The position numbers and the translations under genes were made by a program. Shown in pieces: positions 1-64,000 of a DNA stretch of 64,000 bases; positions within the stretch are counted from its first letter, which is position 1, and each line of letters begins with the position of its first letter. The stretch is from Shimia sp. CNT1-13L.2 (lineage in GTDB: Bacteria; Pseudomonadota; Alphaproteobacteria; Rhodobacterales; Rhodobacteraceae): NCBI RefSeq assembly GCF_024331145.1, contig NZ_JANDJO010000001.1, positions 372,001 to 436,000 of the forward strand, given 5' to 3'. Below the pieces are notes generated by a model. That model saw nothing but the letters and a program-made list of their open reading frames with translations. It searched no databases and had not been told where the DNA came from.

Positions 1-1042
1 CCTGCTGTTCGCCCGGCGGCACCACCGAAAGCTGGTAGACCTCAAGGTTCGCCTTGGGTGCCGGAAGTTCCGTGCGCGGCTGCTCCGGCGGCACTTCACT
101 CAACAGTTCCGAAAGCGTGCCCCAGCCCTGACGTGCACGCTGAACCGCGGGCCACTGGCCAATCGCCATTTCGATCGGGGCCAGCGCACGACCCAGCAGG
201 ATCGAACCGGCAATCATCGCGCCCGGCGTCAACTCGTTCAACAGCACCAGATAGGCCCCAAGACCCAGCATCGCCGACTGCAGGAAGAGGCGGAACGTCT
301 TGGTCGACGAGGTGAAACCACCGCCGATATCCGCTGCCTTCACCTGCGCCTCAAGCGACTTGTCCCGCGCCACCTGCCAACGGTCAAAGGCCGCCGTACG
401 CATCCCCATCGCCGAAACCATCTCGGCCTCGGTACGGATCTGCTCGCCCAGCAGCTCCGACTGATGCTGCGCCATGTTCGCCTTGAGCATCGGGGTGCGG
501 CTCACGCTCTGGTTCAGGAAGGTCGCAATCACCAGCAACGTGCCGCCCACTACCGCCAGCATCCCCAGCCATGGGTGGAAGATCGCGATCCCGGCAAGGA
601 AGAACGGGGTCCACGGAATATCGAACGCCGCCATCAGAACCGGCGAAGACATCAACCGCTGGACCGATTCAAGATCGCGCAGACCGGTCTGTGCCTTGGC
701 ATCCGGCGCCACCGCCGACTTGCGCACCACCGCGTCGAACACGCGACGGTCAAGCCGCGCCTGGAACCGTGCGCCAACCCGGCCCATGATCCGCCCGCGC
801 GAGAAATCCAGCAGACCCATCATCCCGTAAAGGAACGCAACCAGCATCGACAGCGCGATCAGCGTCTCTTCCGACCGGCTTCCGAGAACGCGGTCGTAAA
901 CCTGCAACATGTACATGGGTCCGGTCAGCATCAGCAGATTCGCAAAGAAACTGAAAATCCCGACGGCCCAGTAAAGCCCACGGCTTTCCCGCCGCGCTGC
1001 CCTCAGTTCATCCAAACCTGCCTGGTTTGCTTTTTGGCGCAT
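1..1042 (-). CDS. Type I secretion ABC permease/ATPase, 3' end outside window
   Basis: The reverse strand reads open from an ATG at 1042 to the window edge, giving about 347 residues without a stop. The start of the protein (MRQKANQAGLDELRAARRES) is followed by hydrophobic helices and a PMYMLQVYDRV segment. That pattern is characteristic of PrtD/HlyB-type exporters, in which the membrane domain precedes the ATPase. The nucleotide-binding domain would lie left of position 1 and is not seen. Such exporters move glycine-rich RTX proteins across both membranes with an HlyD-type adaptor and a TolC-type channel. An RTX protein (56088-57692) is present in this window but 55 kb away, so any pairing is speculative. 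It diverges from mlaA. Confidence 0.85.
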   Translation of the reverse strand, partial: MRQKANQAGLDELRAARRESRGLYWAVGIFSFFANLLMLTGPMYMLQVYDRVLGSRSEETLIALSMLVAFLYGMMGLLDFSRGRIMGRVGARFQARLDRRVFDAVVRKSAVAPDAKAQTGLRDLESVQRLMSSPVLMAAFDIPWTPFFLAGIAIFHPWLGMLAVVGGTLLVIATFLNQSVSRTPMLKANMAQHQSELLGEQIRTEAEMVSAMGMRTAAFDRWQVARDKSLEAQVKAADIGGGFTSSTKTFRLFLQSAMLGLGAYLVLLNELTPGAMIAGSILLGRALAPIEMAIGQWPAVQRARQGWGTLSELLSEVPPEQPRTELPAPKANLEVYQLSVVPPGEQQ

Positions 1043-1230
1043 AATCCCGCATTCCCGCTGTCAAATTCTATAACACATCAATTACACGAAGCCCGCTCAC
1101 AAACAAATGTCTCCCATCTGCCACAGATTGCGGTTAAAAGGAGACCTTGAGTTTCAGCTTGCTCACTGAATAGTCTAGATGACCTGATACGCAGTTTAGT
1201 CCCGTAATTCTATCGCCAATTTGGTATGCC

Positions 1231-1983
1231 ATGAACATCCGCACAAAAATCGCCCCTGTTGCTGCCCTGGTCTGCGCAGCGTTCCTGTCTGCTTGCGGTA
1301 CGAGCGAGAATGCGGATGTGTCGCGCGGAATTTACGACCCCTATGAAGAAAACAACCGCTTCACGCACCAGTTCAACAAGAACCTCGACACCTATGTCGT
1401 GTCGCCCTTGTCCGACGGCTACGGCACCATTGTGCCCGAACCTGTGCGTAACGGCGTCAGCAACTTCTCCGATCACCTCTCGGTGCCCAATGACGTTGTA
1501 AACAACGTGCTTCAGGGTGATGTCGGCGGCGCGATGCACAACACCTTCCGTTTCGCCTTCAACACCGTGTTCGGCATCGCCGGCATTTTCGACCCGGCCA
1601 CCGCGATTGGCGTTCAGCGCGTCGATACCGACTTTGGCGAAACCCTGCACAAATGGGGCGCCGCAGAAGGCCCCTATGTCGAAGAACCCTTCTTCGGCCC
1701 GTCCACCTCGCGCGATACCGCGGGCTTTGTTGTCGACATCGTGATCGATCCGTTCTTCATCCTGCTGCGTGACCCCTCCCGCTATGTCGGCGGCGTCGCC
1801 TATGTGCTTAACGCCTTCGGGGATCGCTACAAATTCGATTCGACCATCGATGCGCTGCTCTACGAAAGCGCCGACTCCTATGCCCAGGCCCGCAGCATCT
1901 ACCTGCAAAACCGTCGCTTCGAGCTTGGAATGACGGCCGAGGATCTCTATCTCGACCCCTATGATGATCCATACGCCGAGTAA
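1231..1983 (+). CDS. mlaA: MlaA-family outer-membrane lipoprotein (VacJ)
   Basis: The protein has 250 residues. It opens with a lipoprotein signal whose lipobox is LSAC with Cys22. The mature part carries the MlaA/VacJ pattern: DPYEENNRFTHQFN, then NGVSNFSDHLSVPNDVVNNVLQ and the GIFDPATAIG region. MlaA sits in the outer membrane and removes mislocalised phospholipids from the outer leaflet, passing them to periplasmic MlaC. The gene for a MlaC-like protein starts 12 bases after its stop, so the two probably form one transcript. No MlaFEDB inner-membrane transporter genes are seen nearby. The C-terminus is acidic (DLYLDPYDDPYAE). Confidence 0.9.
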   Translation: MNIRTKIAPVAALVCAAFLSACGTSENADVSRGIYDPYEENNRFTHQFNKNLDTYVVSPLSDGYGTIVPEPVRNGVSNFSDHLSVPNDVVNNVLQGDVGGAMHNTFRFAFNTVFGIAGIFDPATAIGVQRVDTDFGETLHKWGAAEGPYVEEPFFGPSTSRDTAGFVVDIVIDPFFILLRDPSRYVGGVAYVLNAFGDRYKFDSTIDALLYESADSYAQARSIYLQNRRFELGMTAEDLYLDPYDDPYAE

Positions 1984-1995
1984 GGGGAGACCCAG

Positions 1996-2601
1996 ATGAC
2001 GCATCACCTGAACCGTCGCGGCTTCATTGCGGCCGCTTCCGCAACCGCCCTTGTTGCCACTCTGCCCACAGGCGCGTTTGCCCTGTCGGATGCACAGGCC
2101 AAGACGCTGGTCGACAAGGCCGTGGCCGAGATCAACAAGGTCATCGTCTCGGGCAAACCGCTGTCCGGCATGATCCGTGATTTCGAACGCATCTTCGCGA
2201 AATACGCCGATGTCTCGATCATCGCCCGTTCGGCGCTTGGGGTGGATGCCCGCCGCGCGTCGTCGTCGCAACTGCGCGCCTATACCAAGGCGTTTCAGGG
2301 CTACATGGCCCGCAAGTACGGCAAGCGCTTCGAGGAATTCGTAGGCGGACGCATCGAGGTTCAGGGCGCCCGCAAGGTCAAGAGCTTCCACGAGGTCAAG
2401 GCCCGCGCCATCCTCAAGGGCCAGTCACCCTTCGAAGTCAGCTTCCTGGTCTCCGACAAGTCCGGCAAACCGCTGTTCTTCGACATGATCATCGAAGGCA
2501 TCTCCCTGCGCTTCACCGAAAAAGAAGAAATCGGTGCCATGCTCGACAAGCGCAAAGGCAACCTCGACCAGATGATTGCGGACCTCAAAAAGGCCGGCTG
2601 A
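1996..2601 (+). CDS. mlaC: MlaC/Ttg2D-family periplasmic phospholipid-binding protein
   Basis: The protein has 201 residues. Its N-terminus has twin arginines followed by a hydrophobic stretch (NRRGFIAAASATALVATLP), which suggests export by Tat rather than Sec. The body fits the MlaC family: a helical start, FERIFAKYADVSIIARSALG, then a segment resembling the lipid-binding sheet (VSFLVSDKSGKPLFFDMIIEGISL). It would shuttle phospholipid between MlaA and the inner membrane. A good ribosome-binding site (AAGGGGAGA) lies just upstream, inside the mlaA-mlaC gap. A stem-loop follows at 2626. Confidence 0.87.
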   Translation: MTHHLNRRGFIAAASATALVATLPTGAFALSDAQAKTLVDKAVAEINKVIVSGKPLSGMIRDFERIFAKYADVSIIARSALGVDARRASSSQLRAYTKAFQGYMARKYGKRFEEFVGGRIEVQGARKVKSFHEVKARAILKGQSPFEVSFLVSDKSGKPLFFDMIIEGISLRFTEKEEIGAMLDKRKGNLDQMIADLKKAG

Positions 2602-2625
2602 TCCCCTCGACATCCTGGGAATTCT

Positions 2626-2654
2626 GCGCTCGCCTGCAAAGGCGGGCGCTTTTG
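2626..2654 (+). terminator. Rho-independent terminator after mlaC
   Basis: A ten-pair stem with one G-T pair (GCGCTCGCCT / AGGCGGGCGC) and a GCAA loop is followed by TTTTGCTTTTG. It ends the mlaA-mlaC transcript before the convergent penicillin-binding protein gene. Confidence 0.8.
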
Positions 2655-2696
2655 CTTTTGGCACAGGTCTGACAGGCGTCAGCCCCCCGCGCGCCC

Positions 2697-4877
2697 TCAA
2701 TTCCGCCCGAACAGGTCCTGAATGAGATTGTCGATGGCATTGTCGATCGCGTTGTCGATGGCCTCGCCAATGTCGTCGCTGGTTCGGCGCTTGGGCTTGG
2801 TCTTCGGCTTCGGTTTCGGCTGCGGCACGAACGCCGGCAGCGCCTTGGGCGTCGCGCCTTCGTTGACCCGCATCATCACCTCGTGGAAGATCTCGGCCGG
2901 CAAACCGCCCCCCGTCACCCCGGTCAGCGGCGTGTTGTCGTCATAGCCCATCCAGACCCCAACCACGTAATCCGCCGTGAACCCGATGAACCAGGCATCC
3001 CGCGCTGCCTGCGTGGTGCCGGTCTTGCCCGCCACCTCCCAGCCCGGCAGCGCCGCGCGCCCACCGGTGCCATCGCTCACCACCTTCTCCATCATATAGA
3101 TCAGCGTCCGCGCCGCACTTTCGGTAATCACCCGCTCGCCAATGCCGCCGCCCGTGCCCATCAGCGGGTTGCTATCCCCCTGCAAACGCAGCTCGACCAG
3201 ACCATAGGGTGTCACCGACGAGCCACCGTTCAAAATGCCCGCATAGGCGCCGGTCATCTCCAGCAACGAACTCTCCGAGGCCCCCAGCGCCAGCGCCGGA
3301 CCATCGGCAAGGTTGCTCTCGATGCCAAAACCGCTGGCCACCTTGCGCACGTTCTCGCGCCCCGCGGCCTCGGATATCTTCACCGCCGGAATGTTCAGCG
3401 AATTCTTCAGCGCCCAGGTCAGGGTCACTTCACCGTAATGCTTGTTGGTATAGTTCTTCGGACACCACTCGCCCGACCCCGGAATGTCCAGGCAATAGGG
3501 CGCGTCGTTCACAAGGTCATCATAGTGATACCCAAGGTCCAGCGCCGTGCCATAGACAAAGGGTTTGAACGCCGAGCCGGTCTGCCGCTTTGCATGAACC
3601 GCCCGGTTGAACGCCCCGATCGCGGTGGTATCGCGCCCGCCAACCATGCCGCGCACCGCGCCATCCGCCGACATCACGACAATCGCCGCCTGCGCCTTTG
3701 ATCCCTGACGCACCTTGTTGTCGAACACCCATTGCAGCCCCTCTTCCGCCGCCTTCTGGATACGCGCATCAAAGGTGGTCTTGAGGATCACGTCCTCGGT
3801 GGTGTTGCGGGTAAAGAACTCCGGCCCCGAGGCCATGACCCAATCGGCAAAATACCCGCCTGCATTGGCCTTGGCCGCCTGCGACAGGGTCGCTGGGTTG
3901 TCCTGCCAATAGGCGGTCTCCTCATCCGTCAGATAGCCCTGCTCGTTCATCAGGCGCAGCACCGTGGCCGCGCGATCCTGCGAGCGTTTGAGGTTCGAGG
4001 TCGGCGCCAGCGACGACGGCGCGGTCAGCAACCCGGCCAGCATCGCGCCTTCCGCCGGGCTCAGAACCGCCGCATGTTTTCCGAAATACCGCTGCGCCGC
4101 CGCCTCGGCACCATAGGCACCGCCGCCCATATAGGCGCGGTTCATATAGATCGAGAGGATGTCATCCTTGCTGTACTTGAACTCCATCGCCACCGCATAG
4201 ACCGCTTCCTTGGCCTTGCGCCAAAGCGATCCGCGACGACAGTCCTGCACATAGGCCGCTTCGCTTTCCCAAGCGTCCTGATCGTATTCGACCCCAAGAC
4301 ACAAGAGTTTCGCCGTCTGCTGCGTGATCGTTGATCCGCCGTGCCCGCTCAAAGGCCCGCGCCCTTCGCGCAGGTTGATACGCACCGCGCTGGCCACACC
4401 ACGCGGGCTCACCCCGAAATGCCAGTAGAACCGCTTGTCCTCGGTCGCCACCACCGCGTTCTTCAGATCAGGAGACACGCCATCCGCCGTCACCACGCCG
4501 CCGAACTGGTCGCCGCGCCAGGCAAACACCTGGTTGTCGCGATCCAGAAGGGTCACCGACCCGCGTGCGCGGCCATCCAGAAGGGTGCGCACATCCGGCA
4601 GCGTGGAATAGACATAGCCCACGGCCAGCCCGATGATCAGCACGCTGACAAGGCTCACACGCCAGGTGAAGCCCCAGATGATCCGCCAGATCCAACGAAA
4701 GATCCCCAAGACAAAGGCCACAACCGGATGCCGCTTCTTGGCCGGTTTTCTCGAAGGCGCGGGTTTGCGCTTAACCGCTTTTTTCGGTGCAGCCTTCTTC
4801 TTCGGTGCGGGCTTGGATTTCGCCCCATACCGATTCTCCGCCACCAATGGCGGCTTCTTACGCCCTGAATCACCCAT
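2697..4877 (-). CDS. Class A penicillin-binding protein (PBP1a-like bifunctional transglycosylase/transpeptidase)
   Basis: The protein has 726 residues and builds and crosslinks peptidoglycan at the inner-membrane surface. A very basic Lys/Pro/Ala-rich cytoplasmic tail (about 7-50) precedes one transmembrane helix (about 73-92). The glycosyltransferase motifs are EDKRFYWHFG (146-155, catalytic Glu146) and GGSTITQQ (180-187). The transpeptidase motifs are SAFK (435-438, acyl-Ser435), SLN (493-495) and KTGT (618-621). The C-terminal tail has a Pro/Lys stretch and then a short repeat (AIDNAIDNAIDN). The gene is monocistronic and convergent with mlaC. Its length and motif order are normal for PBP1a/1b-type enzymes. 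Confidence 0.93.
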   Translation of the reverse strand: MGDSGRKKPPLVAENRYGAKSKPAPKKKAAPKKAVKRKPAPSRKPAKKRHPVVAFVLGIFRWIWRIIWGFTWRVSLVSVLIIGLAVGYVYSTLPDVRTLLDGRARGSVTLLDRDNQVFAWRGDQFGGVVTADGVSPDLKNAVVATEDKRFYWHFGVSPRGVASAVRINLREGRGPLSGHGGSTITQQTAKLLCLGVEYDQDAWESEAAYVQDCRRGSLWRKAKEAVYAVAMEFKYSKDDILSIYMNRAYMGGGAYGAEAAAQRYFGKHAAVLSPAEGAMLAGLLTAPSSLAPTSNLKRSQDRAATVLRLMNEQGYLTDEETAYWQDNPATLSQAAKANAGGYFADWVMASGPEFFTRNTTEDVILKTTFDARIQKAAEEGLQWVFDNKVRQGSKAQAAIVVMSADGAVRGMVGGRDTTAIGAFNRAVHAKRQTGSAFKPFVYGTALDLGYHYDDLVNDAPYCLDIPGSGEWCPKNYTNKHYGEVTLTWALKNSLNIPAVKISEAAGRENVRKVASGFGIESNLADGPALALGASESSLLEMTGAYAGILNGGSSVTPYGLVELRLQGDSNPLMGTGGGIGERVITESAARTLIYMMEKVVSDGTGGRAALPGWEVAGKTGTTQAARDAWFIGFTADYVVGVWMGYDDNTPLTGVTGGGLPAEIFHEVMMRVNEGATPKALPAFVPQPKPKPKTKPKRRTSDDIGEAIDNAIDNAIDNLIQDLFGRN

Positions 4878-5134
4878 ACCTTGCCCTGCCCGGCCTTCTA
4901 CTTTGACGGTATTTTAACTTCCTTTGCATACAATGTAGAGGCAAAGAGACATCCCAAACGCCTTTTTGTGTTGCGTATTTTTTAATCACGCAACGCAATC
5001 TGTGCAAATTTTGTGCACTTTCACATGTTTTGACGGTGCGAAATTGGGCATTTGCCTTCGTTTTCCCCCACAGCAGCGTTTTTCTGCAGGTGCAAACACG
5101 CAGGGACGCACCTGCCAGAGGAAAGGGGAAAACG

Positions 5135-5473
5135 GTGAAACTGATTATTGCAACAATCAAACCGTTCAAGCTCGAAGAGGTTCGCGAAGCGCTCACCTCC
5201 ATGGGCGTGCGCGGCATGATGGTAACCGAGATCAAGGGCTTCGGCTCGCAATCCGGCCACACTGAAATTTACCGCGGCGCGGAATACGCCGTGAACTTCG
5301 TACCCAAGGTCAAACTGGAACTCGTCGTTCCGGCCTCAATGGCGGACCAAGTGGTCGAGACAATCACCAAAACCGCCCAGACCGGCAAGATCGGCGACGG
5401 CAAAATCTTCGTGCTCGACGTGCAGCAGGCAATCCGCGTGCGCACCGGCGAAACTGACGCAGACGCGCTCTAA
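5135..5473 (+). CDS. glnK: P-II nitrogen regulatory protein (GlnK/GlnB)
   Basis: A GTG start at 5135 gives exactly the usual 112 residues. The sequence begins with KLIIATIKPFK. Longer upstream readings are not conserved in the family. A strong purine-rich site (GAGGAAAGGGG) precedes the GTG. The T-loop contains the uridylylation site Tyr51 in TEIYRGAEYAV. P-II senses 2-oxoglutarate and ATP/ADP, signalling nitrogen status, and the GlnK type binds and blocks AmtB when ammonium is plentiful. The ammonium channel gene follows after 23 bases, the classic glnK-amtB operon, which supports naming it glnK rather than glnB. Confidence 0.95.
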   Translation: MKLIIATIKPFKLEEVREALTSMGVRGMMVTEIKGFGSQSGHTEIYRGAEYAVNFVPKVKLELVVPASMADQVVETITKTAQTGKIGDGKIFVLDVQQAIRVRTGETDADAL

Positions 5474-5496
5474 GCGTTGCAGGAGGACACACTACA

Positions 5497-6834
<1,338 letters not shown>

Positions 6835-6861
6835 GCCCGCTGGCAAACCCGCAAAAAACAC

Positions 6862-6890
6862 GAAAGCCCGGACAACCGTCCGGGCTTTCT
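6862..6890 (+). terminator. Rho-independent terminator of glnK-amtB
   Basis: A perfect 12-pair stem (GAAAGCCCGGAC / GTCCGGGCTTTC) with an AACC loop lies 27 bases after the amtB stop. It has only a short T tract and could act on both strands. Confidence 0.85.
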
Positions 6891-6905
6891 GCTGTCTGGC
6901 GCCAG

Positions 6906-7184
6906 TTACCCCTGGATACGCACCGGCCGCTCCGGCACATGCGGGCGTTTGTGACCATAGGGGGTGCAGTCCAGATGGCGACGATCATGGCGATCCTCGG
7001 CCCGGTCCAGCTTGTCCTCGATCACATCCAGCGGCCCGCGATCATAAGCCTCGTCGATAATGTTCTCGATCCGGTCACGGCGATCCTCGACAAGATCGGC
7101 ACGACACCCCGCATTGGCGGCACTGGCCGCAACCACAAGCAGGCCAAGGGACACGATGACAATGATGAAGTTGGCGATCTTCAT
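6906..7184 (-). CDS. Small exported protein of unknown function
   Basis: The protein has 92 residues. A clear Sec signal peptide (MKIANFIIVIVSLGLLVVAA, cleaved near ANA) is followed by a strongly charged mature part rich in Asp/Arg (VEDRRDRIENIIDEAYDRG and DKLDRAEDRHDRR) with two cysteines. The start has a good site, AAAGGA, eight or so bases upstream. I recognise no family. The Asp/Arg periodicity suggests a short amphipathic helix in the periplasm. It is convergent with amtB. Confidence 0.6.
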   Translation of the reverse strand: MKIANFIIVIVSLGLLVVAASAANAGCRADLVEDRRDRIENIIDEAYDRGPLDVIEDKLDRAEDRHDRRHLDCTPYGHKRPHVPERPVRIQG

Positions 7185-7367
7185 GGCGACGTCCTTTCAA
7201 TGATGCCCAAAGTTACCCCTAGAACGCATTACCTTTGGGTTTCCGTCGCCACATTTTCACAAAAAGACGAATTTTTTCTTTTTGTCCATTTTTCACAAAA
7301 CCCACAGCCCCGCGCCTGACAGGTTTCCCCGATCAGAGGGGGCCACCCCGGCAGGTTTCAATCACCC

Positions 7368-8555
7368 TCACTGAAACGCCTTCTGCTGATCCCTGCGCCA
7401 ACTGCCCGGATCGCGCCCATACTTCGCGCCAAGATCGAAAAGCTCGCCCATATAAACGCGATCAAAAGCCTCGCGCGGCTTGGCCTCGAAACTGGCGGGG
7501 ATGGACAACAGATGCGCCCGGAACCCGTCGCGCGCTGCCAGGGACAGGATGGTGTCGATATTGCCAAGACTCTGGGATCGGATCAGCATCTCAAAGGTGC
7601 GCTCTCCCATCTTCAACAACCGCGTATCCTGCGCGGCATAACGCTTTTCCAACCGCTTGTTGTGCAACAGCCAGATCGTGTTGTTATGTCCGCTCGCCCC
7701 GACCCGTCGCAGCACCCGCCGCATGTCGAGCGCGGCAGGATAGACAAATATCTCGCGCGTCAGCCCGCCATCCACATGCAGTTCGGTGCGTTCGATGTCA
7801 CCCAACCGGACCGGGATACGCACAGGCTCAAACGCAATCGGGATCGACGCCGAAGCCTGAACGACACGGCGGATCAGTTGATAGGCCTCCGGCGTTTCCT
7901 GCTCGGCAATCGCCCCAATATCCCACAAAACAGGCCGTTCCGCGTCAATATTGGTGGTACCGATCAACAGCGACCGCCCCTTGCGCGATTCCTCTGCAAC
8001 CGCCCGCAACACCTCCGGCGTCAGATGTTCACGGATCGCGTTTGCCATGGGCTTGGTCGATGCCAGATACCCCGATCCGAACACCGCACCTGCAACATCA
8101 AAATTGGCGATATCCTGCGTCGAGGTCTCGGTATAAAGCTCTTTCAGCCGGTCATCATACTCGGGTCCAAGGAAGGCAAAGGGCGCGATCAGGGCCCCGG
8201 TCGAAATGCCGGTGACCATATCGAACTCGGGCCGCTTGCCGCTCTGTGACCACCCGTGCAGCACCCCCGCGCCAAAGGCCCCGTCCTGCCCGCCGCCCGA
8301 CAGCGCAAGAATGTTCAACCCGTCCCGGCCATTTGGCCACTGCCCGGACTTTGCCTCGTAGTATTTGATAAGCTCGCGAAAATCCTCGTCGCTGGCATCC
8401 TCGTAGATCCGCATCCACCACTCGGCACCAACCGGTTGAAAGTCCTCGTACCGATCCGCAGGCGGCGCTTCTGCCTCGCGGTTGTGGCGTGCCACGTCGC
8501 ACCCGGCCACAAGCAGCACCGAAAAGACAATTGCCCAGACCTTCGCCCGCATCAC
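7368..8555 (-). CDS. Patatin-like phospholipase lipoprotein
   Basis: The protein has 395 residues and begins with a lipoprotein signal (lipobox VAGC, Cys19), so it is probably anchored in a membrane facing the periplasm. The patatin fold is marked by a glycine-rich oxyanion hole (SGGGQDGAFGAG, 86-97), the nucleophile elbow GISTG (Ser118) and a DGG motif in LHVDGGLTREI that provides the catalytic Asp. The family hydrolyses acyl esters of phospholipids. It is not fused to a transporter domain. The gene stands alone. Confidence 0.85.
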   Translation of the reverse strand: MMRAKVWAIVFSVLLVAGCDVARHNREAEAPPADRYEDFQPVGAEWWMRIYEDASDEDFRELIKYYEAKSGQWPNGRDGLNILALSGGGQDGAFGAGVLHGWSQSGKRPEFDMVTGISTGALIAPFAFLGPEYDDRLKELYTETSTQDIANFDVAGAVFGSGYLASTKPMANAIREHLTPEVLRAVAEESRKGRSLLIGTTNIDAERPVLWDIGAIAEQETPEAYQLIRRVVQASASIPIAFEPVRIPVRLGDIERTELHVDGGLTREIFVYPAALDMRRVLRRVGASGHNNTIWLLHNKRLEKRYAAQDTRLLKMGERTFEMLIRSQSLGNIDTILSLAARDGFRAHLLSIPASFEAKPREAFDRVYMGELFDLGAKYGRDPGSWRRDQQKAFQ

Positions 8556-8617
8556 GCGTTCCTTCTACACTCGGCCGCAGTCTACCCGCCTTTCCACGAC
8601 AAGTGAAAGACACCAAC

Positions 8618-8650
8618 GAAATGGGCCGCCTGCGGTGATGCAGGCGGCCC
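8618..8650 (-). terminator. Terminator after the aminotransferase
   Basis: A perfect 11-pair stem (GGGCCGCCTGC / GCAGGCGGCCC, 8623-8633 and 8640-8650) with a six-base loop lies 26 bases downstream of the aminotransferase stop on the minus strand. It has a short T tract. Confidence 0.75.
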
Positions 8651-8675
8651 ACTCGAACACTCTCGAAATCCCGGA

Positions 8676-9860
8676 TCAGATGCCGGTTTCAACAATCGCC
8701 TTGGCAAGGATCGGCACAGTGTGCGCGTTCAGGCCGGCAATGTTCAGACGGCTGTCCGACACCATGTAGATGCCGTGCTCGGCGCGCAGGCGCTCGACCA
8801 TGTCAGGCGTGGTGCCCAGTTGCGAGAACATGCCACGGTGCTGGGCAAGGAAACCGAAACGATCCGACCCCGACAGGCGCTGCAACTCGCTTGCCAGACC
8901 TTCGCGCAGGGCTAGCATACCCAGACGGGTGTCTTCCAGCTCGGCCGCCCAATCGGCGCGCAGAGCGTCATCGGTCAGGATCGTGGTCACCACACGCGCC
9001 CCGTGATCCGGCGGGAAGGAATAGTTCTGGCGGTTCAGGTGGTTCAGGTTGCCCTGCGTCACCGCGGTGTTGTCCGCCTGCTCCGAAATCGCCATCAGGA
9101 TACCGGTCCGCTCACGGTACACACCAAAGTTCTTCGAACAGCTGCCCGCAATCAGAAGCTCCGGCACCGACGATGCTACAAGACGGGTGGCCGCCGCGTC
9201 TTCTTCCAGACCATCGCCAAAGCCCTGGTAGGCAATGTCGATCATCGGCACGAGACCCTTCTCGTTCAAGAGGTCCACAACCGCCTGCCACTGGGTCAGG
9301 TTCAGGTTGGCGCCGGTCGGGTTGTGACAGCAACCATGCAGCAGAACCACGTCGCCCGCCTTGGCCTCCGACAGGTCTTCCATCATGCCGTCAAAGTCGA
9401 CACCACGGGTTTCGCCGTCGAAATAGCGATAGGCCGTGTGGTTCATGCCAAGGTAGTTCAGGATCGACACGTGGTTCGGCCAGGTCGGGTTCGACACCCA
9501 GACAGTGGCATCGGGGCTGGTGTTCTTGATCAGCTCGAAGGCCTGACGCACAGCACCGGTCCCACCGGGGGTGGCCACGGCGGCAATACGATCGCGTGCA
9601 ACCGTTTCGCCCAGAACCAGACCAATCATCGCATCCGAATAGGCCGGATCGCCCGCCAGGGCCACATAGGCCTTGGTGGTCTGCTCTTCCACCAGACGGC
9701 GCTCCGCTTCTTTCACGGCGCGCATGACCGGGGTCACGCCCTCGGCATTCTTGTAAACACCAACGCCCAGGTCGATCTTGGTCGGGCGCGGGTCTTCACG
9801 GTACATCGCCATCAGGGCGAGGATTTTGTCTGCGGGTTGAGCTTTGAGTTTTGTGAGCAT
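8676..9860 (-). CDS. Aromatic/aspartate aminotransferase (PLP fold type I)
   Basis: The start chosen is the ATG at 9860, giving 394 residues that begin with MLTKLKAQPADKILALM, the usual start for this family. It overlaps the sseA stop by one base (TAATG), which implies translational coupling. The PLP-binding lysine is in IAGSCSKNFGVYRERTG. GCCHNPTGANL and the IDIAYQGFG segment (cofactor Asp and Tyr) are also present. It should transfer amino groups between aspartate or aromatic amino acids and 2-oxo acids. Coupling with a mercaptopyruvate sulfurtransferase suggests it may also act on cysteine or 3-mercaptopyruvate-linked substrates; this is inference from context. Confidence 0.9.
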   Translation of the reverse strand: MLTKLKAQPADKILALMAMYREDPRPTKIDLGVGVYKNAEGVTPVMRAVKEAERRLVEEQTTKAYVALAGDPAYSDAMIGLVLGETVARDRIAAVATPGGTGAVRQAFELIKNTSPDATVWVSNPTWPNHVSILNYLGMNHTAYRYFDGETRGVDFDGMMEDLSEAKAGDVVLLHGCCHNPTGANLNLTQWQAVVDLLNEKGLVPMIDIAYQGFGDGLEEDAAATRLVASSVPELLIAGSCSKNFGVYRERTGILMAISEQADNTAVTQGNLNHLNRQNYSFPPDHGARVVTTILTDDALRADWAAELEDTRLGMLALREGLASELQRLSGSDRFGFLAQHRGMFSQLGTTPDMVERLRAEHGIYMVSDSRLNIAGLNAHTVPILAKAIVETGI

Positions 9861-10711
9861 TACGCTTCTCCGGTGGCAATCGGGAGAGTGGGGAAAGCGC
9901 CCCACTCGGTCCAGGATCCGTCATAGACGGAATAGTCACTCTTGCCGAACCGCTCCATCGCGAGGGCAAGAATACAGGCAGTCACACCCGAACCGCAGCT
10001 GGTGATCGCGGGCTTGGACAGGTCCACACCCGCCGCCTCGAACACGGCGCGGCACTCTTCGGGGGATTTCAACGTGCCGTTGTCGGTCATCAACTCGGCA
10101 AACGGCACGTTCTTGGAATTCGGAATATGGCCCGAGCGCAACCCGGCACGCGGCTCCTCGGCCTCGCCCGTAAAGCGGGCGGCCGAACGGGCATCGATGA
10201 TCTCGTAGTCACCAAGCTTCGACGCGCTCGACACCTGCGTCACGTCTTTCACAAGGTGGTTCTGGCGGCGCACCGTCATGTGGCGGTCGCGGATCACCGG
10301 CGGCAGGTCCTCGATCTCGCGGCCCTCTGCCTGCCACTTGGGCAGACCACCATCCAGCACTGCCACGTCGTTCTGTCCCATCAGCTTGAACAGCCACCAC
10401 ACGCGGCAGGCCGAATTCACGCCGTTGGTGTCATAGACTACCACCTGGTGGCCATCGCCAACACCCATCGCCCGCATCCGGCTCATGAACTTTTCAACCG
10501 TCGGCGCCATGTGCGGCAGGTCGCTGCGCAGGTCGGCAATCTCGTCGATATCAAAGAACCGCGCGCCGGGAATATGCGCCGCGTCATATTCCGCCTTCGG
10601 GTCGCGGTTTTCCGCGGGCATGTGCCAGGATGCATCGATGATCCGCAGGTCCGGATCTTTCATATGCGCGGCAAGCCAGTCGGTAGATACGAGCGTCCTT
10701 GGATCGTCCAT
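9860..10711 (-). CDS. sseA: 3-mercaptopyruvate sulfurtransferase
   Basis: The protein has 283 residues in two rhodanese domains. The first (about 1-130) starts with STDWLAAHMKDPDLRIIDASW and lacks the active-site cysteine. The second carries the loop CGSGVTAC, the mercaptopyruvate sulfurtransferase signature rather than the thiosulfate type. The enzyme moves sulfur from 3-mercaptopyruvate to thiols, thioredoxin or cyanide in cysteine catabolism. The downstream aminotransferase start overlaps its stop codon, so the pair is one operon. Confidence 0.92.
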   Translation of the reverse strand: MDDPRTLVSTDWLAAHMKDPDLRIIDASWHMPAENRDPKAEYDAAHIPGARFFDIDEIADLRSDLPHMAPTVEKFMSRMRAMGVGDGHQVVVYDTNGVNSACRVWWLFKLMGQNDVAVLDGGLPKWQAEGREIEDLPPVIRDRHMTVRRQNHLVKDVTQVSSASKLGDYEIIDARSAARFTGEAEEPRAGLRSGHIPNSKNVPFAELMTDNGTLKSPEECRAVFEAAGVDLSKPAITSCGSGVTACILALAMERFGKSDYSVYDGSWTEWGAFPTLPIATGEA

Positions 10712-10838
10712 GAGCGAAGCCCCCTTTCAGTCAGACTCCTGACTACAACCCGCACACTCAACAGGCAAGGGCGAGGCCCCGCTTATCACGGCCCTGCGAC
10801 ACTGGATTTCCACAGAATACGCCCCGCGATCCGCCCTG

Positions 10839-11729
10839 TCAGAACAGAACCACGATCCCGGCCCCGACAATGGCCCCAATCGCGCCCAGAACCGCAGCGG
10901 GCTTTGGCGGACGCCCGTCCTTCAGCCAGAGAATCGGCAGCACCAGAACCGGCGACAAAGACCCGAACACCGCCGCCAGCCCGGCATGGAAATGCGCAAA
11001 GGCATAGAGCAGCAGCGACGAGGACACCACGTAGCCAATCACCCCCGGCAGCACCACCCGCCCCAGCAGAGCCGGCGTCATCTCGGCGTCACTCCGGAAC
11101 ACCCGCGCCGGCCACAGCGCCACACAGGAGATCAGGAACGCCGCCCCCAGCAACCGCACGGACGAGGCCGCAAGCGGATCGGTGCCCGCCAGCATCGCGG
11201 GCTTCATCAGCAGGAACCCTAAGCCCTGACAGGCCGTCGCCACCAACCCCAAAAGCACCACCCGCCAAAGGCTGCCTCGCAGACGGTCGCTCTCGGATCG
11301 GTCATCTCCTCCGAACTGGATGGTGACCATCACGCTGGCCAGAACCACCAGCGCACCCACCATATCCATCACCGACACCCGTTCGCCCAGCCAGACAAAG
11401 GCCATCAGGGCCACCAGCGGCCCCTTGAACGACAGCAACAGCTCGGTCCGACGTGGCCCGCCCAGCCGCAGGCATTCGATCATTGCCAGATTGCCAAGAA
11501 AAATGCCGACCACCGTGCTGGCCACGAAGGCCGGCCAGTGGTCCCAGGTCACGCTGGGCCAAAGCCCCAACACCGAACAAAGCAGGCTGACAATGGCGGC
11601 ACAGGCCACCAGTTGAATGCGGGTAAACTCAAACGCCCCAAGCCGCCGCGCCGGGGCCTGCGCCAGCACGATGCCCGTCGCCCAGCCCGTCGAGGCCCCA
11701 ACGGCGGCCAGAATTGGAATTGCGACCAC
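10839..11729 (-). CDS. EamA/DMT-family membrane exporter
   Basis: The protein has 296 residues with about ten hydrophobic helices in two EamA repeats; the second begins near residue 150. It starts at a GTG (11729), about 20 bases from an exact inverted repeat at 11750-11766. Drug/metabolite transporters usually export amino acids, metabolites or toxic compounds; the substrate cannot be told. A divergent HxlR-type regulator across a 75-base gap is probably its local controller. Confidence 0.8.
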   Translation of the reverse strand: MVAIPILAAVGASTGWATGIVLAQAPARRLGAFEFTRIQLVACAAIVSLLCSVLGLWPSVTWDHWPAFVASTVVGIFLGNLAMIECLRLGGPRRTELLLSFKGPLVALMAFVWLGERVSVMDMVGALVVLASVMVTIQFGGDDRSESDRLRGSLWRVVLLGLVATACQGLGFLLMKPAMLAGTDPLAASSVRLLGAAFLISCVALWPARVFRSDAEMTPALLGRVVLPGVIGYVVSSSLLLYAFAHFHAGLAAVFGSLSPVLVLPILWLKDGRPPKPAAVLGAIGAIVGAGIVVLF

Positions 11730-11749
11730 GATCCGCCCATCCTACATTA

Positions 11750-11766
11750 GCTACGGTTTCCGTAGC
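11750..11766. promoter_or_regulatory. Inverted repeat, likely operator for the HxlR-type regulator
   Basis: GCTACGG-TTT-CCGTAGC is an exact inverted repeat in the divergent promoter region between the DMT exporter and the HxlR-type gene. A third, partial GCTAC follows near 11775. Short palindromes with an A/T-rich centre are typical targets of dimeric winged-helix regulators. Binding is inferred. Confidence 0.6.
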
Positions 11767-11804
11767 AGATAGGTCGCTACACAAAAGATAGCAAGAGGCA
11801 AACC

Positions 11805-12155
11805 ATGACCAACACCCATCCCATGCCCGGATTGCCCGTGCGCGGATCGAAATCCGGCAAACCGATCATGGCACTGTTCGATCTTCTGGGGCGCAGCTGG
11901 TCGCTGGGGATCATCTGGCAACTGTCAGACGGCAGCCCCGCCACCTTTCGCCAGCTTCAGGACCGCTGCGAAACCGTCTCGCCCACCGTGTTGAACAAAC
12001 GCCTCAAGGAACTGCGCGCCTGCGCGCTGGTCGATCACGACGGGTCCGGCTACCGCCTGACCCCGCTCGGGCGGGAGCTGTTTGAAATGCTGCATCCCTT
12101 CGGGGCCTGGTCCAACACCTGGTCCGAGGCCCTTCAGGAGCAACAGGACAGCTAG
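11805..12155 (+). CDS. HxlR-family winged-helix transcriptional regulator
   Basis: The protein has 116 residues. The HxlR layout is clear: FDLLGRSWSLGIIWQL, FRQLQDRCETVSPTVLNKRLKEL as the recognition region, and a wing ending in GYRLTPLGREL. There is no conserved redox cysteine pair: the cysteines are at RCETV and RACAL. The gene is divergent from the DMT exporter, and the inverted repeat between them suggests joint repression. The ligand is unknown. Confidence 0.85.
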   Translation: MTNTHPMPGLPVRGSKSGKPIMALFDLLGRSWSLGIIWQLSDGSPATFRQLQDRCETVSPTVLNKRLKELRACALVDHDGSGYRLTPLGRELFEMLHPFGAWSNTWSEALQEQQDS

Positions 12156-12157
12156 GC

Positions 12158-12433
12158 TTACTTGCCCAGCGCCTTGCGGATGACGCTCACGATGGCCAAA
12201 ACCACGCCGCCGCCAACACCGCCACTGGCGATCTGGCCGATGATGCCCATCAGGTCGACACCACCCCCCGCCAGCGCACCGGCCCCGACCATGCTCAGAA
12301 GCTGACCGCCAAGGCCACCGCCCACGATCCCGGCAATCGAGTTGATCACCACACCCTGGTCGATCTTGTTGATCAGGCGTCCCGACAGGTTGCCGCCGAT
12401 GGCACCGGAAATCAGCGAAATCAGAAGTTCCAT
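12158..12433 (-). CDS. Small glycine-rich membrane protein, unknown function
   Basis: The ATG at 12433 is preceded by AAGGGGAA and gives 91 residues; an upstream extension to 12475 lacks a comparable site. The protein is almost wholly hydrophobic and rich in Gly/Ala (SIAGIVGGGLGGQLLS, GGVGGGVVLAIV), with a short basic C-terminus (IRKALGK). It fits two or three glycine-zipper-like membrane segments, such as occur in small DNA-binding or membrane-disrupting proteins. No function can be assigned. It is convergent with the HxlR-type gene, two bases apart. Confidence 0.6.
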   Translation of the reverse strand: MELLISLISGAIGGNLSGRLINKIDQGVVINSIAGIVGGGLGGQLLSMVGAGALAGGGVDLMGIIGQIASGGVGGGVVLAIVSVIRKALGK

Positions 12434-12605
12434 GAGTATTCCCCTTACATCGGGGCTTTTTGGGTCCATGCGCACCGAGGTGCCCCACGCCCCGTCCGCA
12501 CCTCGACCCTAGGCTGGTGGCCTCCTCCCCAGACACGGGAAAACACCAACATCCTTCCCCGCAGCCCCTTGGGCCACACAGGACATCACTCAAAATGGAA
12601 ACAGA

Positions 12606-13094
12606 TCACTCGCCGTGACGCAGCAGACGTTGCTTCTGACGGCCCCAGTCACGCTTGGCTTCGCTCGCCCGCTTGTCGTGGTTCTTCTTACCCTTGGCGA
12701 TGCCCAGCTTCATTTTAACAAGGCCCTTGTGGTTGAAGTACATCACCAGCGGCACAAGGGTCATGCCCTTGCGTTGGGTCGCACTCCACAGGTTCGCCAA
12801 CTCCCTCTTGCTCACCAATAGCTTGCGGCGGCGGCGCTCTTCATGGCTGAACATCGCCCGGTCGTAGGGCGCGATATAGGAGTTCACCAGCCAAAGCTCC
12901 CCATCCTCGACCGCCGCATAGCTTTCGGCGACATTGGCGCTGTTCTCACGCAGGGATTTCACTTCCGACCCGCTCAGAACGATACCGCATTCGATATCTT
13001 CCTCGATGGCATAGTCGAACCGTGCCCGCCGGTTCTCGGCGATCACCTTATAGTTCGGATCGGTCTTTTGCTTGTTCTTTGCCATGATCGGCAT
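12606..13094 (-). CDS. smpB: SsrA-binding protein SmpB
   Basis: The protein has 162 residues from the ATG at 13094, which has AGGG six bases upstream; an ATG three codons later is also possible. SmpB features include [13 protein letters not shown], the [16 protein letters not shown] block, a central beta-barrel segment ([19 protein letters not shown]) and a basic C-terminal tail ([20 protein letters not shown]). It binds tmRNA and rescues stalled ribosomes. tmRNA itself is not in this window. Confidence 0.95.
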
Positions 13095-13159
13095 TGATTA
13101 CCCTGACGCGTACGGGGTGTCCATGACCTCAAGTCAGGACAAACGGATATTCACCTCGC

Positions 13160-13981
13160 GTGGGTTTTCTGCCAGTTTGCCCTACATTCTCGAGAAATGA
13201 GGAGATTCCCCTGTCCACCCTGTCGCCGTTTCATGAACGGGCCGAGCGCCTGATCCAATGCAAGAGCATCGAATCGCTCTGGGAATGTCACGTCGAAAAC
13301 ATGGCGGGTTTCGGGTTTGACAGGCTCCTCTACATGGCGACCACCTTGTCACAACCCGGCAACTGGGGAGACCCCGCCGACCGGCTGGTTCTGACCAACT
13401 ATCCCGCCCCGGTGATCGACACCTTCATCGGCGAAGGCCTGCACCGCACCACCGCCAAGATCCCAAGCCCGGCCGAAGGGCCCGGTGCCTACAGCTGGCG
13501 CAAGAGCCGCATCGCCAACGATGCCCCGCCAACCCGCGCCGAACGCGCCCATATGGCCCTGTGCAACAAGTGGAAGATCACGGCGGGATATACCATCTGG
13601 TTCAGCGACCTGCGTCAGCGCCGCAAGGGGGTCATGGGCCTCTGTGCCAAGGTCGGGCTGTCACAGGCCGACGTGGATCGCACCTGGCTGGAACACGGCC
13701 ACGAAATCCACGCGCTCTGTAACATCCTGCACCTCAAGGCGCTGTCCCTGCCCAGCCCCGATCACCGCAATCTGCTGACATCCCGCCAGCGCGAGGTGCT
13801 GAACGGCATCGCCGACGGTCTTTCGACCCAGGAACTGGCCAGCAAGATGGGCCTCAGCAGGGCCACCGTCGAAAAGCACCTGCGCCTCGCCAGACAGGCC
13901 CTCAATGCCGAAACCACGGCCAACGCCATCCACAAGGCCTCCGAACTCCATCAGCTCTTCCTGCTGCGCGAAGCGGTCTGA
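13160..13981 (+). CDS. LuxR-type regulator with autoinducer-binding-like N-terminus
   Basis: The reading frame encodes up to 273 residues. The N-terminal part (FHERAERLIQCKSIESLWE and following) resembles the autoinducer-binding domain of LuxR proteins. The C-terminal helix-turn-helix is clear: LTSRQREVLNGIADGLSTQELASKMGLSRATVEKHL. No luxI-type synthase is near, so it may be a solo receptor. The start is uncertain. The GTG at 13160 has no ribosome-binding site, whereas a CTG at 13211 in the same frame has GAGGAG six bases upstream. The first ATG nearby is out of frame. A start at 13211 gives 256 residues. Confidence 0.75.
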   Translation: MGFLPVCPTFSRNEEIPLSTLSPFHERAERLIQCKSIESLWECHVENMAGFGFDRLLYMATTLSQPGNWGDPADRLVLTNYPAPVIDTFIGEGLHRTTAKIPSPAEGPGAYSWRKSRIANDAPPTRAERAHMALCNKWKITAGYTIWFSDLRQRRKGVMGLCAKVGLSQADVDRTWLEHGHEIHALCNILHLKALSLPSPDHRNLLTSRQREVLNGIADGLSTQELASKMGLSRATVEKHLRLARQALNAETTANAIHKASELHQLFLLREAV

Positions 13982-14035
13982 CGCTGCGCCTGCACACTGC
14001 GCTTTACAAGTCCCCCGCTCCTCCCCTACACATGA

Positions 14036-14224
14036 CGTGATGGTTCCCGGATCGACTCTCAAATCGTGACGGGAAAAGGGAACACGGTGCGGCCCGCAAG
14101 GGCCAAGTCCGAGACTGCCCCCGCAACTGTAAGCGGCGAGCTATCCTGAGATACGCCACTGGCCACATGGCCGGGAAGGTTCAGGAGACGCGACGACCCG
14201 CAAGTCAGGAGACCTGCCATCGTG
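14036..14224 (+). ncRNA. Cobalamin riboswitch
   Basis: The conserved B12-binding core can be read directly: GGGAAAAGGGAACACGGTGC, GAGACTGCCCCCGCAACTGT with AAGCGG after it, the CCACTGGCC arm, GGGAAGG, and GACGACCCGCAAGTCAGGAG leading to ACCTGCC. The flanks CGTGATGG (14036) and CCATCGTG (14217) can close the P1 stem with two G-U pairs. It should repress the DUF1636 and ATPase-like genes when adenosylcobalamin is abundant. Confidence 0.95.
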
Positions 14225-14270
14225 AACCGTAACCTACTACCGGGCGGGGTGCCCCGGAGGGAGACAGAGC

Positions 14271-14357
14271 ATGACAGCGCAGCGCGCAACACAATCTGGC
14301 CCTTTCCAGCCCCCGCACAAGCGCGGAGGGCGTCATGAACCGGCCATTTCCCCATAA
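14271..14357 (+). CDS. Possible 28-codon upstream ORF in the riboswitch leader
   Basis: An ATG at 14271 has a strong purine site (GGAGGGAGACAGAGC) and opens a 28-residue frame, MTAQRATQSGPFQPPHKRGG plus eight more residues, ending at TAA 14355-14357. It overlaps the start of the DUF1636 gene (14335) out of frame. It lies after the riboswitch and before the first real gene. It could be a leader peptide coupling translation, or chance. Confidence 0.3.
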   Translation: MTAQRATQSGPFQPPHKRGGRHEPAISP

Positions 14358-14712
14358 AATCACCTTTTGCTCGATGTGCCCCCACACGGGCCAAACCTGC
14401 CGTCCCGGCTTTGAAATGGCGCGCAAGCTGTGCCAGTCGATCAGCGCCAGCGGCGACCTGATCGCCGACGATTTCGAAATGTCGGGCCACGTCGAGATGG
14501 TGGGCTGCTCGCGCCCCTGCGTCGGCGTCTTCCACGCCACCAAGTCGGCCTGCCACATGTTCGGCGACGTCGAAGAGGACGCCGATGTCGACGCGCTCCT
14601 GTGTGACGCCCGAATCGCGGCCCGCGGCCATGGCGACTGGCCTCAGGATGGCACAGGGCCAATCCCCGCCGCCGTCGTTGCCTTCGACACACAGGCCCGG
14701 GCGCTGTCATGA
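14335..14712 (+). CDS. DUF1636 metal-binding protein, B12-regulated
   Basis: The protein has 125 residues. Its cysteine pattern (CSMCPHTGQTC near the start, then GCSRPCVGVFHATKSACHMFG) matches the ferredoxin-like DUF1636 family, predicted to bind metal or an iron-sulfur cluster. GGAGGG lies four bases before the ATG. It is the first recognised gene after the cobalamin riboswitch and overlaps the next gene by four bases (ATGA). Members of this family often sit with B12-regulated transport genes, so a role in cobalt or cobalamin handling is likely but unproven. Confidence 0.8.
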   Translation: MNRPFPHKITFCSMCPHTGQTCRPGFEMARKLCQSISASGDLIADDFEMSGHVEMVGCSRPCVGVFHATKSACHMFGDVEEDADVDALLCDARIAARGHGDWPQDGTGPIPAAVVAFDTQARALS

Positions 14713-15401
14713 CCCCGGCCCGGCTCGAGACCCGAAATCTCGGCTGGGTGCCTGCCAACGGAACGACGCCTGTGCTGCGCGAGATCACGCTCTCGGTCGC
14801 GGCCCGGTCGGTTGTTGGCATCACATCCGGCTGTGCCTTCGAACAGGCCGCGCTGATGCACCTTCTCGGCGGCATGATGCCCCCAAGTTGCGGCCAGCTT
14901 CTCATCGACGGAGACCCCACCTCGACCATGCCGCCCCGCCGGCTGGCGCGAAAGCTGGCCTTCGTCGCGATGGACGACTGGCACAACGATCCGCGCTGCG
15001 TCATCGACATCCTGCGCGACGGGCGTGCCCTGCACCGGCTTGGGTTTCACACCCCCAACCCGCGTGACGCCGAAGTCGTCTCAGGGGTCATGGATCGCCT
15101 GAACCTGCGCCGCATCGCCTTCTCGACACTGGACGGCCTGTCCCCGGCAATCGCCCTGCGGGTGATGCTCGCCCGCGCGATGGTGCAGGAACCGGACCTG
15201 ATCGTTCTGAGCGAGACACCACCCGGCCTCGACGATTTCGCCCTCTTCCCGCTGTTCGACCATCTGCGCCAGTCGGGCCAGACAGTGATCGCGGGTTTTG
15301 ACGATGGCGACCTCGCGCTTGGCCTCTGTGACAGGGTTCTCGACCTCGACCGTGGCCGCCTTACGTCGGCAGGGCCCCGCCGAGCGCACCGGCAAGGATA
15401 A
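14709..15401 (+). CDS. FecE/BtuD-like ABC ATPase homologue with all catalytic motifs lost
   Basis: The protein has 230 residues and aligns along its length with iron/B12-uptake ABC ATPases (LRDGRALHRLGF, LARAMVQEPDLIVL, CDRVLDLDRGRL). The key residues are gone. At the Walker A site the family GxxGxGKST is replaced by SGCAFEQAAL (no Lys or Ser/Thr). The signature LSGGQ is LSPAI. The Walker B Asp is Ser (VLSETP). The H-loop His is Asp (GFDDGD). It cannot be a normal ATPase. There is no permease or binding-protein gene beside it. Its 3' end overlaps the convergent DUF1294 gene by 41 bases. It is translationally coupled to DUF1636 through the ATGA overlap. Confidence 0.8.
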   Translation: MTPARLETRNLGWVPANGTTPVLREITLSVAARSVVGITSGCAFEQAALMHLLGGMMPPSCGQLLIDGDPTSTMPPRRLARKLAFVAMDDWHNDPRCVIDILRDGRALHRLGFHTPNPRDAEVVSGVMDRLNLRRIAFSTLDGLSPAIALRVMLARAMVQEPDLIVLSETPPGLDDFALFPLFDHLRQSGQTVIAGFDDGDLALGLCDRVLDLDRGRLTSAGPRRAHRQG

Positions 15402-15681
15402 GCACCAGCGCCACGCCATGCACGATCAGGATCGCCTTGAGGGTCCGGGCAAAGGGCTGCTTGCGGGTCTTGTGCCGAAACAGGGTCTGCCCCAGCCGCG
15501 CCGCGGGGCTTCCGCCCAGCATGGCAATCAACAGAAGGGTCGGCTCGGGCACCCGCCACCAGCCGGCCCGCGCGCACAGCTTGTCCCAGCCAAACGCGAT
15601 GAAGCTCATCACGTTGATAAGCCCCAGCCACCACAGGAACAGAATCACTGCGTTGTCCGCCACCGGTTTTGTCCTTCGCAC
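15361..15681 (-). CDS. DUF1294 small membrane protein
   Basis: The protein has 106 residues with about three membrane helices. INVMSFIAFGWDK, VPEPTLLLIAMLGGSPAARLGQTLFRHKTRKQPF and a final hydrophobic helix are the DUF1294 pattern. Function is unknown. Some members are fused to cold-shock domains, but this one is not. It overlaps the 3' end of the ATPase-like gene on the other strand. Confidence 0.85.
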   Translation of the reverse strand: MRRTKPVADNAVILFLWWLGLINVMSFIAFGWDKLCARAGWWRVPEPTLLLIAMLGGSPAARLGQTLFRHKTRKQPFARTLKAILIVHGVALVLILAGALGGALPT

Positions 15682-15821
15682 CTTTTGTTACCTTCAGATG
15701 TAATCGCCGTGCGCCGCCGATACCATCCCGCTTTTGCCGATTTGCCGCACTGCAATACCGACGTAATACCGACACGATACCGCCGGAAAACCGAAGCCCC
15801 CGTTTTGCCCCCTCGAGCCAG

Positions 15822-18734
15822 TTAACCCTTGCCCCCCATTTCCGGCGTCAGCAGGTGCCGCAACAGGGCAACGGGGTGACTGCGCAGGGTCAGGCGCATC
15901 GCCACATAGTCCTCCACCACCTGCTCTCCCTCGCTCATGTCCGGTAACATCGCCTGCGGCTCCTGAATGCCCTCGCCGTCCATATCCTGCGCAAAAAGCG
16001 GCAAGGGGTCGATCGACCGGATCGCCTTGGCCTCCCACAGGGCCTCGCGCCGGTTCAGCCCGAGATCAAGAAAGGCATCCGCCTCGACCAGCCGCATCAG
16101 CACCGGTGGCGTGATCCCCGCCCGCCGCCAGACATCCTCGACCGAGAGGTATCCATTGCCCCGCGCCGCCGCGATCCAGACCGCGTCATCTTCGCGTAAC
16201 CCCTTGATTTGTCTAAACCCAAGCCGCAGCGCCAGCCCGCCACGCCCGTCCGGCTCCATCACGTTGTCCCAATAGCTTTCGTTCACCGAAACCGGCCGCA
16301 CCTCAACCCCGTGCTCGCGGGCATCCCGCACGATCTGGGCCGGGGCATAGAACCCCATCGGCTGTGAATTCAGCAGGGCACAGGCAAAAAGCCCCGGATA
16401 GTGGCACTTGATCCAGGCGCTGGCATAGACCAGCAGCGCGAACGACGCCGCGTGGCTTTCCGGAAACCCGTATGACCCGAACCCCTCGATCTGGCTGAAA
16501 CAGCGGGCGGCAAATTCCTCGTCATATCCGTTCTGCCGCATCCCCCGCATAAAACGATCATGAAATTCGCTCACGTTCCCATGTTTCTTGAACGTCGCCA
16601 GCGACCGCCGCAACCGATCCGCCTCCTCCGGCGTGAACCCCGCCCCGATCATCGCGATCTGCATCGCCTGTTCCTGGAACAGCGGAACCCCCAGTGTTTT
16701 GCCCAGAACCGCCCCCAGTTCATCTGACGGAAATGACACCGGTTCCTCGCCATTTCGCCGCCGGATATAGGGGTGAACCATGTCCCCCTGGATCGGCCCC
16801 GGCCGGATAATCGCGACCTCGATCACCAGGTCATAAAAGTTGCGCGGCCGCATCCGTGGCAGGAAATTCATCTGCGCGCGGCTCTCGACCTGGAACACCC
16901 CGATACTGTCCGCCTTGCACAGCATGTCATAAACCTTGGGGTCTTCCTGCGGCAGGGTGGCAAGGCTAAACCTCTGTCCATAATGGGTTTTCATCAGGTC
17001 AAAGGCCTTGCGGATACAGGTCAGCATACCAAGGCTCAGAACATCCACCTTGAGAATGCCAAGGCTGTCGATGTCGTCCTTGTCCCAACAGATCACCGTG
17101 CGGTCTTCCATCGTGGCATTCTCGATGGGCACCAGTTCGTCCAGCCGCCCTTCGGTGATGATAAAGCCGCCCACGTGTTGCGACAGGTGGCGGGGAAAGC
17201 CGATGATCTCATGCACCAGCGCCATCGTCTGGCGCAGGTGGCGGTCGCTCGGGTCCAGCCCGATTTCACGCATCCGTTCGTCCTGCACCGCGTCCACCGA
17301 AAAGAACCCCCAAAGCTGCGAGGACAGCGCCGTGATGGTGTCTTCGCTCAACCCCATCGCCCGCCCCACCTCGCGAATCGCCCGTTTGCCCCGGTAATGG
17401 ATCACCGTCGCACACAGCCCCGCCCGATGCCGGCCATAGCGTTCATAGATATGCTGGATCACCTCTTCGCGGCGTTCATGTTCGAAATCCACGTCAATGT
17501 CGGGCGGCTCGTCCCGCGCTTCGCTGACAAAGCGTTCAAACACCATCGTGCCGATTTCCGGGCTGACACTCGTCACGCCAAGACAAAAGCAAACCACTGA
17601 ATTTGCAGCACTTCCCCGACCCTGACACAGGATATCGCGGCTTCGGGCGAAATCGACGATATCGCGCACGGTCAGGAAATAGGGCTCGTAATTCAGGCGC
17701 CCGATCAGGTCGAGTTCATGCTCCAGCATATCCCGCACCCGCTCGGGTGCCCCGTCCGGATACCGCCACCGCAACCCCTCGTAGGACAGCCGCCGCAACC
17801 GCTCCGCCGCGGTCTCACTCCCCCGCACCTCGCTTGGATATTCATACCGCAGACTGTCCAGCGAGAACTGCACCCCCTCCACCAATTCCGCCCCCCGCAC
17901 CAGCGCCTCTGGATAGTCGCGGAACAGGATTTCCATCTCCCGCGCATCCCGCAGCCGGCTCTCGGCATTGGCCAGCGCCGCCCGCCCAAGCGCATTGACC
18001 CGCCGCCCGGTGCGGATCGCCGTCACCACGTCGGCCAACTTGCGCCGCCTCCCGTGGTGCATCATCGGTGCGGCGCTGGCCACAATCGGCAGGCCCAGCC
18101 CCTTGGCCTGCGCCGCAACCCATTGAAAACGCAATTTATCCCGCCCGTCATAGCGGGGGGACAGCAACATCTGCAAACGGCCCTCGAACCGCTTGCGCAG
18201 ACGCGGCATGAGATCGCCCCAGCCCGCCACGCCCTTGGCCCGACGGTCCTCCTCCGCCACCGGATGCAGGATCAATTGCAGCCCTTCGGAGTGGTCCATC
18301 AGGTCCTGCAAATGCACCAGGCACTGCCCCTTCTCTGCCCTGAGCCGCCCCTTCGACAATATCCGGCACAGGTTGGCCCACCCCTGCCGATCCGCCGCCA
18401 GAACCGTCACCGGTGGCCCGTCAGAAAACACCAGCCGCGCCGCCGGCAGCAGGCGCGGCACCGCGTAGATCGCCGCCGATGGCCCTGCCACCACCCCCTC
18501 CGGCGCAGGCGGGCCAATCAGCCCGTGTTCGGCATCAAATCTCTCCCGCTCGCGCACCTTGCGCGCAATCTCCCGCGCTTCCGTATGCGCCCGAACGATG
18601 CCCGCCACCGTGTTGTCATCGGCAATCGCAATCGCCCCCAACCCGCCCAAGGCGGCACGGCGCATGTACTCCTCCGGGTGCGACGCCCCGGTGAGAAAGG
18701 TGAAATTCGAAGTGATACAGAACTCGGCGATCAT
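15822..18734 (-). CDS. dnaE2: Error-prone DNA polymerase DnaE2 (ImuC), C-terminally short
   Basis: The protein has 970 residues. An N-terminal PHP domain (MIAEFCITSNFTFLTGASHP) is followed by the polymerase domain, with GRGSAANS at 372-379 and the catalytic aspartates in PDIDVDF (411-417), then the fingers and helix-hairpin-helix parts (FGSYGFPESHAASFALL). DnaE2 performs mutagenic translesion synthesis with ImuA and ImuB after SOS induction. The family is usually over 1,050 residues with a C-terminal OB-fold; here the frame stops right after SHPVALLRHLL, so that OB domain is missing. No imuA or imuB lies beside it, and no SOS box was identified. It may still work as a polymerase, or be decaying. 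Confidence 0.88.
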   Translation of the reverse strand: MIAEFCITSNFTFLTGASHPEEYMRRAALGGLGAIAIADDNTVAGIVRAHTEAREIARKVRERERFDAEHGLIGPPAPEGVVAGPSAAIYAVPRLLPAARLVFSDGPPVTVLAADRQGWANLCRILSKGRLRAEKGQCLVHLQDLMDHSEGLQLILHPVAEEDRRAKGVAGWGDLMPRLRKRFEGRLQMLLSPRYDGRDKLRFQWVAAQAKGLGLPIVASAAPMMHHGRRRKLADVVTAIRTGRRVNALGRAALANAESRLRDAREMEILFRDYPEALVRGAELVEGVQFSLDSLRYEYPSEVRGSETAAERLRRLSYEGLRWRYPDGAPERVRDMLEHELDLIGRLNYEPYFLTVRDIVDFARSRDILCQGRGSAANSVVCFCLGVTSVSPEIGTMVFERFVSEARDEPPDIDVDFEHERREEVIQHIYERYGRHRAGLCATVIHYRGKRAIREVGRAMGLSEDTITALSSQLWGFFSVDAVQDERMREIGLDPSDRHLRQTMALVHEIIGFPRHLSQHVGGFIITEGRLDELVPIENATMEDRTVICWDKDDIDSLGILKVDVLSLGMLTCIRKAFDLMKTHYGQRFSLATLPQEDPKVYDMLCKADSIGVFQVESRAQMNFLPRMRPRNFYDLVIEVAIIRPGPIQGDMVHPYIRRRNGEEPVSFPSDELGAVLGKTLGVPLFQEQAMQIAMIGAGFTPEEADRLRRSLATFKKHGNVSEFHDRFMRGMRQNGYDEEFAARCFSQIEGFGSYGFPESHAASFALLVYASAWIKCHYPGLFACALLNSQPMGFYAPAQIVRDAREHGVEVRPVSVNESYWDNVMEPDGRGGLALRLGFRQIKGLREDDAVWIAAARGNGYLSVEDVWRRAGITPPVLMRLVEADAFLDLGLNRREALWEAKAIRSIDPLPLFAQDMDGEGIQEPQAMLPDMSEGEQVVEDYVAMRLTLRSHPVALLRHLLTPEMGGKG

Positions 18735-18784
18735 GACGATCTACAAGTATATTCACGTTTTGTTCTTTTTCGAGTCTTTTCCCG

Positions 18785-18817
18785 AAAAACAAAAGGGCGA
18801 TCCGAAGACCGCCCTTT
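18785..18817 (-). terminator. Rho-independent terminator of tauABC
   Basis: On the minus strand, AAAGGGCG, a ten-base loop and CGCCCTTT are followed by a T-rich tract (TGTTTTTC). It lies 22 bases after the tauC stop and before the dnaE2 start. Confidence 0.85.
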
Positions 18818-18838
18818 CCAATCAGTGATTTATCCGGA

Positions 18839-20113
18839 TCAGCCCTTGCCTTTCCAGGGCACCAGCTGGCGTTCGATCCAGCGCATCAGCATGTCGATGC
18901 CGAAACCGATGCCACCGATCAGGATGATGCCCATGATCACGATGTCGGTCAGGGTGAACTTCGAGGCCACCATGATCATCATGCCCGCACCCTGCGACGC
19001 GGCCACCAGTTCCGCGGCAACAACCGTGCCCCAGCAGACGCCCATCGCAACCCGTGCACCGGTAAAGATATCCGGCAACGAGTTGGGAATGATCACATGG
19101 CGCATGATCTGCCACTTCGAGGCCCCCAGAGAATAGGCCGCGTGCACCTTGGTGATACGCACCCCCGACACACCGGAACGGGCCGCAATCGCCATGATCC
19201 AAAGCGCCGCGAGGAACAGCAGGATGATCTTGCCGACCTCGCCAATCCCGAACCAGATGATGATCAGCGGGATCAGGGCCAGCGGCGGAACCGGACGCAT
19301 GAATTCGACAATCGGATCAAACCAGCCACGGAACCAGCCGTTCAGACCCATCGCATAGCCCAGCGGGATTCCGACAATGGCGCCGAACAGGAAGCCCCCG
19401 ATCACACGGAACAGCGAATATCCAAGGTGTTCCCACAGGGTAAACCCGCGATAACCTTCCGAGCTGATCTCCCAGAACCGGCTGACCACGGCCTCGGGCG
19501 GCGGCAGATAGACCGGGTCCATCTGGAGCCCCTGCGGCGGGGTATAGCTGATGGCCCCCTTGTCGGTGAGCGCAAAGCGGCCCTTGTCGCTATCAAGTGG
19601 CGCGGTCTTGGAAATCGGCGCACCATCAATGGCAACAACCTTGGCACCATTCTTGCGGTTGGTCTCGTCGTTCTTGTCAAACAGGATGGTTTTCGAACGC
19701 GAGGCATTCATCGCCACCGCATCGTTCTTGGCCATGCCCTCACCGGGCTCGACATCGAACCGCGGCGCATCTTCACCAAAGTCGAACACACGGACGGTCA
19801 CGGTTGCGTCGTCGCGATTTCCGTCCGCATCTTCAAGGGTATACTCGAACGAGGTCTCCCCCACGAACGGCCCCGGCGCCTTGAGGAACCCCGGCAACAT
19901 GTTCGATCCGGTGAACGAGCCCCAGATCAGGAAGATCGTCAGAACCGAAACCACACTGGCCCAACGGTCAGAGACAACGGCGCTTTCGTCGCCAAAGGTC
20001 ACTGTCTTGAGTGACGTGAAGTCGCTGGTCGCGCGATGCACGAGGAATTTCACCAAGAAAAATGCACCCGCAAAGATCGCGACATAAACGAGCAGGATCA
20101 GAAGTCCGGTCAT
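18839..20113 (-). CDS. tauC: Taurine ABC transporter permease with an inserted cadherin-like extracytoplasmic domain
   Basis: The protein has 424 residues; the usual TauC has about 275. Helices at about 3-25 and 51-72 precede an insert of about 120 residues (79-200). The canonical permease then resumes at LPPPEAVVSRFWEI. The ABC-coupling EAA loop (YSLGASKWQIMRHVIIPNSLP) and the last helices are normal. The insert contains TSFEYTLEDADGNRDDATV (87-105) and later LTDKGAISYTPP (182-193), both typical of bacterial cadherin/VCBS-type Ig-like repeats. Its ATG overlaps the tauB stop by four bases. Together with TauA and TauB it imports taurine. Confidence 0.9.
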   Translation of the reverse strand: MTGLLILLVYVAIFAGAFFLVKFLVHRATSDFTSLKTVTFGDESAVVSDRWASVVSVLTIFLIWGSFTGSNMLPGFLKAPGPFVGETSFEYTLEDADGNRDDATVTVRVFDFGEDAPRFDVEPGEGMAKNDAVAMNASRSKTILFDKNDETNRKNGAKVVAIDGAPISKTAPLDSDKGRFALTDKGAISYTPPQGLQMDPVYLPPPEAVVSRFWEISSEGYRGFTLWEHLGYSLFRVIGGFLFGAIVGIPLGYAMGLNGWFRGWFDPIVEFMRPVPPLALIPLIIIWFGIGEVGKIILLFLAALWIMAIAARSGVSGVRITKVHAAYSLGASKWQIMRHVIIPNSLPDIFTGARVAMGVCWGTVVAAELVAASQGAGMMIMVASKFTLTDIVIMGIILIGGIGFGIDMLMRWIERQLVPWKGKG

Positions 20114-20916
20114 TGTGCATCCTCCGTACGTCCCATGATTTCTTCTTCCATGTCCCAGATCATCCCGAGGATTTCCTCGCGCTTGACCGCAAAGTCGGGG
20201 TGTTTCTTCACTTCGCGAAGATCTTCACCCACGCCCAGATCGGCAAATGGCAGGCGGTATTCCTTGTGGATGCGTCCCGGACGCGGAGCCATCACGATCA
20301 GGCGTTCGCCCAGCAACAGCGCCTCTTCCACCGAGTGCGTGATAAGGATGATGGTCTTGCCGGTTTCCTTCCAGAGCTTCAGAACCAGCGACTGCATCTT
20401 CTCACGCGTCAGCGCGTCCAGCGCCCCAAGCGGTTCATCCATCAGGATCACGTCCGGGTCATTGGCCAGACACCGAGCCAGCGCCACACGCTGCTGCATA
20501 CCGCCGGACAATTCATAGATCGCCTTTTCCTTGAAGTCCTGCAGGCCGACCACATCAAGAAGGTGGTCAACATGCTCACCCCAGTCGGCCTCTTTCTGGC
20601 CCTTCATCCGCGGCCCGAAACTCACGTTGTCCCGCACGCTCATCCATTCGAACAGCGCGCCCTGCTGGAACACCATGCCGCGCTCGGCATCCGGCCCTTC
20701 AACGTTGTGGCCGTTCATCACGATCTGGCCTTCGGTCGGGGCAAGGAACCCCGCAAGAATATTGAGCAAAGTGGTCTTGCCGCAGCCAGATGGCCCCAGA
20801 ACACTGAGCAATTCGCCTTCTTTGAGATGCAGGCTCACATCCTTGAGCGCCTGAACCGAGCTGCCATTAGGCAGGTCAAAGCGCATCGAAATACTTTCGA
20901 TCGACAGTCCCGACAT
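20110..20916 (-). CDS. tauB: Taurine ABC transporter ATP-binding protein
   Basis: The protein has 268 residues with a complete ATPase: Walker A GPSGCGKTTLL, signature LSGGMQQRVALARCLA, Walker B VILMDEPLGALD and the H-loop ILITHSVEEALLLG. It powers taurine uptake with the TauC permease, whose start overlaps its stop (ATGA). The 129 bases separating it from tauA hold nested hairpins, a common device to keep the binding protein mRNA more abundant than the rest. Confidence 0.93.
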   Translation of the reverse strand: MSGLSIESISMRFDLPNGSSVQALKDVSLHLKEGELLSVLGPSGCGKTTLLNILAGFLAPTEGQIVMNGHNVEGPDAERGMVFQQGALFEWMSVRDNVSFGPRMKGQKEADWGEHVDHLLDVVGLQDFKEKAIYELSGGMQQRVALARCLANDPDVILMDEPLGALDALTREKMQSLVLKLWKETGKTIILITHSVEEALLLGERLIVMAPRPGRIHKEYRLPFADLGVGEDLREVKKHPDFAVKREEILGMIWDMEEEIMGRTEDAQ

Positions 20917-20961
20917 GGTCCGCCTTTCACATGTTTGAGATTCTGGCCAACCCGATTCAAA

Positions 20962-21001
20962 GGCGGGTCAGCCTGGAGAGGGCTTGCTCCAAGGGTCCGC
21001 C
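20962..21001 (-). other. Hairpin in the tauA-tauB intercistronic region
   Basis: GGCGG (20962-20966) pairs with CCGCC (20997-21001), and inside it TGGAG (20974-20978) pairs with CTCCA (20987-20991). The placement after tauA suggests mRNA stabilisation or partial termination. Activity is inferred. Confidence 0.4.
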
Positions 21002-21045
21002 CATGCCGCAGGGGACGCGGCAAGGCGGGCGAACCCCCGGGAGAA

Positions 21046-22041
21046 TTACATGCCCTTGGCGGCGGTCAGCGGCCCGGTGTTCACAGCGTTTTCATAGGTA
21101 TCAAGCGCCGAGTCGATCGAGCCTGCACCCACAAACACATCGGCAACGCCCTTCATGAAGGTCTGCGCATTGCCACCCAGCCAGGCACCGCTCAGCTGGT
21201 CATCCACGGTCGGGAAGGTGAAGGTCGAGATGGTGGCCATGGTGGCCTCTTCATCCATACCCGCGTCCTTGGCGATCACCGGCAGCATCTTGGCGTGGTT
21301 TGCCTCGTCGGCCCACATCGCGTTGGCATCAGCGGTCACTTTCAGAAACTTCGAGACAAGCTCACCGTTCTCGGCGACCCAGCCCGCCGGCCCGGAAGTC
21401 ACGTCGAACACCAGGATGCCAAGCTCGGTTTTTTCCGCGCCGGACAACAGGTTGTTGCCGAACTCGTTGGCACGACGCAGCGCACCACCCCAGCCGCAGA
21501 ACATGTCGACCGAGCCCTGCTCAAGCGCAACCGCGCCTTCTGCCGGTGCCATGTCAACGATTTCCATTGAACCGACGTCCACACCAAAGTGGTTCATTTG
21601 GCTCAGGAAACCATAGTGTGCGGCAGTCCCCAGCGGAACGGCGACTTTCTTGCCAGCCAGTTCACCTGCCGAATCCTTGTCGATCTCGAGCGCCTCGGCC
21701 ACGACACAGTTGTCGTTGTCCGCATAGCTCACGGCCACGTCGAGGATCTGCAGGTCCTGGCCCGCGCTGGTTGCCACAACGAACGGCGGCACACCCTGGC
21801 TTACCGAAAGCTGCACGTCACCCGATGCCATTGCCGCGCTCATCGCGGTGCCGGTGTCAAAGCTGACCCAGTTGATCTTGACGCCCATGGCTTCGTCATA
21901 AGTGCCTTGTTCCTTGGCATACTGGAACGGCATCGGCCATTCGAGGAAGTAGGCGACGGTGATCTCTTCGGCCATCGCCTGGGTACCGGCCAACAGAGCC
22001 ATGGCTGCAACGGCACCAGTCAGCTTGCGCTTCATAGTCAT
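21046..22041 (-). CDS. tauA: Taurine ABC transporter substrate-binding protein
   Basis: The ATG at 22041 (GGGAG upstream) gives 331 residues. The Sec signal peptide MKRKLTGAVAAMALLAGTQA is cleaved after AMA (about residue 24). The mature protein starts EEITVAYFLEWPMPFQYAKEQG and contains WVSFDTGTAMSAAMASGDVQLSVSQG, the pattern of NitT/TauT periplasmic binding proteins. It captures taurine in the periplasm for TauBC. It is the first gene of tauABC and is divergent from tpa across a 408-base region with TauR-like motifs. Confidence 0.93.
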   Translation of the reverse strand: MTMKRKLTGAVAAMALLAGTQAMAEEITVAYFLEWPMPFQYAKEQGTYDEAMGVKINWVSFDTGTAMSAAMASGDVQLSVSQGVPPFVVATSAGQDLQILDVAVSYADNDNCVVAEALEIDKDSAGELAGKKVAVPLGTAAHYGFLSQMNHFGVDVGSMEIVDMAPAEGAVALEQGSVDMFCGWGGALRRANEFGNNLLSGAEKTELGILVFDVTSGPAGWVAENGELVSKFLKVTADANAMWADEANHAKMLPVIAKDAGMDEEATMATISTFTFPTVDDQLSGAWLGGNAQTFMKGVADVFVGAGSIDSALDTYENAVNTGPLTAAKGM

Positions 22042-22309
22042 ATTTAGTTCTCCCGTGTTGAACTGCGAATTGCTTTGCAGAAATTCCCGCAGGACGTTCC
22101 GTCTCTTTGCAGGAGCGCAAAGGTGCTTGACCCTGCGCAATGCCAATTCGATGCGAAACATAGCTTTCGAGCAAATGTTTTTTTGCACGCATCTGCGAAA
22201 CTGTTGTCGCTTCCACGAGATTTCGTGACGGGTCACAGGGTAAAAAGTTTCAAATTTGCAATAACTTAGCTTTCAGAAAGGAAAATTCGCGCAACATCCG
22301 AAACTCAAA

Positions 22310-22343
22310 TTGGCCATACATCAACTAAGTCACTGGACCTATT
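22310..22343 (+). promoter_or_regulatory. Paired TauR-like motifs upstream of tpa
   Basis: TTGGCCATAC (22310) and CTGGACCTATT (22333) are spaced 23 bases start to start. The second equals the motif before xsc and resembles the CTGGAC-type direct repeats described for TauR in Rhodobacter. They lie in the 408-base tauA-tpa intergenic region (22042-22449), which holds no gene and probably contains both divergent promoters. Confidence 0.6.
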
Positions 22344-22449
22344 GAAGTGCCGGAAATATTGGCGAGGATGATCCCAAGAACAGACCGGATTCTCCCGGTT
22401 CTTTCCCATGTACTCGAAACGAAGCCTATAAATACAGCGAGGTGTCCCT

Positions 22450-23850
22450 ATGGACGGCAACTTCAACGAAAACGATCTGGAACGGGTCGTCTCTGCAGAC
22501 AAAGCCCACGTGTGGCACCACCTGACTCAGCACAAGCCCTTCGAAACCAGCGATCCCCGGATCATCATCGAAGGCAAGGACATGCGCGTCTGGGACCAGA
22601 ACGGCAAGGAATACATCGACGCCGTTTCCGGTGCCGTCTGGACAGTAAACGTCGGTTATGGCCGCGCCCGCATTGCTGACGCGGTACACGCCCAGCTGAT
22701 GAAGGTCTGCTACTTCGCCAACTCCGGCGGCTCGATCCCCGGCGCATTGTTTGCCGAAAAGCTGATCGAGAAAATGCCCGGCATGAGCCGCGTCTACTAC
22801 ACCAACTCGGGTTCGGAAGCGAACGAGAAGGCCTTCAAGATGGTGCGCCAGATCGCGCACAAGAAATACGGCGGCAAGAAAACCAAGATCCTCTACCGCG
22901 ACCGCGACTACCACGGCTCGACCCTCGCCACCATGTCGGCAGGCGGCCAGGACGAGCGCACCATGCAATATGGCCCCTTCGCGCCTGACTTCGTGCGCGT
23001 CCCCCACTGCATGGAATACCGCAAGCACGAACTGGGCCTCGAGCACCTGTCGGGCCGCGAGTTCGGCATCGCAGCCGCAAACCTGATCGAGGAAGTCATC
23101 CTGCGCGAAGGTCCGGAAACCGTTGGCGCCCTCTGCCTCGAACCGGTCACCGCAGGGGGTGGCGTCATCACCCCGCCGGAAGGCTACTGGGAGCGCGTTC
23201 AGGAGATCTGCAAACAGTACGACGTGCTGCTGCACATCGACGAAGTTGTCTGCGGCATTGGCCGTACCGGCACCGAATGGTTCGGCTACCAGCACTACGG
23301 CATCAAGCCCGACTTCGTGACCATGGCGAAAGGTGTCGCCTCGGGTTACGCGGCGATTGCCTGCATGGTCACCACCGAAGAGGTGTTCAACGTCTTCAAG
23401 GACAACCCGGACGACAAGCTCAACCACTTCCGTGACATCTCGACCTTCGGCGGCTGCACCGCCGGCCCGGCAGCAGCACTGGAAAACATGGCGATCATCG
23501 AAGAGGAAAACCTCCTCGAGAACTGCACCAAGATGGGCGAGCGCATGATGGGCAACCTTCAGGCGCTGATGGAGAAGCACGAAATCGTCGGTGACGTGCG
23601 CGGCAAGGGTCTGTTCCTTGGCATGGAGCTGGTCAAAGACCGCGAAACCAAGGAACCCGTCGACGAAAAAGATGTGATGGCCGTGGTTGGCGATTGTGGC
23701 GCTCAGGGTGTCATCATCGGCGCGGCCAACCGCTCGATCCCGGGCCGCAACAACGTGCTGTGCTTCTCGCCGGCGCTGATTGCCACTGCGGACGACATCG
23801 ACGCGATCACCGACGCCGTCGACAAAGCCCTGACCAAGGTCTTTGGCTAA
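22450..23850 (+). CDS. tpa: Taurine:pyruvate aminotransferase
   Basis: The protein has 466 residues, a class III PLP aminotransferase. The PLP lysine is Lys294 in TMAKGVASGY. Asp264 in LHIDEVVCGIGRTG binds the pyridine nitrogen, and TNSGSEANEKAFK (118-130) anchors the phosphate. Tpa moves the amino group of taurine to pyruvate, giving sulfoacetaldehyde and alanine. The product feeds Xsc, encoded downstream. The alanine can be oxidised by alanine dehydrogenase, encoded at 41831 in this window. Confidence 0.95.
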   Translation: MDGNFNENDLERVVSADKAHVWHHLTQHKPFETSDPRIIIEGKDMRVWDQNGKEYIDAVSGAVWTVNVGYGRARIADAVHAQLMKVCYFANSGGSIPGALFAEKLIEKMPGMSRVYYTNSGSEANEKAFKMVRQIAHKKYGGKKTKILYRDRDYHGSTLATMSAGGQDERTMQYGPFAPDFVRVPHCMEYRKHELGLEHLSGREFGIAAANLIEEVILREGPETVGALCLEPVTAGGGVITPPEGYWERVQEICKQYDVLLHIDEVVCGIGRTGTEWFGYQHYGIKPDFVTMAKGVASGYAAIACMVTTEEVFNVFKDNPDDKLNHFRDISTFGGCTAGPAAALENMAIIEEENLLENCTKMGERMMGNLQALMEKHEIVGDVRGKGLFLGMELVKDRETKEPVDEKDVMAVVGDCGAQGVIIGAANRSIPGRNNVLCFSPALIATADDIDAITDAVDKALTKVFG

Positions 23851-23882
23851 CGGCTAATTGGTCTGGTTAAAAGTCACAGAGT

Positions 23883-23910
23883 CGGCCCTTTCCAATGGGC
23901 CGTCTTTTCT
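23883..23910 (+). terminator. Probable terminator after tpa
   Basis: CGGCCC and GGGCCG form a six-pair stem around an eight-base loop, followed by TCTTTTCT. It lies in the 100-base tpa-GNAT gap and may only reduce read-through. Confidence 0.6.
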
Positions 23911-23950
23911 ACATCTGGCATCCAGAACTCAACAAGAAGGATACCCAAAG

Positions 23951-24541
23951 ATGTGGCCCGCCCCCGTTTCTCTGCAAGGTCAACACGTTGCTCTTGCGCC
24001 ACTGGATCACATTCACGCCACTGATCTGGCCGAAGCTTCGGCCGACGGTGACCTCCATCGCCTGTGGTACACGATGATTCCCGCCCCGGATGATGTGTCG
24101 GCCGAGATTGACCGTCGCCTTAACCTGCAGAGCAATGGCTCGATGTTGCCGTTCGCGATTTTCACCCCAGAAGGCAAAGCCGTAGGCATGACCACCTACA
24201 TGAACATCGACAGTTCCAACCGCCGCGTCGAGATAGGTTCGACCTGGTATCGCAAATCCGTGCAACGCGGCCCGATGAATACCGAATGCAAACTGCTTAT
24301 GCTGCAACATGCCTTTGAAACGCTCGATTGCATCGCCGTCGAGTTCCGCACGCACTTCATCAATGTCCAATCCCGCCGCGCGATCGAGAGACTGGGCGCA
24401 AAACTGGATGGGGTGATCCGCAATCACATCGTCATGGCAAATGGCACCCTACGTGACACCGCTGTCTACTCTGTGCTGCCTAATGAGTGGCCAACAGTAA
24501 AAGCCAACCTGATCTGGCAGCTGCAGAAGCCACGCAGCTAA
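23951..24541 (+). CDS. GNAT-family N-acetyltransferase in the taurine locus
   Basis: The ATG at 23951 (AGAAGGA eight bases upstream) gives 196 residues. It has the RimJ/RimL-like acetyltransferase layout: an N-terminal LQGQHVALAPLDHIHATDL, VGMTTYMNIDSSNRRVEIGSTW in the core, then ECKLLMLQHAFETLDCIAVEFRTHFINVQSRRAIERLGAKLDG in the acetyl-CoA region. The substrate is unknown. Its position between tpa and tauR suggests acetylation of taurine, a taurine analogue or a regulator. The classic Q/RxxGxG loop is weak. Confidence 0.75.
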   Translation: MWPAPVSLQGQHVALAPLDHIHATDLAEASADGDLHRLWYTMIPAPDDVSAEIDRRLNLQSNGSMLPFAIFTPEGKAVGMTTYMNIDSSNRRVEIGSTWYRKSVQRGPMNTECKLLMLQHAFETLDCIAVEFRTHFINVQSRRAIERLGAKLDGVIRNHIVMANGTLRDTAVYSVLPNEWPTVKANLIWQLQKPRS

Positions 24542-24605
24542 AAGTGAATTCGCGGCGCAGTCAGACCAGATTGCGCCGCCCGTAAGTCCAAACTAACCTA
24601 CGCTC

Positions 24606-26063
24606 ATGGCCATCTCCGTCGAAACCTTCTTCCTCAACCCCCAATTCCAGGGAACCCTGCAGGCCCAGATCCAGCAGATGATCGCCGAGGGCATTCTCTC
24701 GGGGCGCTTTCGCGTGGGAGAACGACTGCCATCAACCCGCAAACTCGCCACCCACCTCGGAATCAGCCGGATCACCGTGACACTGGCCTATACCGAACTG
24801 CTGGCGAACGATTATCTTACGTCGCGTGGACGGTCCGGCTATTTCGTCTCTGAAAACGCGCCGGTCCCTCCAAACTTCACCCCCGTCGCGCGCGGCGAAG
24901 ACCAGGTCGACTGGACCCGCGCCATCGGCAAACGCTTCACCGGTGGCGACACCCCCGAAAAGCCGCAGAACTGGGCCTCGTTCAAATACCCGTTCATCTA
25001 TGGCCAGACCGACCCGTCCCTTTTCGACCATGCCAACTGGCGCCTGTGTGCGCTTCAGGCCCTGGGTCAGAAAGACTTCACGGCACTGACCACCGACTAC
25101 TACGATCACGACGATCCGCGCCTGATCGAGTTCATCGCCCGCAACACCCTGCCGCGCCGGGGGATCATTGCGCGTCCCGAGGAAATCCTCATCACGGTCG
25201 GTGCGCAAAACGCCCTCTGGATGACGGTTCAGATTCTCCTCACCCAACGTCGCATGGCCGCGATCGAAGACCCCTGCTACCACGCCATGCGGGACATCCT
25301 GAACCAGTCGCGCTGCCACGTTGCCCCTTTGCCTGTTGATCGTGACGGTCTTCAACCGGATCACATCCCGCCGGATACCGACGTGATCTTCACAACCCCA
25401 AGCCACCAGTGTCCGACAGCGGCAACCATGCCGATGTCACGCCGTCATGCCCTTCTGGAACGGGCCCGCGAACTGGATGCGTTGATCGTCGAGGATGACT
25501 ACGAGTTCGAGATGTCCTTCCTTGATGCCCCGTCTCCGGCGCTGAAATCACTCGATACAGACGGGCGGGTGATCTACGTCGGCAGCTTCTCGAAATCCCT
25601 GTTCCCGGGGCTGCGGCTCGGCTATCTCGTCGGGTCCGAAGCCTTCATTCGCGAGGCCCGCGCCCTACGGGCCTCGATCCTGCGCCACCCACCCGGCCAT
25701 ATCCAACGCACCACCGCATACTTCCTGTCACTTGGCCACTACGACGCGCTGATCCGGCGCCTTCGCGAGGCCCTGCGCGTCCGCCGCACAACCATGCGCG
25801 ACGCCATCGAGGAACACGGCCTGACAATTGCCGGACAAGGGGTACATGGCGGCTCGTCTTTCTGGATGCGCGCACCCGAAGGCGTCGACACCGAAAAACT
25901 TGCCCTCAAACTTCAGGCCAACGGCGTGCTGATCGAACCCGGACGCCCGTTTTTCCACGGCCGCGGACGGCCCCGCAACTTCTATCGCCTCGCCTACTCA
26001 TCCATTCCGAACGAACGTATCCACAAGGGTGTGAGCCTGATTGCCGAGGCCATCAAAGGATAA
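24606..26063 (+). CDS. tauR: TauR-type MocR/GntR transcriptional regulator
   Basis: The protein has 485 residues. An N-terminal GntR winged helix (GERLPSTRKLATHLGISRITVTLAYTEL) is joined to an aminotransferase-like domain with the PLP lysine in GSFSKSLFPGLRLGYL and IVEDDYEFEMSF for the cofactor Asp. MocR proteins of this kind activate taurine genes in Rhodobacterales. The location among tpa, xsc and tauABC, with paired motifs in front of tpa and xsc, makes TauR the natural call. The inducer is taurine or a PLP-taurine adduct in related systems. Confidence 0.92.
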   Translation: MAISVETFFLNPQFQGTLQAQIQQMIAEGILSGRFRVGERLPSTRKLATHLGISRITVTLAYTELLANDYLTSRGRSGYFVSENAPVPPNFTPVARGEDQVDWTRAIGKRFTGGDTPEKPQNWASFKYPFIYGQTDPSLFDHANWRLCALQALGQKDFTALTTDYYDHDDPRLIEFIARNTLPRRGIIARPEEILITVGAQNALWMTVQILLTQRRMAAIEDPCYHAMRDILNQSRCHVAPLPVDRDGLQPDHIPPDTDVIFTTPSHQCPTAATMPMSRRHALLERARELDALIVEDDYEFEMSFLDAPSPALKSLDTDGRVIYVGSFSKSLFPGLRLGYLVGSEAFIREARALRASILRHPPGHIQRTTAYFLSLGHYDALIRRLREALRVRRTTMRDAIEEHGLTIAGQGVHGGSSFWMRAPEGVDTEKLALKLQANGVLIEPGRPFFHGRGRPRNFYRLAYSSIPNERIHKGVSLIAEAIKG

Positions 26064-26069
26064 GACCAA

Positions 26070-26102
26070 CTGGACCTATTTTGCAAAAAACTCTGGCCCT
26101 AT
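26070..26102 (+). promoter_or_regulatory. Paired TauR-like motifs upstream of xsc
   Basis: CTGGACCTATT (26070-26080) and CTGGCCCTAT (26093-26102) are spaced 23 bases start to start, the same spacing as at tpa. They begin seven bases after the tauR stop and suggest that xsc-tauZ has its own TauR-dependent promoter. Confidence 0.6.
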
Positions 26103-26179
26103 CGAGTAGCGCCAGTGAATCGTAAATTCGGGTTCAACAACAGCCAATTCCGCCGCGCGCGAACAAGGAGTGATTCCCC

Positions 26180-27955
26180 ATGAAAATGACCACCGAAGAG
26201 GCCTTTGTAAAAGTCCTTCAAATGCACGGCATCGAGCATGCCTTCGGGATCATCGGCTCAGCGATGATGCCTATCTCCGACATTTTCGGCGAAGCCGGGA
26301 TCACCTTCTGGGACTGTGCGCACGAAGGATCGGGCGGCATGATGGCTGACGGCTACACCCGCGCCACCGGCAAGATGTCGATGATGGTTGCCCAGAACGG
26401 CCCCGGCATCACCAACTTCGTGACCGCCGTCAAAACCGCCTACTGGAACCACACCCCGCTCTTGCTGGTCACTCCGCAGGCGGCCAACAAGACCATGGGT
26501 CAGGGCGGCTTCCAGGAAATGGAACAGATGCGCATGTTCGCCGATTGCGTCTGCTATCAGGAAGAAGTGCGTGATCCCTCGCGCATGGCGGAAGTCCTGA
26601 ACCGCGTCATCATGCAGGCCAAGCGCAACTCGGCCCCGGCCCAGATCAACGTGCCGCGTGACTACTTCACCCAGGTTGTCGATATCAACCTGCCCGCCAT
26701 CGTCGACTTCGAACGCCCCTCCGGCGGCGAAGAGGCCCTCGACGAGGCAGCGGCCCTGCTCTCCAGCGCCAAGTTCCCCGTCATCCTCAACGGTGCCGGC
26801 GTTGTCATCGGTGGCGCCATCGAAGCTTCCAAGGCTCTGGCCGAACGCCTCTCCGCCCCGGTCTGCTGCGGCTACCAGCACAACGATGCCTTCCCCGGCT
26901 CGCACCCGCTGTTTGCTGGCCCGCTCGGTTACAACGGCTCCAAGGCCGGTATGGAACTGATCTCCAAGGCCGACGTTGTTCTCGCTCTCGGCACCCGTCT
27001 GAACCCCTTCTCGACCCTGCCGGGCTATGGCATCGACTATTGGCCGACCGAAGCCAAGATCATCCAGGTCGACATCAACCCCGACCGCATTGGCCTGACC
27101 AAGCCGGTCACCGTCGGCATCGTCGGCGACGCCAAGAAAGTGGCCACCTCGATCCTCGAAAAGCTGTCGGACACCGCCGGTGACGAAGGTCGCGATGATC
27201 GCCTCAACCTGATCTCGACCACCAAGTCCGCGTGGGCCCAGCAACTGAGCTCGATGGACCACGAAGACGACGATCCGGGCACCACCTGGAACGAACGCGC
27301 CCGCGCTGACAAACCCGACTGGATGAGCCCCCGCATGGCGTGGCGCGCGATCCAGTCTGCCCTGCCGAAAGAGGCGATCATCTCCTCCGATATCGGCAAC
27401 AACTGCGCCATCGGCAACGCCTATCCGTCTTTTGAGGAAGGCCGCAAATACCTCGCCCCCGGCCTGTTCGGCCCCTGTGGCTATGGTCTGCCGTCGGTTG
27501 TCGGCGCGAAAATCGGCTGCCCTGATGTTCCGGTTGTCGGTTTCTCGGGTGACGGCGCATTCGGCATTGCCGTGACTGAACTCACCGCCATCGGCCGTGA
27601 AGAATGGCCCGCCGTGACCCAGGTTGTCTTCCGCAACTACCAATGGGGTGCCGAAAAGCGTAACTCGACCCTCTGGTTTGACGACAACTTCGTAGGCACC
27701 GAACTGGACACCCAGGTGTCCTATGCCGGCATCGCGCAGGCCTGCGGCCTCAAGGGTGTTGTCGCCCGCACCATGGACGAACTCACCGCCGCCCTGAGCC
27801 AGGCCGTGGAAGACCAGAAGAACGGTATCACCACCCTGATCGAAGCCATGATCAACCAGGAACTGGGTGAACCCTTCCGTCGCGATGCGATGAAAAACCC
27901 GGTCAAGGTTGCAGGCATCTCCAAAGACGACATGCGTCCGCAACAGGTAGGCTAA
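26180..27955 (+). CDS. xsc: Sulfoacetaldehyde acetyltransferase
   Basis: The protein has 591 residues, a thiamine-diphosphate enzyme. The N-terminal TPP domain has AFGIIGSAMMPISDIF, HEGSGGMMADGYTRATG and the activating Glu region. The C-terminal domain has GDGAFGIAVTELTAIGREEW followed by NYQWGAEKRN, the TPP/Mg motif. Xsc converts sulfoacetaldehyde and phosphate to acetyl phosphate and sulfite, the desulfonation step of taurine use. An AAGGAG site precedes the ATG. No phosphate acetyltransferase gene is present downstream. tauZ follows after one base. Confidence 0.96.
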   Translation: MKMTTEEAFVKVLQMHGIEHAFGIIGSAMMPISDIFGEAGITFWDCAHEGSGGMMADGYTRATGKMSMMVAQNGPGITNFVTAVKTAYWNHTPLLLVTPQAANKTMGQGGFQEMEQMRMFADCVCYQEEVRDPSRMAEVLNRVIMQAKRNSAPAQINVPRDYFTQVVDINLPAIVDFERPSGGEEALDEAAALLSSAKFPVILNGAGVVIGGAIEASKALAERLSAPVCCGYQHNDAFPGSHPLFAGPLGYNGSKAGMELISKADVVLALGTRLNPFSTLPGYGIDYWPTEAKIIQVDINPDRIGLTKPVTVGIVGDAKKVATSILEKLSDTAGDEGRDDRLNLISTTKSAWAQQLSSMDHEDDDPGTTWNERARADKPDWMSPRMAWRAIQSALPKEAIISSDIGNNCAIGNAYPSFEEGRKYLAPGLFGPCGYGLPSVVGAKIGCPDVPVVGFSGDGAFGIAVTELTAIGREEWPAVTQVVFRNYQWGAEKRNSTLWFDDNFVGTELDTQVSYAGIAQACGLKGVVARTMDELTAALSQAVEDQKNGITTLIEAMINQELGEPFRRDAMKNPVKVAGISKDDMRPQQVG

Positions 27956-27956
27956 G

Positions 27957-28967
27957 GTGAACATATCCATCGACCACTGGCGCGCTCAATCCAAAGAGTT
28001 GGCGCCAGGGGTAACCATGGCCGTGATCGTCGCGATCACGGCCAAATTTCTTGCAGAACACTATGGAACGCCCGCGATGCTGCTGGCGTTGCTGCTTGGG
28101 ATCGCCGTGAATTTCCTGGGCCAGGAAGGCCGTACTGTGCCCGGCGTTGCCTTTGGCGCACGGTCGCTGTTGCGCCTCGGGGTCGCCTTTCTGGGCGCAC
28201 GCATCAGCTTTGATCTGATGATGGGCCTTGGCCCAAGCGTTATCCTTCTCGTCGTTGCCGGGGTCGTGGCCACTATTGCCTTCGGTCTCGCGGTCTCGCG
28301 TTTCTTTGGTCACGCATGGCGCTTTGCCTTCCTGACCGCCGGATCAGTTGCCATCTGCGGTGCCTCCGCAGCCATGGCCATCTCCGCGATCCTGCCGCGG
28401 GACGAGCGCTCAGAGGAACGCCTGATCTTCACCGTGATGGGCGTCACGATCCTGTCGACCCTCGCCATGATCCTCTATCCCATCGCAGTCAGCGCGCTGG
28501 ACCTTTCCGAAGTACAGGGCGGGGTTTTCCTTGGCGGCACCATTCATGACGTCGCGCAGGTGGTCGGCGCCGGTTTCACCATTTCGGAAACCACCGGTGA
28601 CACGGCCACGCTGGTCAAACTGATCCGGGTTGCCATGCTTGCCCCGGTCGTGCTTGTCGCGTCGCTCCTCATCCGGCGCTTCGCGACCCTGCCAAGTGGT
28701 GAAAACTCGCCGCCGATCCTGCCGGGGTTCGTGATCGGGTTCCTTGTGCTGGCGTGTCTCAACACCCTGCACCTCGTCCCCGCCTTCGTCGTGGATATCC
28801 TCTCCACCGCCTCCCGCTGGCTCCTGCTGACGGCAATAGCAGCGGTCGGCATGAAGACAGACATCAAGCAACTTCTGAAAGTGGGCGGCGCGGCCATCGC
28901 GCTCCTGAGTTTTGAAACGCTCTTTATCGCCCTCTTCATCCTCGCCGGGATCAAGCTGCTAAGCTGA
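27957..28967 (+). CDS. tauZ: YeiH/TauZ-family membrane protein, probable sulfite or sulfate exporter
   Basis: A GTG start one base after the xsc stop gives 336 residues and about ten membrane helices. PF03601-like segments include AGSVAICGASAAMAISAI and LGGTIHDVAQVVGAGF. Homologues lie beside xsc in many sulfonate degraders and are thought to remove the sulfite or sulfate formed from the C-S bond. Coupling to xsc supports this role; transport itself is inferred. Confidence 0.87.
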   Translation: MNISIDHWRAQSKELAPGVTMAVIVAITAKFLAEHYGTPAMLLALLLGIAVNFLGQEGRTVPGVAFGARSLLRLGVAFLGARISFDLMMGLGPSVILLVVAGVVATIAFGLAVSRFFGHAWRFAFLTAGSVAICGASAAMAISAILPRDERSEERLIFTVMGVTILSTLAMILYPIAVSALDLSEVQGGVFLGGTIHDVAQVVGAGFTISETTGDTATLVKLIRVAMLAPVVLVASLLIRRFATLPSGENSPPILPGFVIGFLVLACLNTLHLVPAFVVDILSTASRWLLLTAIAAVGMKTDIKQLLKVGGAAIALLSFETLFIALFILAGIKLLS

Positions 28968-28984
28968 TCCCGACAGGGGCAACC

Positions 28985-29638
28985 TTACCTGCGCGGCTTG
29001 CTCTTCCAGGTGTCGAGCCAGCGGCGCAGGCGGCCCCGCTTTTCGGCAAGGTTGTCGCCCGCCGCTTCAAGGCTCTCGTTCACATCCTCCAGCACCGGAT
29101 CGATCCGCGCCTCGCGGAACCTGCGCCAGCGCACGTAAACCGCCCAGGCCACCGCGGCAAACAGGGTCAGGATAATGATGTTGAGCCAGGGAATGATCCG
29201 CACATCCGGCCCCGCGACGGCCTTTACACCCACCGCGTTGGGATAGATCGACAGGAACTCGTTGCGCCAGCCATAGTGCTTGATCGCCACCCAGTTCGGC
29301 GCCTCCTTGGTGGATTTCAGATCGGTCGCCTCGGCCTGAAGGTTCGCGGTGTCGAACTTGAAATACGGCGGCCAGCTCCAGCCAGTATCCTCGTTGCGAT
29401 AGACCATCGGGCGCTCGTTCTCATAGAACGCCTGGATGAAGAACACGTCGCGGTTCACCGTGCCCGTGGCATTGCCGGCATCCGGCGAGGACCAGAAGAT
29501 CGAGTTCTCGCCAAAGTCGATCCGCTTTTCATAGGTGTCGGCGATCCGGACAATATCGTTCTGCGGAAGCGTGTAGTGGAAGAACCCCGCCACGAAGACC
29601 CAGAACAGCCCCCAGAAAACCCATTTTACATAGACCAT
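28985..29638 (-). CDS. DUF1523-family membrane protein, last gene of the AAA+ cluster
   Basis: The protein has 217 residues. One N-terminal helix (VKWVFWGLFWVFVAGFF) is followed by an extracytoplasmic domain (about 25-150, with TYEKRIDFGENSIFWSSPDAG and a Trp-rich WSWPPYFKFDTANLQ), a second helix (LNIIILTLFAAVAWAVYV) and a basic cytoplasmic tail. This resembles DUF1523, of unknown function. It is the last of seven same-strand genes, 13 bases after its upstream neighbour, and convergent with tauZ. Confidence 0.75.
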   Translation of the reverse strand: MVYVKWVFWGLFWVFVAGFFHYTLPQNDIVRIADTYEKRIDFGENSIFWSSPDAGNATGTVNRDVFFIQAFYENERPMVYRNEDTGWSWPPYFKFDTANLQAEATDLKSTKEAPNWVAIKHYGWRNEFLSIYPNAVGVKAVAGPDVRIIPWLNIIILTLFAAVAWAVYVRWRRFREARIDPVLEDVNESLEAAGDNLAEKRGRLRRWLDTWKSKPRR

Positions 29639-29651
29639 ACCCTCGGCCCCC

Positions 29652-29918
29652 TTAGTGGAAATTCGTGAAATAGATCAAGGCGATCACAATGCAGACCGGC
29701 ACCACATAGACGCCAAGGATCAGCTTGCGGCGCAAAGACCCGTCATAGTCCTCAAGACCGGCCCGGACAAAGGCATCCCGGTCGCCGGTCATGCCCTCTT
29801 CCTCCCATTCCGCCTCGAGCTTTCCCCGCCGCACGGCGCGGGAATAGAACGACAGGCAGACATAGATCACCGTCAGGACGATGAAACCGATCACGCTCAG
29901 GCGCAGCAGTGCAAACAT
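29652..29918 (-). CDS. Small two-helix membrane protein
   Basis: The protein has 88 residues with helices near 5-25 (RLSVIGFIVLTVIYVCLSFY) and 65-84 (LILGVYVVPVCIVIALIYF). They flank a charged loop with EAEWEEEGMTGDRDAFVRAGLEDYDGSLRRK. A near-perfect AAGGAGGT site lies six bases before the ATG, suggesting strong translation. No family recognised. It lies between two genes of the cluster with gaps of 3 and 13 bases. Confidence 0.7.
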   Translation of the reverse strand: MFALLRLSVIGFIVLTVIYVCLSFYSRAVRRGKLEAEWEEEGMTGDRDAFVRAGLEDYDGSLRRKLILGVYVVPVCIVIALIYFTNFH

Positions 29919-29921
29919 CTT

Positions 29922-31265
29922 CTACCTCCTTACCGCGCCCCAGGGGCCAACACGCTGGATCAGGTCCTCGCGCGGTGGCTGTGGCGGGGTGTCCATCGGG
30001 GCATCATGCCCGAAAAGCGCCGCCCGCGCACCGGCCTTGTCCGCTTGATACTCGCGGTCGAGGAAATCCGCCACATAGGATTTCTTGGTCTCGCTCCACG
30101 TCGCATAGAGACGGTAGAAGACCTCCTTGTGACAGATGAACAGCTGCCGCACGTCCTTGGGCGCAAGCTCCGACAACAGCATGTTCACCAGATCCTGCTG
30201 CGGCCTGTCTGCGGCACGCAGCGTATAGAAATAGGCCGGATGATCCGAGGTGATGCGCGGCCACGGCCCACCGCTCTCGGCCCAGTTCAGCAACTGCCGC
30301 AGCCCGTGATACTCGGCCGGCAACTGGTCGGCGTGGTTGCGCGCCAAGGCGCGAATGTCCCGCCGTGTCGCCCCCGTCAGGTCCACACCCGCCTCCTGCG
30401 CCGCGTCAACCACGATGAAATCCATCTTCTGTCGCAGGATTGCCCCTGCATCAATGCCCCGCGCCTTCACGATCGGCTCGACCAGATCGTTCAGCTCAAG
30501 GAACCGCGCAATCCGGTTGCGCTCGGAAAAATCGAACCGGTGCTTGATCGGCAGCGCCCCAAGCGCCGCCGTGTCCTGCCGGGCAATCAGCGCCGGATGC
30601 TCGACCCCGCGAAACAGGTAGAGCCCGCCGAAATGCGCCGTCCAGAAATCCTCCTGCCCGAATTCCGCATGACGCAGCCGCACCGGGTTGCGGGTCACGT
30701 CTCCGGTACGTTTGGCCAGACCGATCATCTCGGCGATCAGCACATCATCGAACCAGGCGTCCTCCTCGTCCTTGAACCGGTCTACCATCCGGCCAAGCTG
30801 TTCGGCGTCGCGCAGCGTGCCCTCGGTGGTATCGGCCTCGACCACCACCTTGCGGATATCAAAAAGCCGCTCCGGCGCGCTGACCGAAAAGACCGAGTTC
30901 ACCAGCTCCCCCGCCACCGCATCCCGCGCGGTCAGGGCAAACAATTGCGGCTCGTTGTCGGTGATGAACTGCTTCAGGATCTCGCGACTGGTCGAGAACT
31001 TGGCATTCAGCAACGGCGCATGTCGCTGTTCCGTGGTCAACAGGATGAACTGCCGGTTACAGCCCCCGTGGTTGAGGTAGAGATGATCCTCCAGCTCGTC
31101 ACCGATCTCGGGGCTATAGCCCGAGATGTCGATGTGGAAATCCTCCAGCCCCGTGCGCTTGCCCGTCAGATGCTCCAACGCCCGGTTATAGCGTTCCACC
31201 AGCACCGGCGAAGACACCTCGATCAGGTTCCCAAACATCAGGCCGCGTTCAATCAGTCGGTGCAT
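29922..31265 (-). CDS. Conserved 447-residue protein of unknown function in the AAA+ cluster
   Basis: The protein has 447 residues, no signal peptide and no clear membrane helix, so it is probably cytoplasmic. Notable segments are HRLIERGLMFGNLIEVSSPVLVERYNRALEHLTG at the start, DISGYSPEIGDELEDHLYLNHGGCNRQFILLTTEQ (about 47-81), and a C-terminal part with FICHKEVFYRLYATWSETKKSYVADFLDREYQ. I believe it matches a Rhodobacterales family (possibly DUF6638), but not with certainty. It starts inside the end of the small membrane protein gene upstream (17-base overlap), so it is translationally coupled. Confidence 0.75.
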   Translation of the reverse strand: MHRLIERGLMFGNLIEVSSPVLVERYNRALEHLTGKRTGLEDFHIDISGYSPEIGDELEDHLYLNHGGCNRQFILLTTEQRHAPLLNAKFSTSREILKQFITDNEPQLFALTARDAVAGELVNSVFSVSAPERLFDIRKVVVEADTTEGTLRDAEQLGRMVDRFKDEEDAWFDDVLIAEMIGLAKRTGDVTRNPVRLRHAEFGQEDFWTAHFGGLYLFRGVEHPALIARQDTAALGALPIKHRFDFSERNRIARFLELNDLVEPIVKARGIDAGAILRQKMDFIVVDAAQEAGVDLTGATRRDIRALARNHADQLPAEYHGLRQLLNWAESGGPWPRITSDHPAYFYTLRAADRPQQDLVNMLLSELAPKDVRQLFICHKEVFYRLYATWSETKKSYVADFLDREYQADKAGARAALFGHDAPMDTPPQPPREDLIQRVGPWGAVRR

Positions 31266-31566
31266 CCGCTTTCCCTTTTCCTACTTTCCACCCCAACAGC
31301 GTCGCTGGAAACGCCAATAAACTCATCAGCAGGAATTGCATCCCCGCATAGTCCAAATGCTGCCGCAGCGATGCTTGACCATCCCGAGGGTCCAGGAAAT
31401 CTGCTGCCATCCAGCTAAGAAGGATCGCAATCACACCAACGGTTACCACGTACTCGAGAAGCACACTTTTAAAACGCCTATCATGCGTCCGAGCGCGGAG
31501 CGCCAGAAAGCCTCCGATGGGTGCTCCCAGCAGCATAGGCACAAAAAGAGCGATCAAACCGATCAT
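31249..31566 (-). CDS. Small membrane protein in the AAA+ cluster
   Basis: The ATG at 31566 (GGGAG six bases upstream) gives 105 residues; a TTG at 31647 would add 27 more without a good site. Three hydrophobic segments are visible: MIGLIALFVPMLLGAPIGGF, LEYVVTVGVIAILLSWMAA and AGMQFLLMSLLAFPATLLGW. The region is visibly lower in GC than its neighbours, a possible sign of relaxed constraint or transfer. It overlaps the next gene by 17 bases. No family recognised. Confidence 0.6.
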   Translation of the reverse strand: MIGLIALFVPMLLGAPIGGFLALRARTHDRRFKSVLLEYVVTVGVIAILLSWMAADFLDPRDGQASLRQHLDYAGMQFLLMSLLAFPATLLGWKVGKGKADAPTD

Positions 31567-31708
31567 GCAGTACTCCCAATTCGCCCGGCGCTTGCCGCCA
31601 GGCAGCGCCCGACCGCCCACATCAAACCTTTGGTTTGTCTCGGACAAAACGGCGGGCGCTTCTCGCCCACCCGCGGTCTGGCACTGCCCTGATGTTGCAC
31701 TTCACACA

Positions 31709-33643
31709 TCAGGATTTCCCCTCCAGATACCGCCGCTTGGCCTCTTCCTGGCGCTCATAGTCGCGCACCATATTCTCAATCGCCACCTCGTCCGACTTGT
31801 CCGCATAGCGGAACTCGGAATCCGCGTAGCGGTTGATCTCCTGCACCACCATCTCCACCGTGATCGGCACCCGCAGCGCCCCGATCATGTCCTTCTTGCG
31901 CTCATAGGGCTGGAACAGGAACAGCTCCGGGTTCTCCATCCACTCATCCGGCAGCTCAAAGTCCATCGCCCGCACCTTCACGGCGTCGGTGATGTTCTTG
32001 ATCGCCCGCCCGGTAAAACGCGGGTCGGCCTCCTGTATGCCCTTGAGATAGGCGCCCAGCTTGGCAATCGTGTCCAGTTCACCCACCTCGCCCGACACCC
32101 TGTCAAAGACGTTCATCAGCCCCACCTCCTGCGGCCGCCCATGCGCCTCGAAGGATTTTGCAACCGCCTTCTGGATCGCCTGCGCCTCGAACAGGTCATG
32201 GCTACCCAGCGGGATGTCATGGTTCTTGCCCATCAAAAGCGCGAGAATGTCGATATAGTCTTCGCGTGTCTGCGGACCATCCACGAGAAACCGCGCCCCG
32301 GCCCGCTGGCGCAGGGCATCGTCCACGTTTTCGGGATAGTTCGAGAACATGCCAAAGGTACAGTTGCCGCGCACCACCGTATTGGCCCCGGCAAAGGCCT
32401 CCATGAAGACCGCGGTCACCTCCTGCTGCCCCGCCGAAGACTGTCTGTCCCCGCGCTTGCCTGCGATCTGGTCGATGTCGTCAATGGTGCCAAAACCGAT
32501 CACCTGCGGGTCAAGCACGTTCTGAACAAAGGCCTTGGCATTCTGGCCCGACTTGCCCTGATAGCTGTCGATATTGTCGATGCCAAAGTTCTGATAGCGG
32601 AACGGATAACCCGCCGCGCCACAGTAGTCGTTGATCAGCCCGGCCATCATCTGGATCAGCGTCGTCTTGCCCGTGCCCGGCGCGCCATCCCCCATGAAGG
32701 TAAAGATGAACCCGCCCATCTCGGCAAAGGGGTTGAGGCGGCGATCGAAATCAAAGGCCATCAGCATCTTGGCCAACTTCATAGCCTGGTACTTGGCGAT
32801 ATGATTGCCCACCACCTCGTTGGGCTTTTTGAAACTCATGGTCAGGGTCGATCCCTTGCCCGCCCGCGCCGGGGTGAACCCGTTCAGCGTGAGGTCATCC
32901 GCCTCCACCCGCCAGCTCGCTCCCTCGAAGGCCCCAAGCCCCCCGGCATTCTGCGCCCGCAGGGTCACCTTTTCCATCACCTGCTCGGCAAAGGCACAGA
33001 CACAGGCCACCAGCCGCGCCTCATCCGTCACCAATGCCGCGATATCCTGATCCAGCTCCCACAACAGCCCGTGCAACGCCAGCTGGGCATTGTCGGTCAG
33101 AACCTCCTCGACCTCGCCCACCTCGACCGAGACCTCGCCAAGGTAGGGGGCCAGAAGAAACGCCGTGGCATTGGCAAAGACATGCGCCACCACCAGCGCC
33201 TCGGCAGTCAGCAACTCCGAAAACGCCGCCTTGCGATCCGCGCCCAGCGCGCCGGCAAGGTTGTCGCGTTTCATGTCATCCAGCCCCGAGGCCTCCGACA
33301 CGTTCTCCCCCACGGCCAGCGCGATGGCCAGCGCCCGGCGCAACCCGCTCATCACATTGGCCTGCACCGGCGACACCAGCGGGTCTTCCCCATCCGCCGC
33401 CTCGATCCGGTTGATCAGATGCACCCCTTCGGGCCGCGCAGTCGAACGCGTCACCAGCCCCGGTGTGGTCGACCGGAACCGCCGCCGCGTGGCCAGCCCG
33501 CTTGAGCGTTCCGGCGCCGCCATCTCGCGCCCCTTGGCTATCCGCGGCGTGTGGTCAAACCCGTCCAGCATCCCCACCGCCGCATCGTAATGCTTGCGAA
33601 TATCCTCTTCGCGCAGCTCCATCAGGTCACTTGTCAGGCTCAT
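31709..33643 (-). CDS. AAA+ ATPase of an uncharacterised Rhodobacterales cluster
   Basis: The protein has 644 residues. The N-terminal 300 residues have no clear family. The AAA+ core follows: Walker A GDGAPGTGKTT (318-328), Walker B VIGFGTIDDID (381-391, Asp388/Asp389), sensor-1 Asn435 in FGMFSNYPENVDDALRQRAG, and arginine-finger candidates Arg445-Arg451. A long C-terminal helical part has many charged residues. No membrane helix or protease motif is visible, so it is likely a cytoplasmic remodelling ATPase. Its gene neighbours suggest a coiled-coil or membrane partner as substrate. GGAG lies six bases before the ATG. Confidence 0.85.
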   Translation of the reverse strand: MSLTSDLMELREEDIRKHYDAAVGMLDGFDHTPRIAKGREMAAPERSSGLATRRRFRSTTPGLVTRSTARPEGVHLINRIEAADGEDPLVSPVQANVMSGLRRALAIALAVGENVSEASGLDDMKRDNLAGALGADRKAAFSELLTAEALVVAHVFANATAFLLAPYLGEVSVEVGEVEEVLTDNAQLALHGLLWELDQDIAALVTDEARLVACVCAFAEQVMEKVTLRAQNAGGLGAFEGASWRVEADDLTLNGFTPARAGKGSTLTMSFKKPNEVVGNHIAKYQAMKLAKMLMAFDFDRRLNPFAEMGGFIFTFMGDGAPGTGKTTLIQMMAGLINDYCGAAGYPFRYQNFGIDNIDSYQGKSGQNAKAFVQNVLDPQVIGFGTIDDIDQIAGKRGDRQSSAGQQEVTAVFMEAFAGANTVVRGNCTFGMFSNYPENVDDALRQRAGARFLVDGPQTREDYIDILALLMGKNHDIPLGSHDLFEAQAIQKAVAKSFEAHGRPQEVGLMNVFDRVSGEVGELDTIAKLGAYLKGIQEADPRFTGRAIKNITDAVKVRAMDFELPDEWMENPELFLFQPYERKKDMIGALRVPITVEMVVQEINRYADSEFRYADKSDEVAIENMVRDYERQEEAKRRYLEGKS

Positions 33644-33726
33644 CTCTCACTCCACAAAATTCCGCTCGGCATCTCTTCAATGCACCAAAAATACTCGCGC
33701 CGCAGGCATGGCGGCGCAGCCGCCCC

Positions 33727-34851
33727 TCAATAGCGCAGCACCCGCCCCTGCGGGCTCACCACATATTTCGTCACCGCCCCAAACCCCGGCGGGTTCAGCT
33801 CTTCCAGCACCTGAAACGGGCGCTGCGGCATGATGATACTGCGCTCGGTCCGCGTCGCGCCGGTGTCCACCCCGCGCCCCGAGAAGGGATCAAGCGCAAA
33901 CACCTCGCGCTCCACGGTCGAGAACCACCCCGCCCGCTCTTCGCGCACGCTTTCGCTTTCCAGATCCTCAACCGTCCAGGCCAGGGTCCAGTCCTCGCCC
34001 GCCGGGGCCCGCGCAGTCTCGAGCACATCCCGGATCGGCCCCTTCTGGCGGGTAAAGGCCGAGGAATACATCGGCCCCACGTGATACCGCTTAAGCCGCT
34101 TGGGATGCAGATCGTCGAAACTCTCGTCAAACCCCTTGGCAATCGTCACCAGTTTCAATCCCCCTAGGCTCTGCCCCATCAGGTGCGCCTGCGCCTCGGG
34201 CCAGCGCCGCTCGTCCTTGGGCAGCGCCGTGCGGCCGCTGTCCTCGACCTCCATGAGATAGAGCGTCGGCAGGTTGATCTGGCTGTCATAGACCGCCCAA
34301 TGTACCAGATAGCGACGCCGCCGTTCGCCCATAGTTTCCAGCCAAAGCGCCTCCGGATGGTTCTGTGCCCAGAACAGCTCGCCGCGCATCAGCTCTTCAT
34401 AATAAAGCCGCTGCGACAGCGCGAATTGCAGCTTGGTCGGAATCTCGCGCTCGCCGATGATCTTGCGCAGCATCTGGTCCTTCAGCGCCGCATCATCCGG
34501 CATGTTGCGCAAATGGCTGTCGGCCTGCTGTGCATCATTGGCCATGACCAGCAACTCGTTGAACACCGGAAAGCCGCTTTCGACCTCGTCCATCTGCAAC
34601 GAGCCAAAGAAACGCCCGGTCTCGCGCCCGACCAGCAGGTACTTCATGGCCAGCGCCTTGAAGGTAAAGGACAGCTGCACGAGATAGCGGGTCAGAACCT
34701 TGACCTCGGTCCCGCCCAAGCGCCCCTCCGCCGCCTGCGCCGCCGCCACCTGCGTCAGGTGCCCGGTGATCTTCTCGAACTTCTTGAAGTACCGCCGCGA
34801 CGCATAGGTGTCGCGCAGGGCCTTATGGTCCGCGGTTTGGGTCTCAGTCAT
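33727..34851 (-). CDS. 374-residue protein of unknown function in the AAA+ cluster
   Basis: The protein has 374 residues and is soluble, with no signal peptide. The first 180 residues look mostly helical and charged (HKALRDTYASRRYFKKFEKITGHLTQV, GEREIPTKLQFALSQRLYYEELMRGELFW). The rest looks beta-rich (WAVYDSQINLPTLYLMEVEDSG; LEELNPPGFGAVTKYVVSPQGRVLRY). I recognise no motif. It sits between the coiled-coil and ATPase genes on the same strand, with 83 bases to the ATPase start. A shared role with those proteins is inferred only from position. Confidence 0.75.
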   Translation of the reverse strand: MTETQTADHKALRDTYASRRYFKKFEKITGHLTQVAAAQAAEGRLGGTEVKVLTRYLVQLSFTFKALAMKYLLVGRETGRFFGSLQMDEVESGFPVFNELLVMANDAQQADSHLRNMPDDAALKDQMLRKIIGEREIPTKLQFALSQRLYYEELMRGELFWAQNHPEALWLETMGERRRRYLVHWAVYDSQINLPTLYLMEVEDSGRTALPKDERRWPEAQAHLMGQSLGGLKLVTIAKGFDESFDDLHPKRLKRYHVGPMYSSAFTRQKGPIRDVLETARAPAGEDWTLAWTVEDLESESVREERAGWFSTVEREVFALDPFSGRGVDTGATRTERSIIMPQRPFQVLEELNPPGFGAVTKYVVSPQGRVLRY

Positions 34852-34889
34852 TTTGGGTCACCGTTTTACCCTAGCATCATCCAGAATCC

Positions 34890-34945
34890 CCGGTTCGCTT
34901 GCGAACCGGATCGCGCCCGACCCCGCCCCCCAGGGCGGGTGCGAT
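34890..34945 (-). repeat. Two adjacent strong hairpins between cluster genes
   Basis: CCGGTTCG-CTTG-CGAACCGG is exact (34890-34909). Next to it ATCGC (34910-34914) and GCGAT (34941-34945) enclose CCCGCCC-CCCA-GGGCGGG (34922-34939). On the minus strand they lie downstream of the coiled-coil gene and upstream of the 374-residue gene, as expected for partial termination or mRNA processing. The 34852-35052 gap holds no gene. Confidence 0.55.
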
Positions 34946-35052
34946 TTTGAAACGGCCATGCCAAGCACGTCCGCCAAACAATCATGGCAGGCAACCACCA
35001 AGCAGACAGCCGCCCTCGGTGCCGGGCGCGATCCTGTGTTGATCACGCGCTC

Positions 35053-36129
35053 TTACGCCCCGTAAAGGTTCTTGTCGTGCTTCTCGACGATCTTCTGGAA
35101 CCGGCGGGCAAAGCGTTCATCCGCCTTGGCCTTGGCCTCCAGCACGTCACGGGCAAAGACCATGTGGCCCTCGTGCGCCTCGAGCATGTCCGCCATCCGC
35201 TGGTTTGTCGCCGTGCCAATCGCCGCCATCGAGGCCTGCGCCTCCTTGTCGGTCTCCACGCCGATCTCGTTGATCCTGTGCGCCACATCCTGCTGCTGCG
35301 CCGTCTTCAATGACTTGGTCAGCGCATCATACAGCACAACCCGCTGCTTGGTGTCTGTCTGCAACTTGTTGATCAGCACCATCTGCGTCGCCGCCTGGTT
35401 CTGCAACGAGTCGACCCAGGTCTTGCCCTTCTCGATATAGCGCTCCAGCGTCTGGCTCTTGGCGAGCTTCACCTGCTCCTGCTGCACCAGCTCGTTATAG
35501 GCCTTGTTCAGGTCCGCCAGCTCGGTCTCCAGCTTGGTACGGGCCGCCGCATCCTGTTCCACCGCGATCTTGTTCTCGACCTCGATGATCTTCGGGTCCA
35601 TGCCAAGAATCTCGGCCCGCAGGCTTTCCAGCTCACCCACCGTCATCTCGCGCTCGTCCAGCGTCTCGGTCAGGTTCGCCTCCACCTTTTCCTTCTGCTC
35701 GGTCAGCACGTTCAGCTGGCCTTCCAGAAGGTTGGTAATCACGTCCGACTTGGCAATCAGGTCCTGCAGCTTGTCGTCGATATTGGCGGTTTTCATCCGC
35801 TCCTGACGCATGCTCTCGGATTTGCCACGGCTGAAGATGCCGACAAAACTCTCCCAGCCGGTCTTGTCGCGCATCGCGTCGAAGTCCTTGGAAAAGGCCG
35901 CGGTCACGTCATCCAGCCCCATGATCAGCTCGGCGATGTTGGCATTCATCACGTCGGTATGGGCGTGCACGTCATCCAGCGTCGCATTCTCGATGTCGAT
36001 GGAAATGTCGTCACCGGTTTTCATCTTCGCCCGCGCGGTTTCGATCCGGCTGGTCAACTCGGCGATCTTGGCCTGCGCCGCCGCCACCTGTTCCTGGGAT
36101 TCGCGCACTTGTGATTCAAAATTTGCCAT
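35053..36129 (-). CDS. Long coiled-coil protein (TelA/PspA-like architecture), first gene of the AAA+ cluster
   Basis: The ATG at 36129 follows GGGAGAG and gives 358 residues. Nearly the whole protein is predicted helix with heptads and many Glu/Lys/Gln: FESQVRESQEQVAAAQAKIAEL, then LIAKSDVITNLLEGQLNVLTEQKEKVEANL and ELADLNKAYNELVQQEQVKLAKSQTLERYIEKG. It has no signal or membrane helix. The layout resembles toxic-anion-resistance (TelA) or PspA-type scaffolds, and relatives are sometimes labelled microtubule-binding proteins, but I see no decisive motif. As the first of seven co-directional genes, it may be the filament or scaffold on which the AAA+ ATPase acts. Confidence 0.8.
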   Translation of the reverse strand: MANFESQVRESQEQVAAAQAKIAELTSRIETARAKMKTGDDISIDIENATLDDVHAHTDVMNANIAELIMGLDDVTAAFSKDFDAMRDKTGWESFVGIFSRGKSESMRQERMKTANIDDKLQDLIAKSDVITNLLEGQLNVLTEQKEKVEANLTETLDEREMTVGELESLRAEILGMDPKIIEVENKIAVEQDAAARTKLETELADLNKAYNELVQQEQVKLAKSQTLERYIEKGKTWVDSLQNQAATQMVLINKLQTDTKQRVVLYDALTKSLKTAQQQDVAHRINEIGVETDKEAQASMAAIGTATNQRMADMLEAHEGHMVFARDVLEAKAKADERFARRFQKIVEKHDKNLYGA

Positions 36130-36271
36130 GAAACTCTCCCTTGTTCTCAATTAGTTGAGACGGATATGGGGAGTGTTAATCAGATTTACATCCACCCCGA
36201 TCCGCATTTGCCAAAAGTGTTGCAAATGCGCACTGCAAAGGAAAGGGATTGTTGGGTTTTGGGGGCGTAGC

Positions 36272-36709
36272 CTATGCCGCAGACTGCAGGTTCTTGCGCA
36301 ACTTGCGCAGGGACCCAAGCAATACGCGCAACTCTTCCATGTCCATGCCCGTTGCCTCGATCAGGCAGGTCTCGATCCCCTTGACCCTACTACGCAGGGC
36401 CCTGCCCTCAGACGTCAGAGAAACGCGGACGCGGCGCTCATCTTCCGGATCGCGCACACGCGTAACAAGACCTGCTTTCTCAAGTCGCTTCAACAGCGGG
36501 GTCAGGGTGTTCGACTCCAACCCAAGGCGTTTGCCGATGGCGCTCACGATCTGCCCATCCTCCTGCCACAACAGCAGCATTACAAGGAACTGCGGGTAGG
36601 TCAGGTTCATGTCCTTCAACATCCCCTTGTAGAGCCGCGTAAAGGCATGCTCGGTGTTGTAGACTTCGAAACAGATCATCTCGTCCAGTATGTCGCGTGT
36701 CCCGGTCAT
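36272..36709 (-). CDS. ohrR: MarR-family regulator, OhrR-type
   Basis: The ATG at 36709 (GGAGCTGCC upstream) gives 145 residues; the longer frame to 36832 runs through the operator and is unlikely. The winged helix is clear (LTYPQFLVMLLLWQEDGQIVSAIGKRLGLESNTLTPLLKRLEKAGLV, then RVRDPEDERRVRVSLT). A cysteine near the N-terminus (Cys14, EMICFEVYNTEHAF) matches the peroxide-sensing Cys of OhrR. It would repress ohr until organic hydroperoxide oxidises that Cys. It is divergent from ohr. Confidence 0.9.
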   Translation of the reverse strand: MTGTRDILDEMICFEVYNTEHAFTRLYKGMLKDMNLTYPQFLVMLLLWQEDGQIVSAIGKRLGLESNTLTPLLKRLEKAGLVTRVRDPEDERRVRVSLTSEGRALRSRVKGIETCLIEATGMDMEELRVLLGSLRKLRKNLQSAA

Positions 36710-36734
36710 GGCAGCTCCTTTCAGTGCCTTAAAT

Positions 36735-36813
36735 AAATCGCACACGACCAAATCGCAACTATTGACGAATCGTGCACGACATTTTACATCGCTCACAATT
36801 AAATCGCACACGA
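36735..36813. promoter_or_regulatory. Multi-site OhrR operator between ohrR and ohr
   Basis: The 13-base motif AAATCGCACACGA occurs twice in direct orientation, at 36735-36747 and 36801-36813. A palindrome TCGTGCACGA lies between them at 36770-36779. All three share the ACGA/TCGT core and sit in the ohrR-ohr divergent region. Confidence 0.65.
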
Positions 36814-36830
36814 TATAAATGGAGACACCC

Positions 36831-37259
36831 ATGCTTGCCCAAACTCTCTACACCACCTCCGCAACGGCAACCGGCGGTCGCGAAGGCCGTGCCGTATCGC
36901 AGGATGGCCTGCTGGACGTCGCGCTCTCCACTCCCAAGGAACTGGGCGGCGCAGGCGGTGAAGGCACCAACCCCGAACAGATGTTCGCTGCCGGCTATGC
37001 GGCGTGCTTCCTGTCGGCACTCAAGTTCATCGCGATGCAGCAAAAAATCGCCCTACCCTCGGATGCAGAGGTCACGACATCGGTCGGCATCGGCCCGCGC
37101 AAGGACGAGCCCGGCTTTGCCCTCGAGGTTGGCCTCAAGGTCGCCCTGCCCGGCGTTGATCGCGACGTGGCGGAAAAACTTGTTGCTCTCGCGCATGAAA
37201 CCTGCCCCTACAGCAACGCCACCCGCGGTGCGTTGGACATCACGCCGGTATTGGCCTGA
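36831..37259 (+). CDS. ohr: Organic hydroperoxide resistance protein Ohr
   Basis: The ATG at 36831 has GGAG six bases upstream and gives 142 residues, the usual Ohr length. The two catalytic cysteines sit in the expected places: AAGYAACFLSAL and AHETCPYSNATRG. Ohr reduces organic hydroperoxides with lipoylated proteins as electron donors. The divergent OhrR and the repeated operator motifs between them support inducible expression. Confidence 0.95.
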   Translation: MLAQTLYTTSATATGGREGRAVSQDGLLDVALSTPKELGGAGGEGTNPEQMFAAGYAACFLSALKFIAMQQKIALPSDAEVTTSVGIGPRKDEPGFALEVGLKVALPGVDRDVAEKLVALAHETCPYSNATRGALDITPVLA

Positions 37260-37405
37260 TCCACGGCCAATGCTCTCCCGGGGCCCGCGACATGCGGGCC
37301 TCTGAATCATCTTCCCCGCCTCCCTCGTCGATGCTATATCTACGCCTCGAGCACACGGCGATGGCGTCGCCGGAGAGCGCGTTTGCTCTTGCCGCATTTC
37401 ATGTT

Positions 37406-37472
37406 CCTGTACGCCGGGACTTTCAATCGGGAGATTGAAGGCCCCGCTGCCCTCTCCCGCAGAACAGGAGAG
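37406..37472 (+). promoter_or_regulatory. Structured leader of the amidinotransferase gene with a sequestered ribosome-binding site
   Basis: The AGGAG site (37466-37470) can pair in two exclusive ways: ACAGG with CCTGT (37406-37410), or GGAGAG (37467-37472) with CTCTCC (37452-37457). Between them CTTTCAATC-GGGA-GATTGAAGG (37420-37441) forms a stable hairpin. The 218-base region upstream of the start (37260-37477) holds no gene and further small hairpins. A riboswitch or translational attenuator is plausible; I match no known class. Confidence 0.45.
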
Positions 37473-37477
37473 CGTTC

Positions 37478-38599
37478 ATGGCCTGGTCGCCGGACAAAAC
37501 CGAAGTCAAAAGCTGGAACGAATGGGACACGCTGCGCCACGTGATCGTGGGGCGTGCCGATGATTGCCACATCCCGCCGGAAGAACCCGCACTCGATGCA
37601 AAAGTGCCGGAAGACAGCGACATGCGCGGCCAATGGGGCCGCCGCCCGCAGGAAACCATCGACCGCGCCAACGAACTGCTCGACGGCTTTGCCGATCAGC
37701 TGCGCAAACGCGGCATCCGCGTCGACCGCCCGACACCGATCGACCATTCGCTGCCCGCCACCACCCCAGATTTTCACACCGACAGCCAGTTCGGCTGCAT
37801 GCCGCCGCGCGACGTGCTGCTGACCGTCGGCCACGAAATCCTCGAAGCCACCATGTCCTACCGCTGCCGCTGGTTCGAATACCTGAACTACCGCCCGCTC
37901 ATGCAGCAATACTGGGACGAAGACCCGAACTTCCGCCACGAGGCCGCCCCCAAGCCGCGCCTGACAGACGCGGATTATCACCCCGACTACCTGTCCGAGA
38001 AAATCGGCGTGGCGCAGCGCCTGAAATGGGCCGAAGAGAAATTCTTTGTCACCACCGAGGAAGAACCGCTTTTTGATGCTGCCGACGTGCTGCGTTTCGG
38101 CAAGGACCTGGTGGTGCAACACGGCTTTACCACCAACCTCAAGGGCATCGAATGGCTGCGCCGTCACTTCCCGGAGCACCGCGTGCACACGGTGAACTTC
38201 CCCGGCGATCCCTACCCGATCCACATCGACGCCACCTTTACCCCGCTGCGCCCGGGTCTGATCCTGAACAACCCGCAACGCCGCCTGCCGGAAGAACAGC
38301 GCGAGATGTTCAACAGGAACGGCTGGGAAATCGTCGACTCGGCCCAGCCCGCCCACAACACCCCGCCGCCGCTGTGCTATTCCTCGACCTGGCTGTCGAT
38401 GAACGTGCTGGTGCTTGATCCGAAAACCGTCTGTGTTGAAAAGTCCGAAGTCTACCAGGCCGAACAGATGGACAAGCTGGGCATGGAAGTGGTCGAAGTC
38501 GACCTGCGCGACGCCTATGCCTTTGGCGGCGGCCTGCACTGCTGTACCGCCGATGTCTACCGCGACGGCGACTGCGAGGATTACTTCCCCAAGCAGTAA
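37478..38599 (+). CDS. L-arginine:glycine amidinotransferase family enzyme
   Basis: The protein has 373 residues and closely follows animal AGAT. The catalytic set is present: Asp203 in FDAADVLRFG, His249 and Asp251 in PIHIDATF, and Cys355 in GGGLHCCTADV. GIEWLRRHFPEHRVH and SSTWLSMNVLVLD are also typical. AGAT moves the amidino group of arginine to glycine, giving guanidinoacetate and ornithine; related enzymes use other amine acceptors. The gene is convergent with a creatinase gene, so a guanidino-compound pathway is likely. The acceptor specificity cannot be read from sequence. Confidence 0.9.
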   Translation: MAWSPDKTEVKSWNEWDTLRHVIVGRADDCHIPPEEPALDAKVPEDSDMRGQWGRRPQETIDRANELLDGFADQLRKRGIRVDRPTPIDHSLPATTPDFHTDSQFGCMPPRDVLLTVGHEILEATMSYRCRWFEYLNYRPLMQQYWDEDPNFRHEAAPKPRLTDADYHPDYLSEKIGVAQRLKWAEEKFFVTTEEEPLFDAADVLRFGKDLVVQHGFTTNLKGIEWLRRHFPEHRVHTVNFPGDPYPIHIDATFTPLRPGLILNNPQRRLPEEQREMFNRNGWEIVDSAQPAHNTPPPLCYSSTWLSMNVLVLDPKTVCVEKSEVYQAEQMDKLGMEVVEVDLRDAYAFGGGLHCCTADVYRDGDCEDYFPKQ

Positions 38600-38623
38600 G
38601 CCACGGATAGTCACAAACACGCA

Positions 38624-38653
38624 AAAGCCGCGCCCCCCGGACGCGGCTTTTTT
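38624..38653 (+). terminator. Rho-independent terminator of the amidinotransferase gene
   Basis: AAAGCCGCG and CGCGGCTTT form a nine-pair stem around a nine-base loop, followed by TTT, 25 bases after the stop codon. Confidence 0.9.
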
Positions 38654-38675
38654 CGATCCCCTCAACGCATAGCGT

Positions 38676-38722
38676 GCAAGAAAATTCGAATTTTCTTGCC
38701 AAGGGTTTTCGAAAACCCTTGG
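38676..38722. repeat. Two abutting perfect 24-base palindromes
   Basis: Positions 38676-38699 and 38699-38722 are each exact palindromes with a central TTCGAA, sharing one base. One has an A/T-rich arm (AGAAAATTCGAATTTTCT), the other AGGGTTTTCGAAAACCCT. They stand between the convergent amidinotransferase and creatinase genes, after a normal terminator. They probably form back-to-back hairpins and act as a bidirectional terminator or an interspersed repeat. Confidence 0.75.
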
Positions 38723-38731
38723 CCCGTTCCG

Positions 38732-39976
38732 TCAGCCGACGACGTTGAACGCTGGCCCGTAAGGGTAGCCGGTGATGTTCTCGTTGCCGTCTTCGGTGAT
38801 CACCAGGATGTCATGCTCTCGGTAGCCACCTGCCCCCGGTTTGCCGTCGGCAATGGTCAGCATCGGCTCCATCGAGATCACCATGCCCGGCTCAAGCACC
38901 GTGTCGATGTCTTCACGCAGTTCCAGACCGGCCTCGCGTCCGTAGTAGTGCGACAGCACACCAAACGAGTGGCCATAGCCAAAGGTGCGATACTGAAGCA
39001 TGTCACGCTCGGCAAAGAACGCGTTGATCTTGTGGGTGATCTCGGCACAGCTCGCCCCCGGCTTCAGCAGGGAAATACCCAGCTCGTGCGCGCCGACATT
39101 GGCTTCCCAATAGCGCAGGCTCGCCTCATCCACCTCTTTCACGAACATGGTCCGCTCCAGCGCAGTGTAATAGCCAGAGATCATCGGGAAGGTGTTCAGC
39201 GACAGGATATCACCCCGTTCAAGAACGCGCCCCGTCACCGGGTTATGCGCCCCGTCGGTGTTGATGCCCGACTGGAACCAGACCCAGGTGTCGCGATATT
39301 CGGCATCCGGGAACCGCTTGGCGATCTCCAGCTCCATCGCGTCGCGGCCCGCCATTGCCACGTCGATCTCGCGCACACCTTCCTTGACGGCATCGCGGAT
39401 CGCATAGCCACCCACGTCGGCCACCGCCGCGCCTGCGCGGATCATCTCGATTTCGGCCGCCGACTTATGCATACGCTGCCGCATGGTGGCTTCATACAGG
39501 TCCACGGTCTTCGACGGCGACAGGAAGGCGTCGAGCTTGGCTTTCTGCATCAGGCTCAGGTGGTCACCCTCATAACCGATCACACGACCCGAGCCGGAAA
39601 CGCTCTCGATTGCCCGCCAGTAGTTGTCGCGCTGCCAGTCGGTATAGGTGATGTTGTCGCCATAGCAACGGCGCCACGGCTGACCGGCATCAATCCCCGC
39701 CGAGATGGTAACACAGGCGCTCTCGGTCACGACAAGCGCATAGGGCCGCCCAAAAGCGCAATAGGTGAAGCCCGAGTAATAGGAAATGTTGTGCATCGAC
39801 GAAAACACCGCCGCGTCGACACCCTGTTCGGCCATGATCTTGCGCAGGCCCGCGACACGCGCCGCGTATTCGTCATCGGAAAACTGCAAACCGGCCTTTT
39901 CTCCGTTGTGGAAACGATAGAAATCCGGGCGTGCAGCCGCCGCATCAAGATCTTGGTAACGAGGAATAGCAGTCAT
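38732..39976 (-). CDS. Creatinase (M24 peptidase-fold creatine amidinohydrolase)
   Basis: The protein has 414 residues, matching Pseudomonas creatinase in length and in long blocks: HNISYYSGFTYCAFGRPYAL, FQSGINTDGAHNPVT with the catalytic His, MISGYYTALERTMF, TFGYGHSFGVLSHYYGREAG and EPMLTIADGKPGAGGYREHD. Unlike true M24 peptidases it lacks the five metal ligands. Creatinase hydrolyses creatine to sarcosine and urea. GGAGGT lies four bases before the ATG. It is convergent with the amidinotransferase gene; guanidinoacetate is a possible alternative substrate. Confidence 0.9.
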   Translation of the reverse strand: MTAIPRYQDLDAAAARPDFYRFHNGEKAGLQFSDDEYAARVAGLRKIMAEQGVDAAVFSSMHNISYYSGFTYCAFGRPYALVVTESACVTISAGIDAGQPWRRCYGDNITYTDWQRDNYWRAIESVSGSGRVIGYEGDHLSLMQKAKLDAFLSPSKTVDLYEATMRQRMHKSAAEIEMIRAGAAVADVGGYAIRDAVKEGVREIDVAMAGRDAMELEIAKRFPDAEYRDTWVWFQSGINTDGAHNPVTGRVLERGDILSLNTFPMISGYYTALERTMFVKEVDEASLRYWEANVGAHELGISLLKPGASCAEITHKINAFFAERDMLQYRTFGYGHSFGVLSHYYGREAGLELREDIDTVLEPGMVISMEPMLTIADGKPGAGGYREHDILVITEDGNENITGYPYGPAFNVVG

Positions 39977-40012
39977 TTTGACCTCCAGTTCAGAGCGCGT
40001 CGGGCATCAGGC

Positions 40013-40043
40013 CCTCTTTTGACGCGCGTGCTTTCAAAAGAGG
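40013..40043. other. Inverted repeat upstream of the creatinase gene
   Basis: CCTCTTTTGA (40013-40022) and TCAAAAGAGG (40034-40043) form an exact ten-pair stem with an 11-base loop, 37 bases upstream of the creatinase start. It could be an operator or attenuator. The rest of the 284-base gap (39977-40260) shows no gene. Confidence 0.5.
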
Positions 40044-40260
40044 TCCCGGCGTTCAGGACTGGATGGATAAGCGCGCTTGCTTGGGCACCTTGGCCGGCAA
40101 ACGTGGCGACGCCATCGCCATTTGCTTGCTGACGATCCTCCCAGAACCAGAGCCTCCCCTCAAGTCCATTCCCGCCAAAGGCAGGTCGCATTTGAACCAT
40201 CTCTCTTGCACCAGCCAGCCCAGCCGCTAGGGTCGGCCCCATGCCAAGGGGAGAGGCGAC

Positions 40261-41235
40261 ATGCAGACAGGACCGCGCAATCTCATCACCGATGTGTCCG
40301 GCCTCAGGGTCGGCAATGCCTCGGACGCAACCGTCAAGACGGGTGTCACCGTGCTTGTCGCGGATCAGCCGTTCACCGCGGGCCTTCATGTCATGGGCGG
40401 CGCACCGGGAACCCGCGAATCCGATCTCCTCGCGCCGGACAAGACCGTGCAACAGGTGGATGCCCTTGTCCTGTCCGGCGGCTCTGCCTTTGGGCTGGAT
40501 GCCGCCTCCGGCGTTGCAGACGCGCTGCGCACGCAGGGCCGCGGCTTTGCCGTTGGCGATCAGACCGTCCCCATCGTCCCCGGCGCGATCCTCTTCGACC
40601 TCCTGAACGGTGGCGACAAAAGCTGGACGGAAAACCCCTACAAACACCTTGGCGCAGCGGCGCTTGCCGCGGCCCGCACCGATTTCGACATCGGCACCCA
40701 GGGCGCGGGCTTTGGCGCAACGCTTGCCACGCGCAAGGGTGGGCTTGGCTCTGCCTCGATGCTGCTGCCCTCCGGCCATACCGTCGGCGCACTCGTGGCC
40801 GTAAACGCGCTAGGAGACGCCACCGTGGATGACACCCATTTCTGGGCCGCCCCTTTCGAAATCGGGGACGAGTTCGGCGGCCACGGCCCCGCGCCCTCTG
40901 CGCTGACCCACCTGCCGCCCACCAAACTGGCCAGCCACAACACCAATACGACCATCGCCATTGTCGCCACCGATGCCACGCTGGACCAAAGCCAGTGCAC
41001 CCGCATGGCCACCGCCGCGCACGACGGTATGGCCCGCGCCCTTGTCCCGTCGCACACCCCGATGGATGGCGATCTCGTCTTCGCGGTCTCAACGTCGGAC
41101 AAGCCGCTGATAAATCCGGTCGAGGATACGCTGTGGCTCGGCCATGCCGCCGCCACCTGCCTTGCCCGTGCCATCGCGCGTGCGGTCTATCAAGCAACGC
41201 CTCACCCGGGCGATACGCTCCCCTGCTACCGCTAG
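40261..41235 (+). CDS. P1-family (DmpA/S58) self-processing peptidase
   Basis: The protein has 324 residues. It opens with ITDVSGLRVGNASD and has the substrate-site block GGSAFGLDAASGV. The processing region is HNTNTTIAIVATDATL, where relatives cleave themselves before a Thr that becomes the nucleophile (Asn-Thr in mycobacterial Rv1333). HDGMARALVPSHTPMDGDLVFA follows. Such enzymes are aminopeptidases or beta-peptidyl hydrolases in the cytoplasm. Precise substrate is unknown. AAGGGGAGAGG lies upstream of the ATG. Its 3' end overlaps the convergent Lrp-type gene by four bases. Confidence 0.88.
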   Translation: MQTGPRNLITDVSGLRVGNASDATVKTGVTVLVADQPFTAGLHVMGGAPGTRESDLLAPDKTVQQVDALVLSGGSAFGLDAASGVADALRTQGRGFAVGDQTVPIVPGAILFDLLNGGDKSWTENPYKHLGAAALAAARTDFDIGTQGAGFGATLATRKGGLGSASMLLPSGHTVGALVAVNALGDATVDDTHFWAAPFEIGDEFGGHGPAPSALTHLPPTKLASHNTNTTIAIVATDATLDQSQCTRMATAAHDGMARALVPSHTPMDGDLVFAVSTSDKPLINPVEDTLWLGHAAATCLARAIARAVYQATPHPGDTLPCYR

Positions 41236-41690
41236 ACCGGCAGGGCCGTGGTCTTGAAAACCGTCCGCAAGGCAAACGAGGATTGCATCTGCGCCACGCC
41301 GGGCAACCGCGCAAGATACTGGCGGTGGATACGCGCGAAATCATCCGTGTTCTCGGCCACGACCTTGAGAATATAATCCGCCGACCCCGCCATCAGGTGA
41401 CACTCCAGCACATCCGGAATACGCGACACCGCCTTCTCGAAAGCATCCAGCACCTCATCCGCCTGACCGGACAGCGTGATCTCGACAAACACCGTCGCGG
41501 GCACGTTCATCTTGCGCGCATCCAAAAGGGCCACATAATCGCGAATATACCCCTCGTTCTCAAGCCGCTGCACCCGTCGGTGACAGGCAGATTGCGACAG
41601 GTTCACCTCGTCCGAAAGCTCGGCATTAGAAATACGGCCGCGTTTCTGAAGCACCCCGAGAATCCGACGATCCGTTTGATCAAGAGACAT
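41232..41690 (-). CDS. Lrp/AsnC-family regulator, probably of alanine dehydrogenase
   Basis: The ATG at 41690 gives 152 residues; the longer frame to 41849 runs through the promoter region. The N-terminal helix-turn-helix (LDQTDRRILGVLQKRGRISNAELSDEVNLSQSACHRRVQRLENEG) is followed by a RAM ligand domain (ECHLMAGSADYILKVVAENTDDFARIHRQYLARLPGV). Divergence from ald over a 140-base gap with a palindrome suggests an AldR-like activator or repressor responding to alanine. It is convergent with the P1 peptidase gene. Confidence 0.9.
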   Translation of the reverse strand: MSLDQTDRRILGVLQKRGRISNAELSDEVNLSQSACHRRVQRLENEGYIRDYVALLDARKMNVPATVFVEITLSGQADEVLDAFEKAVSRIPDVLECHLMAGSADYILKVVAENTDDFARIHRQYLARLPGVAQMQSSFALRTVFKTTALPV

Positions 41691-41725
41691 TTGACGACAC
41701 CTTTTTGCGCTTTCTCCTCCTATAG

Positions 41726-41740
41726 TCGAAGATTCTTCGA
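41726..41740. promoter_or_regulatory. Palindrome in the lrp-type/ald divergent promoter
   Basis: TCGAAGATTCTTCGA is a perfect 15-base palindrome (seven-base arms around T) in the gap between the Lrp-type gene and ald. Lrp/AsnC proteins bind such inverted repeats. Binding is inferred. Confidence 0.55.
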
Positions 41741-41830
41741 AATGCACGTTTATAAACTGCTCAAATATGCAGCACATTTCAAACGACTCTCTCCACACTG
41801 ATGGAAAGTGCAGATGTGGAGGACGCGCAA

Positions 41831-42946
41831 ATGAAAATCGGATGCCCAACCGAAATCAAACCCCAGGAATTCCGTGTCGGGATGACCCCCGACGCCGCCC
41901 GCGAGGCCGTCAACAACGGTCATGACGTGGTGATCCAGAAAGGTGCCGGCATGGGTGCCGGCTTTACCGACGAGGACTATGTCGCCGCCGGTGCCGTGAT
42001 CATCGACACCGCAGAGGAAATCTTCGCCACCGCCGACATGATCGTGAAGGTCAAGGAACCGCAGGCCGTCGAACGCAAGATGCTGCGCGAAGACCAGCTG
42101 CTGTTCACCTACCTGCACCTCGCCCCAGATCCGGACCAGACCCACGACCTGCTCGAGTCCGGCTGTACCGCAATCGCCTATGAAACCGTGACCGACGATC
42201 GCGGCGGCCTGCCGCTGCTGGCACCGATGTCGGAAGTCGCCGGTCGTCTGGCGCCCCAGGTCGGCAGCTGGACCCTGCAAAAGGCCAACGGCGGCCGTGG
42301 CGTCCTGATGGGCGGCGTGCCCGGCGTGGCCCCGGCCAAGGTGGTTGTCATCGGTGGCGGTGTTGTCGGCACCCACGCCGCCAAGGTTGCCGCAGGCATG
42401 GGCGCGGATGTCACCATCCTCGACCGCTCGCTGGCGCGTCTGAAGTATCTCGACGACGTGTTCGGCCGCGAGTTCAAGAACCAGTACTCGACCGCCGGTG
42501 CCACCGCAGAGCTGGTCCGCGAGGCCGACATGGTGATCGGTGCAGTCCTGATCCCTGGCGCCGCCGCCCCGAAACTGGTCTCGCGCGCGCAGCTGTCCGA
42601 CATGAAACCCGGCGCAGTGCTGGTAGACGTCGCCATCGACCAGGGCGGCTGCTTTGAAACCTCGAAGGCCACCACGCACGCAGACCCGATCTACGAAGTC
42701 GACGGCATCATGCACTACTGCGTTGCCAACATGCCCGGCGCTGTGGCCCGCACCTCGACCCAGGCCCTCGGCAACGCGACCCTGCCGTTCATGCTGAACC
42801 TCGCCAACAAGGGCTGGAAACAGGCCTGCGCCGACGATCCGCACCTGCTGAACGGTCTGAACGTCCACGCTGGCAAGCTGACCTACTACGCCGTTGGCGA
42901 AGCACTCGGGCTCGACGTGATCTCGCCCAGCCTGGTTATCAAATAA
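41831..42946 (+). CDS. ald: Alanine dehydrogenase
   Basis: The ATG at 41831 (GGAGGACGCG upstream) gives 371 residues, the usual length. It starts [20 protein letters not shown] and has FTYLHLAPD with the catalytic His region, AYETV, the NAD-binding [21 protein letters not shown], and [20 protein letters not shown] near the C-terminus. It converts L-alanine to pyruvate, ammonium and NADH. In taurine use it could regenerate the pyruvate consumed by Tpa. The divergent Lrp-type regulator and palindrome suggest alanine-dependent expression. Confidence 0.96.
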
Positions 42947-42997
42947 CCTCGCTCGGCCATCTTCGGCGGACTTCCTCCTCTCTCTCCGCCGAAAAAG

Positions 42998-43026
42998 AAA
43001 GCGCCCCCAACCGGGGGCGCTTTTTT
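42998..43026 (+). terminator. Rho-independent terminator of ald
   Basis: AAAGCGCCCCC-AACC-GGGGGCGCTTT is an exact 11-pair stem with a T run after it. It lies 51 bases after the ald stop and before the convergent mscS-type gene. Confidence 0.92.
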
Positions 43027-43048
43027 GTTCCGTCAGAAAGCCGTGCGT

Positions 43049-43855
43049 TCACCCGGCCTTCTTGATCTCCACCGTATGCGGATAGGGGATCGAAATGCCG
43101 CCACGGTCAAAGGCCTCTTTCACCGTCTTGGTCAGGGCAAACTTCACATCCCAGTAATCCGCCGCCGCGCACCAGACGCGGACGGTGATATCCACCGAAC
43201 TGTCGCCAAGGTTGGTGACACGCATCCACGGCTCGGGATCACCCGACACGCGCGTATCGGCATCCACCTGGGCACGGATGATCTCCATCGCCTTGTCCGC
43301 ATCATCGCCATAGTCGATGCCGAACACCAGATCGACACGACGGGTGTCATGCGCCGAATAGTTGGTGATGATCGCGCCCCAGGCCTGCCCGTTCGGCACG
43401 ATGATCTGGATGTTGTCCGGCGTCACCAATTCGGTCACGAAGAGGTTCAATTCCTTCACCGTGCCCGACGTCCCGCCGATATCCACGTATTGGCCGATCT
43501 TGTAGGGCCGGAACAGGATCAGCATGAACCCCGCCGCCAGATCGCTCAGCGTGCCCTGCAGCGCCAGACCAATGGCCAGCGTCGCCGCGCCCATCATCGC
43601 CACAAGCGAGGTCGCCTCGATCCCGAACAGGCCAAGCACGGCCACCAGAACCATCAGCAGGATCACCCAGCGGATGATCGACGCCGCGAAATTGCCCAGC
43701 GTATCGTCGATCTCGGGGTTGGCGTTCACCTTGCGGCGGATAAACCCGCTCACCAGCCCAGACACCATCCAGCCGATGATGATAACAACCAGCGCCTTTG
43801 CGGCCGCAACAACCAGCGGGGCATACCCGTTGGCCTGTTCAATCAACTGTTCCAT
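43049..43855 (-). CDS. MscS-type small-conductance mechanosensitive channel
   Basis: The protein has 268 residues. Three membrane helices are visible (LVVAAAKALVVIIIGWMVSGLV; IIRWVILLMVLVAVLGLFGI; the pore helix VAMMGAATLAIGLALQGTLSDLAAGFMLILFRPYKIGQYVDI). The beta domain follows with GTVKELNLFVTELVTPDNIQIIVPNG. The channel opens on membrane stretch to release solutes in osmotic downshock. mscL lies 90 bases away on the same strand, an unusual side-by-side placement of the two channel types. Confidence 0.93.
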   Translation of the reverse strand: MEQLIEQANGYAPLVVAAAKALVVIIIGWMVSGLVSGFIRRKVNANPEIDDTLGNFAASIIRWVILLMVLVAVLGLFGIEATSLVAMMGAATLAIGLALQGTLSDLAAGFMLILFRPYKIGQYVDIGGTSGTVKELNLFVTELVTPDNIQIIVPNGQAWGAIITNYSAHDTRRVDLVFGIDYGDDADKAMEIIRAQVDADTRVSGDPEPWMRVTNLGDSSVDITVRVWCAAADYWDVKFALTKTVKEAFDRGGISIPYPHTVEIKKAG

Positions 43856-43945
43856 TCAGTCGCTCCTTGAAACAAAAACTGTTCCTCCCAAAAATTTGGG
43901 CCCTCGCGTCTCCGCAAGGACCCATACCCGTGCCATTTTGCACAG

Positions 43946-44380
43946 TTACTTGTTCAGCGCATCCCGAATTTCGAGAAGCACATCCAACTCGCTCGGCCCG
44001 GCGGGGGCCTCCTCTGCCGGGGCCTCCTCTTCCTTCTTGGCCGCGGCTTCCTTCACCTTGTTCACGTAACGCACAAGCATGAAGACCACGAAGGCGATGA
44101 TCAGGAAATTGATGACCGCCATGATAAAGGCCCCGTAGGCAAACACCGCAGCCCCCGCTTCGCGCGCCGCGTCAAGGCTGGCACCAGCGGCCACCTCGCC
44201 CGACAACACAACATAAAGGTTGGTGAAATCCACCCCGCCAAGGAACAGCCCGACAAACGGGTTGATCAGATCCCCGACCATCGACTTGACGATCGCCGTA
44301 AAGGCCGCGCCGATGATGATCCCGACGGCCATGTCCATCACATTGCCCTTGGCAATGAAATCCTTGAATTCCTGAAGCAC
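43946..44380 (-). CDS. mscL: Large-conductance mechanosensitive channel MscL
   Basis: A GTG at 44380 preceded by GGGAGAG gives 144 residues starting (M)[23 protein letters not shown], the family start. The pore helix ([16 protein letters not shown]) and second helix ([20 protein letters not shown]) are intact. The C-terminal tail is Ala/Glu/Lys-rich, then [15 protein letters not shown] forms the cytoplasmic helix bundle. The longer frame upstream to 45190 runs antisense to a glutathione transferase and is rejected. Confidence 0.95.
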
Positions 44381-44521
44381 GATACTCTCCCTTTTCCTGT
44401 CCCGCGCGCGCTTTGTCTCTGCGCTGACGCAGAGTACCATGTTGCTCATCGCACGGATATGGGCGTGGTATGATGGGAAAAAGCACTTATCTTTCCCACA
44501 AAGCCAACGAGGAGACGCACC

Positions 44522-45220
44522 ATGAGCTTTGTGACCGATCACCCGATCAACGGGAAATATCCGGCCGAAAACCCCGACATCCTGCAACTCTATGCCTTCC
44601 CCACACCCAACGGCGTCAAGGTGTCGATCATGCTCGAAGAGATCGGCCTGCCCTACGAGGCGCATTTGGTGGGCCTCTCGGATGCCGAGGTCAAAAGCCC
44701 CGAGTTTCTGGCCCTGAACCCCAACAACAAGATCCCCGCGATCCTCGATCCCAATGGCCCCGACGGCGAACCGGTCGCCCTGTTCGAAAGCGGCGCCATC
44801 CTGATCTACCTCGCCGAGAAATCCGGCCAGCTGATCGGCAAGACCGCCGCCGAAAAGGCGCAGGTGATCCAGTGGCTGATGTTCCAGATGGGCGGCGTCG
44901 GCCCGATGTTCGGCCAGCTTGGTTTCTTCTACAAATTCGCCGGTGCGGACATCGAAGACCCGCGCCCCCGCGAGCGCTACATCAACGAAGCCAAACGCCT
45001 GCTGAACGTGGTGAACCAGCAACTTGAAGGCCAGGACTGGATCGCCGGAGACTATTCCATCGCCGACATCGCACTGGCCCCGTGGCTCGGTGCGCTGGAT
45101 TTCTACGGCGCAACCGAAGTCGTGGGCCTGTCCGAGTTCCCCAATGTGACGGCCTACATCGACCGCTTCATGGCACGCCCCGCCGTCCAAAAAGGCCGCA
45201 ACACACCGCCGCGGCCCTGA
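44522..45220 (+). CDS. Glutathione S-transferase family protein (YfcG/Nu-class-like)
   Basis: The protein has 232 residues. The thioredoxin-like domain has [25 protein letters not shown] and [12 protein letters not shown], then the glutathione Glu-Ser pair in [17 protein letters not shown]. The helical domain ends with [18 protein letters not shown]. The TPNG motif with no catalytic Tyr or Cys at the start is typical of YfcG/YghU disulfide-bond oxidoreductases that use glutathione. GAGGAG precedes the ATG. Confidence 0.9.
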
Positions 45221-45251
45221 CCCGCGCTACGATCCCGGATGCGCCGTTGGC

Positions 45252-46856
45252 TTAGGCCACTTGGCGCATCTGGTCTGCGATCTTCTCGGCAATCATGATG
45301 GTCGGCGCATTGGTGTTCCCGCCCACCAGCGTCGGCATCACCGAGGCATCGACAACACGCAGCCCCTCGACTCCATGAACCCGCGCCTCTGTGTCCACAA
45401 CGGCCATTTCGTCCGTGCCCATCTTGCAGGTCCCCACCGGGTGATAAATCGTATCCGCCCGCGCCCGGATATCCGCTTCAAGCGCCGCGTCACTGCCGTC
45501 ATGGGCATAGAGACGTTTGCCGCGCCACGGTGACAGCGGCTCTGCCTCGAGAATGCTCTCCATCATCCGTGCACCTTTCTTCAAAAGCGTCAGATCGCGC
45601 TCATCACTCAGGAACTGCGGATCAATCCGGGGCGCATCCCCGGCCCGGTCCGAGGCCAACCCGACATGCCCCCGGCTATGCGGCCGCAGCACGCATACAT
45701 GGCAGGAGAACCCGTGCGCCAGATGGATCTTACGCATGTGATCATCAACGATCCCAACCACGAAATGCAGTTGCAGATCAGGCCGCGCAATGCCCGGATC
45801 GGATTTGAAAAACGCCCCGCCCTCGGCAAAAGGTGTCGAGAATTCGCCCCCTTTTTCGCGCCACCATTTGATCCCGGCCTTGCCAAGATCCCACAGCCCG
45901 CGCGGATTGAGACCCACCACATCCTTGCGCTTGGAATGGTAGCTCATCACGTAATCAAGGTGATCCTGAAGGTTCTGCCCCACGCCGGGCAGCTCGCGCA
46001 CAACCTCGATCCCCTGCGCCGCCAACTCATCCCTCGGGCCAACGCCCGACAGCATCAACAGCTGCGGCGAGCCAAAGGCCCCGCCCGACAGGATCACTTC
46101 CCGCCGCGCCTTGGCCACCTGCATCCTGCCGCTCTGGCGAAACTCAACGCCACTCGCCCGGGTGCCTTCGAACACCACCCGCTGCGCGTGGGCGCGGGTC
46201 ACGATGCTCAGGTTCGCCCGGTCACGAATGTTGCGCAGATAGGCCGCCGAAGCCGAACAGCGCTGCCCTTCGCGCTTGCCCTTGTGAAACTGCGTTACCT
46301 GGTAAAGGCCCGCCCCTTCCTGCTCCGTCCCATTGAAGTCATCATTCGCGCGGATCTGCATCTCTCCGGCCGCATCCACGAAGGCCTCGGAAATCGCCCG
46401 CGGGGCCGATTGGTCCCGCACCTGCAACGGTCCGTCCGCGCCATGCAGATCATCGCCTCCGCGCACATTGCCTTCGGCCTTGCGGAAATAAGGCAGGACG
46501 CTCTGCCAATCCCAGCCGTCGCAGCCAAGATTGGCCCAATCGTCATAGTCCGACTGGTGCCCGCGTACATACAGCATCGCGTTGATGGCAGACGATCCCC
46601 CAAGCGTCTTGCCACGCGGCTGGAACCCGCGCCGCCCGTTCAATTCGGGCTGCGGTTCCGTATGAAACGCCCAGTTGTTGATCTTTGGCCGCCCCGAGAT
46701 CATCGCGGCCACCAATGCCGGCGCGCGGATCACGAGGTCTTCGCCCTTGCCGCCAGCTTCGAGCAGACAGACGGATACCTCGGGGTCTTCGCTCAGACGC
46801 GCCGCCATCACGCAGCCCGCCGAGCCGCCCCCGACAATCACATAATCAAATTCCAT
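45252..46856 (-). CDS. GMC-family FAD oxidoreductase (choline dehydrogenase-like)
   Basis: The protein has 534 residues. The FAD fold has DYVIVGGGSAGCVMAARLSE at the N-terminus. RGFQPRGKTLGGSSAINAMLYVRG and GGAFGSPQLLMLSGVGPRDEL are GMC signatures. The catalytic His is in IYHPVGTCKMG and the partner Asn in LVGGNTNAPTIMIAEKIA. It should oxidise a primary alcohol; the betA name is not justified because no betaine genes are near. It stands alone, convergent with the glutathione transferase. Confidence 0.9.
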   Translation of the reverse strand: MEFDYVIVGGGSAGCVMAARLSEDPEVSVCLLEAGGKGEDLVIRAPALVAAMISGRPKINNWAFHTEPQPELNGRRGFQPRGKTLGGSSAINAMLYVRGHQSDYDDWANLGCDGWDWQSVLPYFRKAEGNVRGGDDLHGADGPLQVRDQSAPRAISEAFVDAAGEMQIRANDDFNGTEQEGAGLYQVTQFHKGKREGQRCSASAAYLRNIRDRANLSIVTRAHAQRVVFEGTRASGVEFRQSGRMQVAKARREVILSGGAFGSPQLLMLSGVGPRDELAAQGIEVVRELPGVGQNLQDHLDYVMSYHSKRKDVVGLNPRGLWDLGKAGIKWWREKGGEFSTPFAEGGAFFKSDPGIARPDLQLHFVVGIVDDHMRKIHLAHGFSCHVCVLRPHSRGHVGLASDRAGDAPRIDPQFLSDERDLTLLKKGARMMESILEAEPLSPWRGKRLYAHDGSDAALEADIRARADTIYHPVGTCKMGTDEMAVVDTEARVHGVEGLRVVDASVMPTLVGGNTNAPTIMIAEKIADQMRQVA

Positions 46857-46929
46857 AACACCCCTCCCCTTTGGGAAAGGAGCCTAGGCAGCCTCAACCT
46901 GATCCGGCAAGGGTGACGCAGCGCAACGC

Positions 46930-47379
46930 TCAGGCTGGCAGCGTGCCACCCAAGACATAGCGCAGCATCTCGACAACCTGCTTGGGTTCTTCTGCCACCG
47001 CCAGCGCCGCCGCGTGTACCTCTTTCAGCGCGTGCTGGTGTTCGGGCATGCTCAGCACGATGATCGACTTGCCAAGCGCCGCAGCATAACCCGCATCAAA
47101 GGCCGCGTTCCACTGTTTGTATTTCTCGCCAAACCGCACCACCACCACGTCGGCATCCTCGATCCCCTTGCGGGTCCGGATCGCGTTCAGCTTGGCACCC
47201 TTGTGGTCATGCCAGAACTTGTTGTCCTCGGCGCCAAGGATCGCCACACCGCAATCATCACTGGCCGCGTGATCGGTCACCGGGCTGGCAAAGCGCACAT
47301 CAAGGTCTTTTGCCCCCTCAATGATCTGCTCGCGCCAATCGGTGTGAATTTCGCCGGAAAGATAAACCTTGAGTGTCAT
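46930..47379 (-). CDS. YtoQ-family protein
   Basis: The ATG at 47379 (GGGAGCG upstream) gives 149 residues beginning MTLKVYLSGEIHTDWREQI, the YtoQ start; nine extra upstream residues are unlikely. Conserved blocks are FASPVTDHAASDDCGVAILG and DADVVVVRFGEKYKQWNAAFDAGYA. The fold is probably like nucleoside 2-deoxyribosyltransferases, but the function is unknown. Confidence 0.85.
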   Translation of the reverse strand: MTLKVYLSGEIHTDWREQIIEGAKDLDVRFASPVTDHAASDDCGVAILGAEDNKFWHDHKGAKLNAIRTRKGIEDADVVVVRFGEKYKQWNAAFDAGYAAALGKSIIVLSMPEHQHALKEVHAAALAVAEEPKQVVEMLRYVLGGTLPA

Positions 47380-47469
47380 GCTGCGCTCCCTGAACAACTT
47401 TCCCAAGGCCTACAGGGGCGATGCCCAGCCGCCAAGGGGCAGATCGCTACAAATCCTGCTTGAAACGCC

Positions 47470-48108
47470 TTAAGCCGGCCGCCGCGCAATGATGAAATCC
47501 CGCGGCACCATACCGTCGGTCACCGAGCGCTCGACAATCTCAAGCCCCGCTGCTTTCATCTGCGCTTCCACCGTGTCACCGGTCACGAAGCCCACGCTCG
47601 GCGCTTTCCCGACAAGCTGAAGAACACCAACAATGGTCTTCAGCATCAGGCGTTTGAAAAACGGCGCATCGCCCAGACAGGGGGTCTTGGCAATCACGTA
47701 TCCACCGGGTTTCACCAGTTCGACACTGCGCGTCAGCCCCGCCGACATGTCATCCAGAAGGTGATAAAAGTTCATCCCCATCACCACGTCATAGGCCCCT
47801 GGCTCCAACACCGGATCAAAGGGATCAGCCTGAAGGAAGGTCACGTTTTCCACGCCCGCCTCTGCCGCCTTGCGCTGGCCGATCGCCACCATTTCACCGG
47901 CATAATCCGTCGCCGTGATCCGCCCCGCGTCCCCCGCCAGCATCACCGCCGTCGATCCAGAGCCACAGCCCAGTTCCAAAAGGTGGTCGTCCGGTGTCAG
48001 ATGCGCCCGCACCCGCGCCAGAGTCGCCTCGTACCCCTTCATGTCCTTGATCGGGGATTGCGCATATTTCTCGGCAATCCGGTTCCAGAACCGCACACTC
48101 TTTGACAT
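47470..48108 (-). CDS. Class I SAM-dependent methyltransferase
   Basis: The ATG at 48108 gives 212 residues. It starts SKSVRFWNRIAEKYAQSPIKD and has the SAM site LLELGCGSGSTAVMLAG, then ITATDYAGEMVAIG and PGAYDVVMGMNFYHLLDD. This is a UbiE/Methyltransf_11-like layout for a small-molecule substrate that cannot be identified. The gene stands alone. Confidence 0.82.
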   Translation of the reverse strand: MSKSVRFWNRIAEKYAQSPIKDMKGYEATLARVRAHLTPDDHLLELGCGSGSTAVMLAGDAGRITATDYAGEMVAIGQRKAAEAGVENVTFLQADPFDPVLEPGAYDVVMGMNFYHLLDDMSAGLTRSVELVKPGGYVIAKTPCLGDAPFFKRLMLKTIVGVLQLVGKAPSVGFVTGDTVEAQMKAAGLEIVERSVTDGMVPRDFIIARRPA

Positions 48109-48363
48109 CACCACCACTCCAGAAGTCTCTTCGCCCCTAGATAGGGATGCCGACCGCCGCACTCAATCTCCCTGCCCCTGCGTCAGCCAGAAAGAGTTCA
48201 TGCAAGGCGCAGCCCGGCGGTGCCGTGAGACAACCAAACCCCAACCATCTTGCCCCAACGCCCCAACCTATTGCAGACTGACCTCAGGAGGACGCGCGAC
48301 AGTTTCGCCGCGGTGCGTTGAAAAACGGACCCGCGGGATGCCATGCTTAGGGAGGAGTATGAC

Positions 48364-49182
48364 ATGACGTCCAACGCCACAGGGTCCACATCACCCGAAA
48401 ACCCCGCACCACAGTCTGATGACATGCTGGTGGTCAACAAGGTGACATCCGGCGACATCGCCGCCTCTCTCAGGGCCGGGCTGTCGGATTTCCTCGCCCG
48501 CCCCGTGATGAGCGGCTTCTTCGGCCTGTTCTACGCGGTGTTCGGCATTCTCCTGGTCTGGTGCCTCGTCTGGCTTGGCAAGATCTGGATGATCATTCCC
48601 GCCGTCGTCGGCTTTCCGCTGGTCGCCCCTTTCGCGGCCGCCGGCCTCTACGAGATGTCCCGCCGCCGCCAGAAGGGCGAAAACTTCGGCTGGTCCGACA
48701 TCCTCTCCGTCATGGCCCGCCAGCGCCAGCGCGAGATGGGCTGGATGGCCTTTGTCACCCTCTTCATCTTCTGGGTCTGGATGTACCAGGTCCGCCTCTG
48801 GCTGGCGATCATCCTCCAGAACGCCTCCTTCTCGGATTTCGAAGGCTTCCTGAACATCGTCCTCTACACCCCCGAAGGCTGGACCTTCCTCGCCATCGGT
48901 ACGCTGGCAGGCGCGGTCCTTTCCGCAGCCCTGTTCACGGTCACCGTGGTCGCCATGCCGATGCTTCTCGACCGCGAGACCAACTTCGTCTCGGCCATGC
49001 TCACCTCCATTCGCGTCGTCACCGAAAACCCTGTGGTCATGCTGATCTGGGCGGCCATCATCTCGGCCACGATGCTCCTGTCGATGCTCCCCGCCTTCCT
49101 CGGCCTGATCGTCACCCTACCCATCCTCGGCCACACCACCTGGCACCTCTACCAACGGGCGGTGCAACCGTCCGAAGGCTAA
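48364..49182 (+). CDS. DUF2189-family integral membrane protein
   Basis: The ATG at 48364 (AGGGAGGAG upstream) gives 272 residues; an ATG seven codons earlier overlaps the ribosome-binding site. About six membrane helices are seen, including FFGLFYAVFGILLVWCLVWLG and WMAFVTLFIFWVWMYQVRLWL. The pattern matches DUF2189, of unknown function. It ends with GHTTWHLYQRAVQP. The gene is convergent with pheT across a terminator. Confidence 0.85.
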   Translation: MTSNATGSTSPENPAPQSDDMLVVNKVTSGDIAASLRAGLSDFLARPVMSGFFGLFYAVFGILLVWCLVWLGKIWMIIPAVVGFPLVAPFAAAGLYEMSRRRQKGENFGWSDILSVMARQRQREMGWMAFVTLFIFWVWMYQVRLWLAIILQNASFSDFEGFLNIVLYTPEGWTFLAIGTLAGAVLSAALFTVTVVAMPMLLDRETNFVSAMLTSIRVVTENPVVMLIWAAIISATMLLSMLPAFLGLIVTLPILGHTTWHLYQRAVQPSEG

Positions 49183-49208
49183 GTATCGGCCATACCTCCC
49201 AGACAGAA

Positions 49209-49234
49209 AAAAGGCGCCCGATGGGGCGCCTTTT
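49209..49234. terminator. Bidirectional terminator between DUF2189 and pheT
   Basis: AAAAGGCGCCC-GATG-GGGCGCCTTTT is an exact 11-pair stem with A and T tracts on either side, between two convergent genes. Confidence 0.9.
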
Positions 49235-49257
49235 CAAACTCTGATGCGGGTCGGGGA

Positions 49258-51657
49258 TCAGCCGCGCAGCGTACCGCCGGTGGCCTTTGATACCTTCTCG
49301 ACGATCTTGCCTGCCACCGCTTCGATATCGGCTTCTTTCAGCGTCTTCTCGGTGGGCTGCAAACGCACGGTAACGGCGATGGATTTCTTGCCCTCGCCCA
49401 GCGATCCGCCGATGAACTCGTCGAACACGCGCACCTCTTCGATCAATGCCTTGTCGGCACCGGCCGCGGCATTCACAAGGGTGATCGCCTCGACACCGGC
49501 ATCCACCACAAAGGCAAAGTCACGCTCGACCGCCTGCAGATCACGCAGCTCCAGCGCACCCTTAGAGGCACCTTTCTTGCGCGGCATCGGGATCTCGGCA
49601 AAGTGGATGGCAAAGGCCACAACCGGCCCCTTCACGTCCATCGCCTCAAGCACCTTGGGGTGCAATTCGCCAAAGGCACCCAGAACCTTCTTCGGACCCA
49701 GACCCACCTTGGCGCTGCGGCCCGGATGCCACCAGCCATTGGTGCCACGGTTGTAGGTCAGCTTGGCCGGCGCGCCCAGCGCCGACAGAACCGCTTCCAT
49801 GTCGGCCTTGGCGTCATACACGTCCACCACACGGCTCTCGCCGTGGATGTCCTTGCTCATGGTGCGCCCGACAAGGATACCGGTCACGAGGTTCTCCTGC
49901 TCGCCCGGCTCGCCACCGTGGAAGACGGGGCCGCATTCGAACAGCGCCTGATCCATGAAACCGCGCGCCTGGTTGCGTGCCGCCGCCTGCAACAGACCGG
50001 GCAGCAGCGACGGGCGCATGTGGCTCATCTCGGTCGAGATCGGGTTTTCCAGCATCGCCGCATCATCACCGCCACCAAACAGCGCCGCCGATTTCTGGTC
50101 GATAAAGGAATAGGTCACGCATTCGTTGTAGCCCAGCGCCGCCGAGGTCCGGCGTGCGATCTGTTCGCGCTTTTGCAGCGGCGTCAGAACCATACCGGGC
50201 ACACCGGCAACGGCACGCGCCATCGGCTTGCCCTTCAGCTTGGTCAGCGAGGCCACCCGCGCCACCTCTTCCACGAGGTCCGCTTCGCCCAGAACGTCGG
50301 GGCGCCAGCTTGGTACATGGGCCATGTCGCCTTCCAGAACAAAACCCAGCGCCTCAAGGGTCGCGCGCTGTTCCTCTGCGGGGATTTCCATGCCAACCAG
50401 CGATTGCACGCGGTCGGTATCGAGCTTGTAGGCGCGGCTCACGTCCGGCACCTCACCCGCAACCACAACCTCCGACGGCTCACCGCCACACAGGTCGATG
50501 ATCATCTGGGTGGCAAGGTCGATGGCTTCCATGTTGAAGGCCGGGTCGATGCCACGTTCGTTGCGGTAACGCGCGTCCGAATTGATCTTCAGACCACGGC
50601 CCGTATAGGCGATCTGCACGTTGTCCCAGACAGCCGCCTCAAGGAACACGTTCACGGTGTCCTCGGTGCATCCGGTCGGCAGGCCGCCCATGATGCCACC
50701 AATCGATTCGATGCCCTCGTCGTCCGAAATCACCACCATGCCCTCGGCAAAGGTGTATTCCTTCTCGTCGAGACCCATCAGCGTCTCGCCACCCTTGGCG
50801 CGATGCACCCGCAGGTTGCCATTCACCTTGTCGGCGTCGAACACGTGCAGCGGACGGTTACGGTCAAAGGTGAAGAAGTTGGTCACATCCACCAGCGCCG
50901 AGATCGGACGCAGGCCGATGGCGCGCAGGCGGTCCTGCAGCCACTTCGGCGAGGGGCCGTTCTTCACGCCCTTGATCAGACGGCCGGCAAAAACCTCGCA
51001 GCCCTTCTCGCGGGTATCCTCGTCGATGGTGATGGAGATCGGGCTCGGGAAACCGCCCTTCACATCTGCGGTCGGCGCCGGCTTCATGGTGCCAAGGCCA
51101 CGCGCCGCAAGATCCAGCGCAATGCCGCGTACGCCAAGCGCGTCCGGGCGGTTCGGCGTGATGGCAATCTCGATCACCGCGTCCACCTTGGCCGGATCAT
51201 TCTCGGCCAGCCAGTCGACGAAACGGTCGCCCACCTCGCCCGAAGGCAGCTCGATGATGCCGTCATGCTCGTCCGACAGCTCCATCTCGCGCTCCGAGGC
51301 CATCATGCCAAAGCTCTCGATGCCACGGATCTTGCCGACACCGATGGTGATGTCGATGCCCGGCACATAGACGCCCGGCTTGGCCACAACCACGGTGATC
51401 CCCTCACGGGCATTCGGCGCGCCACAGATGATCTGCAATTCGCCTTCGTCGGTGTCCACCTTGCACACCTTCAGCTTGTCGGCATCCGGATGCTTCTCGG
51501 CGTGTTTCACCTTGCCGATGGTAAAGTCCTTCAGACGCTCCGCCGGGTTGGAAACCTCTTCCACTTCCAGACCAAGATCGGTCAGCGCATAAAGGATTTC
51601 ATCAAGGCTCGCCTCGGTCTCGAGGTGATCTTTCAGCCAGGACAGCGTGAATTTCAT
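49258..51657 (-). CDS. pheT: Phenylalanyl-tRNA synthetase beta subunit
   Basis: The protein has 799 residues with the full layout. An N-terminal tRNA-binding domain (FTIGKVKHAEKHPDADKLKVCKVD and ICGAPNAREGITVVVAKPG) is followed by the B3/B4 editing domain (IAITPNRPDALGVRGIALDLAARG), B5 and a C-terminal anticodon-binding fold (RDLQAVERDFAFVVD). It charges tRNA-Phe with the PheS subunit. pheS lies 2 kb upstream on the same strand, separated by two unrelated genes, which is unusual for pheST. Confidence 0.96.
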   Translation of the reverse strand: MKFTLSWLKDHLETEASLDEILYALTDLGLEVEEVSNPAERLKDFTIGKVKHAEKHPDADKLKVCKVDTDEGELQIICGAPNAREGITVVVAKPGVYVPGIDITIGVGKIRGIESFGMMASEREMELSDEHDGIIELPSGEVGDRFVDWLAENDPAKVDAVIEIAITPNRPDALGVRGIALDLAARGLGTMKPAPTADVKGGFPSPISITIDEDTREKGCEVFAGRLIKGVKNGPSPKWLQDRLRAIGLRPISALVDVTNFFTFDRNRPLHVFDADKVNGNLRVHRAKGGETLMGLDEKEYTFAEGMVVISDDEGIESIGGIMGGLPTGCTEDTVNVFLEAAVWDNVQIAYTGRGLKINSDARYRNERGIDPAFNMEAIDLATQMIIDLCGGEPSEVVVAGEVPDVSRAYKLDTDRVQSLVGMEIPAEEQRATLEALGFVLEGDMAHVPSWRPDVLGEADLVEEVARVASLTKLKGKPMARAVAGVPGMVLTPLQKREQIARRTSAALGYNECVTYSFIDQKSAALFGGGDDAAMLENPISTEMSHMRPSLLPGLLQAAARNQARGFMDQALFECGPVFHGGEPGEQENLVTGILVGRTMSKDIHGESRVVDVYDAKADMEAVLSALGAPAKLTYNRGTNGWWHPGRSAKVGLGPKKVLGAFGELHPKVLEAMDVKGPVVAFAIHFAEIPMPRKKGASKGALELRDLQAVERDFAFVVDAGVEAITLVNAAAGADKALIEEVRVFDEFIGGSLGEGKKSIAVTVRLQPTEKTLKEADIEAVAGKIVEKVSKATGGTLRG

Positions 51658-51779
51658 CGTCAGATTCCATCGGTCAGAATTCGGGTCATGAGGGCTTTAG
51701 CGGATATGTCCCAAAGGGGAAAGGGCGCATAGGCGTTTCCGCCCCGCCCTTCCGCGCTTTTGCCACAGATACCCCGCCC

Positions 51780-52703
51780 CTAGACGGGATCGCGGATCAG
51801 GCTCTGGCACATGCAGTGAACGCCACCGCCGCCCTGCGTGATCATGTCGAGTTCGGGATCATAGATCGTAAAGCCGCGCGCCTTCAGCTTTTGCTTGAGC
51901 GTCTTCGACGCCGCCGGCAACAACACCCGATCCTCACCCAGCGCAACCACGTTACAGCCCAGCGCCATGGTCTCCTGGAACGGCACCTCGATGATCTCGA
52001 TCTGTTTCGCCTTCAGCCAGTCCACCACCTTGGGATCGGTGCATTCGATGCAGACCGCCGCCAGCTTGGGCGCCAGCATCACCACCATCAGGTCGATGTG
52101 AACATAATAGGGGTCGATGTCCATCAACATCACTTCCCAGCCCTCGGCCTCCATCCAGCCCGCAATCTGGCGGGCGCCCTCTTCCGATGATCGCCCCTCC
52201 GGCCCTTCCCACCCGATCAGAACCGCCCCCGGCTCGATCACGTTGAAATCGCCCCCTTCAAAGGTTCCGGCGGTCACATAGTCGTAAATCGGTATGCCAA
52301 GATCATGGTAGGTCTCGATGGCGCGAAAGTTCTCTCCCCGCCGCCACGGCTGTGCCATATGGGTGATGATCGCCCCCATCGGCGTCATCACCGAACTGTC
52401 GCGCGCATAAACCTGATAGGGCAGATGCGGATCACCCTTGTGGAAATGCACATCCACATCGGCACTGCGATAGGCATCGACCATTTCCGCATGTTGGGCC
52501 TGGGCCACCTTCGGATCAAACGGCACCCCACGGCGCAGGGATTTCTTCGACAGGCTCGAGGTCTGCAACCACTTGTAGTTCTCGATCGGCCCCAACAACA
52601 CAGACCGCAGCGTGCCATAGTCGCTGTTGGCCCCCCAGTTGTTCAGGATCGGCGTCCCGCCCCCGTCGCGCCGCGCGCGCAATGAAAATCCCTGTTCGCT
52701 CAT
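51780..52703 (-). CDS. Dimethylarginine dimethylaminohydrolase-like amidinohydrolase
   Basis: The ATG at 52703 (GGGAG upstream) gives 307 residues in the amidinotransferase fold. YARDSSVMTPMGAI and FEGGDFNVI supply substrate carboxylates, YYVHIDLMVVML supplies the catalytic His, and GGGGVHCMCQS at the C-terminus supplies the catalytic Cys. This set suits hydrolysis of arginine or methylated arginine to citrulline, as in DDAH or arginine deiminase. The actual substrate is unknown. It lies 51 bases after a class I glutamine amidotransferase gene, with which it probably forms an operon, between pheS and pheT. Confidence 0.87.
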   Translation of the reverse strand: MSEQGFSLRARRDGGGTPILNNWGANSDYGTLRSVLLGPIENYKWLQTSSLSKKSLRRGVPFDPKVAQAQHAEMVDAYRSADVDVHFHKGDPHLPYQVYARDSSVMTPMGAIITHMAQPWRRGENFRAIETYHDLGIPIYDYVTAGTFEGGDFNVIEPGAVLIGWEGPEGRSSEEGARQIAGWMEAEGWEVMLMDIDPYYVHIDLMVVMLAPKLAAVCIECTDPKVVDWLKAKQIEIIEVPFQETMALGCNVVALGEDRVLLPAASKTLKQKLKARGFTIYDPELDMITQGGGGVHCMCQSLIRDPV

Positions 52704-52754
52704 GACATGCTCCCTCGCTGTTTTCCGCAGGCTCGGACCAAGGGGCATCCCGAG

Positions 52755-53525
52755 TCAAGCATTCCCGGCACGTGCCTTCACGTGATCCAGCCAGTTTGCC
52801 AGTTCTTTCATCCGCACCGGCCCCGACATTTCCTCGGCTGTCGTCCCAAGCCGCGCAGCCGCCGCCGCATCCATGGTCTCGAGATCGGCCACCATCTCGC
52901 CGTGCGCCCCCTTGGGCCGCAGCCAGGACGCAAGGTCCAACGCATCGCACTCCGGGTGATACTGCACCCCCCAGAAATCCACGCCGTCCTTCTCGTAGAC
53001 AAAGGCCTGAACCGGCGAATGGGCATTCCCGGCCATCAACACCGCCCCCTCGGGCAGTCTTTGAACCTCGTCACGATGCACGCAGGGCGATCCAAACCCA
53101 CTGGCCTTGCCCGCCATCATCGGATGTGCCCCGGCCGCCTCGGTCAGCGTGATGTCCTGCGCAATGCCAAGCTCCACCCCTTTGGGCGAGGCCCCCACAT
53201 CGCCCCCCAGAACAACTGCCGCAAGCTGCATCCCGTTGCACGACCCCCACGAAGGAAGCCCCGCCTCGAACACCTGCCGCATCGCCGCCCGCAGGGGCTC
53301 GGCCTCCGGTTCCGCCGTCGACCATTCTACACCCGACCCGGTAAAGACAACACCATCCACCCCCTCAAGGTCCGCCGCCTCAAGCGGGCGCGCATAGGGC
53401 GCATCCACCCGCACCCGCACCGACGGATCAAGCGCCATAAAGCTCTTCACGAAAGGCAGGGCATCCGCCTTGCCCTGCTGCACCATGGCGGTCGAGTTGC
53501 CTTCAAGGATCAAAATGGTGGTCAT
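52755..53525 (-). CDS. Class I glutamine amidotransferase-like protein
   Basis: The ATG at 53525 (GGGAGGAG upstream) gives 256 residues. The class I triad is present: Cys in SWGSCNGMQLAA and His in FWGVQYHPECD, with the Glu two residues on. It resembles the stand-alone GMP-synthase-like amidotransferase family and may transfer ammonia or hydrolyse gamma-glutamyl bonds. The downstream neighbour is a guanidino hydrolase, so a role in nitrogen release from arginine-type compounds is possible but not shown. Confidence 0.85.
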   Translation of the reverse strand: MTTILILEGNSTAMVQQGKADALPFVKSFMALDPSVRVRVDAPYARPLEAADLEGVDGVVFTGSGVEWSTAEPEAEPLRAAMRQVFEAGLPSWGSCNGMQLAAVVLGGDVGASPKGVELGIAQDITLTEAAGAHPMMAGKASGFGSPCVHRDEVQRLPEGAVLMAGNAHSPVQAFVYEKDGVDFWGVQYHPECDALDLASWLRPKGAHGEMVADLETMDAAAAARLGTTAEEMSGPVRMKELANWLDHVKARAGNA

Positions 53526-53623
53526 TGGTGGTCTCCTCCCACCCACAGGCTAACCGCACAACCACCCCTCGCAAACCGCCATCCGCGACATGCCGTGTCG
53601 CTTTGGCACCCTCCTGAAATGCA

Positions 53624-53649
53624 AAACGGGGCGCCAAGGCACCCCGTTT
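53624..53649 (-). terminator. Terminator after pheS
   Basis: AAACGGGG (53624-53631) and CCCCGTTT (53642-53649) enclose a ten-base loop with inner pairs and are followed by a T on the minus strand, 22 bases after the pheS stop. It separates pheS from the amidotransferase gene. Confidence 0.8.
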
Positions 53650-53671
53650 CACTCCAATCAAACCTGATTGC

Positions 53672-54745
53672 TTACCGGCTCAGACCGCCGTGCAGCGTCG
53701 GCTGGTCCAGCGAGGCAAAACCATAGTGGCGCAGCCAGCGCAGGTCGCTGTCAAAGAAGGCGCGCAGGTCCGGAATGCCGTATTTCAGCATCGCGATCCG
53801 GTCGATCCCCAGACCAAAGGCAAAGCCCTGGTACTCGTTGGGGTCGATCCCGCCGGCCTGAAGCACTTTCGGATGCACCATGCCCGACCCGAGAATCTCG
53901 AGCCAGTCATCGCCTTCACCCACTTTCAGCGTGCCACCTTCCCACGAGCAGCGGATATCGACCTCGGCCGACGGCTCGGTGAAGGGGAAGTGCGAGGCGC
54001 GGAAACGCAGTTCCACGTCGTCCACCTCGAAGAAGGACTTCACGAATTCCTCGAGAACCCACTTCAGGTTGGCCATCGAGATGTCCTTGTCCAGCGCAAG
54101 GCCCTCGATCTGGTGGAACATCGGCGTGTGGGTCTGGTCATAGTCGGCGCGGTACACGCGACCCGGACAGATCACGCGGATCGGCGCGCCCTTCTGCTCC
54201 ATCGAGCGGATCTGCACCGGCGACGTATGCGTGCGAAGCACATGCGGCGGACGTTCGTCGCCCTCGGCGCGGTGCATATAGAAGGTGTCCATTTCGGCAC
54301 GCGCCGGGTGGTGGCCCGGAATGTTCAGCGCATCAAAGTTGAACCAATCGCTCTCGACCTGCGGACCTTCGGCCACCGCAAAGCCCATATCGGCAAAGAT
54401 CGCGGTCACTTCCTCGGTCACTTGGCTGATCGGGTGGATCGTGCCTTGGCGGCGGCCACGCGACGGCAGGGTCACGTCAAGCCACTCGGCCTTCAGGCGC
54501 TCTTCCAGCGCCGCATCGGCCAGCGCAGCCTTTTTGCCCGCCAGCGCCGAGTTGATCTCGTCTTTCAGCGCGTTCAGCTTGGGGCCCATCACCTGGCGCT
54601 CTTCCGGGGTCATCTTGCCCAGTTCGCGCATCTTCAGGCTGATCTCGCCCTTCTTGCCCACGGCCTGCACACGCAGATCTTCCAGCGCAGCCTCGTCGCC
54701 CGCTTCAGAAATCAGACCGATATACTTGTCTCTCAGATCGTCCAT
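53672..54745 (-). CDS. pheS: Phenylalanyl-tRNA synthetase alpha subunit
   Basis: The ATG at 54745, with GGAGGG four bases upstream, gives 357 residues. The N-terminal coiled coil ([24 protein letters not shown]) binds tRNA. The class II motifs follow: [43 protein letters not shown] and [22 protein letters not shown] at the C-terminus. It forms the alpha2beta2 enzyme with PheT. The expected partner gene pheT lies 2 kb away. Confidence 0.96.
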
Positions 54746-54859
54746 CCGACCCTCCAATTCCGTTGCCCCCTGCTACCGACATCGGCACGGTTTCGCAACC
54801 CGCTAGGGCGCGGCCATTGGACGTGCAGTCGAACAAAGCTGAATTGAAGGCAACCCGTC

Positions 54860-55927
54860 TCAGATCATCGCCGCGAGCGCCACACCTTCGCGCATCGACA
54901 CGGCCTGCCGTGCGGTGCTGCCGTAGGTGCCTGCCATCGACAGTTCCGGAAACAGCGCCAAGACCTCTTCGCGGGTCTCGCTGTCGAACCCGGCTACGCC
55001 GTATTCACCGGGGAAAAAGCTCTCGCTCTCCACACCGTCGGCCACAACAATCTGGTGCGTGTCGAACAAGAGGTGGAAATAGGTCACCTCGTCCCGCGGC
55101 TCGATGATGCCGGGGCCACCGCGTGCCAGCGCCTTGGCTGGCACCAGCACTTCCAACTCGCCACACAGCAACTCGGCCATCCAGCCGGTGACCAGCACCC
55201 GATGCTGTTGCGACAGGTAGTGATCACGCTCTGCCCCAAGCACCCCCTTGGGAAACCGCACCGGCGCAAACTCGCCCTGCCCCGATACCTTGCGGCTGCC
55301 GATCCAGCGCAGCGGCTGCATCCCGTTGTCCCGCGTCAGAACAAGGTCGCCCTCCAGCAAGGTCTCGATCCGTTTGGGTCCCTCTGCCGTTTCAATCAGC
55401 GCACCCTCCACGAAACAGGCAATCCCGGTCGCACCGGGATCGACGGTGCCATAGGTCAGCGTATCCGGATTGGGCAGGTTGAACTGCAAGGTGGTGGTCG
55501 TCGACTCAGGCCCGACAAGCACCGCAAGGTTCTCCGACGTCTCTCCCGCCGCAGCCCCATCCAGCGCCAGTATGTTCGTTGTACCGCCACCAATATCGTA
55601 AAAGTCGATCACCTCGTCGCTGTCCACATTGGTCAGCGCATAGGCTTCATAGTTTCCGGTACCACCTCCATTCGGATCGGTCAGCAGAATCGGAAAGTTT
55701 GCAGCCGAGATCACATAGGCGGTTTCGCCGCTGATCGGGTCAAAGGTGACCTGGACATCGGTATGGGTCAGCGGGATCTCGATCCCGACCGATCCATCCG
55801 CTTCGTAGAAGGAAACAACGAAATCCGCCGGGTCTTCTCCCGGTGAAAGTGCCACTTCCAGAAACTCGTCGACCCCGGAATTCCGGGCATAGGCATTCGA
55901 ATAATGCAGTTCACTGATACGCGCCAT
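54860..55927 (-). CDS. Hint-domain protein, probably secreted
   Basis: The protein has 355 residues. A beta-rich N-terminal domain (about 1-150, HYSNAYARNSGVDEFLEVALSPG) precedes a Hint_2 domain that begins at Cys171 in GIACFVEGALIETAEGPKRI and includes GDLVLTRDNGMQPLRWIGSRKV and HRVLVTGWMAELLCG. Hint domains can cleave and splice or ligate themselves, as in inteins, and many roseobacters have several such genes of unknown role. It lacks an N-terminal signal, so secretion would be by a type I-like route. The gene stands 160 bases downstream of the RTX gene, with a terminator-like hairpin between. Confidence 0.85.
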   Translation of the reverse strand: MARISELHYSNAYARNSGVDEFLEVALSPGEDPADFVVSFYEADGSVGIEIPLTHTDVQVTFDPISGETAYVISAANFPILLTDPNGGGTGNYEAYALTNVDSDEVIDFYDIGGGTTNILALDGAAAGETSENLAVLVGPESTTTTLQFNLPNPDTLTYGTVDPGATGIACFVEGALIETAEGPKRIETLLEGDLVLTRDNGMQPLRWIGSRKVSGQGEFAPVRFPKGVLGAERDHYLSQQHRVLVTGWMAELLCGELEVLVPAKALARGGPGIIEPRDEVTYFHLLFDTHQIVVADGVESESFFPGEYGVAGFDSETREEVLALFPELSMAGTYGSTARQAVSMREGVALAAMI

Positions 55928-56027
55928 TCTGGCTCCCCGTCGCTATAAGCAACACGGCGGCCCATCCCCAAGCCATCCATGTCCGTATGGTTTGGCTAAA
56001 CATCCGAATCGGCGACAAGAAGGAACA

Positions 56028-56050
56028 ATTGAGGCAATTGCTGCCTCAAT
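56028..56050 (-). terminator. Hairpin after the RTX gene
   Basis: ATTGAGGCA-ATTGC-TGCCTCAAT is an exact nine-pair stem downstream of the RTX stop. T tracts flank it weakly on both sides. Confidence 0.5.
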
Positions 56051-56087
56051 CACAGGTGTTTTCGTTTTTGGGTTTTCCGTCAGGCGC

Positions 56088-57692
56088 TTAAATGAAGTCC
56101 GCCGCCGAGAAATCCGCCGCAGTAAGCGTGCCGCCGCTGTCCATCACGATCAGCGTCTCGCCACTATGGGTGATATGCACCTCGCCCGGTGCCACGTCGG
56201 CAATTGTCAGCGATCCAAAGCCCACGTCCAGGTCGATCAGGTCGGTGCCATCCTCGAAATCCGTGATCGTATCCGTCGCGCCATCGGCAGTGAACACAAA
56301 GGTGTCGGCGGCCTCTCCGCCGGTCAGCGTATCCGCCCCGGCCCCACCGTTCAGGGTGTCCTTGCCCTTCTGACCAAGCAACTCGTCGTTGCCGCCGCCG
56401 CCAGACAAGTCATCAAGCCCTTTGCCGCCTTCGAGCCGGTCAGCACCGTTGCCGCCCAACAGCTCGTCATTACCCTTGCCACCCTTCAGCGTGTCGTTGC
56501 CCTTGCCGCCTTTCAGCGTGTCATAGCCATCGTCCCCCTTGAGCGAGTCGGCATGATCACCGCCCAGCAGGCTGTCATAACCGCGCCCGCCTTCAAGGGT
56601 ATCAAGCCCGGTGCCGCCTTCCAGCGTATCACCACCAGCGCCGCCGAACAGCTCGTCTCCGTTCTTGCCGCCCTTCAGATGGTCCTTGTGCATTCCGCCA
56701 TAAAGAACGTCCGCATCGCTGCCGCCCTCCATGTCGTCTTCTCCCTGACCGCCAAACAGGACATCATCACCCGCCCCGCCGCGCAGTTCGTCATCACCGA
56801 CATAGCCAAACAGGAAATCATCCCCCGCATTGCCCTTAAGCTTGTCGTGATCATGTCCGCCCTCGAGACTGTCATTCCCGGAGGTGCCATTTACGGTGAT
56901 AAGGTCCGTCGTCAGGCCATAATCCGCCCAGCTGTCCCCTTCCAGGCTGCCTGCCAGCACAGTTTCCGAAACAAATCCGGTGATCGTCGAAAGGTCCACA
57001 TGGCCGTTTTCCGGCACATAGAACACATAGGTACTCGGCCCATGCTTCTCGGTCACCTTGATCGCATCCATCGTGCCGTTGCCTGATGCCGTCGTATACT
57101 CGACCCGAACCTTGACCATCAGCGTGTCACCCGCCCCGGCATCCGTCTCGTAAATATCGAGGCGGAAAAGGCTGTCGGCCCCAAGCCCGATCGGCTGTTC
57201 TCCCGTCTCGCTGGCAAACTCGATCGTGCCATCATCGTCTAGGGCGCGGAACACGTTGGCCTCAAAGCTTTGCAAGACACCACCGCTGTCATAGCGCAGC
57301 ATCAGGGCATCGCCGGAATAGGTGTCAGAGTCCTTGGGCGTTGCGCCATAGAAAGCGTATTGAATACTCCCGGCAGTTCCGGTGCTCGTAAAGCTGACGA
57401 AACTCTCGATGTGGTTGGGGTCCTGTCCCACCAAAGACATGTAATAATCATTGGCGCCGTCCGAGAAATGGATCGTCCCAAGTTCCCACGTCTGGCCATT
57501 ATACTCAGTACGTTCCAGCCGGCCGATGTTGAGAACCGGTGCATCCGGCCCAAGCGAAACCCCGTCCACGATCCACTCTGCTCCGACCTCCTCAGACTGC
57601 ATCTTGAAGTCATCGTCATGGATTTCCAGGTCAACAACAGACACGGCACCACCGGCCGTGACCTTAAGAACTTCTGTCTCAAAAATAGACAT
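56088..57692 (-). CDS. RTX calcium-binding secreted protein
   Basis: The ATG at 57692 (AGGAG upstream) gives 534 residues. A beta-rich N-terminal domain (1-265, with FSDGANDYYMSLVGQDPNHIESF) of unknown fold precedes roughly 22 nonapeptide GGxGxDxLx repeats (about 267-465) that bind calcium outside the cell. The C-terminus (TFVFTADGATDTITDFEDGTDLIDL and the end AADFI) is typical of the type I secretion signal region. It has no Sec signal. No lipase or protease motif was found, so it may be an adhesin or surface protein. A T1SS gene starts this window. Confidence 0.9.
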   Translation of the reverse strand: MSIFETEVLKVTAGGAVSVVDLEIHDDDFKMQSEEVGAEWIVDGVSLGPDAPVLNIGRLERTEYNGQTWELGTIHFSDGANDYYMSLVGQDPNHIESFVSFTSTGTAGSIQYAFYGATPKDSDTYSGDALMLRYDSGGVLQSFEANVFRALDDDGTIEFASETGEQPIGLGADSLFRLDIYETDAGAGDTLMVKVRVEYTTASGNGTMDAIKVTEKHGPSTYVFYVPENGHVDLSTITGFVSETVLAGSLEGDSWADYGLTTDLITVNGTSGNDSLEGGHDHDKLKGNAGDDFLFGYVGDDELRGGAGDDVLFGGQGEDDMEGGSDADVLYGGMHKDHLKGGKNGDELFGGAGGDTLEGGTGLDTLEGGRGYDSLLGGDHADSLKGDDGYDTLKGGKGNDTLKGGKGNDELLGGNGADRLEGGKGLDDLSGGGGNDELLGQKGKDTLNGGAGADTLTGGEAADTFVFTADGATDTITDFEDGTDLIDLDVGFGSLTIADVAPGEVHITHSGETLIVMDSGGTLTAADFSAADFI

Positions 57693-57802
57693 GCCACATT
57701 CTCCTAATTGATAAATCAATGGCGGCAATTGTCCCATTTTTTGAGAAAAACACAAGATTCGTGTCTTTTCGGCCCTCTCTTGCAGCCCCGAGCCCTACAA
57801 CG

Positions 57803-57838
57803 AAAAACGCCGCCGACCCGATGGTCAGCGGCGTTTTT
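57803..57838 (-). terminator. Rho-independent terminator of rpmI-rplT
   Basis: AAAAACGCCGC and GCGGCGTTTTT form an exact 11-pair stem (57803-57813 and 57828-57838) with a T run, 24 bases after the rplT stop. Confidence 0.92.
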
Positions 57839-57861
57839 GAAATCCCCTTGGGGAAATCTGC

Positions 57862-58227
57862 TTACGCGGCCAGCGCGCCTTTTGCCTGATCAACGATCGC
57901 GGCAAATGCTTCCGGCTCGTGTACAGCCAGGTCAGCCAGAACCTTACGGTCGACTTCGATACCGGCCAGGTTCAGGCCGTTGATGAAGCGCGAGTAGCTC
58001 AGCTCTGCGTCATGTGCGCGAACAGCAGCGTTGATACGCTGGATCCACAGCGCGCGGAAATTGCGCTTGCGGTTCTTACGGTCGCGGGTTGCGTATTGGT
58101 TCGCCTTGTCAACTGCCTGCGACGCCACCTTGAAGGTGTTCTTGCGGCGGCCATAATAGCCCTTCGCGGCTTTGATGATTTTCTTGTGACGGGCGTGAGT
58201 GACGGTACCACCTTTAACTCGGGACAT
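57862..58227 (-). CDS. rplT: 50S ribosomal protein L20
   Basis: The protein has 121 residues, starting [26 protein letters not shown] and with [28 protein letters not shown]; it is highly basic. It is co-transcribed with rpmI 15 bases upstream, the usual L35-L20 pair. In many bacteria L20 also represses its own operon. infC is not next to it here. Confidence 0.97.
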
Positions 58228-58242
58228 CTCTCAAAACTCCTC

Positions 58243-58443
58243 TTAGCGGTCGTAGGGCATGTAGCCCTTGACGATCTTTGCGTCGGGGGCGGACAGGGTG
58301 GTGGTGCCACGGGCATCGCGGATGAACTTGGTGGTCCGCTTGATCATGCCGTGACGCTTACCAGCTTGGCCAGCTTTGACTTTGCCGGTGGCAGTCACTT
58401 TGAAGCGCTTTTTGGCGCTCGACTTCGTTTTCATCTTGGGCAT
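58243..58443 (-). CDS. rpmI: 50S ribosomal protein L35
   Basis: The protein has 66 residues, starting [41 protein letters not shown], matching the family. It precedes rplT by 15 bases on the same strand. The region before it (58444-58551) contains the promoter and no gene. Confidence 0.97.
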
Positions 58444-58551
58444 TTCCGTACTCCTTAGATGGTCGGTTATAGACGCGACTCGGCATGCCTCTCGGGCCGG
58501 TCGCGCGCATAGAGGCGCCGTATACGTCCCGAATCCCTTTTCTGCAAGGGC

Positions 58552-58776
58552 TTATTTGATGATATCGGCGATCACCGTAACCACCACGTTGGGCAGCTGC
58601 GCCACCGCGTAACGCTGCGGGTTCTGACTATAGGCATAGACGATCAGCGCCCCGGCCAGGATGAAAGCCGCCATTGATCCACGCGGCACCCGCGCTTCGG
58701 CATAGGACGACAGCATCGCCGGGATGGAAAACAGTCCCAGGACAAGCCCGATGGTCATCAAATAGTCGGCGTTCAT
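58552..58776 (-). CDS. Small membrane protein of unknown function
   Basis: The protein has 74 residues with two or three helices (LMTIGLVLGLFSIPAMLSSYA; GSMAAFILAGALIVYAYS; VVVTVIADIIK). It lies between pyk and rpmI on the same strand, 32 bases after the pyk stop. I recall similar proteins in this position in related roseobacters, but no function is known. Confidence 0.65.
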   Translation of the reverse strand: MNADYLMTIGLVLGLFSIPAMLSSYAEARVPRGSMAAFILAGALIVYAYSQNPQRYAVAQLPNVVVTVIADIIK

Positions 58777-58808
58777 CCACCCGGTTCCTCAAATTCCTGA
58801 AGAGGAAC

Positions 58809-60254
58809 CTACTCCGTTTCCGTATTGTAAATCAAACGCTCATCACACGAGGTCACCCGAAGGATGTTGGTTGTCCCCGGCACGTTGAACGGCAGGCCCG
58901 CTGTCACCACGATCTGGTCTTCCGGCCCGGCATAGCCATGCGACGTCGCCGCCCGCGCCGCGGCCACCACCGCGCCCTTGAAGCGGTTCAGCTCGTCGGT
59001 CATCACGCAGTTGGTGCCCCAGCTCAGCGCCAGCCGCCGCGCGGTGCCCCGCAAGCTGGTCATGGCGATGATCGGAACCCTTGGCCGTTCCCGCGCGATC
59101 TTGAGCGCCGTGGTCCCGGATTCGGTAAAGGAACAGATCGCCTGCACCTCGGTGGTTTCCGCCACCTCACGCGCCGCCGCCACGATGGCATCCGCCACGC
59201 TCGAGCGTGGCGCACTGCGCGAGGCCTCAATGATCTGGCGATAGGTTGGATCGCTCTCGACCTCTTCGGCCACCGCGTTCATCGTGCCAACCGCCTCGAT
59301 CGGGAAATGCCCCGCCGCCGATTCCGCCGACAACATGATCGCATCGGCCCCCTCGTAGATGGCGTTCGACACGTCGGACACCTCGGCGCGGGTCGGCATC
59401 GGGCTTTCGATCATGCTCTCAAGCATCTGGGTCGCCACGATCACCGGCTTGGCCGCGAAACGGCACTTGCGCACAAGACGCTTCTGGATCGGCGGCACAT
59501 GGCTGACCGGCAGCTCCACCCCAAGATCACCGCGCGCCACCATGATGCCGTCCGACACCTCAAGGATATCGTCAAACGCCTCGACAGCCGCCGGTTTCTC
59601 GATCTTCGACAGGATCGCCGCCCGCCCCTGCGCCAACTCCCGCGCTTCATGCACGTCCTCGGGGCGCTGCACGAAAGACAGCGCCAGCCAGTCCACGCCA
59701 AGGCCACATACGAACTCAAGGTCGTCACGGTCCTTCTCGGAGAGCGCCGCCAGCGGCAGAACCACGTCCGGCACGTTCACGCCCTTGCGGTTCGAAATCG
59801 TCCCGCCGTTCACCACCACGCAATTGGCAAAATCCGCGCCACAGTCTTCCACCCGCAGGCGAATCTTGCCGTCGTTCACCAACAGCGTCGATCCCGGCTC
59901 AAGGGCGGCGAAAATCTCGGGATGCGGCAGGCACACGCGGGTCACATCGCCCGCGGCCTCGTTCAGATCCAGCCGGAACGCCGCCCCGTCAACAAGCTCT
60001 TCGACCTCGTTGGCAAACACGCCGACCCGAAGTTTCGGCCCCTGAAGATCGGCAAGAATCGCGATCGGGCTGCTCAGCTCTTTCTCGATCTGGCGGATGA
60101 TCCGGTGCTTCTCGCGGATTTCCTCGTGGCTGCCGTGGCTCATGTTGAGACGAAACACATCCGCCCCCGCTTCGTGCAAAGCGCGGATCATGTCATAGGT
60201 TTCGCTTGCCGGCCCCAGCGTGGCCACGATCTTCACATTTCTCAGTCGTCTCAT
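58809..60254 (-). CDS. pyk: Pyruvate kinase
   Basis: The protein has 481 residues. The substrate and metal motifs are KIVATLGPASETYDMI, FRLNMSHGSHEE, ADLQGPKLRVGVF, VDWLALSFVQRPEDV, ILSKIEKPAAVEAFDDIL and IMVARGDLGVELP. The last two hold the catalytic Lys and the Mg ligands. A C-terminal regulatory domain follows (IVAAAREVAETTEVQAIC). It converts phosphoenolpyruvate and ADP to pyruvate and ATP. Confidence 0.97.
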   Translation of the reverse strand: MRRLRNVKIVATLGPASETYDMIRALHEAGADVFRLNMSHGSHEEIREKHRIIRQIEKELSSPIAILADLQGPKLRVGVFANEVEELVDGAAFRLDLNEAAGDVTRVCLPHPEIFAALEPGSTLLVNDGKIRLRVEDCGADFANCVVVNGGTISNRKGVNVPDVVLPLAALSEKDRDDLEFVCGLGVDWLALSFVQRPEDVHEARELAQGRAAILSKIEKPAAVEAFDDILEVSDGIMVARGDLGVELPVSHVPPIQKRLVRKCRFAAKPVIVATQMLESMIESPMPTRAEVSDVSNAIYEGADAIMLSAESAAGHFPIEAVGTMNAVAEEVESDPTYRQIIEASRSAPRSSVADAIVAAAREVAETTEVQAICSFTESGTTALKIARERPRVPIIAMTSLRGTARRLALSWGTNCVMTDELNRFKGAVVAAARAATSHGYAGPEDQIVVTAGLPFNVPGTTNILRVTSCDERLIYNTETE

Positions 60255-60376
60255 CTGCCCGTCATTCTTCTAAAAAAGCGGCACTGTTACCGCTAACTCC
60301 AGTCACCGTGCTTATCACGCAATTCCATTCCGCTGGCAACTGCCCTAAGTAGTTCGTCGAAGGAAATGACAGGCAC

Positions 60377-61120
60377 ATGACATACCAACCTTTTCACATC
60401 TATGGGGCCGAGCGCAAATCGCGCTGGCTGATCACCGTTGACCACGCATCGAACCACGTTCCCGTTGAGATCAACGGCGGCGATTTGGGGCTTGCCGCCG
60501 AAGATATGCAGCGCCACATCGCCTTTGACGTCGGCGCACTCGGCACCTCGCTGCGCCTTGGCGAACTGCTTGACGCCCCGGTCATCGCAAGCAACTTTTC
60601 CCGCCTCGTGATCGACCCGAACCGCGGCGAAGACGACCCCACGCTTGTCATGCACCTCTATGACGGCACCATCATCCCCGCCAACCGCAACATCGACGAG
60701 GCCGAGATCGAGCGCCGCAAACAGGCCTACTACCTGCCCTATCACAACGCGCTGGCCGATCTGGCCGCCGCCCGCGAAGACGTCATCATCATCGCCATGC
60801 ACAGCTTCTCGCCGAAACTGAACGGTCGCGCCCCGCGCCCGTGGGAGATCGGCATCCTGCACGCCCCGCAGGAAGACCGCTTCGGCATCCCCTTCATCAA
60901 GCGACTGGAGCAAGAAGGCGATCTGACCGTTGGCGACAATGAACCCTACGCCGGCCACCTGCCGGGCGACTCGGTCGACAAACACGCCTTCGCCCACGGT
61001 CGCCTGAACGCGCTGATCGAACTGCGCCACGACGAGATCGACACCGAGACCAAGCAATCCGCCTGGGCCGAACGTCTCGCCCCGATCCTGACCGACGTTC
61101 TGGATACCACCGGTCTCTGA
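60377..61120 (+). CDS. N-formylglutamate amidohydrolase-family protein
   Basis: The protein has 247 residues. The metallohydrolase pattern includes TVDHASNHVPVEINGGDLGL, IASNFSRLVIDPNRGEDDPT and IIAMHSFSPKLNGRAPRPWEIGIL. It matches the HutG-like family that releases formate from N-formylglutamate in histidine use, but no hut genes are near, so the substrate may be another N-acyl compound. It stands alone, divergent from pyk. Confidence 0.87.
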   Translation: MTYQPFHIYGAERKSRWLITVDHASNHVPVEINGGDLGLAAEDMQRHIAFDVGALGTSLRLGELLDAPVIASNFSRLVIDPNRGEDDPTLVMHLYDGTIIPANRNIDEAEIERRKQAYYLPYHNALADLAAAREDVIIIAMHSFSPKLNGRAPRPWEIGILHAPQEDRFGIPFIKRLEQEGDLTVGDNEPYAGHLPGDSVDKHAFAHGRLNALIELRHDEIDTETKQSAWAERLAPILTDVLDTTGL

Positions 61121-61237
61121 CCCGTCCTGTCAGGCCTGCGCCTGACGGAACACAACGCGCCAATCCGCTCTCTTGTGGATAGCGGGCCCCGCGCATACTA
61201 CTTTGAGGGAAACACCCTTCCCACCCGGAGCACCGCA

Positions 61238-61555
61238 ATGGACAAGCAAACCCAGATCGAAATCGAGGCCGCTGCCTTCCGCGCCCTGCGTGAACACCTG
61301 ATGGAAAAGCGCACCGACGTGCAGAACATCGACATGATGAACCTCGCCGGTTTCTGCCGCAACTGCCTCTCGCGCTGGTACCAGGAGGCCGCCAACGAAC
61401 GCGGCATCGAAATGGACAAGAACGAAGCCCGCGAAATCTACTACGGCATGACCATGGACGAGTGGAAAGCCAACTACCAGACCGAGGCCAGCGCCGAGAA
61501 ACAGGCCGCCTTCAAGGTCGCCTTTGCCGAGAACGTCGGCGAAGACAAAGCCTGA
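61238..61555 (+). CDS. DUF1244-family protein
   Basis: The ATG at 61238 (CGGAG eight bases upstream) gives 105 residues. Conserved blocks are AAAFRALREHLMEKRTDVQNID, LAGFCRNCLSRWYQ with two cysteines, and YYGMTMDEWKANYQ. Function is unknown. The Cys pair might bind metal. The gene is in a plus-strand run with its neighbours but 117 bases from the amidohydrolase. Confidence 0.88.
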   Translation: MDKQTQIEIEAAAFRALREHLMEKRTDVQNIDMMNLAGFCRNCLSRWYQEAANERGIEMDKNEAREIYYGMTMDEWKANYQTEASAEKQAAFKVAFAENVGEDKA

Positions 61556-61663
61556 CCCCCACCATCCACAGGCGCACAACCCCTGTGCGCCTGCGGGCCT
61601 GTCAGCACCAAGCCTCTCCGATTACCTATGGCATACCGATCCCTGCCAACCCCGGAGGCTTTC

Positions 61664-62458
61664 ATGACACGTATGCCCACCTTCTTCATCTCCCACGGTG
61701 GCGGCCCCTGGCCCTGGATGCCCGATTGGCGTGCGCAATTCGCCCCGCTCGAGGCCTCCCTCAAGGAGATGCCCAACCAGCTCCCCGAACGCCCCAGCGC
61801 CATCCTGATGATCTCCGGCCACTGGGAAACCGATGACTTCGCGGTGATGTCCTCTGCCAATCCACCGATGGTCTATGACTACTTCGGCTTTCCCCCCGAA
61901 ACCTACGAGGTCACCTACCCCGCCCCCGGCGCGCCCGATCTCGCGCAGCACACCCTCGACCTGATCACCGCCGCCGGCCTGCCCGCACGTCTCGATCCCG
62001 AGATCGGCTTTGACCACGGCACCTTCGCCCCGCTTGCCGTGATGTACCCAGAGGCCGACGTGCCCGTGTTCCAGGTCTCCATGCGCCACAATTACGATCC
62101 GGTCCAGCACATGGCCCTTGGCCGCGCCCTCGCCCCCCTGCGCGATCAGGGCGTGGTGATCATCGGCTCCGGCCTCAGCTACCACAACCTGCGCCTGATG
62201 AACGAAACCGCCCGCGAACCGTCGGAAGCCTTCGACGGCTGGCTCAACACCGCGCTGGCACTTCCCGCCGAAGACAGAACCAAGGCACTGGAAAACTGGG
62301 AACAGGCCCCCCACGCCCGCACCTGCCACGCCAAGGAAGACCACTTCGTCCCGCTGTTCACCGCCCTCGGCGCGGCGGAAAACGACCCCGCCACCCGCAT
62401 CTATCACCAGAAGGATATCTTCGGCGGCGTCACCGCATCCGGCTTCCGCTTCGGCTGA
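61664..62458 (+). CDS. Class III extradiol dioxygenase-like protein (YgiD/LigB type)
   Basis: The ATG at 61664 (GGAGG five bases upstream) gives 264 residues beginning MTRMPTFFISHGGGPW. The metal ligands are likely in FFISHGG, ILMISGHWE, FDHGTFAPL and GSGLSYHN. This is the DODA/YgiD layout, an Fe or Zn enzyme that can open catechol rings such as DOPA. The natural substrate is unknown. Confidence 0.88.
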   Translation: MTRMPTFFISHGGGPWPWMPDWRAQFAPLEASLKEMPNQLPERPSAILMISGHWETDDFAVMSSANPPMVYDYFGFPPETYEVTYPAPGAPDLAQHTLDLITAAGLPARLDPEIGFDHGTFAPLAVMYPEADVPVFQVSMRHNYDPVQHMALGRALAPLRDQGVVIIGSGLSYHNLRLMNETAREPSEAFDGWLNTALALPAEDRTKALENWEQAPHARTCHAKEDHFVPLFTALGAAENDPATRIYHQKDIFGGVTASGFRFG

Positions 62459-62673
62459 CCTATCCTTTCGGATAGGGCATTATCCCGAAACCCCTCTGCC
62501 TTTGGTTGAGGACTTGAATTACAAAAGACCTGTCCTCGGCGAGGGAGGACACTTTTACCCGCTGGCTCCGCTTGCATCCCCATGTGGGTCGGTGGGTGAA
62601 ACAGATCTCCGACAGGGCGGCCACGCCCCGCCCTGTCACCCTACCCCCAACATTCAGATCGCGATCCGGCAAA
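62459..62673. other. Intergenic region with two hairpins
   Basis: The 271-base gap before the transaminase stop (62459-62729) holds no convincing gene. CCTATCC-TTTC-GGATAGG starts at the dioxygenase stop (62459-62476). GTCCTC and GAGGAC (62532-62550) form a second stem followed by ACTTTTA, the likelier terminator for the dioxygenase. Confidence 0.4.
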
Positions 62674-62704
62674 GAAAAAGGCGCCGGGGTGCCCCCCAAC
62701 GCCT
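62674..62704 (-). terminator. Terminator of the D-amino-acid transaminase gene
   Basis: On the minus strand AGGCGTTGGGG and CCCCGGCGCCT pair with one internal mismatch or wobble and are followed by TTTTTC. It lies 25 bases after the stop. Confidence 0.75.
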
Positions 62705-62729
62705 CATGGTCTTGTCTTGAAAGCGTGGA

Positions 62730-63590
62730 TCAGATCGCGGCCTTGCGACCTTCATCCAGATAGATCTCGCGCAGGCGCTTTGCGATCGGACCGGGGGTGC
62801 CGTCGCCAAGGGTCACACCGTCGATCTCGACAACCGGCATCACGAAGGCCGACGCCGAGGTGGTAAAGGCCTCATCCGCCTCTTTCGCCTCGTCGATGGT
62901 GAACAGGCGCTCTTCGATCTCCATCTGCGCCTCTTGCGCCAGACGCAGCACCGCCGCGCGGGTAATGCCATGCAGGATGTCGTTCGACAGCGGACGGGTC
63001 ACGATCTTGCCGTTCTTCACGAAATAGGCGTTGTTCGACGTGCCCTCGGTGACATAGCCGTCCTCGATCATCCACGCATCATCACAGCCCGCCTTCTTGG
63101 CCATCATCTTGCCCATCGAGGGGTAGAGAAGCTGCACGGTCTTGATATCACGACGGCCCCAGCGGATGTCCTCGATCGAGATGATCTTGGCACCCTTCTG
63201 CGCCGCCGGGCTGTCGGCCAGACCGGGCTTGTTCTGGGTGAACAGCACGATGGTCGGCTTCACATCATCACCCGGGAACACGAAATCGCGGTCGCCATCC
63301 GACCCGCGGGTCACTTGCAGATACACAAGCCCCTCGTCGATCCCGTTCAATTCAACCAGCTTGCGGTGAATCTCCAGCAGTTCCTCTTTCGTGCAGGGCT
63401 CGGCCATGTCCAGCTCGTCCAGCGACCGCTTCAGGCGCACCGCGTGACCTTCAAAATCGATCAGCTTGCCATCCAGAACCGAGGTCACCTCGTAAACCGC
63501 GTCCGCCATCAGGAACCCACGGTCAAAGATCGAAACCTTGGCTTCGGTTTCCGGCAGGTAGTCGCCATTCACATAAACGGTACGCGTCAT
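62730..63590 (-). CDS. D-amino-acid transaminase-like PLP enzyme (fold IV)
   Basis: The ATG at 63590 gives 286 residues; 18 extra upstream residues are unlikely. It begins TRTVYVNGDYLPETEAKVSIFDRGFLMADAVYE, typical of fold IV aminotransferases. The PLP lysine is in IKTVQLLYPSMGKMMAKKAG. EGTSNNAYFVKNGKIVTRPLSNDILHGITR and FTTSASAFVMPV are also conserved. It fits D-alanine or branched-chain transaminase; the family is hard to separate by eye. The D-alanine type would supply D-amino acids for peptidoglycan. Confidence 0.87.
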   Translation of the reverse strand: MTRTVYVNGDYLPETEAKVSIFDRGFLMADAVYEVTSVLDGKLIDFEGHAVRLKRSLDELDMAEPCTKEELLEIHRKLVELNGIDEGLVYLQVTRGSDGDRDFVFPGDDVKPTIVLFTQNKPGLADSPAAQKGAKIISIEDIRWGRRDIKTVQLLYPSMGKMMAKKAGCDDAWMIEDGYVTEGTSNNAYFVKNGKIVTRPLSNDILHGITRAAVLRLAQEAQMEIEERLFTIDEAKEADEAFTTSASAFVMPVVEIDGVTLGDGTPGPIAKRLREIYLDEGRKAAI

Positions 63591-63752
63591 GTCTTTCACA
63601 GTCCTTCTCAACTTGCTGTCCCCCTCCGGTATCGCACCGGACAAGGCGTTATTCGGTGGGGTTTACCCCGTTGTCATGTCCCGCGCGGGGATCTGTTGCC
63701 TCGCTCATCGGCCAAGCCGCTGCGCCGGTCAAGTCTTGTGATCCCCCAAGGC

Positions 63753-64000
63753 TCACTTTGCCGCCCCATAGCGGGCATCACCGGCGATAATCTGGCCTTT
63801 GTACTTTGTGCCGGGCGATGTGGCCCACGAGAACCGCGCCGCGCCATTGTCGATCTCATGAATGATCAAACACCGCGTTCCGTACCGCTTGCCATTGTCC
63901 GAAACACTGTCGAACATGCAAACCAACCCGTCCTTCGTGGCCACCCACTCGCCAAAATCCGTGCGCAGAATGCCGCTATTGGCCTTGCTGTGCTGCGCGC
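63753..64000 (-). CDS. Hypothetical protein, 5' part outside window
   Basis: The minus-strand frame is open from the window end to a stop at 63753, giving at least 82 residues. It ends in NGAARFSWATSPGTKYKGQIIAGDARYGAAK. No family is recognised. A GTG at 63944 could start a 63-residue form, but the upstream reading (AQHSKANSGILRTDFGEW) is coding-like, so the gene probably begins outside. Confidence 0.45.
   Translation of the reverse strand, partial: AQHSKANSGILRTDFGEWVATKDGLVCMFDSVSDNGKRYGTRCLIIHEIDNGAARFSWATSPGTKYKGQIIAGDARYGAAK

What the first reader, a model, noticed from the sequence alone, without database searches (positions are those of the whole stretch)
28985..36129. Seven-gene AAA+/coiled-coil/membrane cluster of unknown function
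Seven same-strand genes encode a 358-residue coiled-coil protein, a 374-residue unknown, a complete AAA+ ATPase (Walker A 318-328, Walker B 381-391, sensor and finger residues), three membrane proteins and a 447-residue conserved protein. Two pairs overlap or lie within a few bases of each other. No gene has a clear function. The combination of a scaffold-like coiled coil, a remodelling AAA+ ATPase and several membrane proteins resembles membrane-remodelling (PspA, TelA, ESCRT-III/Vps4-like) logic, but this is inference. It is the strongest candidate in the window for an undescribed cellular system.
Basis: partly seen in the sequence, partly recalled or inferred. Interest (0 to 1): 0.8.

Follow-up and report, generated by a model that had tools for sequence, protein, structure and literature searches.

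The report
Conserved AAA+ and coiled-coil membrane operon
An undescribed bacterial gene set, in which an ATP-driven remodelling protein probably works on a long helical scaffold protein at the cell membrane, is kept together in many marine and soil bacteria, and one position inside it is refilled again and again with different, partly anti-phage-like genes.

Summary
The seven genes exist, but not as one unit of seven. Six form a conserved core: A coiled coil, B (unknown fold), C AAA+, E DUF6638, F and G (DUF1523) membrane proteins. The order is complete in 38 of 40 own-family loci and 68 of 80 named loci. A-B-C-E also occurs in Rhizobiaceae, with DUF2333 in place of F/G, and on Vibrio plasmids. 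The seventh gene, D, sits in a slot between C and E whose content turns over: of pairs of loci with C at least 95% identical, 3 of 21 share a homologous slot gene.

Best lead: ten loci have a diverged A beside DUF2333 but no B, C or E. All ten lack a 35-residue block and a C-terminal tail that are present in all 139 examined loci with C. I read these as the contact with the B-C-E module, so C most likely remodels A at the membrane.

ESCRT/PspA/TelA membership is not supported by sequence; A's fold could not be decided. The purpose is unknown; envelope maintenance is a guess. No paper on DUF6638 was found.

The parts
35053..36129 (-). A: 358-aa all-helical coiled-coil scaffold; the most conserved member (72-92% identity in the two Rhodobacterales alignments)
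35209..35313 (-). A residues 273-307 (SLKTAQQQDVAHRINEIGVETDKEAQASMAAIGTA): block present in 139 of 139 examined loci with C, absent in 10 of 10 loci without B/C/E; proposed contact with the B-C-E module
35062..35082 (-). A residues 350-356 (KHDKNLY): C-terminal tail with the same presence/absence pattern
33727..34851 (-). B: 374-aa soluble alpha/beta protein, no Pfam hit, confident model (pLDDT 87.9) with no trustworthy structural match
31709..33643 (-). C: 644-aa protein with a C-terminal AAA+ domain (PF00004)
32663..32692 (-). C Walker A, residues 318-327 GDGAPGTGKT
31266..31708 (-). Variable slot between C and E (443 bp here)
31249..31566 (-). D: slot occupant, small membrane protein; likely start at 31566 (105 aa) rather than 31647 (132 aa)
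31651..31690 (-). 40-base repeat with two further weak copies in the genome (83% and 79%), overlapping a terminator-like hairpin 31651-31671
29922..31265 (-). E: 447-aa DUF6638 protein (PF20343)
29652..29918 (-). F: 88-aa protein with two hydrophobic segments
28985..29638 (-). G: 217-aa DUF1523 protein (PF07509), two hydrophobic segments (residues 1-22 and 145-172)
36172..36192 (-). Dyad-like promoter element GATGTAAATCTGATTAACACT, 42 bases upstream of the A start; the only exact match to the pattern in the genome

Best explanation
The core is a modular machine with three parts. (1) Scaffold: A, a long helical protein. (2) Cytosolic ATPase module B-C-E: C is a classic-type AAA+ ATPase and B and E are its unknown partners. 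(3) Membrane module: F+G (DUF1523) in Rhodobacterales and DUF2333 in Rhizobiaceae, which holds the scaffold at the inner membrane. C most likely recognises A through the conserved block at residues 273-307 and the KHxxxxY tail and pulls A subunits out of an assembly, resetting the scaffold. D occupies an accessory slot and is not needed by the core. SHOWN: the gene order, the change of membrane module, the co-occurrence of block and tail with B-C-E, and the slot turnover. INFERRED: that A polymerises, that C acts on A rather than on B, E or a membrane protein, that the membrane module is the anchor, and that the purpose is envelope maintenance under stress.
For: Order A-B-C-E-F-G complete in 38 of 40 and 68 of 80 loci. 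A-B-C-E also present in L180, L181, L227, L228, Rhizobiaceae and Vibrio, with DUF2333 next to E in Rhizobiaceae. B, C and E are missing together in 10 loci that keep A beside DUF2333. Block and tail: 139 of 139 with C, 0 of 10 without. In the Rhizobium-type A' the stretch just before the block still aligns, and a 22-residue gap follows it. C keeps Walker A/B and Y361-Q-G in 13 of 13 divergent rows, and the Y-Q-G aligns with the corresponding loop of an i-AAA protease. Pairwise identities of A, B, C and E correlate (r 0.66-0.81) more tightly than those of the core with F or G (r 0.49-0.59).
Against: A' is diverged as a whole (16-32% identity to the window or S. meliloti A), so loss of the block may be part of a general release of constraint. 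The tree needs two origins of the loss and does not exclude one, so the ten are not ten independent events. The contact could be with B or E rather than C. L133, with no C within 10 kb and transposase-like ORFs after B, still has an ordinary A (84% identity). A's model is weak (pLDDT 69, pTM 0.52), so polymerisation is unsupported. Vibrio and L231 copies have no recognised membrane partner. No expression, interaction or phenotype data were found.
Confidence: 0.5

Rival explanations
1. AAA+ chaperone for the membrane module: C, with B and E as adaptors, assembles or quality-controls F/G or DUF2333, and A is the adaptor that presents them, not the substrate.
For: Membrane genes lie directly behind E in both module types: E-F gap median 2 bp, F-G 11 bp; DUF2333 follows E.
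Against: DUF2333 persists where B, C and E are gone (65-94% identity to the R. leguminosarum copy in the nine other such loci), so it does not need the ATPase. Vibrio keeps A-B-C-E without a recognised F, G or DUF2333.
Confidence: 0.2
2. The whole locus is an anti-phage system with a fixed sensor core and an exchangeable effector in the slot.
For: Slot genes include Mrr, putAbiC, AbiJ_NTD4, HNH, RNase_T and PIN_10+DUF433. Best PADLOC matches at E<=1e-15 come from five slot model groups against one in the control set. Turnover is fast and slot G+C is low.
Against: The core is slow-evolving, PADLOC gives only weak matches for it (TRIP13 1.5e-4, IetA 0.03), four loci have an empty slot (L053, L083, L180, L181) and Vibrio has none. 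Some slots carry metabolic genes (L079) or a GNAT. One slot family is also found outside the slot, in two genomes without a DUF6638 match. At E<=1e-3 both sets match many models (24 slot, 22 control).
Confidence: 0.12
3. The slot is a passive insertion site: an operon position where foreign genes cost little, kept or lost without any link to the core.
For: Low G+C, mixed content, outside copies of one family, empty slots. A-B and B-C junctions are also long at times (32 and 8 of 111 at 300 bp or more), though not all of these hold a convincing gene.
Against: E-F and F-G take none (0 of 102 each), and the bulk goes into one junction, C-E (89 of 111), mostly on the operon strand.
Confidence: 0.6
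4. A is a distant TelA-superfamily protein and the operon is a Ter/Tel-like stress system.
For: Similar length and helical make-up; a short W-E-x-x-x-G match in the only hhalign hit.
Against: hhalign probability 1.1% against a shallow TelA profile; no TelA Pfam match; the genome has a real TelA on another contig.
Confidence: 0.15

Closest known systems
ESCRT-III/Snf7 with Vps4 (archaeal and eukaryotic) and PspA with AAA+ partners (PMC11237479; passages, outline and section 18 seen)
   Same: A helical scaffold encoded with a classic-type AAA+ ATPase and membrane proteins.
   Different: No PspA/Snf7 match for A, no MIT or Vps4_C in C; B and E have no counterpart that I found; the parts seen do not describe this gene set.
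TelA (PF05816) toxic-anion-resistance family
   Same: Soluble, helical, about the same length; present in the same genome.
   Different: Different locus, no significant profile match.
i-AAA / FtsH-type AAA domain (PDB 5ubv)
   Same: The only PDB sequence match of the C profile at E<=1e-3 (E=3e-4).
   Different: C has no clear membrane anchor or protease domain match; its N-terminal ~300 residues match nothing in Pfam.
Pfam DUF6638, DUF1523, DUF2333
   Same: E, G and the Rhizobiaceae partner belong to them.
   Different: All three are families of unknown function; their joint operon was not found in print with the searches (an open-access library only).

Membership tests
AAA (PF00004) | Curated score and Walker A/B motifs | tested here: met
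   44.3 bits against cut-off 21.2; motifs invariant in 13 of 13 divergent rows
Vps4 | MIT domain and Vps4_C domain | tested here: not met
   No match up to E=1 in Pfam for C
PspA/ESCRT-III (PF04012 and relatives) | Sequence profile match | tested here: not met
   No match; hhalign 2.8% against a nine-sequence PspA profile
PspA/ESCRT-III | Characteristic helical fold | tested here: inconclusive
   Model of A has pLDDT 69; no PDB match at E<=1e-3
TelA (PF05816) | Sequence profile match | tested here: not met
   No Pfam match; hhalign 1.1% with a shallow profile
Known anti-phage systems (PADLOC 2.0.0) | Core proteins match a system's models | tested here: not met
   Only weak AAA-domain matches for C, none up to E=0.1 for A, B, D, E, F or G
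Membrane-remodelling machines | Scaffold polymerises on or deforms membrane | not testable with these tools
   needs biochemistry

The most novel reading that the evidence does not exclude
Bacteria carry a scaffold-disassembly machine that works like ESCRT-III/Vps4 but is built from unrelated proteins (A, B, C, E), docks to exchangeable membrane modules, and offers a plug-in position in its ATPase module through which recently acquired, often anti-phage, membrane or nuclease proteins are co-expressed and perhaps controlled by it.
Probability: 0.12. Interest if true: 0.85.

Novelty: new variant of a known kind. Interest (0 to 1): 0.6.

Why it matters
It is a widely kept, uncharacterised gene set: DUF6638 in 69 of 149 genomes of the own family, A or its diverged form in 125 of 199 genomes of a Rhizobiaceae-type family. 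It has a clear testable contact site and a natural loss series. If C disassembles A, it would be an AAA+/helical-scaffold pair outside the PspA/ESCRT-III line, workable in model rhizobia. The C-E slot is a ready place to look for new accessory and defence genes.

Tried and rejected
ESCRT-III, PspA and TelA membership of A: profile searches and hhalign negative, with a reversed-sequence control. Fold of A: too weak to use; its best PDB hits are helical bundles and pore-forming-toxin helices at E above 1e-3, not read as kinship. Fold of B: good model, no match with useful TM-score; the one BFVD hit under 1e-3 has TM 0.09. Phage origin: the pattern-based scans of viral contigs found no relatives of A or C. 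Conserved internal terminators: rare across loci (A-B 4 of 93 against 4.4 expected, B-C 7 of 94 against 1.2, C-E 8 of 107 against 2.6, after G 18 of 104 against 1.0), though the window has hairpins at B-C and C-D. Known RNA families: none at gathering score in 28000-37500. Known regulator motifs upstream of A: no full-site enrichment for LexA, RpoH, ECF or RpoN; CtrA full site 2 of 120 against 0.7, half site TTAAC 45 of 120 against 21.6. Seamless ATGA overlaps at both slot ends: seen often, but partly forced by the sequence of C's end and E's start, so not used as evidence. Exchange of F/G types between lineages: clustering showed no clean types. Defence enrichment of slot genes: suggestive only, because the control set also matches many PADLOC models at E<=1e-3. 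ChvI regulation: one intragenic DNA fragment in SMc02733 is listed in PMC3687685 (passage read); that this tag lies in the operon is my recollection, so it is not used. Paper searches gave nothing on this gene set in their listings.

The slot set scanned is 55 of the 78 ORFs of 140 aa or more; I left out 23 by eye, mostly minus-strand or read-through-looking frames, but also L079's three metabolic ORFs. The control set is 55 of 63 flanking ORFs. Slot ORFs are longest-ORF calls without a gene finder; turnover was counted on plus-strand ORFs of 100 aa or more only. From the 125 genomes I fetched 20 regions (8 diverged, 12 ordinary); most others, among them the weak match in G908, were not examined. 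The 139 loci with C contain at least 6 pairs from the same genome. The six other alignment sets were made from hand-picked rows.
Full report
WHAT IS THERE. The window lies in a Rhodobacterales genome; its nearest named relatives found are Shimia, with 92% identical A protein. Seven minus-strand ORFs lie at 36129-28985. Pfam gives AAA for C, DUF6638 for E, DUF1523 for G, and nothing above cut-off for A, B and D or for F at E<=0.01. A, B and E lack hydrophobic segments; D, F and G have them.

CONSERVATION. DUF6638 is found in 69 of 149 genomes of the family. The others: L078, L088, L094, L112, L116, L131, L141 and L151 lie on short records that end near the genes, L145 meets the end of its contig, L079 is cut by the end of the fetched stretch, L108 lacks only an F hit, and L133 has transposase-like ORFs after B. 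Across the phylum, A was found in 28 of 398 sampled genomes, 14 of them of the own family, and DUF6638 passes its cut-off in 7 of 385 of the class, the own genome included, so the set is patchy. A or its diverged form A' is common in one family (f10), which I take for Rhizobiaceae from its operon type and its likeness to the Sinorhizobium proteins: 125 of 199 genomes. A-B-C-E without F/G is also on large Vibrio parahaemolyticus and V. vulnificus plasmids. Pattern-based scans of viral contigs found no relatives of A or C.

THREE MODULES. In Rhizobiaceae the order is A-B-C-E-DUF2333 (the Pfam assignment of two DUF2333 proteins is). No F or G match was seen there, and DUF2333 has no match in the own genome (its control genomes did not ring either). 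So the cytosolic core A-B-C-E sits before different membrane modules. L181 and L228 have G without an F hit; Vibrio and L231 have no recognised membrane partner.

A NATURAL LOSS SERIES. Ten loci (L186, L192, L265-L272) carry a diverged A (16-32% identity to the window or Sinorhizobium A) directly before DUF2333, with no B, C or E in the fetched stretch. All ten lack a block of A, window residues 273-307, and the KHxxxxY tail. All 121 loci of the main set with A and C, 14 further A proteins (L273-L284, Vibrio, S. meliloti) and 4 more (L227, L228, L230, L231) have both. In the Rhizobium-type A' the segment just upstream still aligns well (SQRRERFI..VDSLN...LLRKL.ID.EERLIIYQ), then comes a 22-residue gap, and the rest of the block does not match. 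The genomes searched with A' have a single A-like match each at E<=1e-8, so a second full operon is unlikely; C elsewhere was not searched. On the tree the loss needs two changes, and one is not excluded. An exception of another kind: L133 has A (84% identical) and B but no C within 10 kb, with transposase-like ORFs after B. I read block and tail as the contact of A with the B-C-E module, and the rest of A as the part that works with the membrane protein.

THE ATPASE. C keeps Walker A, Walker B (D388, D389, D391), N435, R445/R447 and Y361-Q362-G363 in 13 of 13 divergent rows. HMMER aligns the Y-Q-G stretch with the loop of a solved i-AAA protease domain. That this loop is the substrate-gripping pore loop in classic AAA proteins is established knowledge that I recall. 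C has no MIT or Vps4_C match.

A AND B STRUCTURES. A: four helices (4-38, 51-95, 103-190, 194-351), pLDDT 69, no PDB match at E<=1e-3. B: pLDDT 87.9, helical N-terminal part followed by long strands, no PDB match at E<=1e-3; the single BFVD match under 1e-3 has TM 0.09.

THE SLOT. In 111 distinct loci the C-E gap is 100 bp or more in 106 and 500 bp or more in 73. At 300 bp or more: C-E 89 of 111, A-B 32 of 111, B-C 8 of 111, E-F 0 of 102, F-G 0 of 102. Slot G+C is below that of C in 77 of 97 slots of 200 bp or more, and in 59 of 68 of 600 bp or more. 136 ORFs fall into 71 similarity clusters, some of which are read-through frames. Turnover: of pairs of loci both with plus-strand slot ORFs of 100 aa or more, 3 of 21 with C at least 95% identical and 5 of 29 with C 90-95% identical share any homologous slot ORF. 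Among eight close Aliiroseovarius-group loci (L087, L093, L095, L098, L099, L100, L107, L140) 1 of 28 pairs does. Empty sites exist: C and E overlap by 4 bases in L083, L180 and L181, and by 1 in L053. Recognised contents: Mrr, putAbiC, AbiJ_NTD4, HNH, RNase_T, PIN_10 with DUF433, DUF2971, DUF3825, HATPase, DUF559, Hint, GNAT, a metabolic-looking insert in L079 and many small membrane proteins. PADLOC best E-values at or below 1e-15: in the slot set mREase_IV, PDC-S02, DEDDh, PDC-S48 and PDC-S31; in the control set of 55 flanking ORFs only HTH_VI. At E<=1e-3 the slot set matches 24 models and the control 22, so the enrichment is only suggestive. A 2TM family (12 slot members) matched 8 of 149 family genomes: four are slot copies that were rows of the query, and four lie outside the slot, including the own genome and two genomes in which one search found no DUF6638. 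I therefore treat the slot as an accessory insertion position, and D as its present occupant.

REGULATION. A dyad-like element lies upstream of A: ATGTAAA occurs in 52 of 120 upstream regions against 1.6 in shuffles, and the expression ATGTA(A/T)...(T/G)AACA in 41 of 120, always 18 bases long, in most cases about 40-45 bases from the start codon; related forms are visible in others. In the own genome the pattern GATGTAAA-N6-TWACAYT has one exact match, at this operon, and one with one mismatch. No regulator was recognised in the core.

LITERATURE. No paper of the library holds DUF6638. Four hold DUF1523 (listing only) and one holds DUF2333 (passages read); none of what I saw describes this gene set, nor did the listings. 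The PSP survey PMC11237479 was seen in passages, outline and section 18 only. Most subscription papers are not in the library.

VERDICT. A real, conserved, uncharacterised gene system. Its most probable mechanism is AAA+-driven resetting of a helical scaffold held at the inner membrane. The purpose remains unknown, and the ESCRT comparison is one of logic, not of descent.

Noticed in passing
36172-36192 and L226 (G000:C9:288660-288680): A dyad-like operator upstream of A with one other near-match in the genome, beside small ORFs that look like an RDD protein and a DUF2852-like protein (names from reading, no family search).
   Followed up: partly
36272-37259: A MarR-like gene and a divergent OsmC-like gene directly upstream of A; the same pair lies directly upstream in L076, L105, L118 and L119, and in L051 beyond an amidinotransferase gene.
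   Followed up: partly
24606-28967: Plus-strand MocR-type regulator, TPP enzyme and YeiH-like membrane protein, which look like a sulfonate (taurine/sulfoacetaldehyde) set; read from the sequence, not searched.
   Followed up: no
37478-39976: An amidinotransferase-like gene and a convergent creatinase/aminopeptidase-like gene next to the cluster; relatives of the first lie near A in ten other loci (L049, L051, L064, L080, L104, L115, L123, L126, L138, L148).
   Followed up: no
L045, L046, L048, L066, L072, L082, L105, L107, L126, L132, L136, L140 slots: A family with a shared membrane start (PNEVGDTLAG...ELREQR) and widely different C-terminal parts, one of them putAbiC.
   Followed up: partly
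L182, L184, L185, L187, L191, L280, L284: In Rhizobiaceae the slot, when filled, often holds a DUF559 endonuclease-like gene; in S. meliloti Ak57 an IS4-like element sits beside it.
   Followed up: partly
L079 15300-20140: A 5-kb insert in the slot with reductase-like and transketolase-like ORFs (named from reading), the largest seen.
   Followed up: no
G000:C7:102334-103317: The genome carries a clear TelA gene on another contig, and no PspA match.
   Followed up: partly
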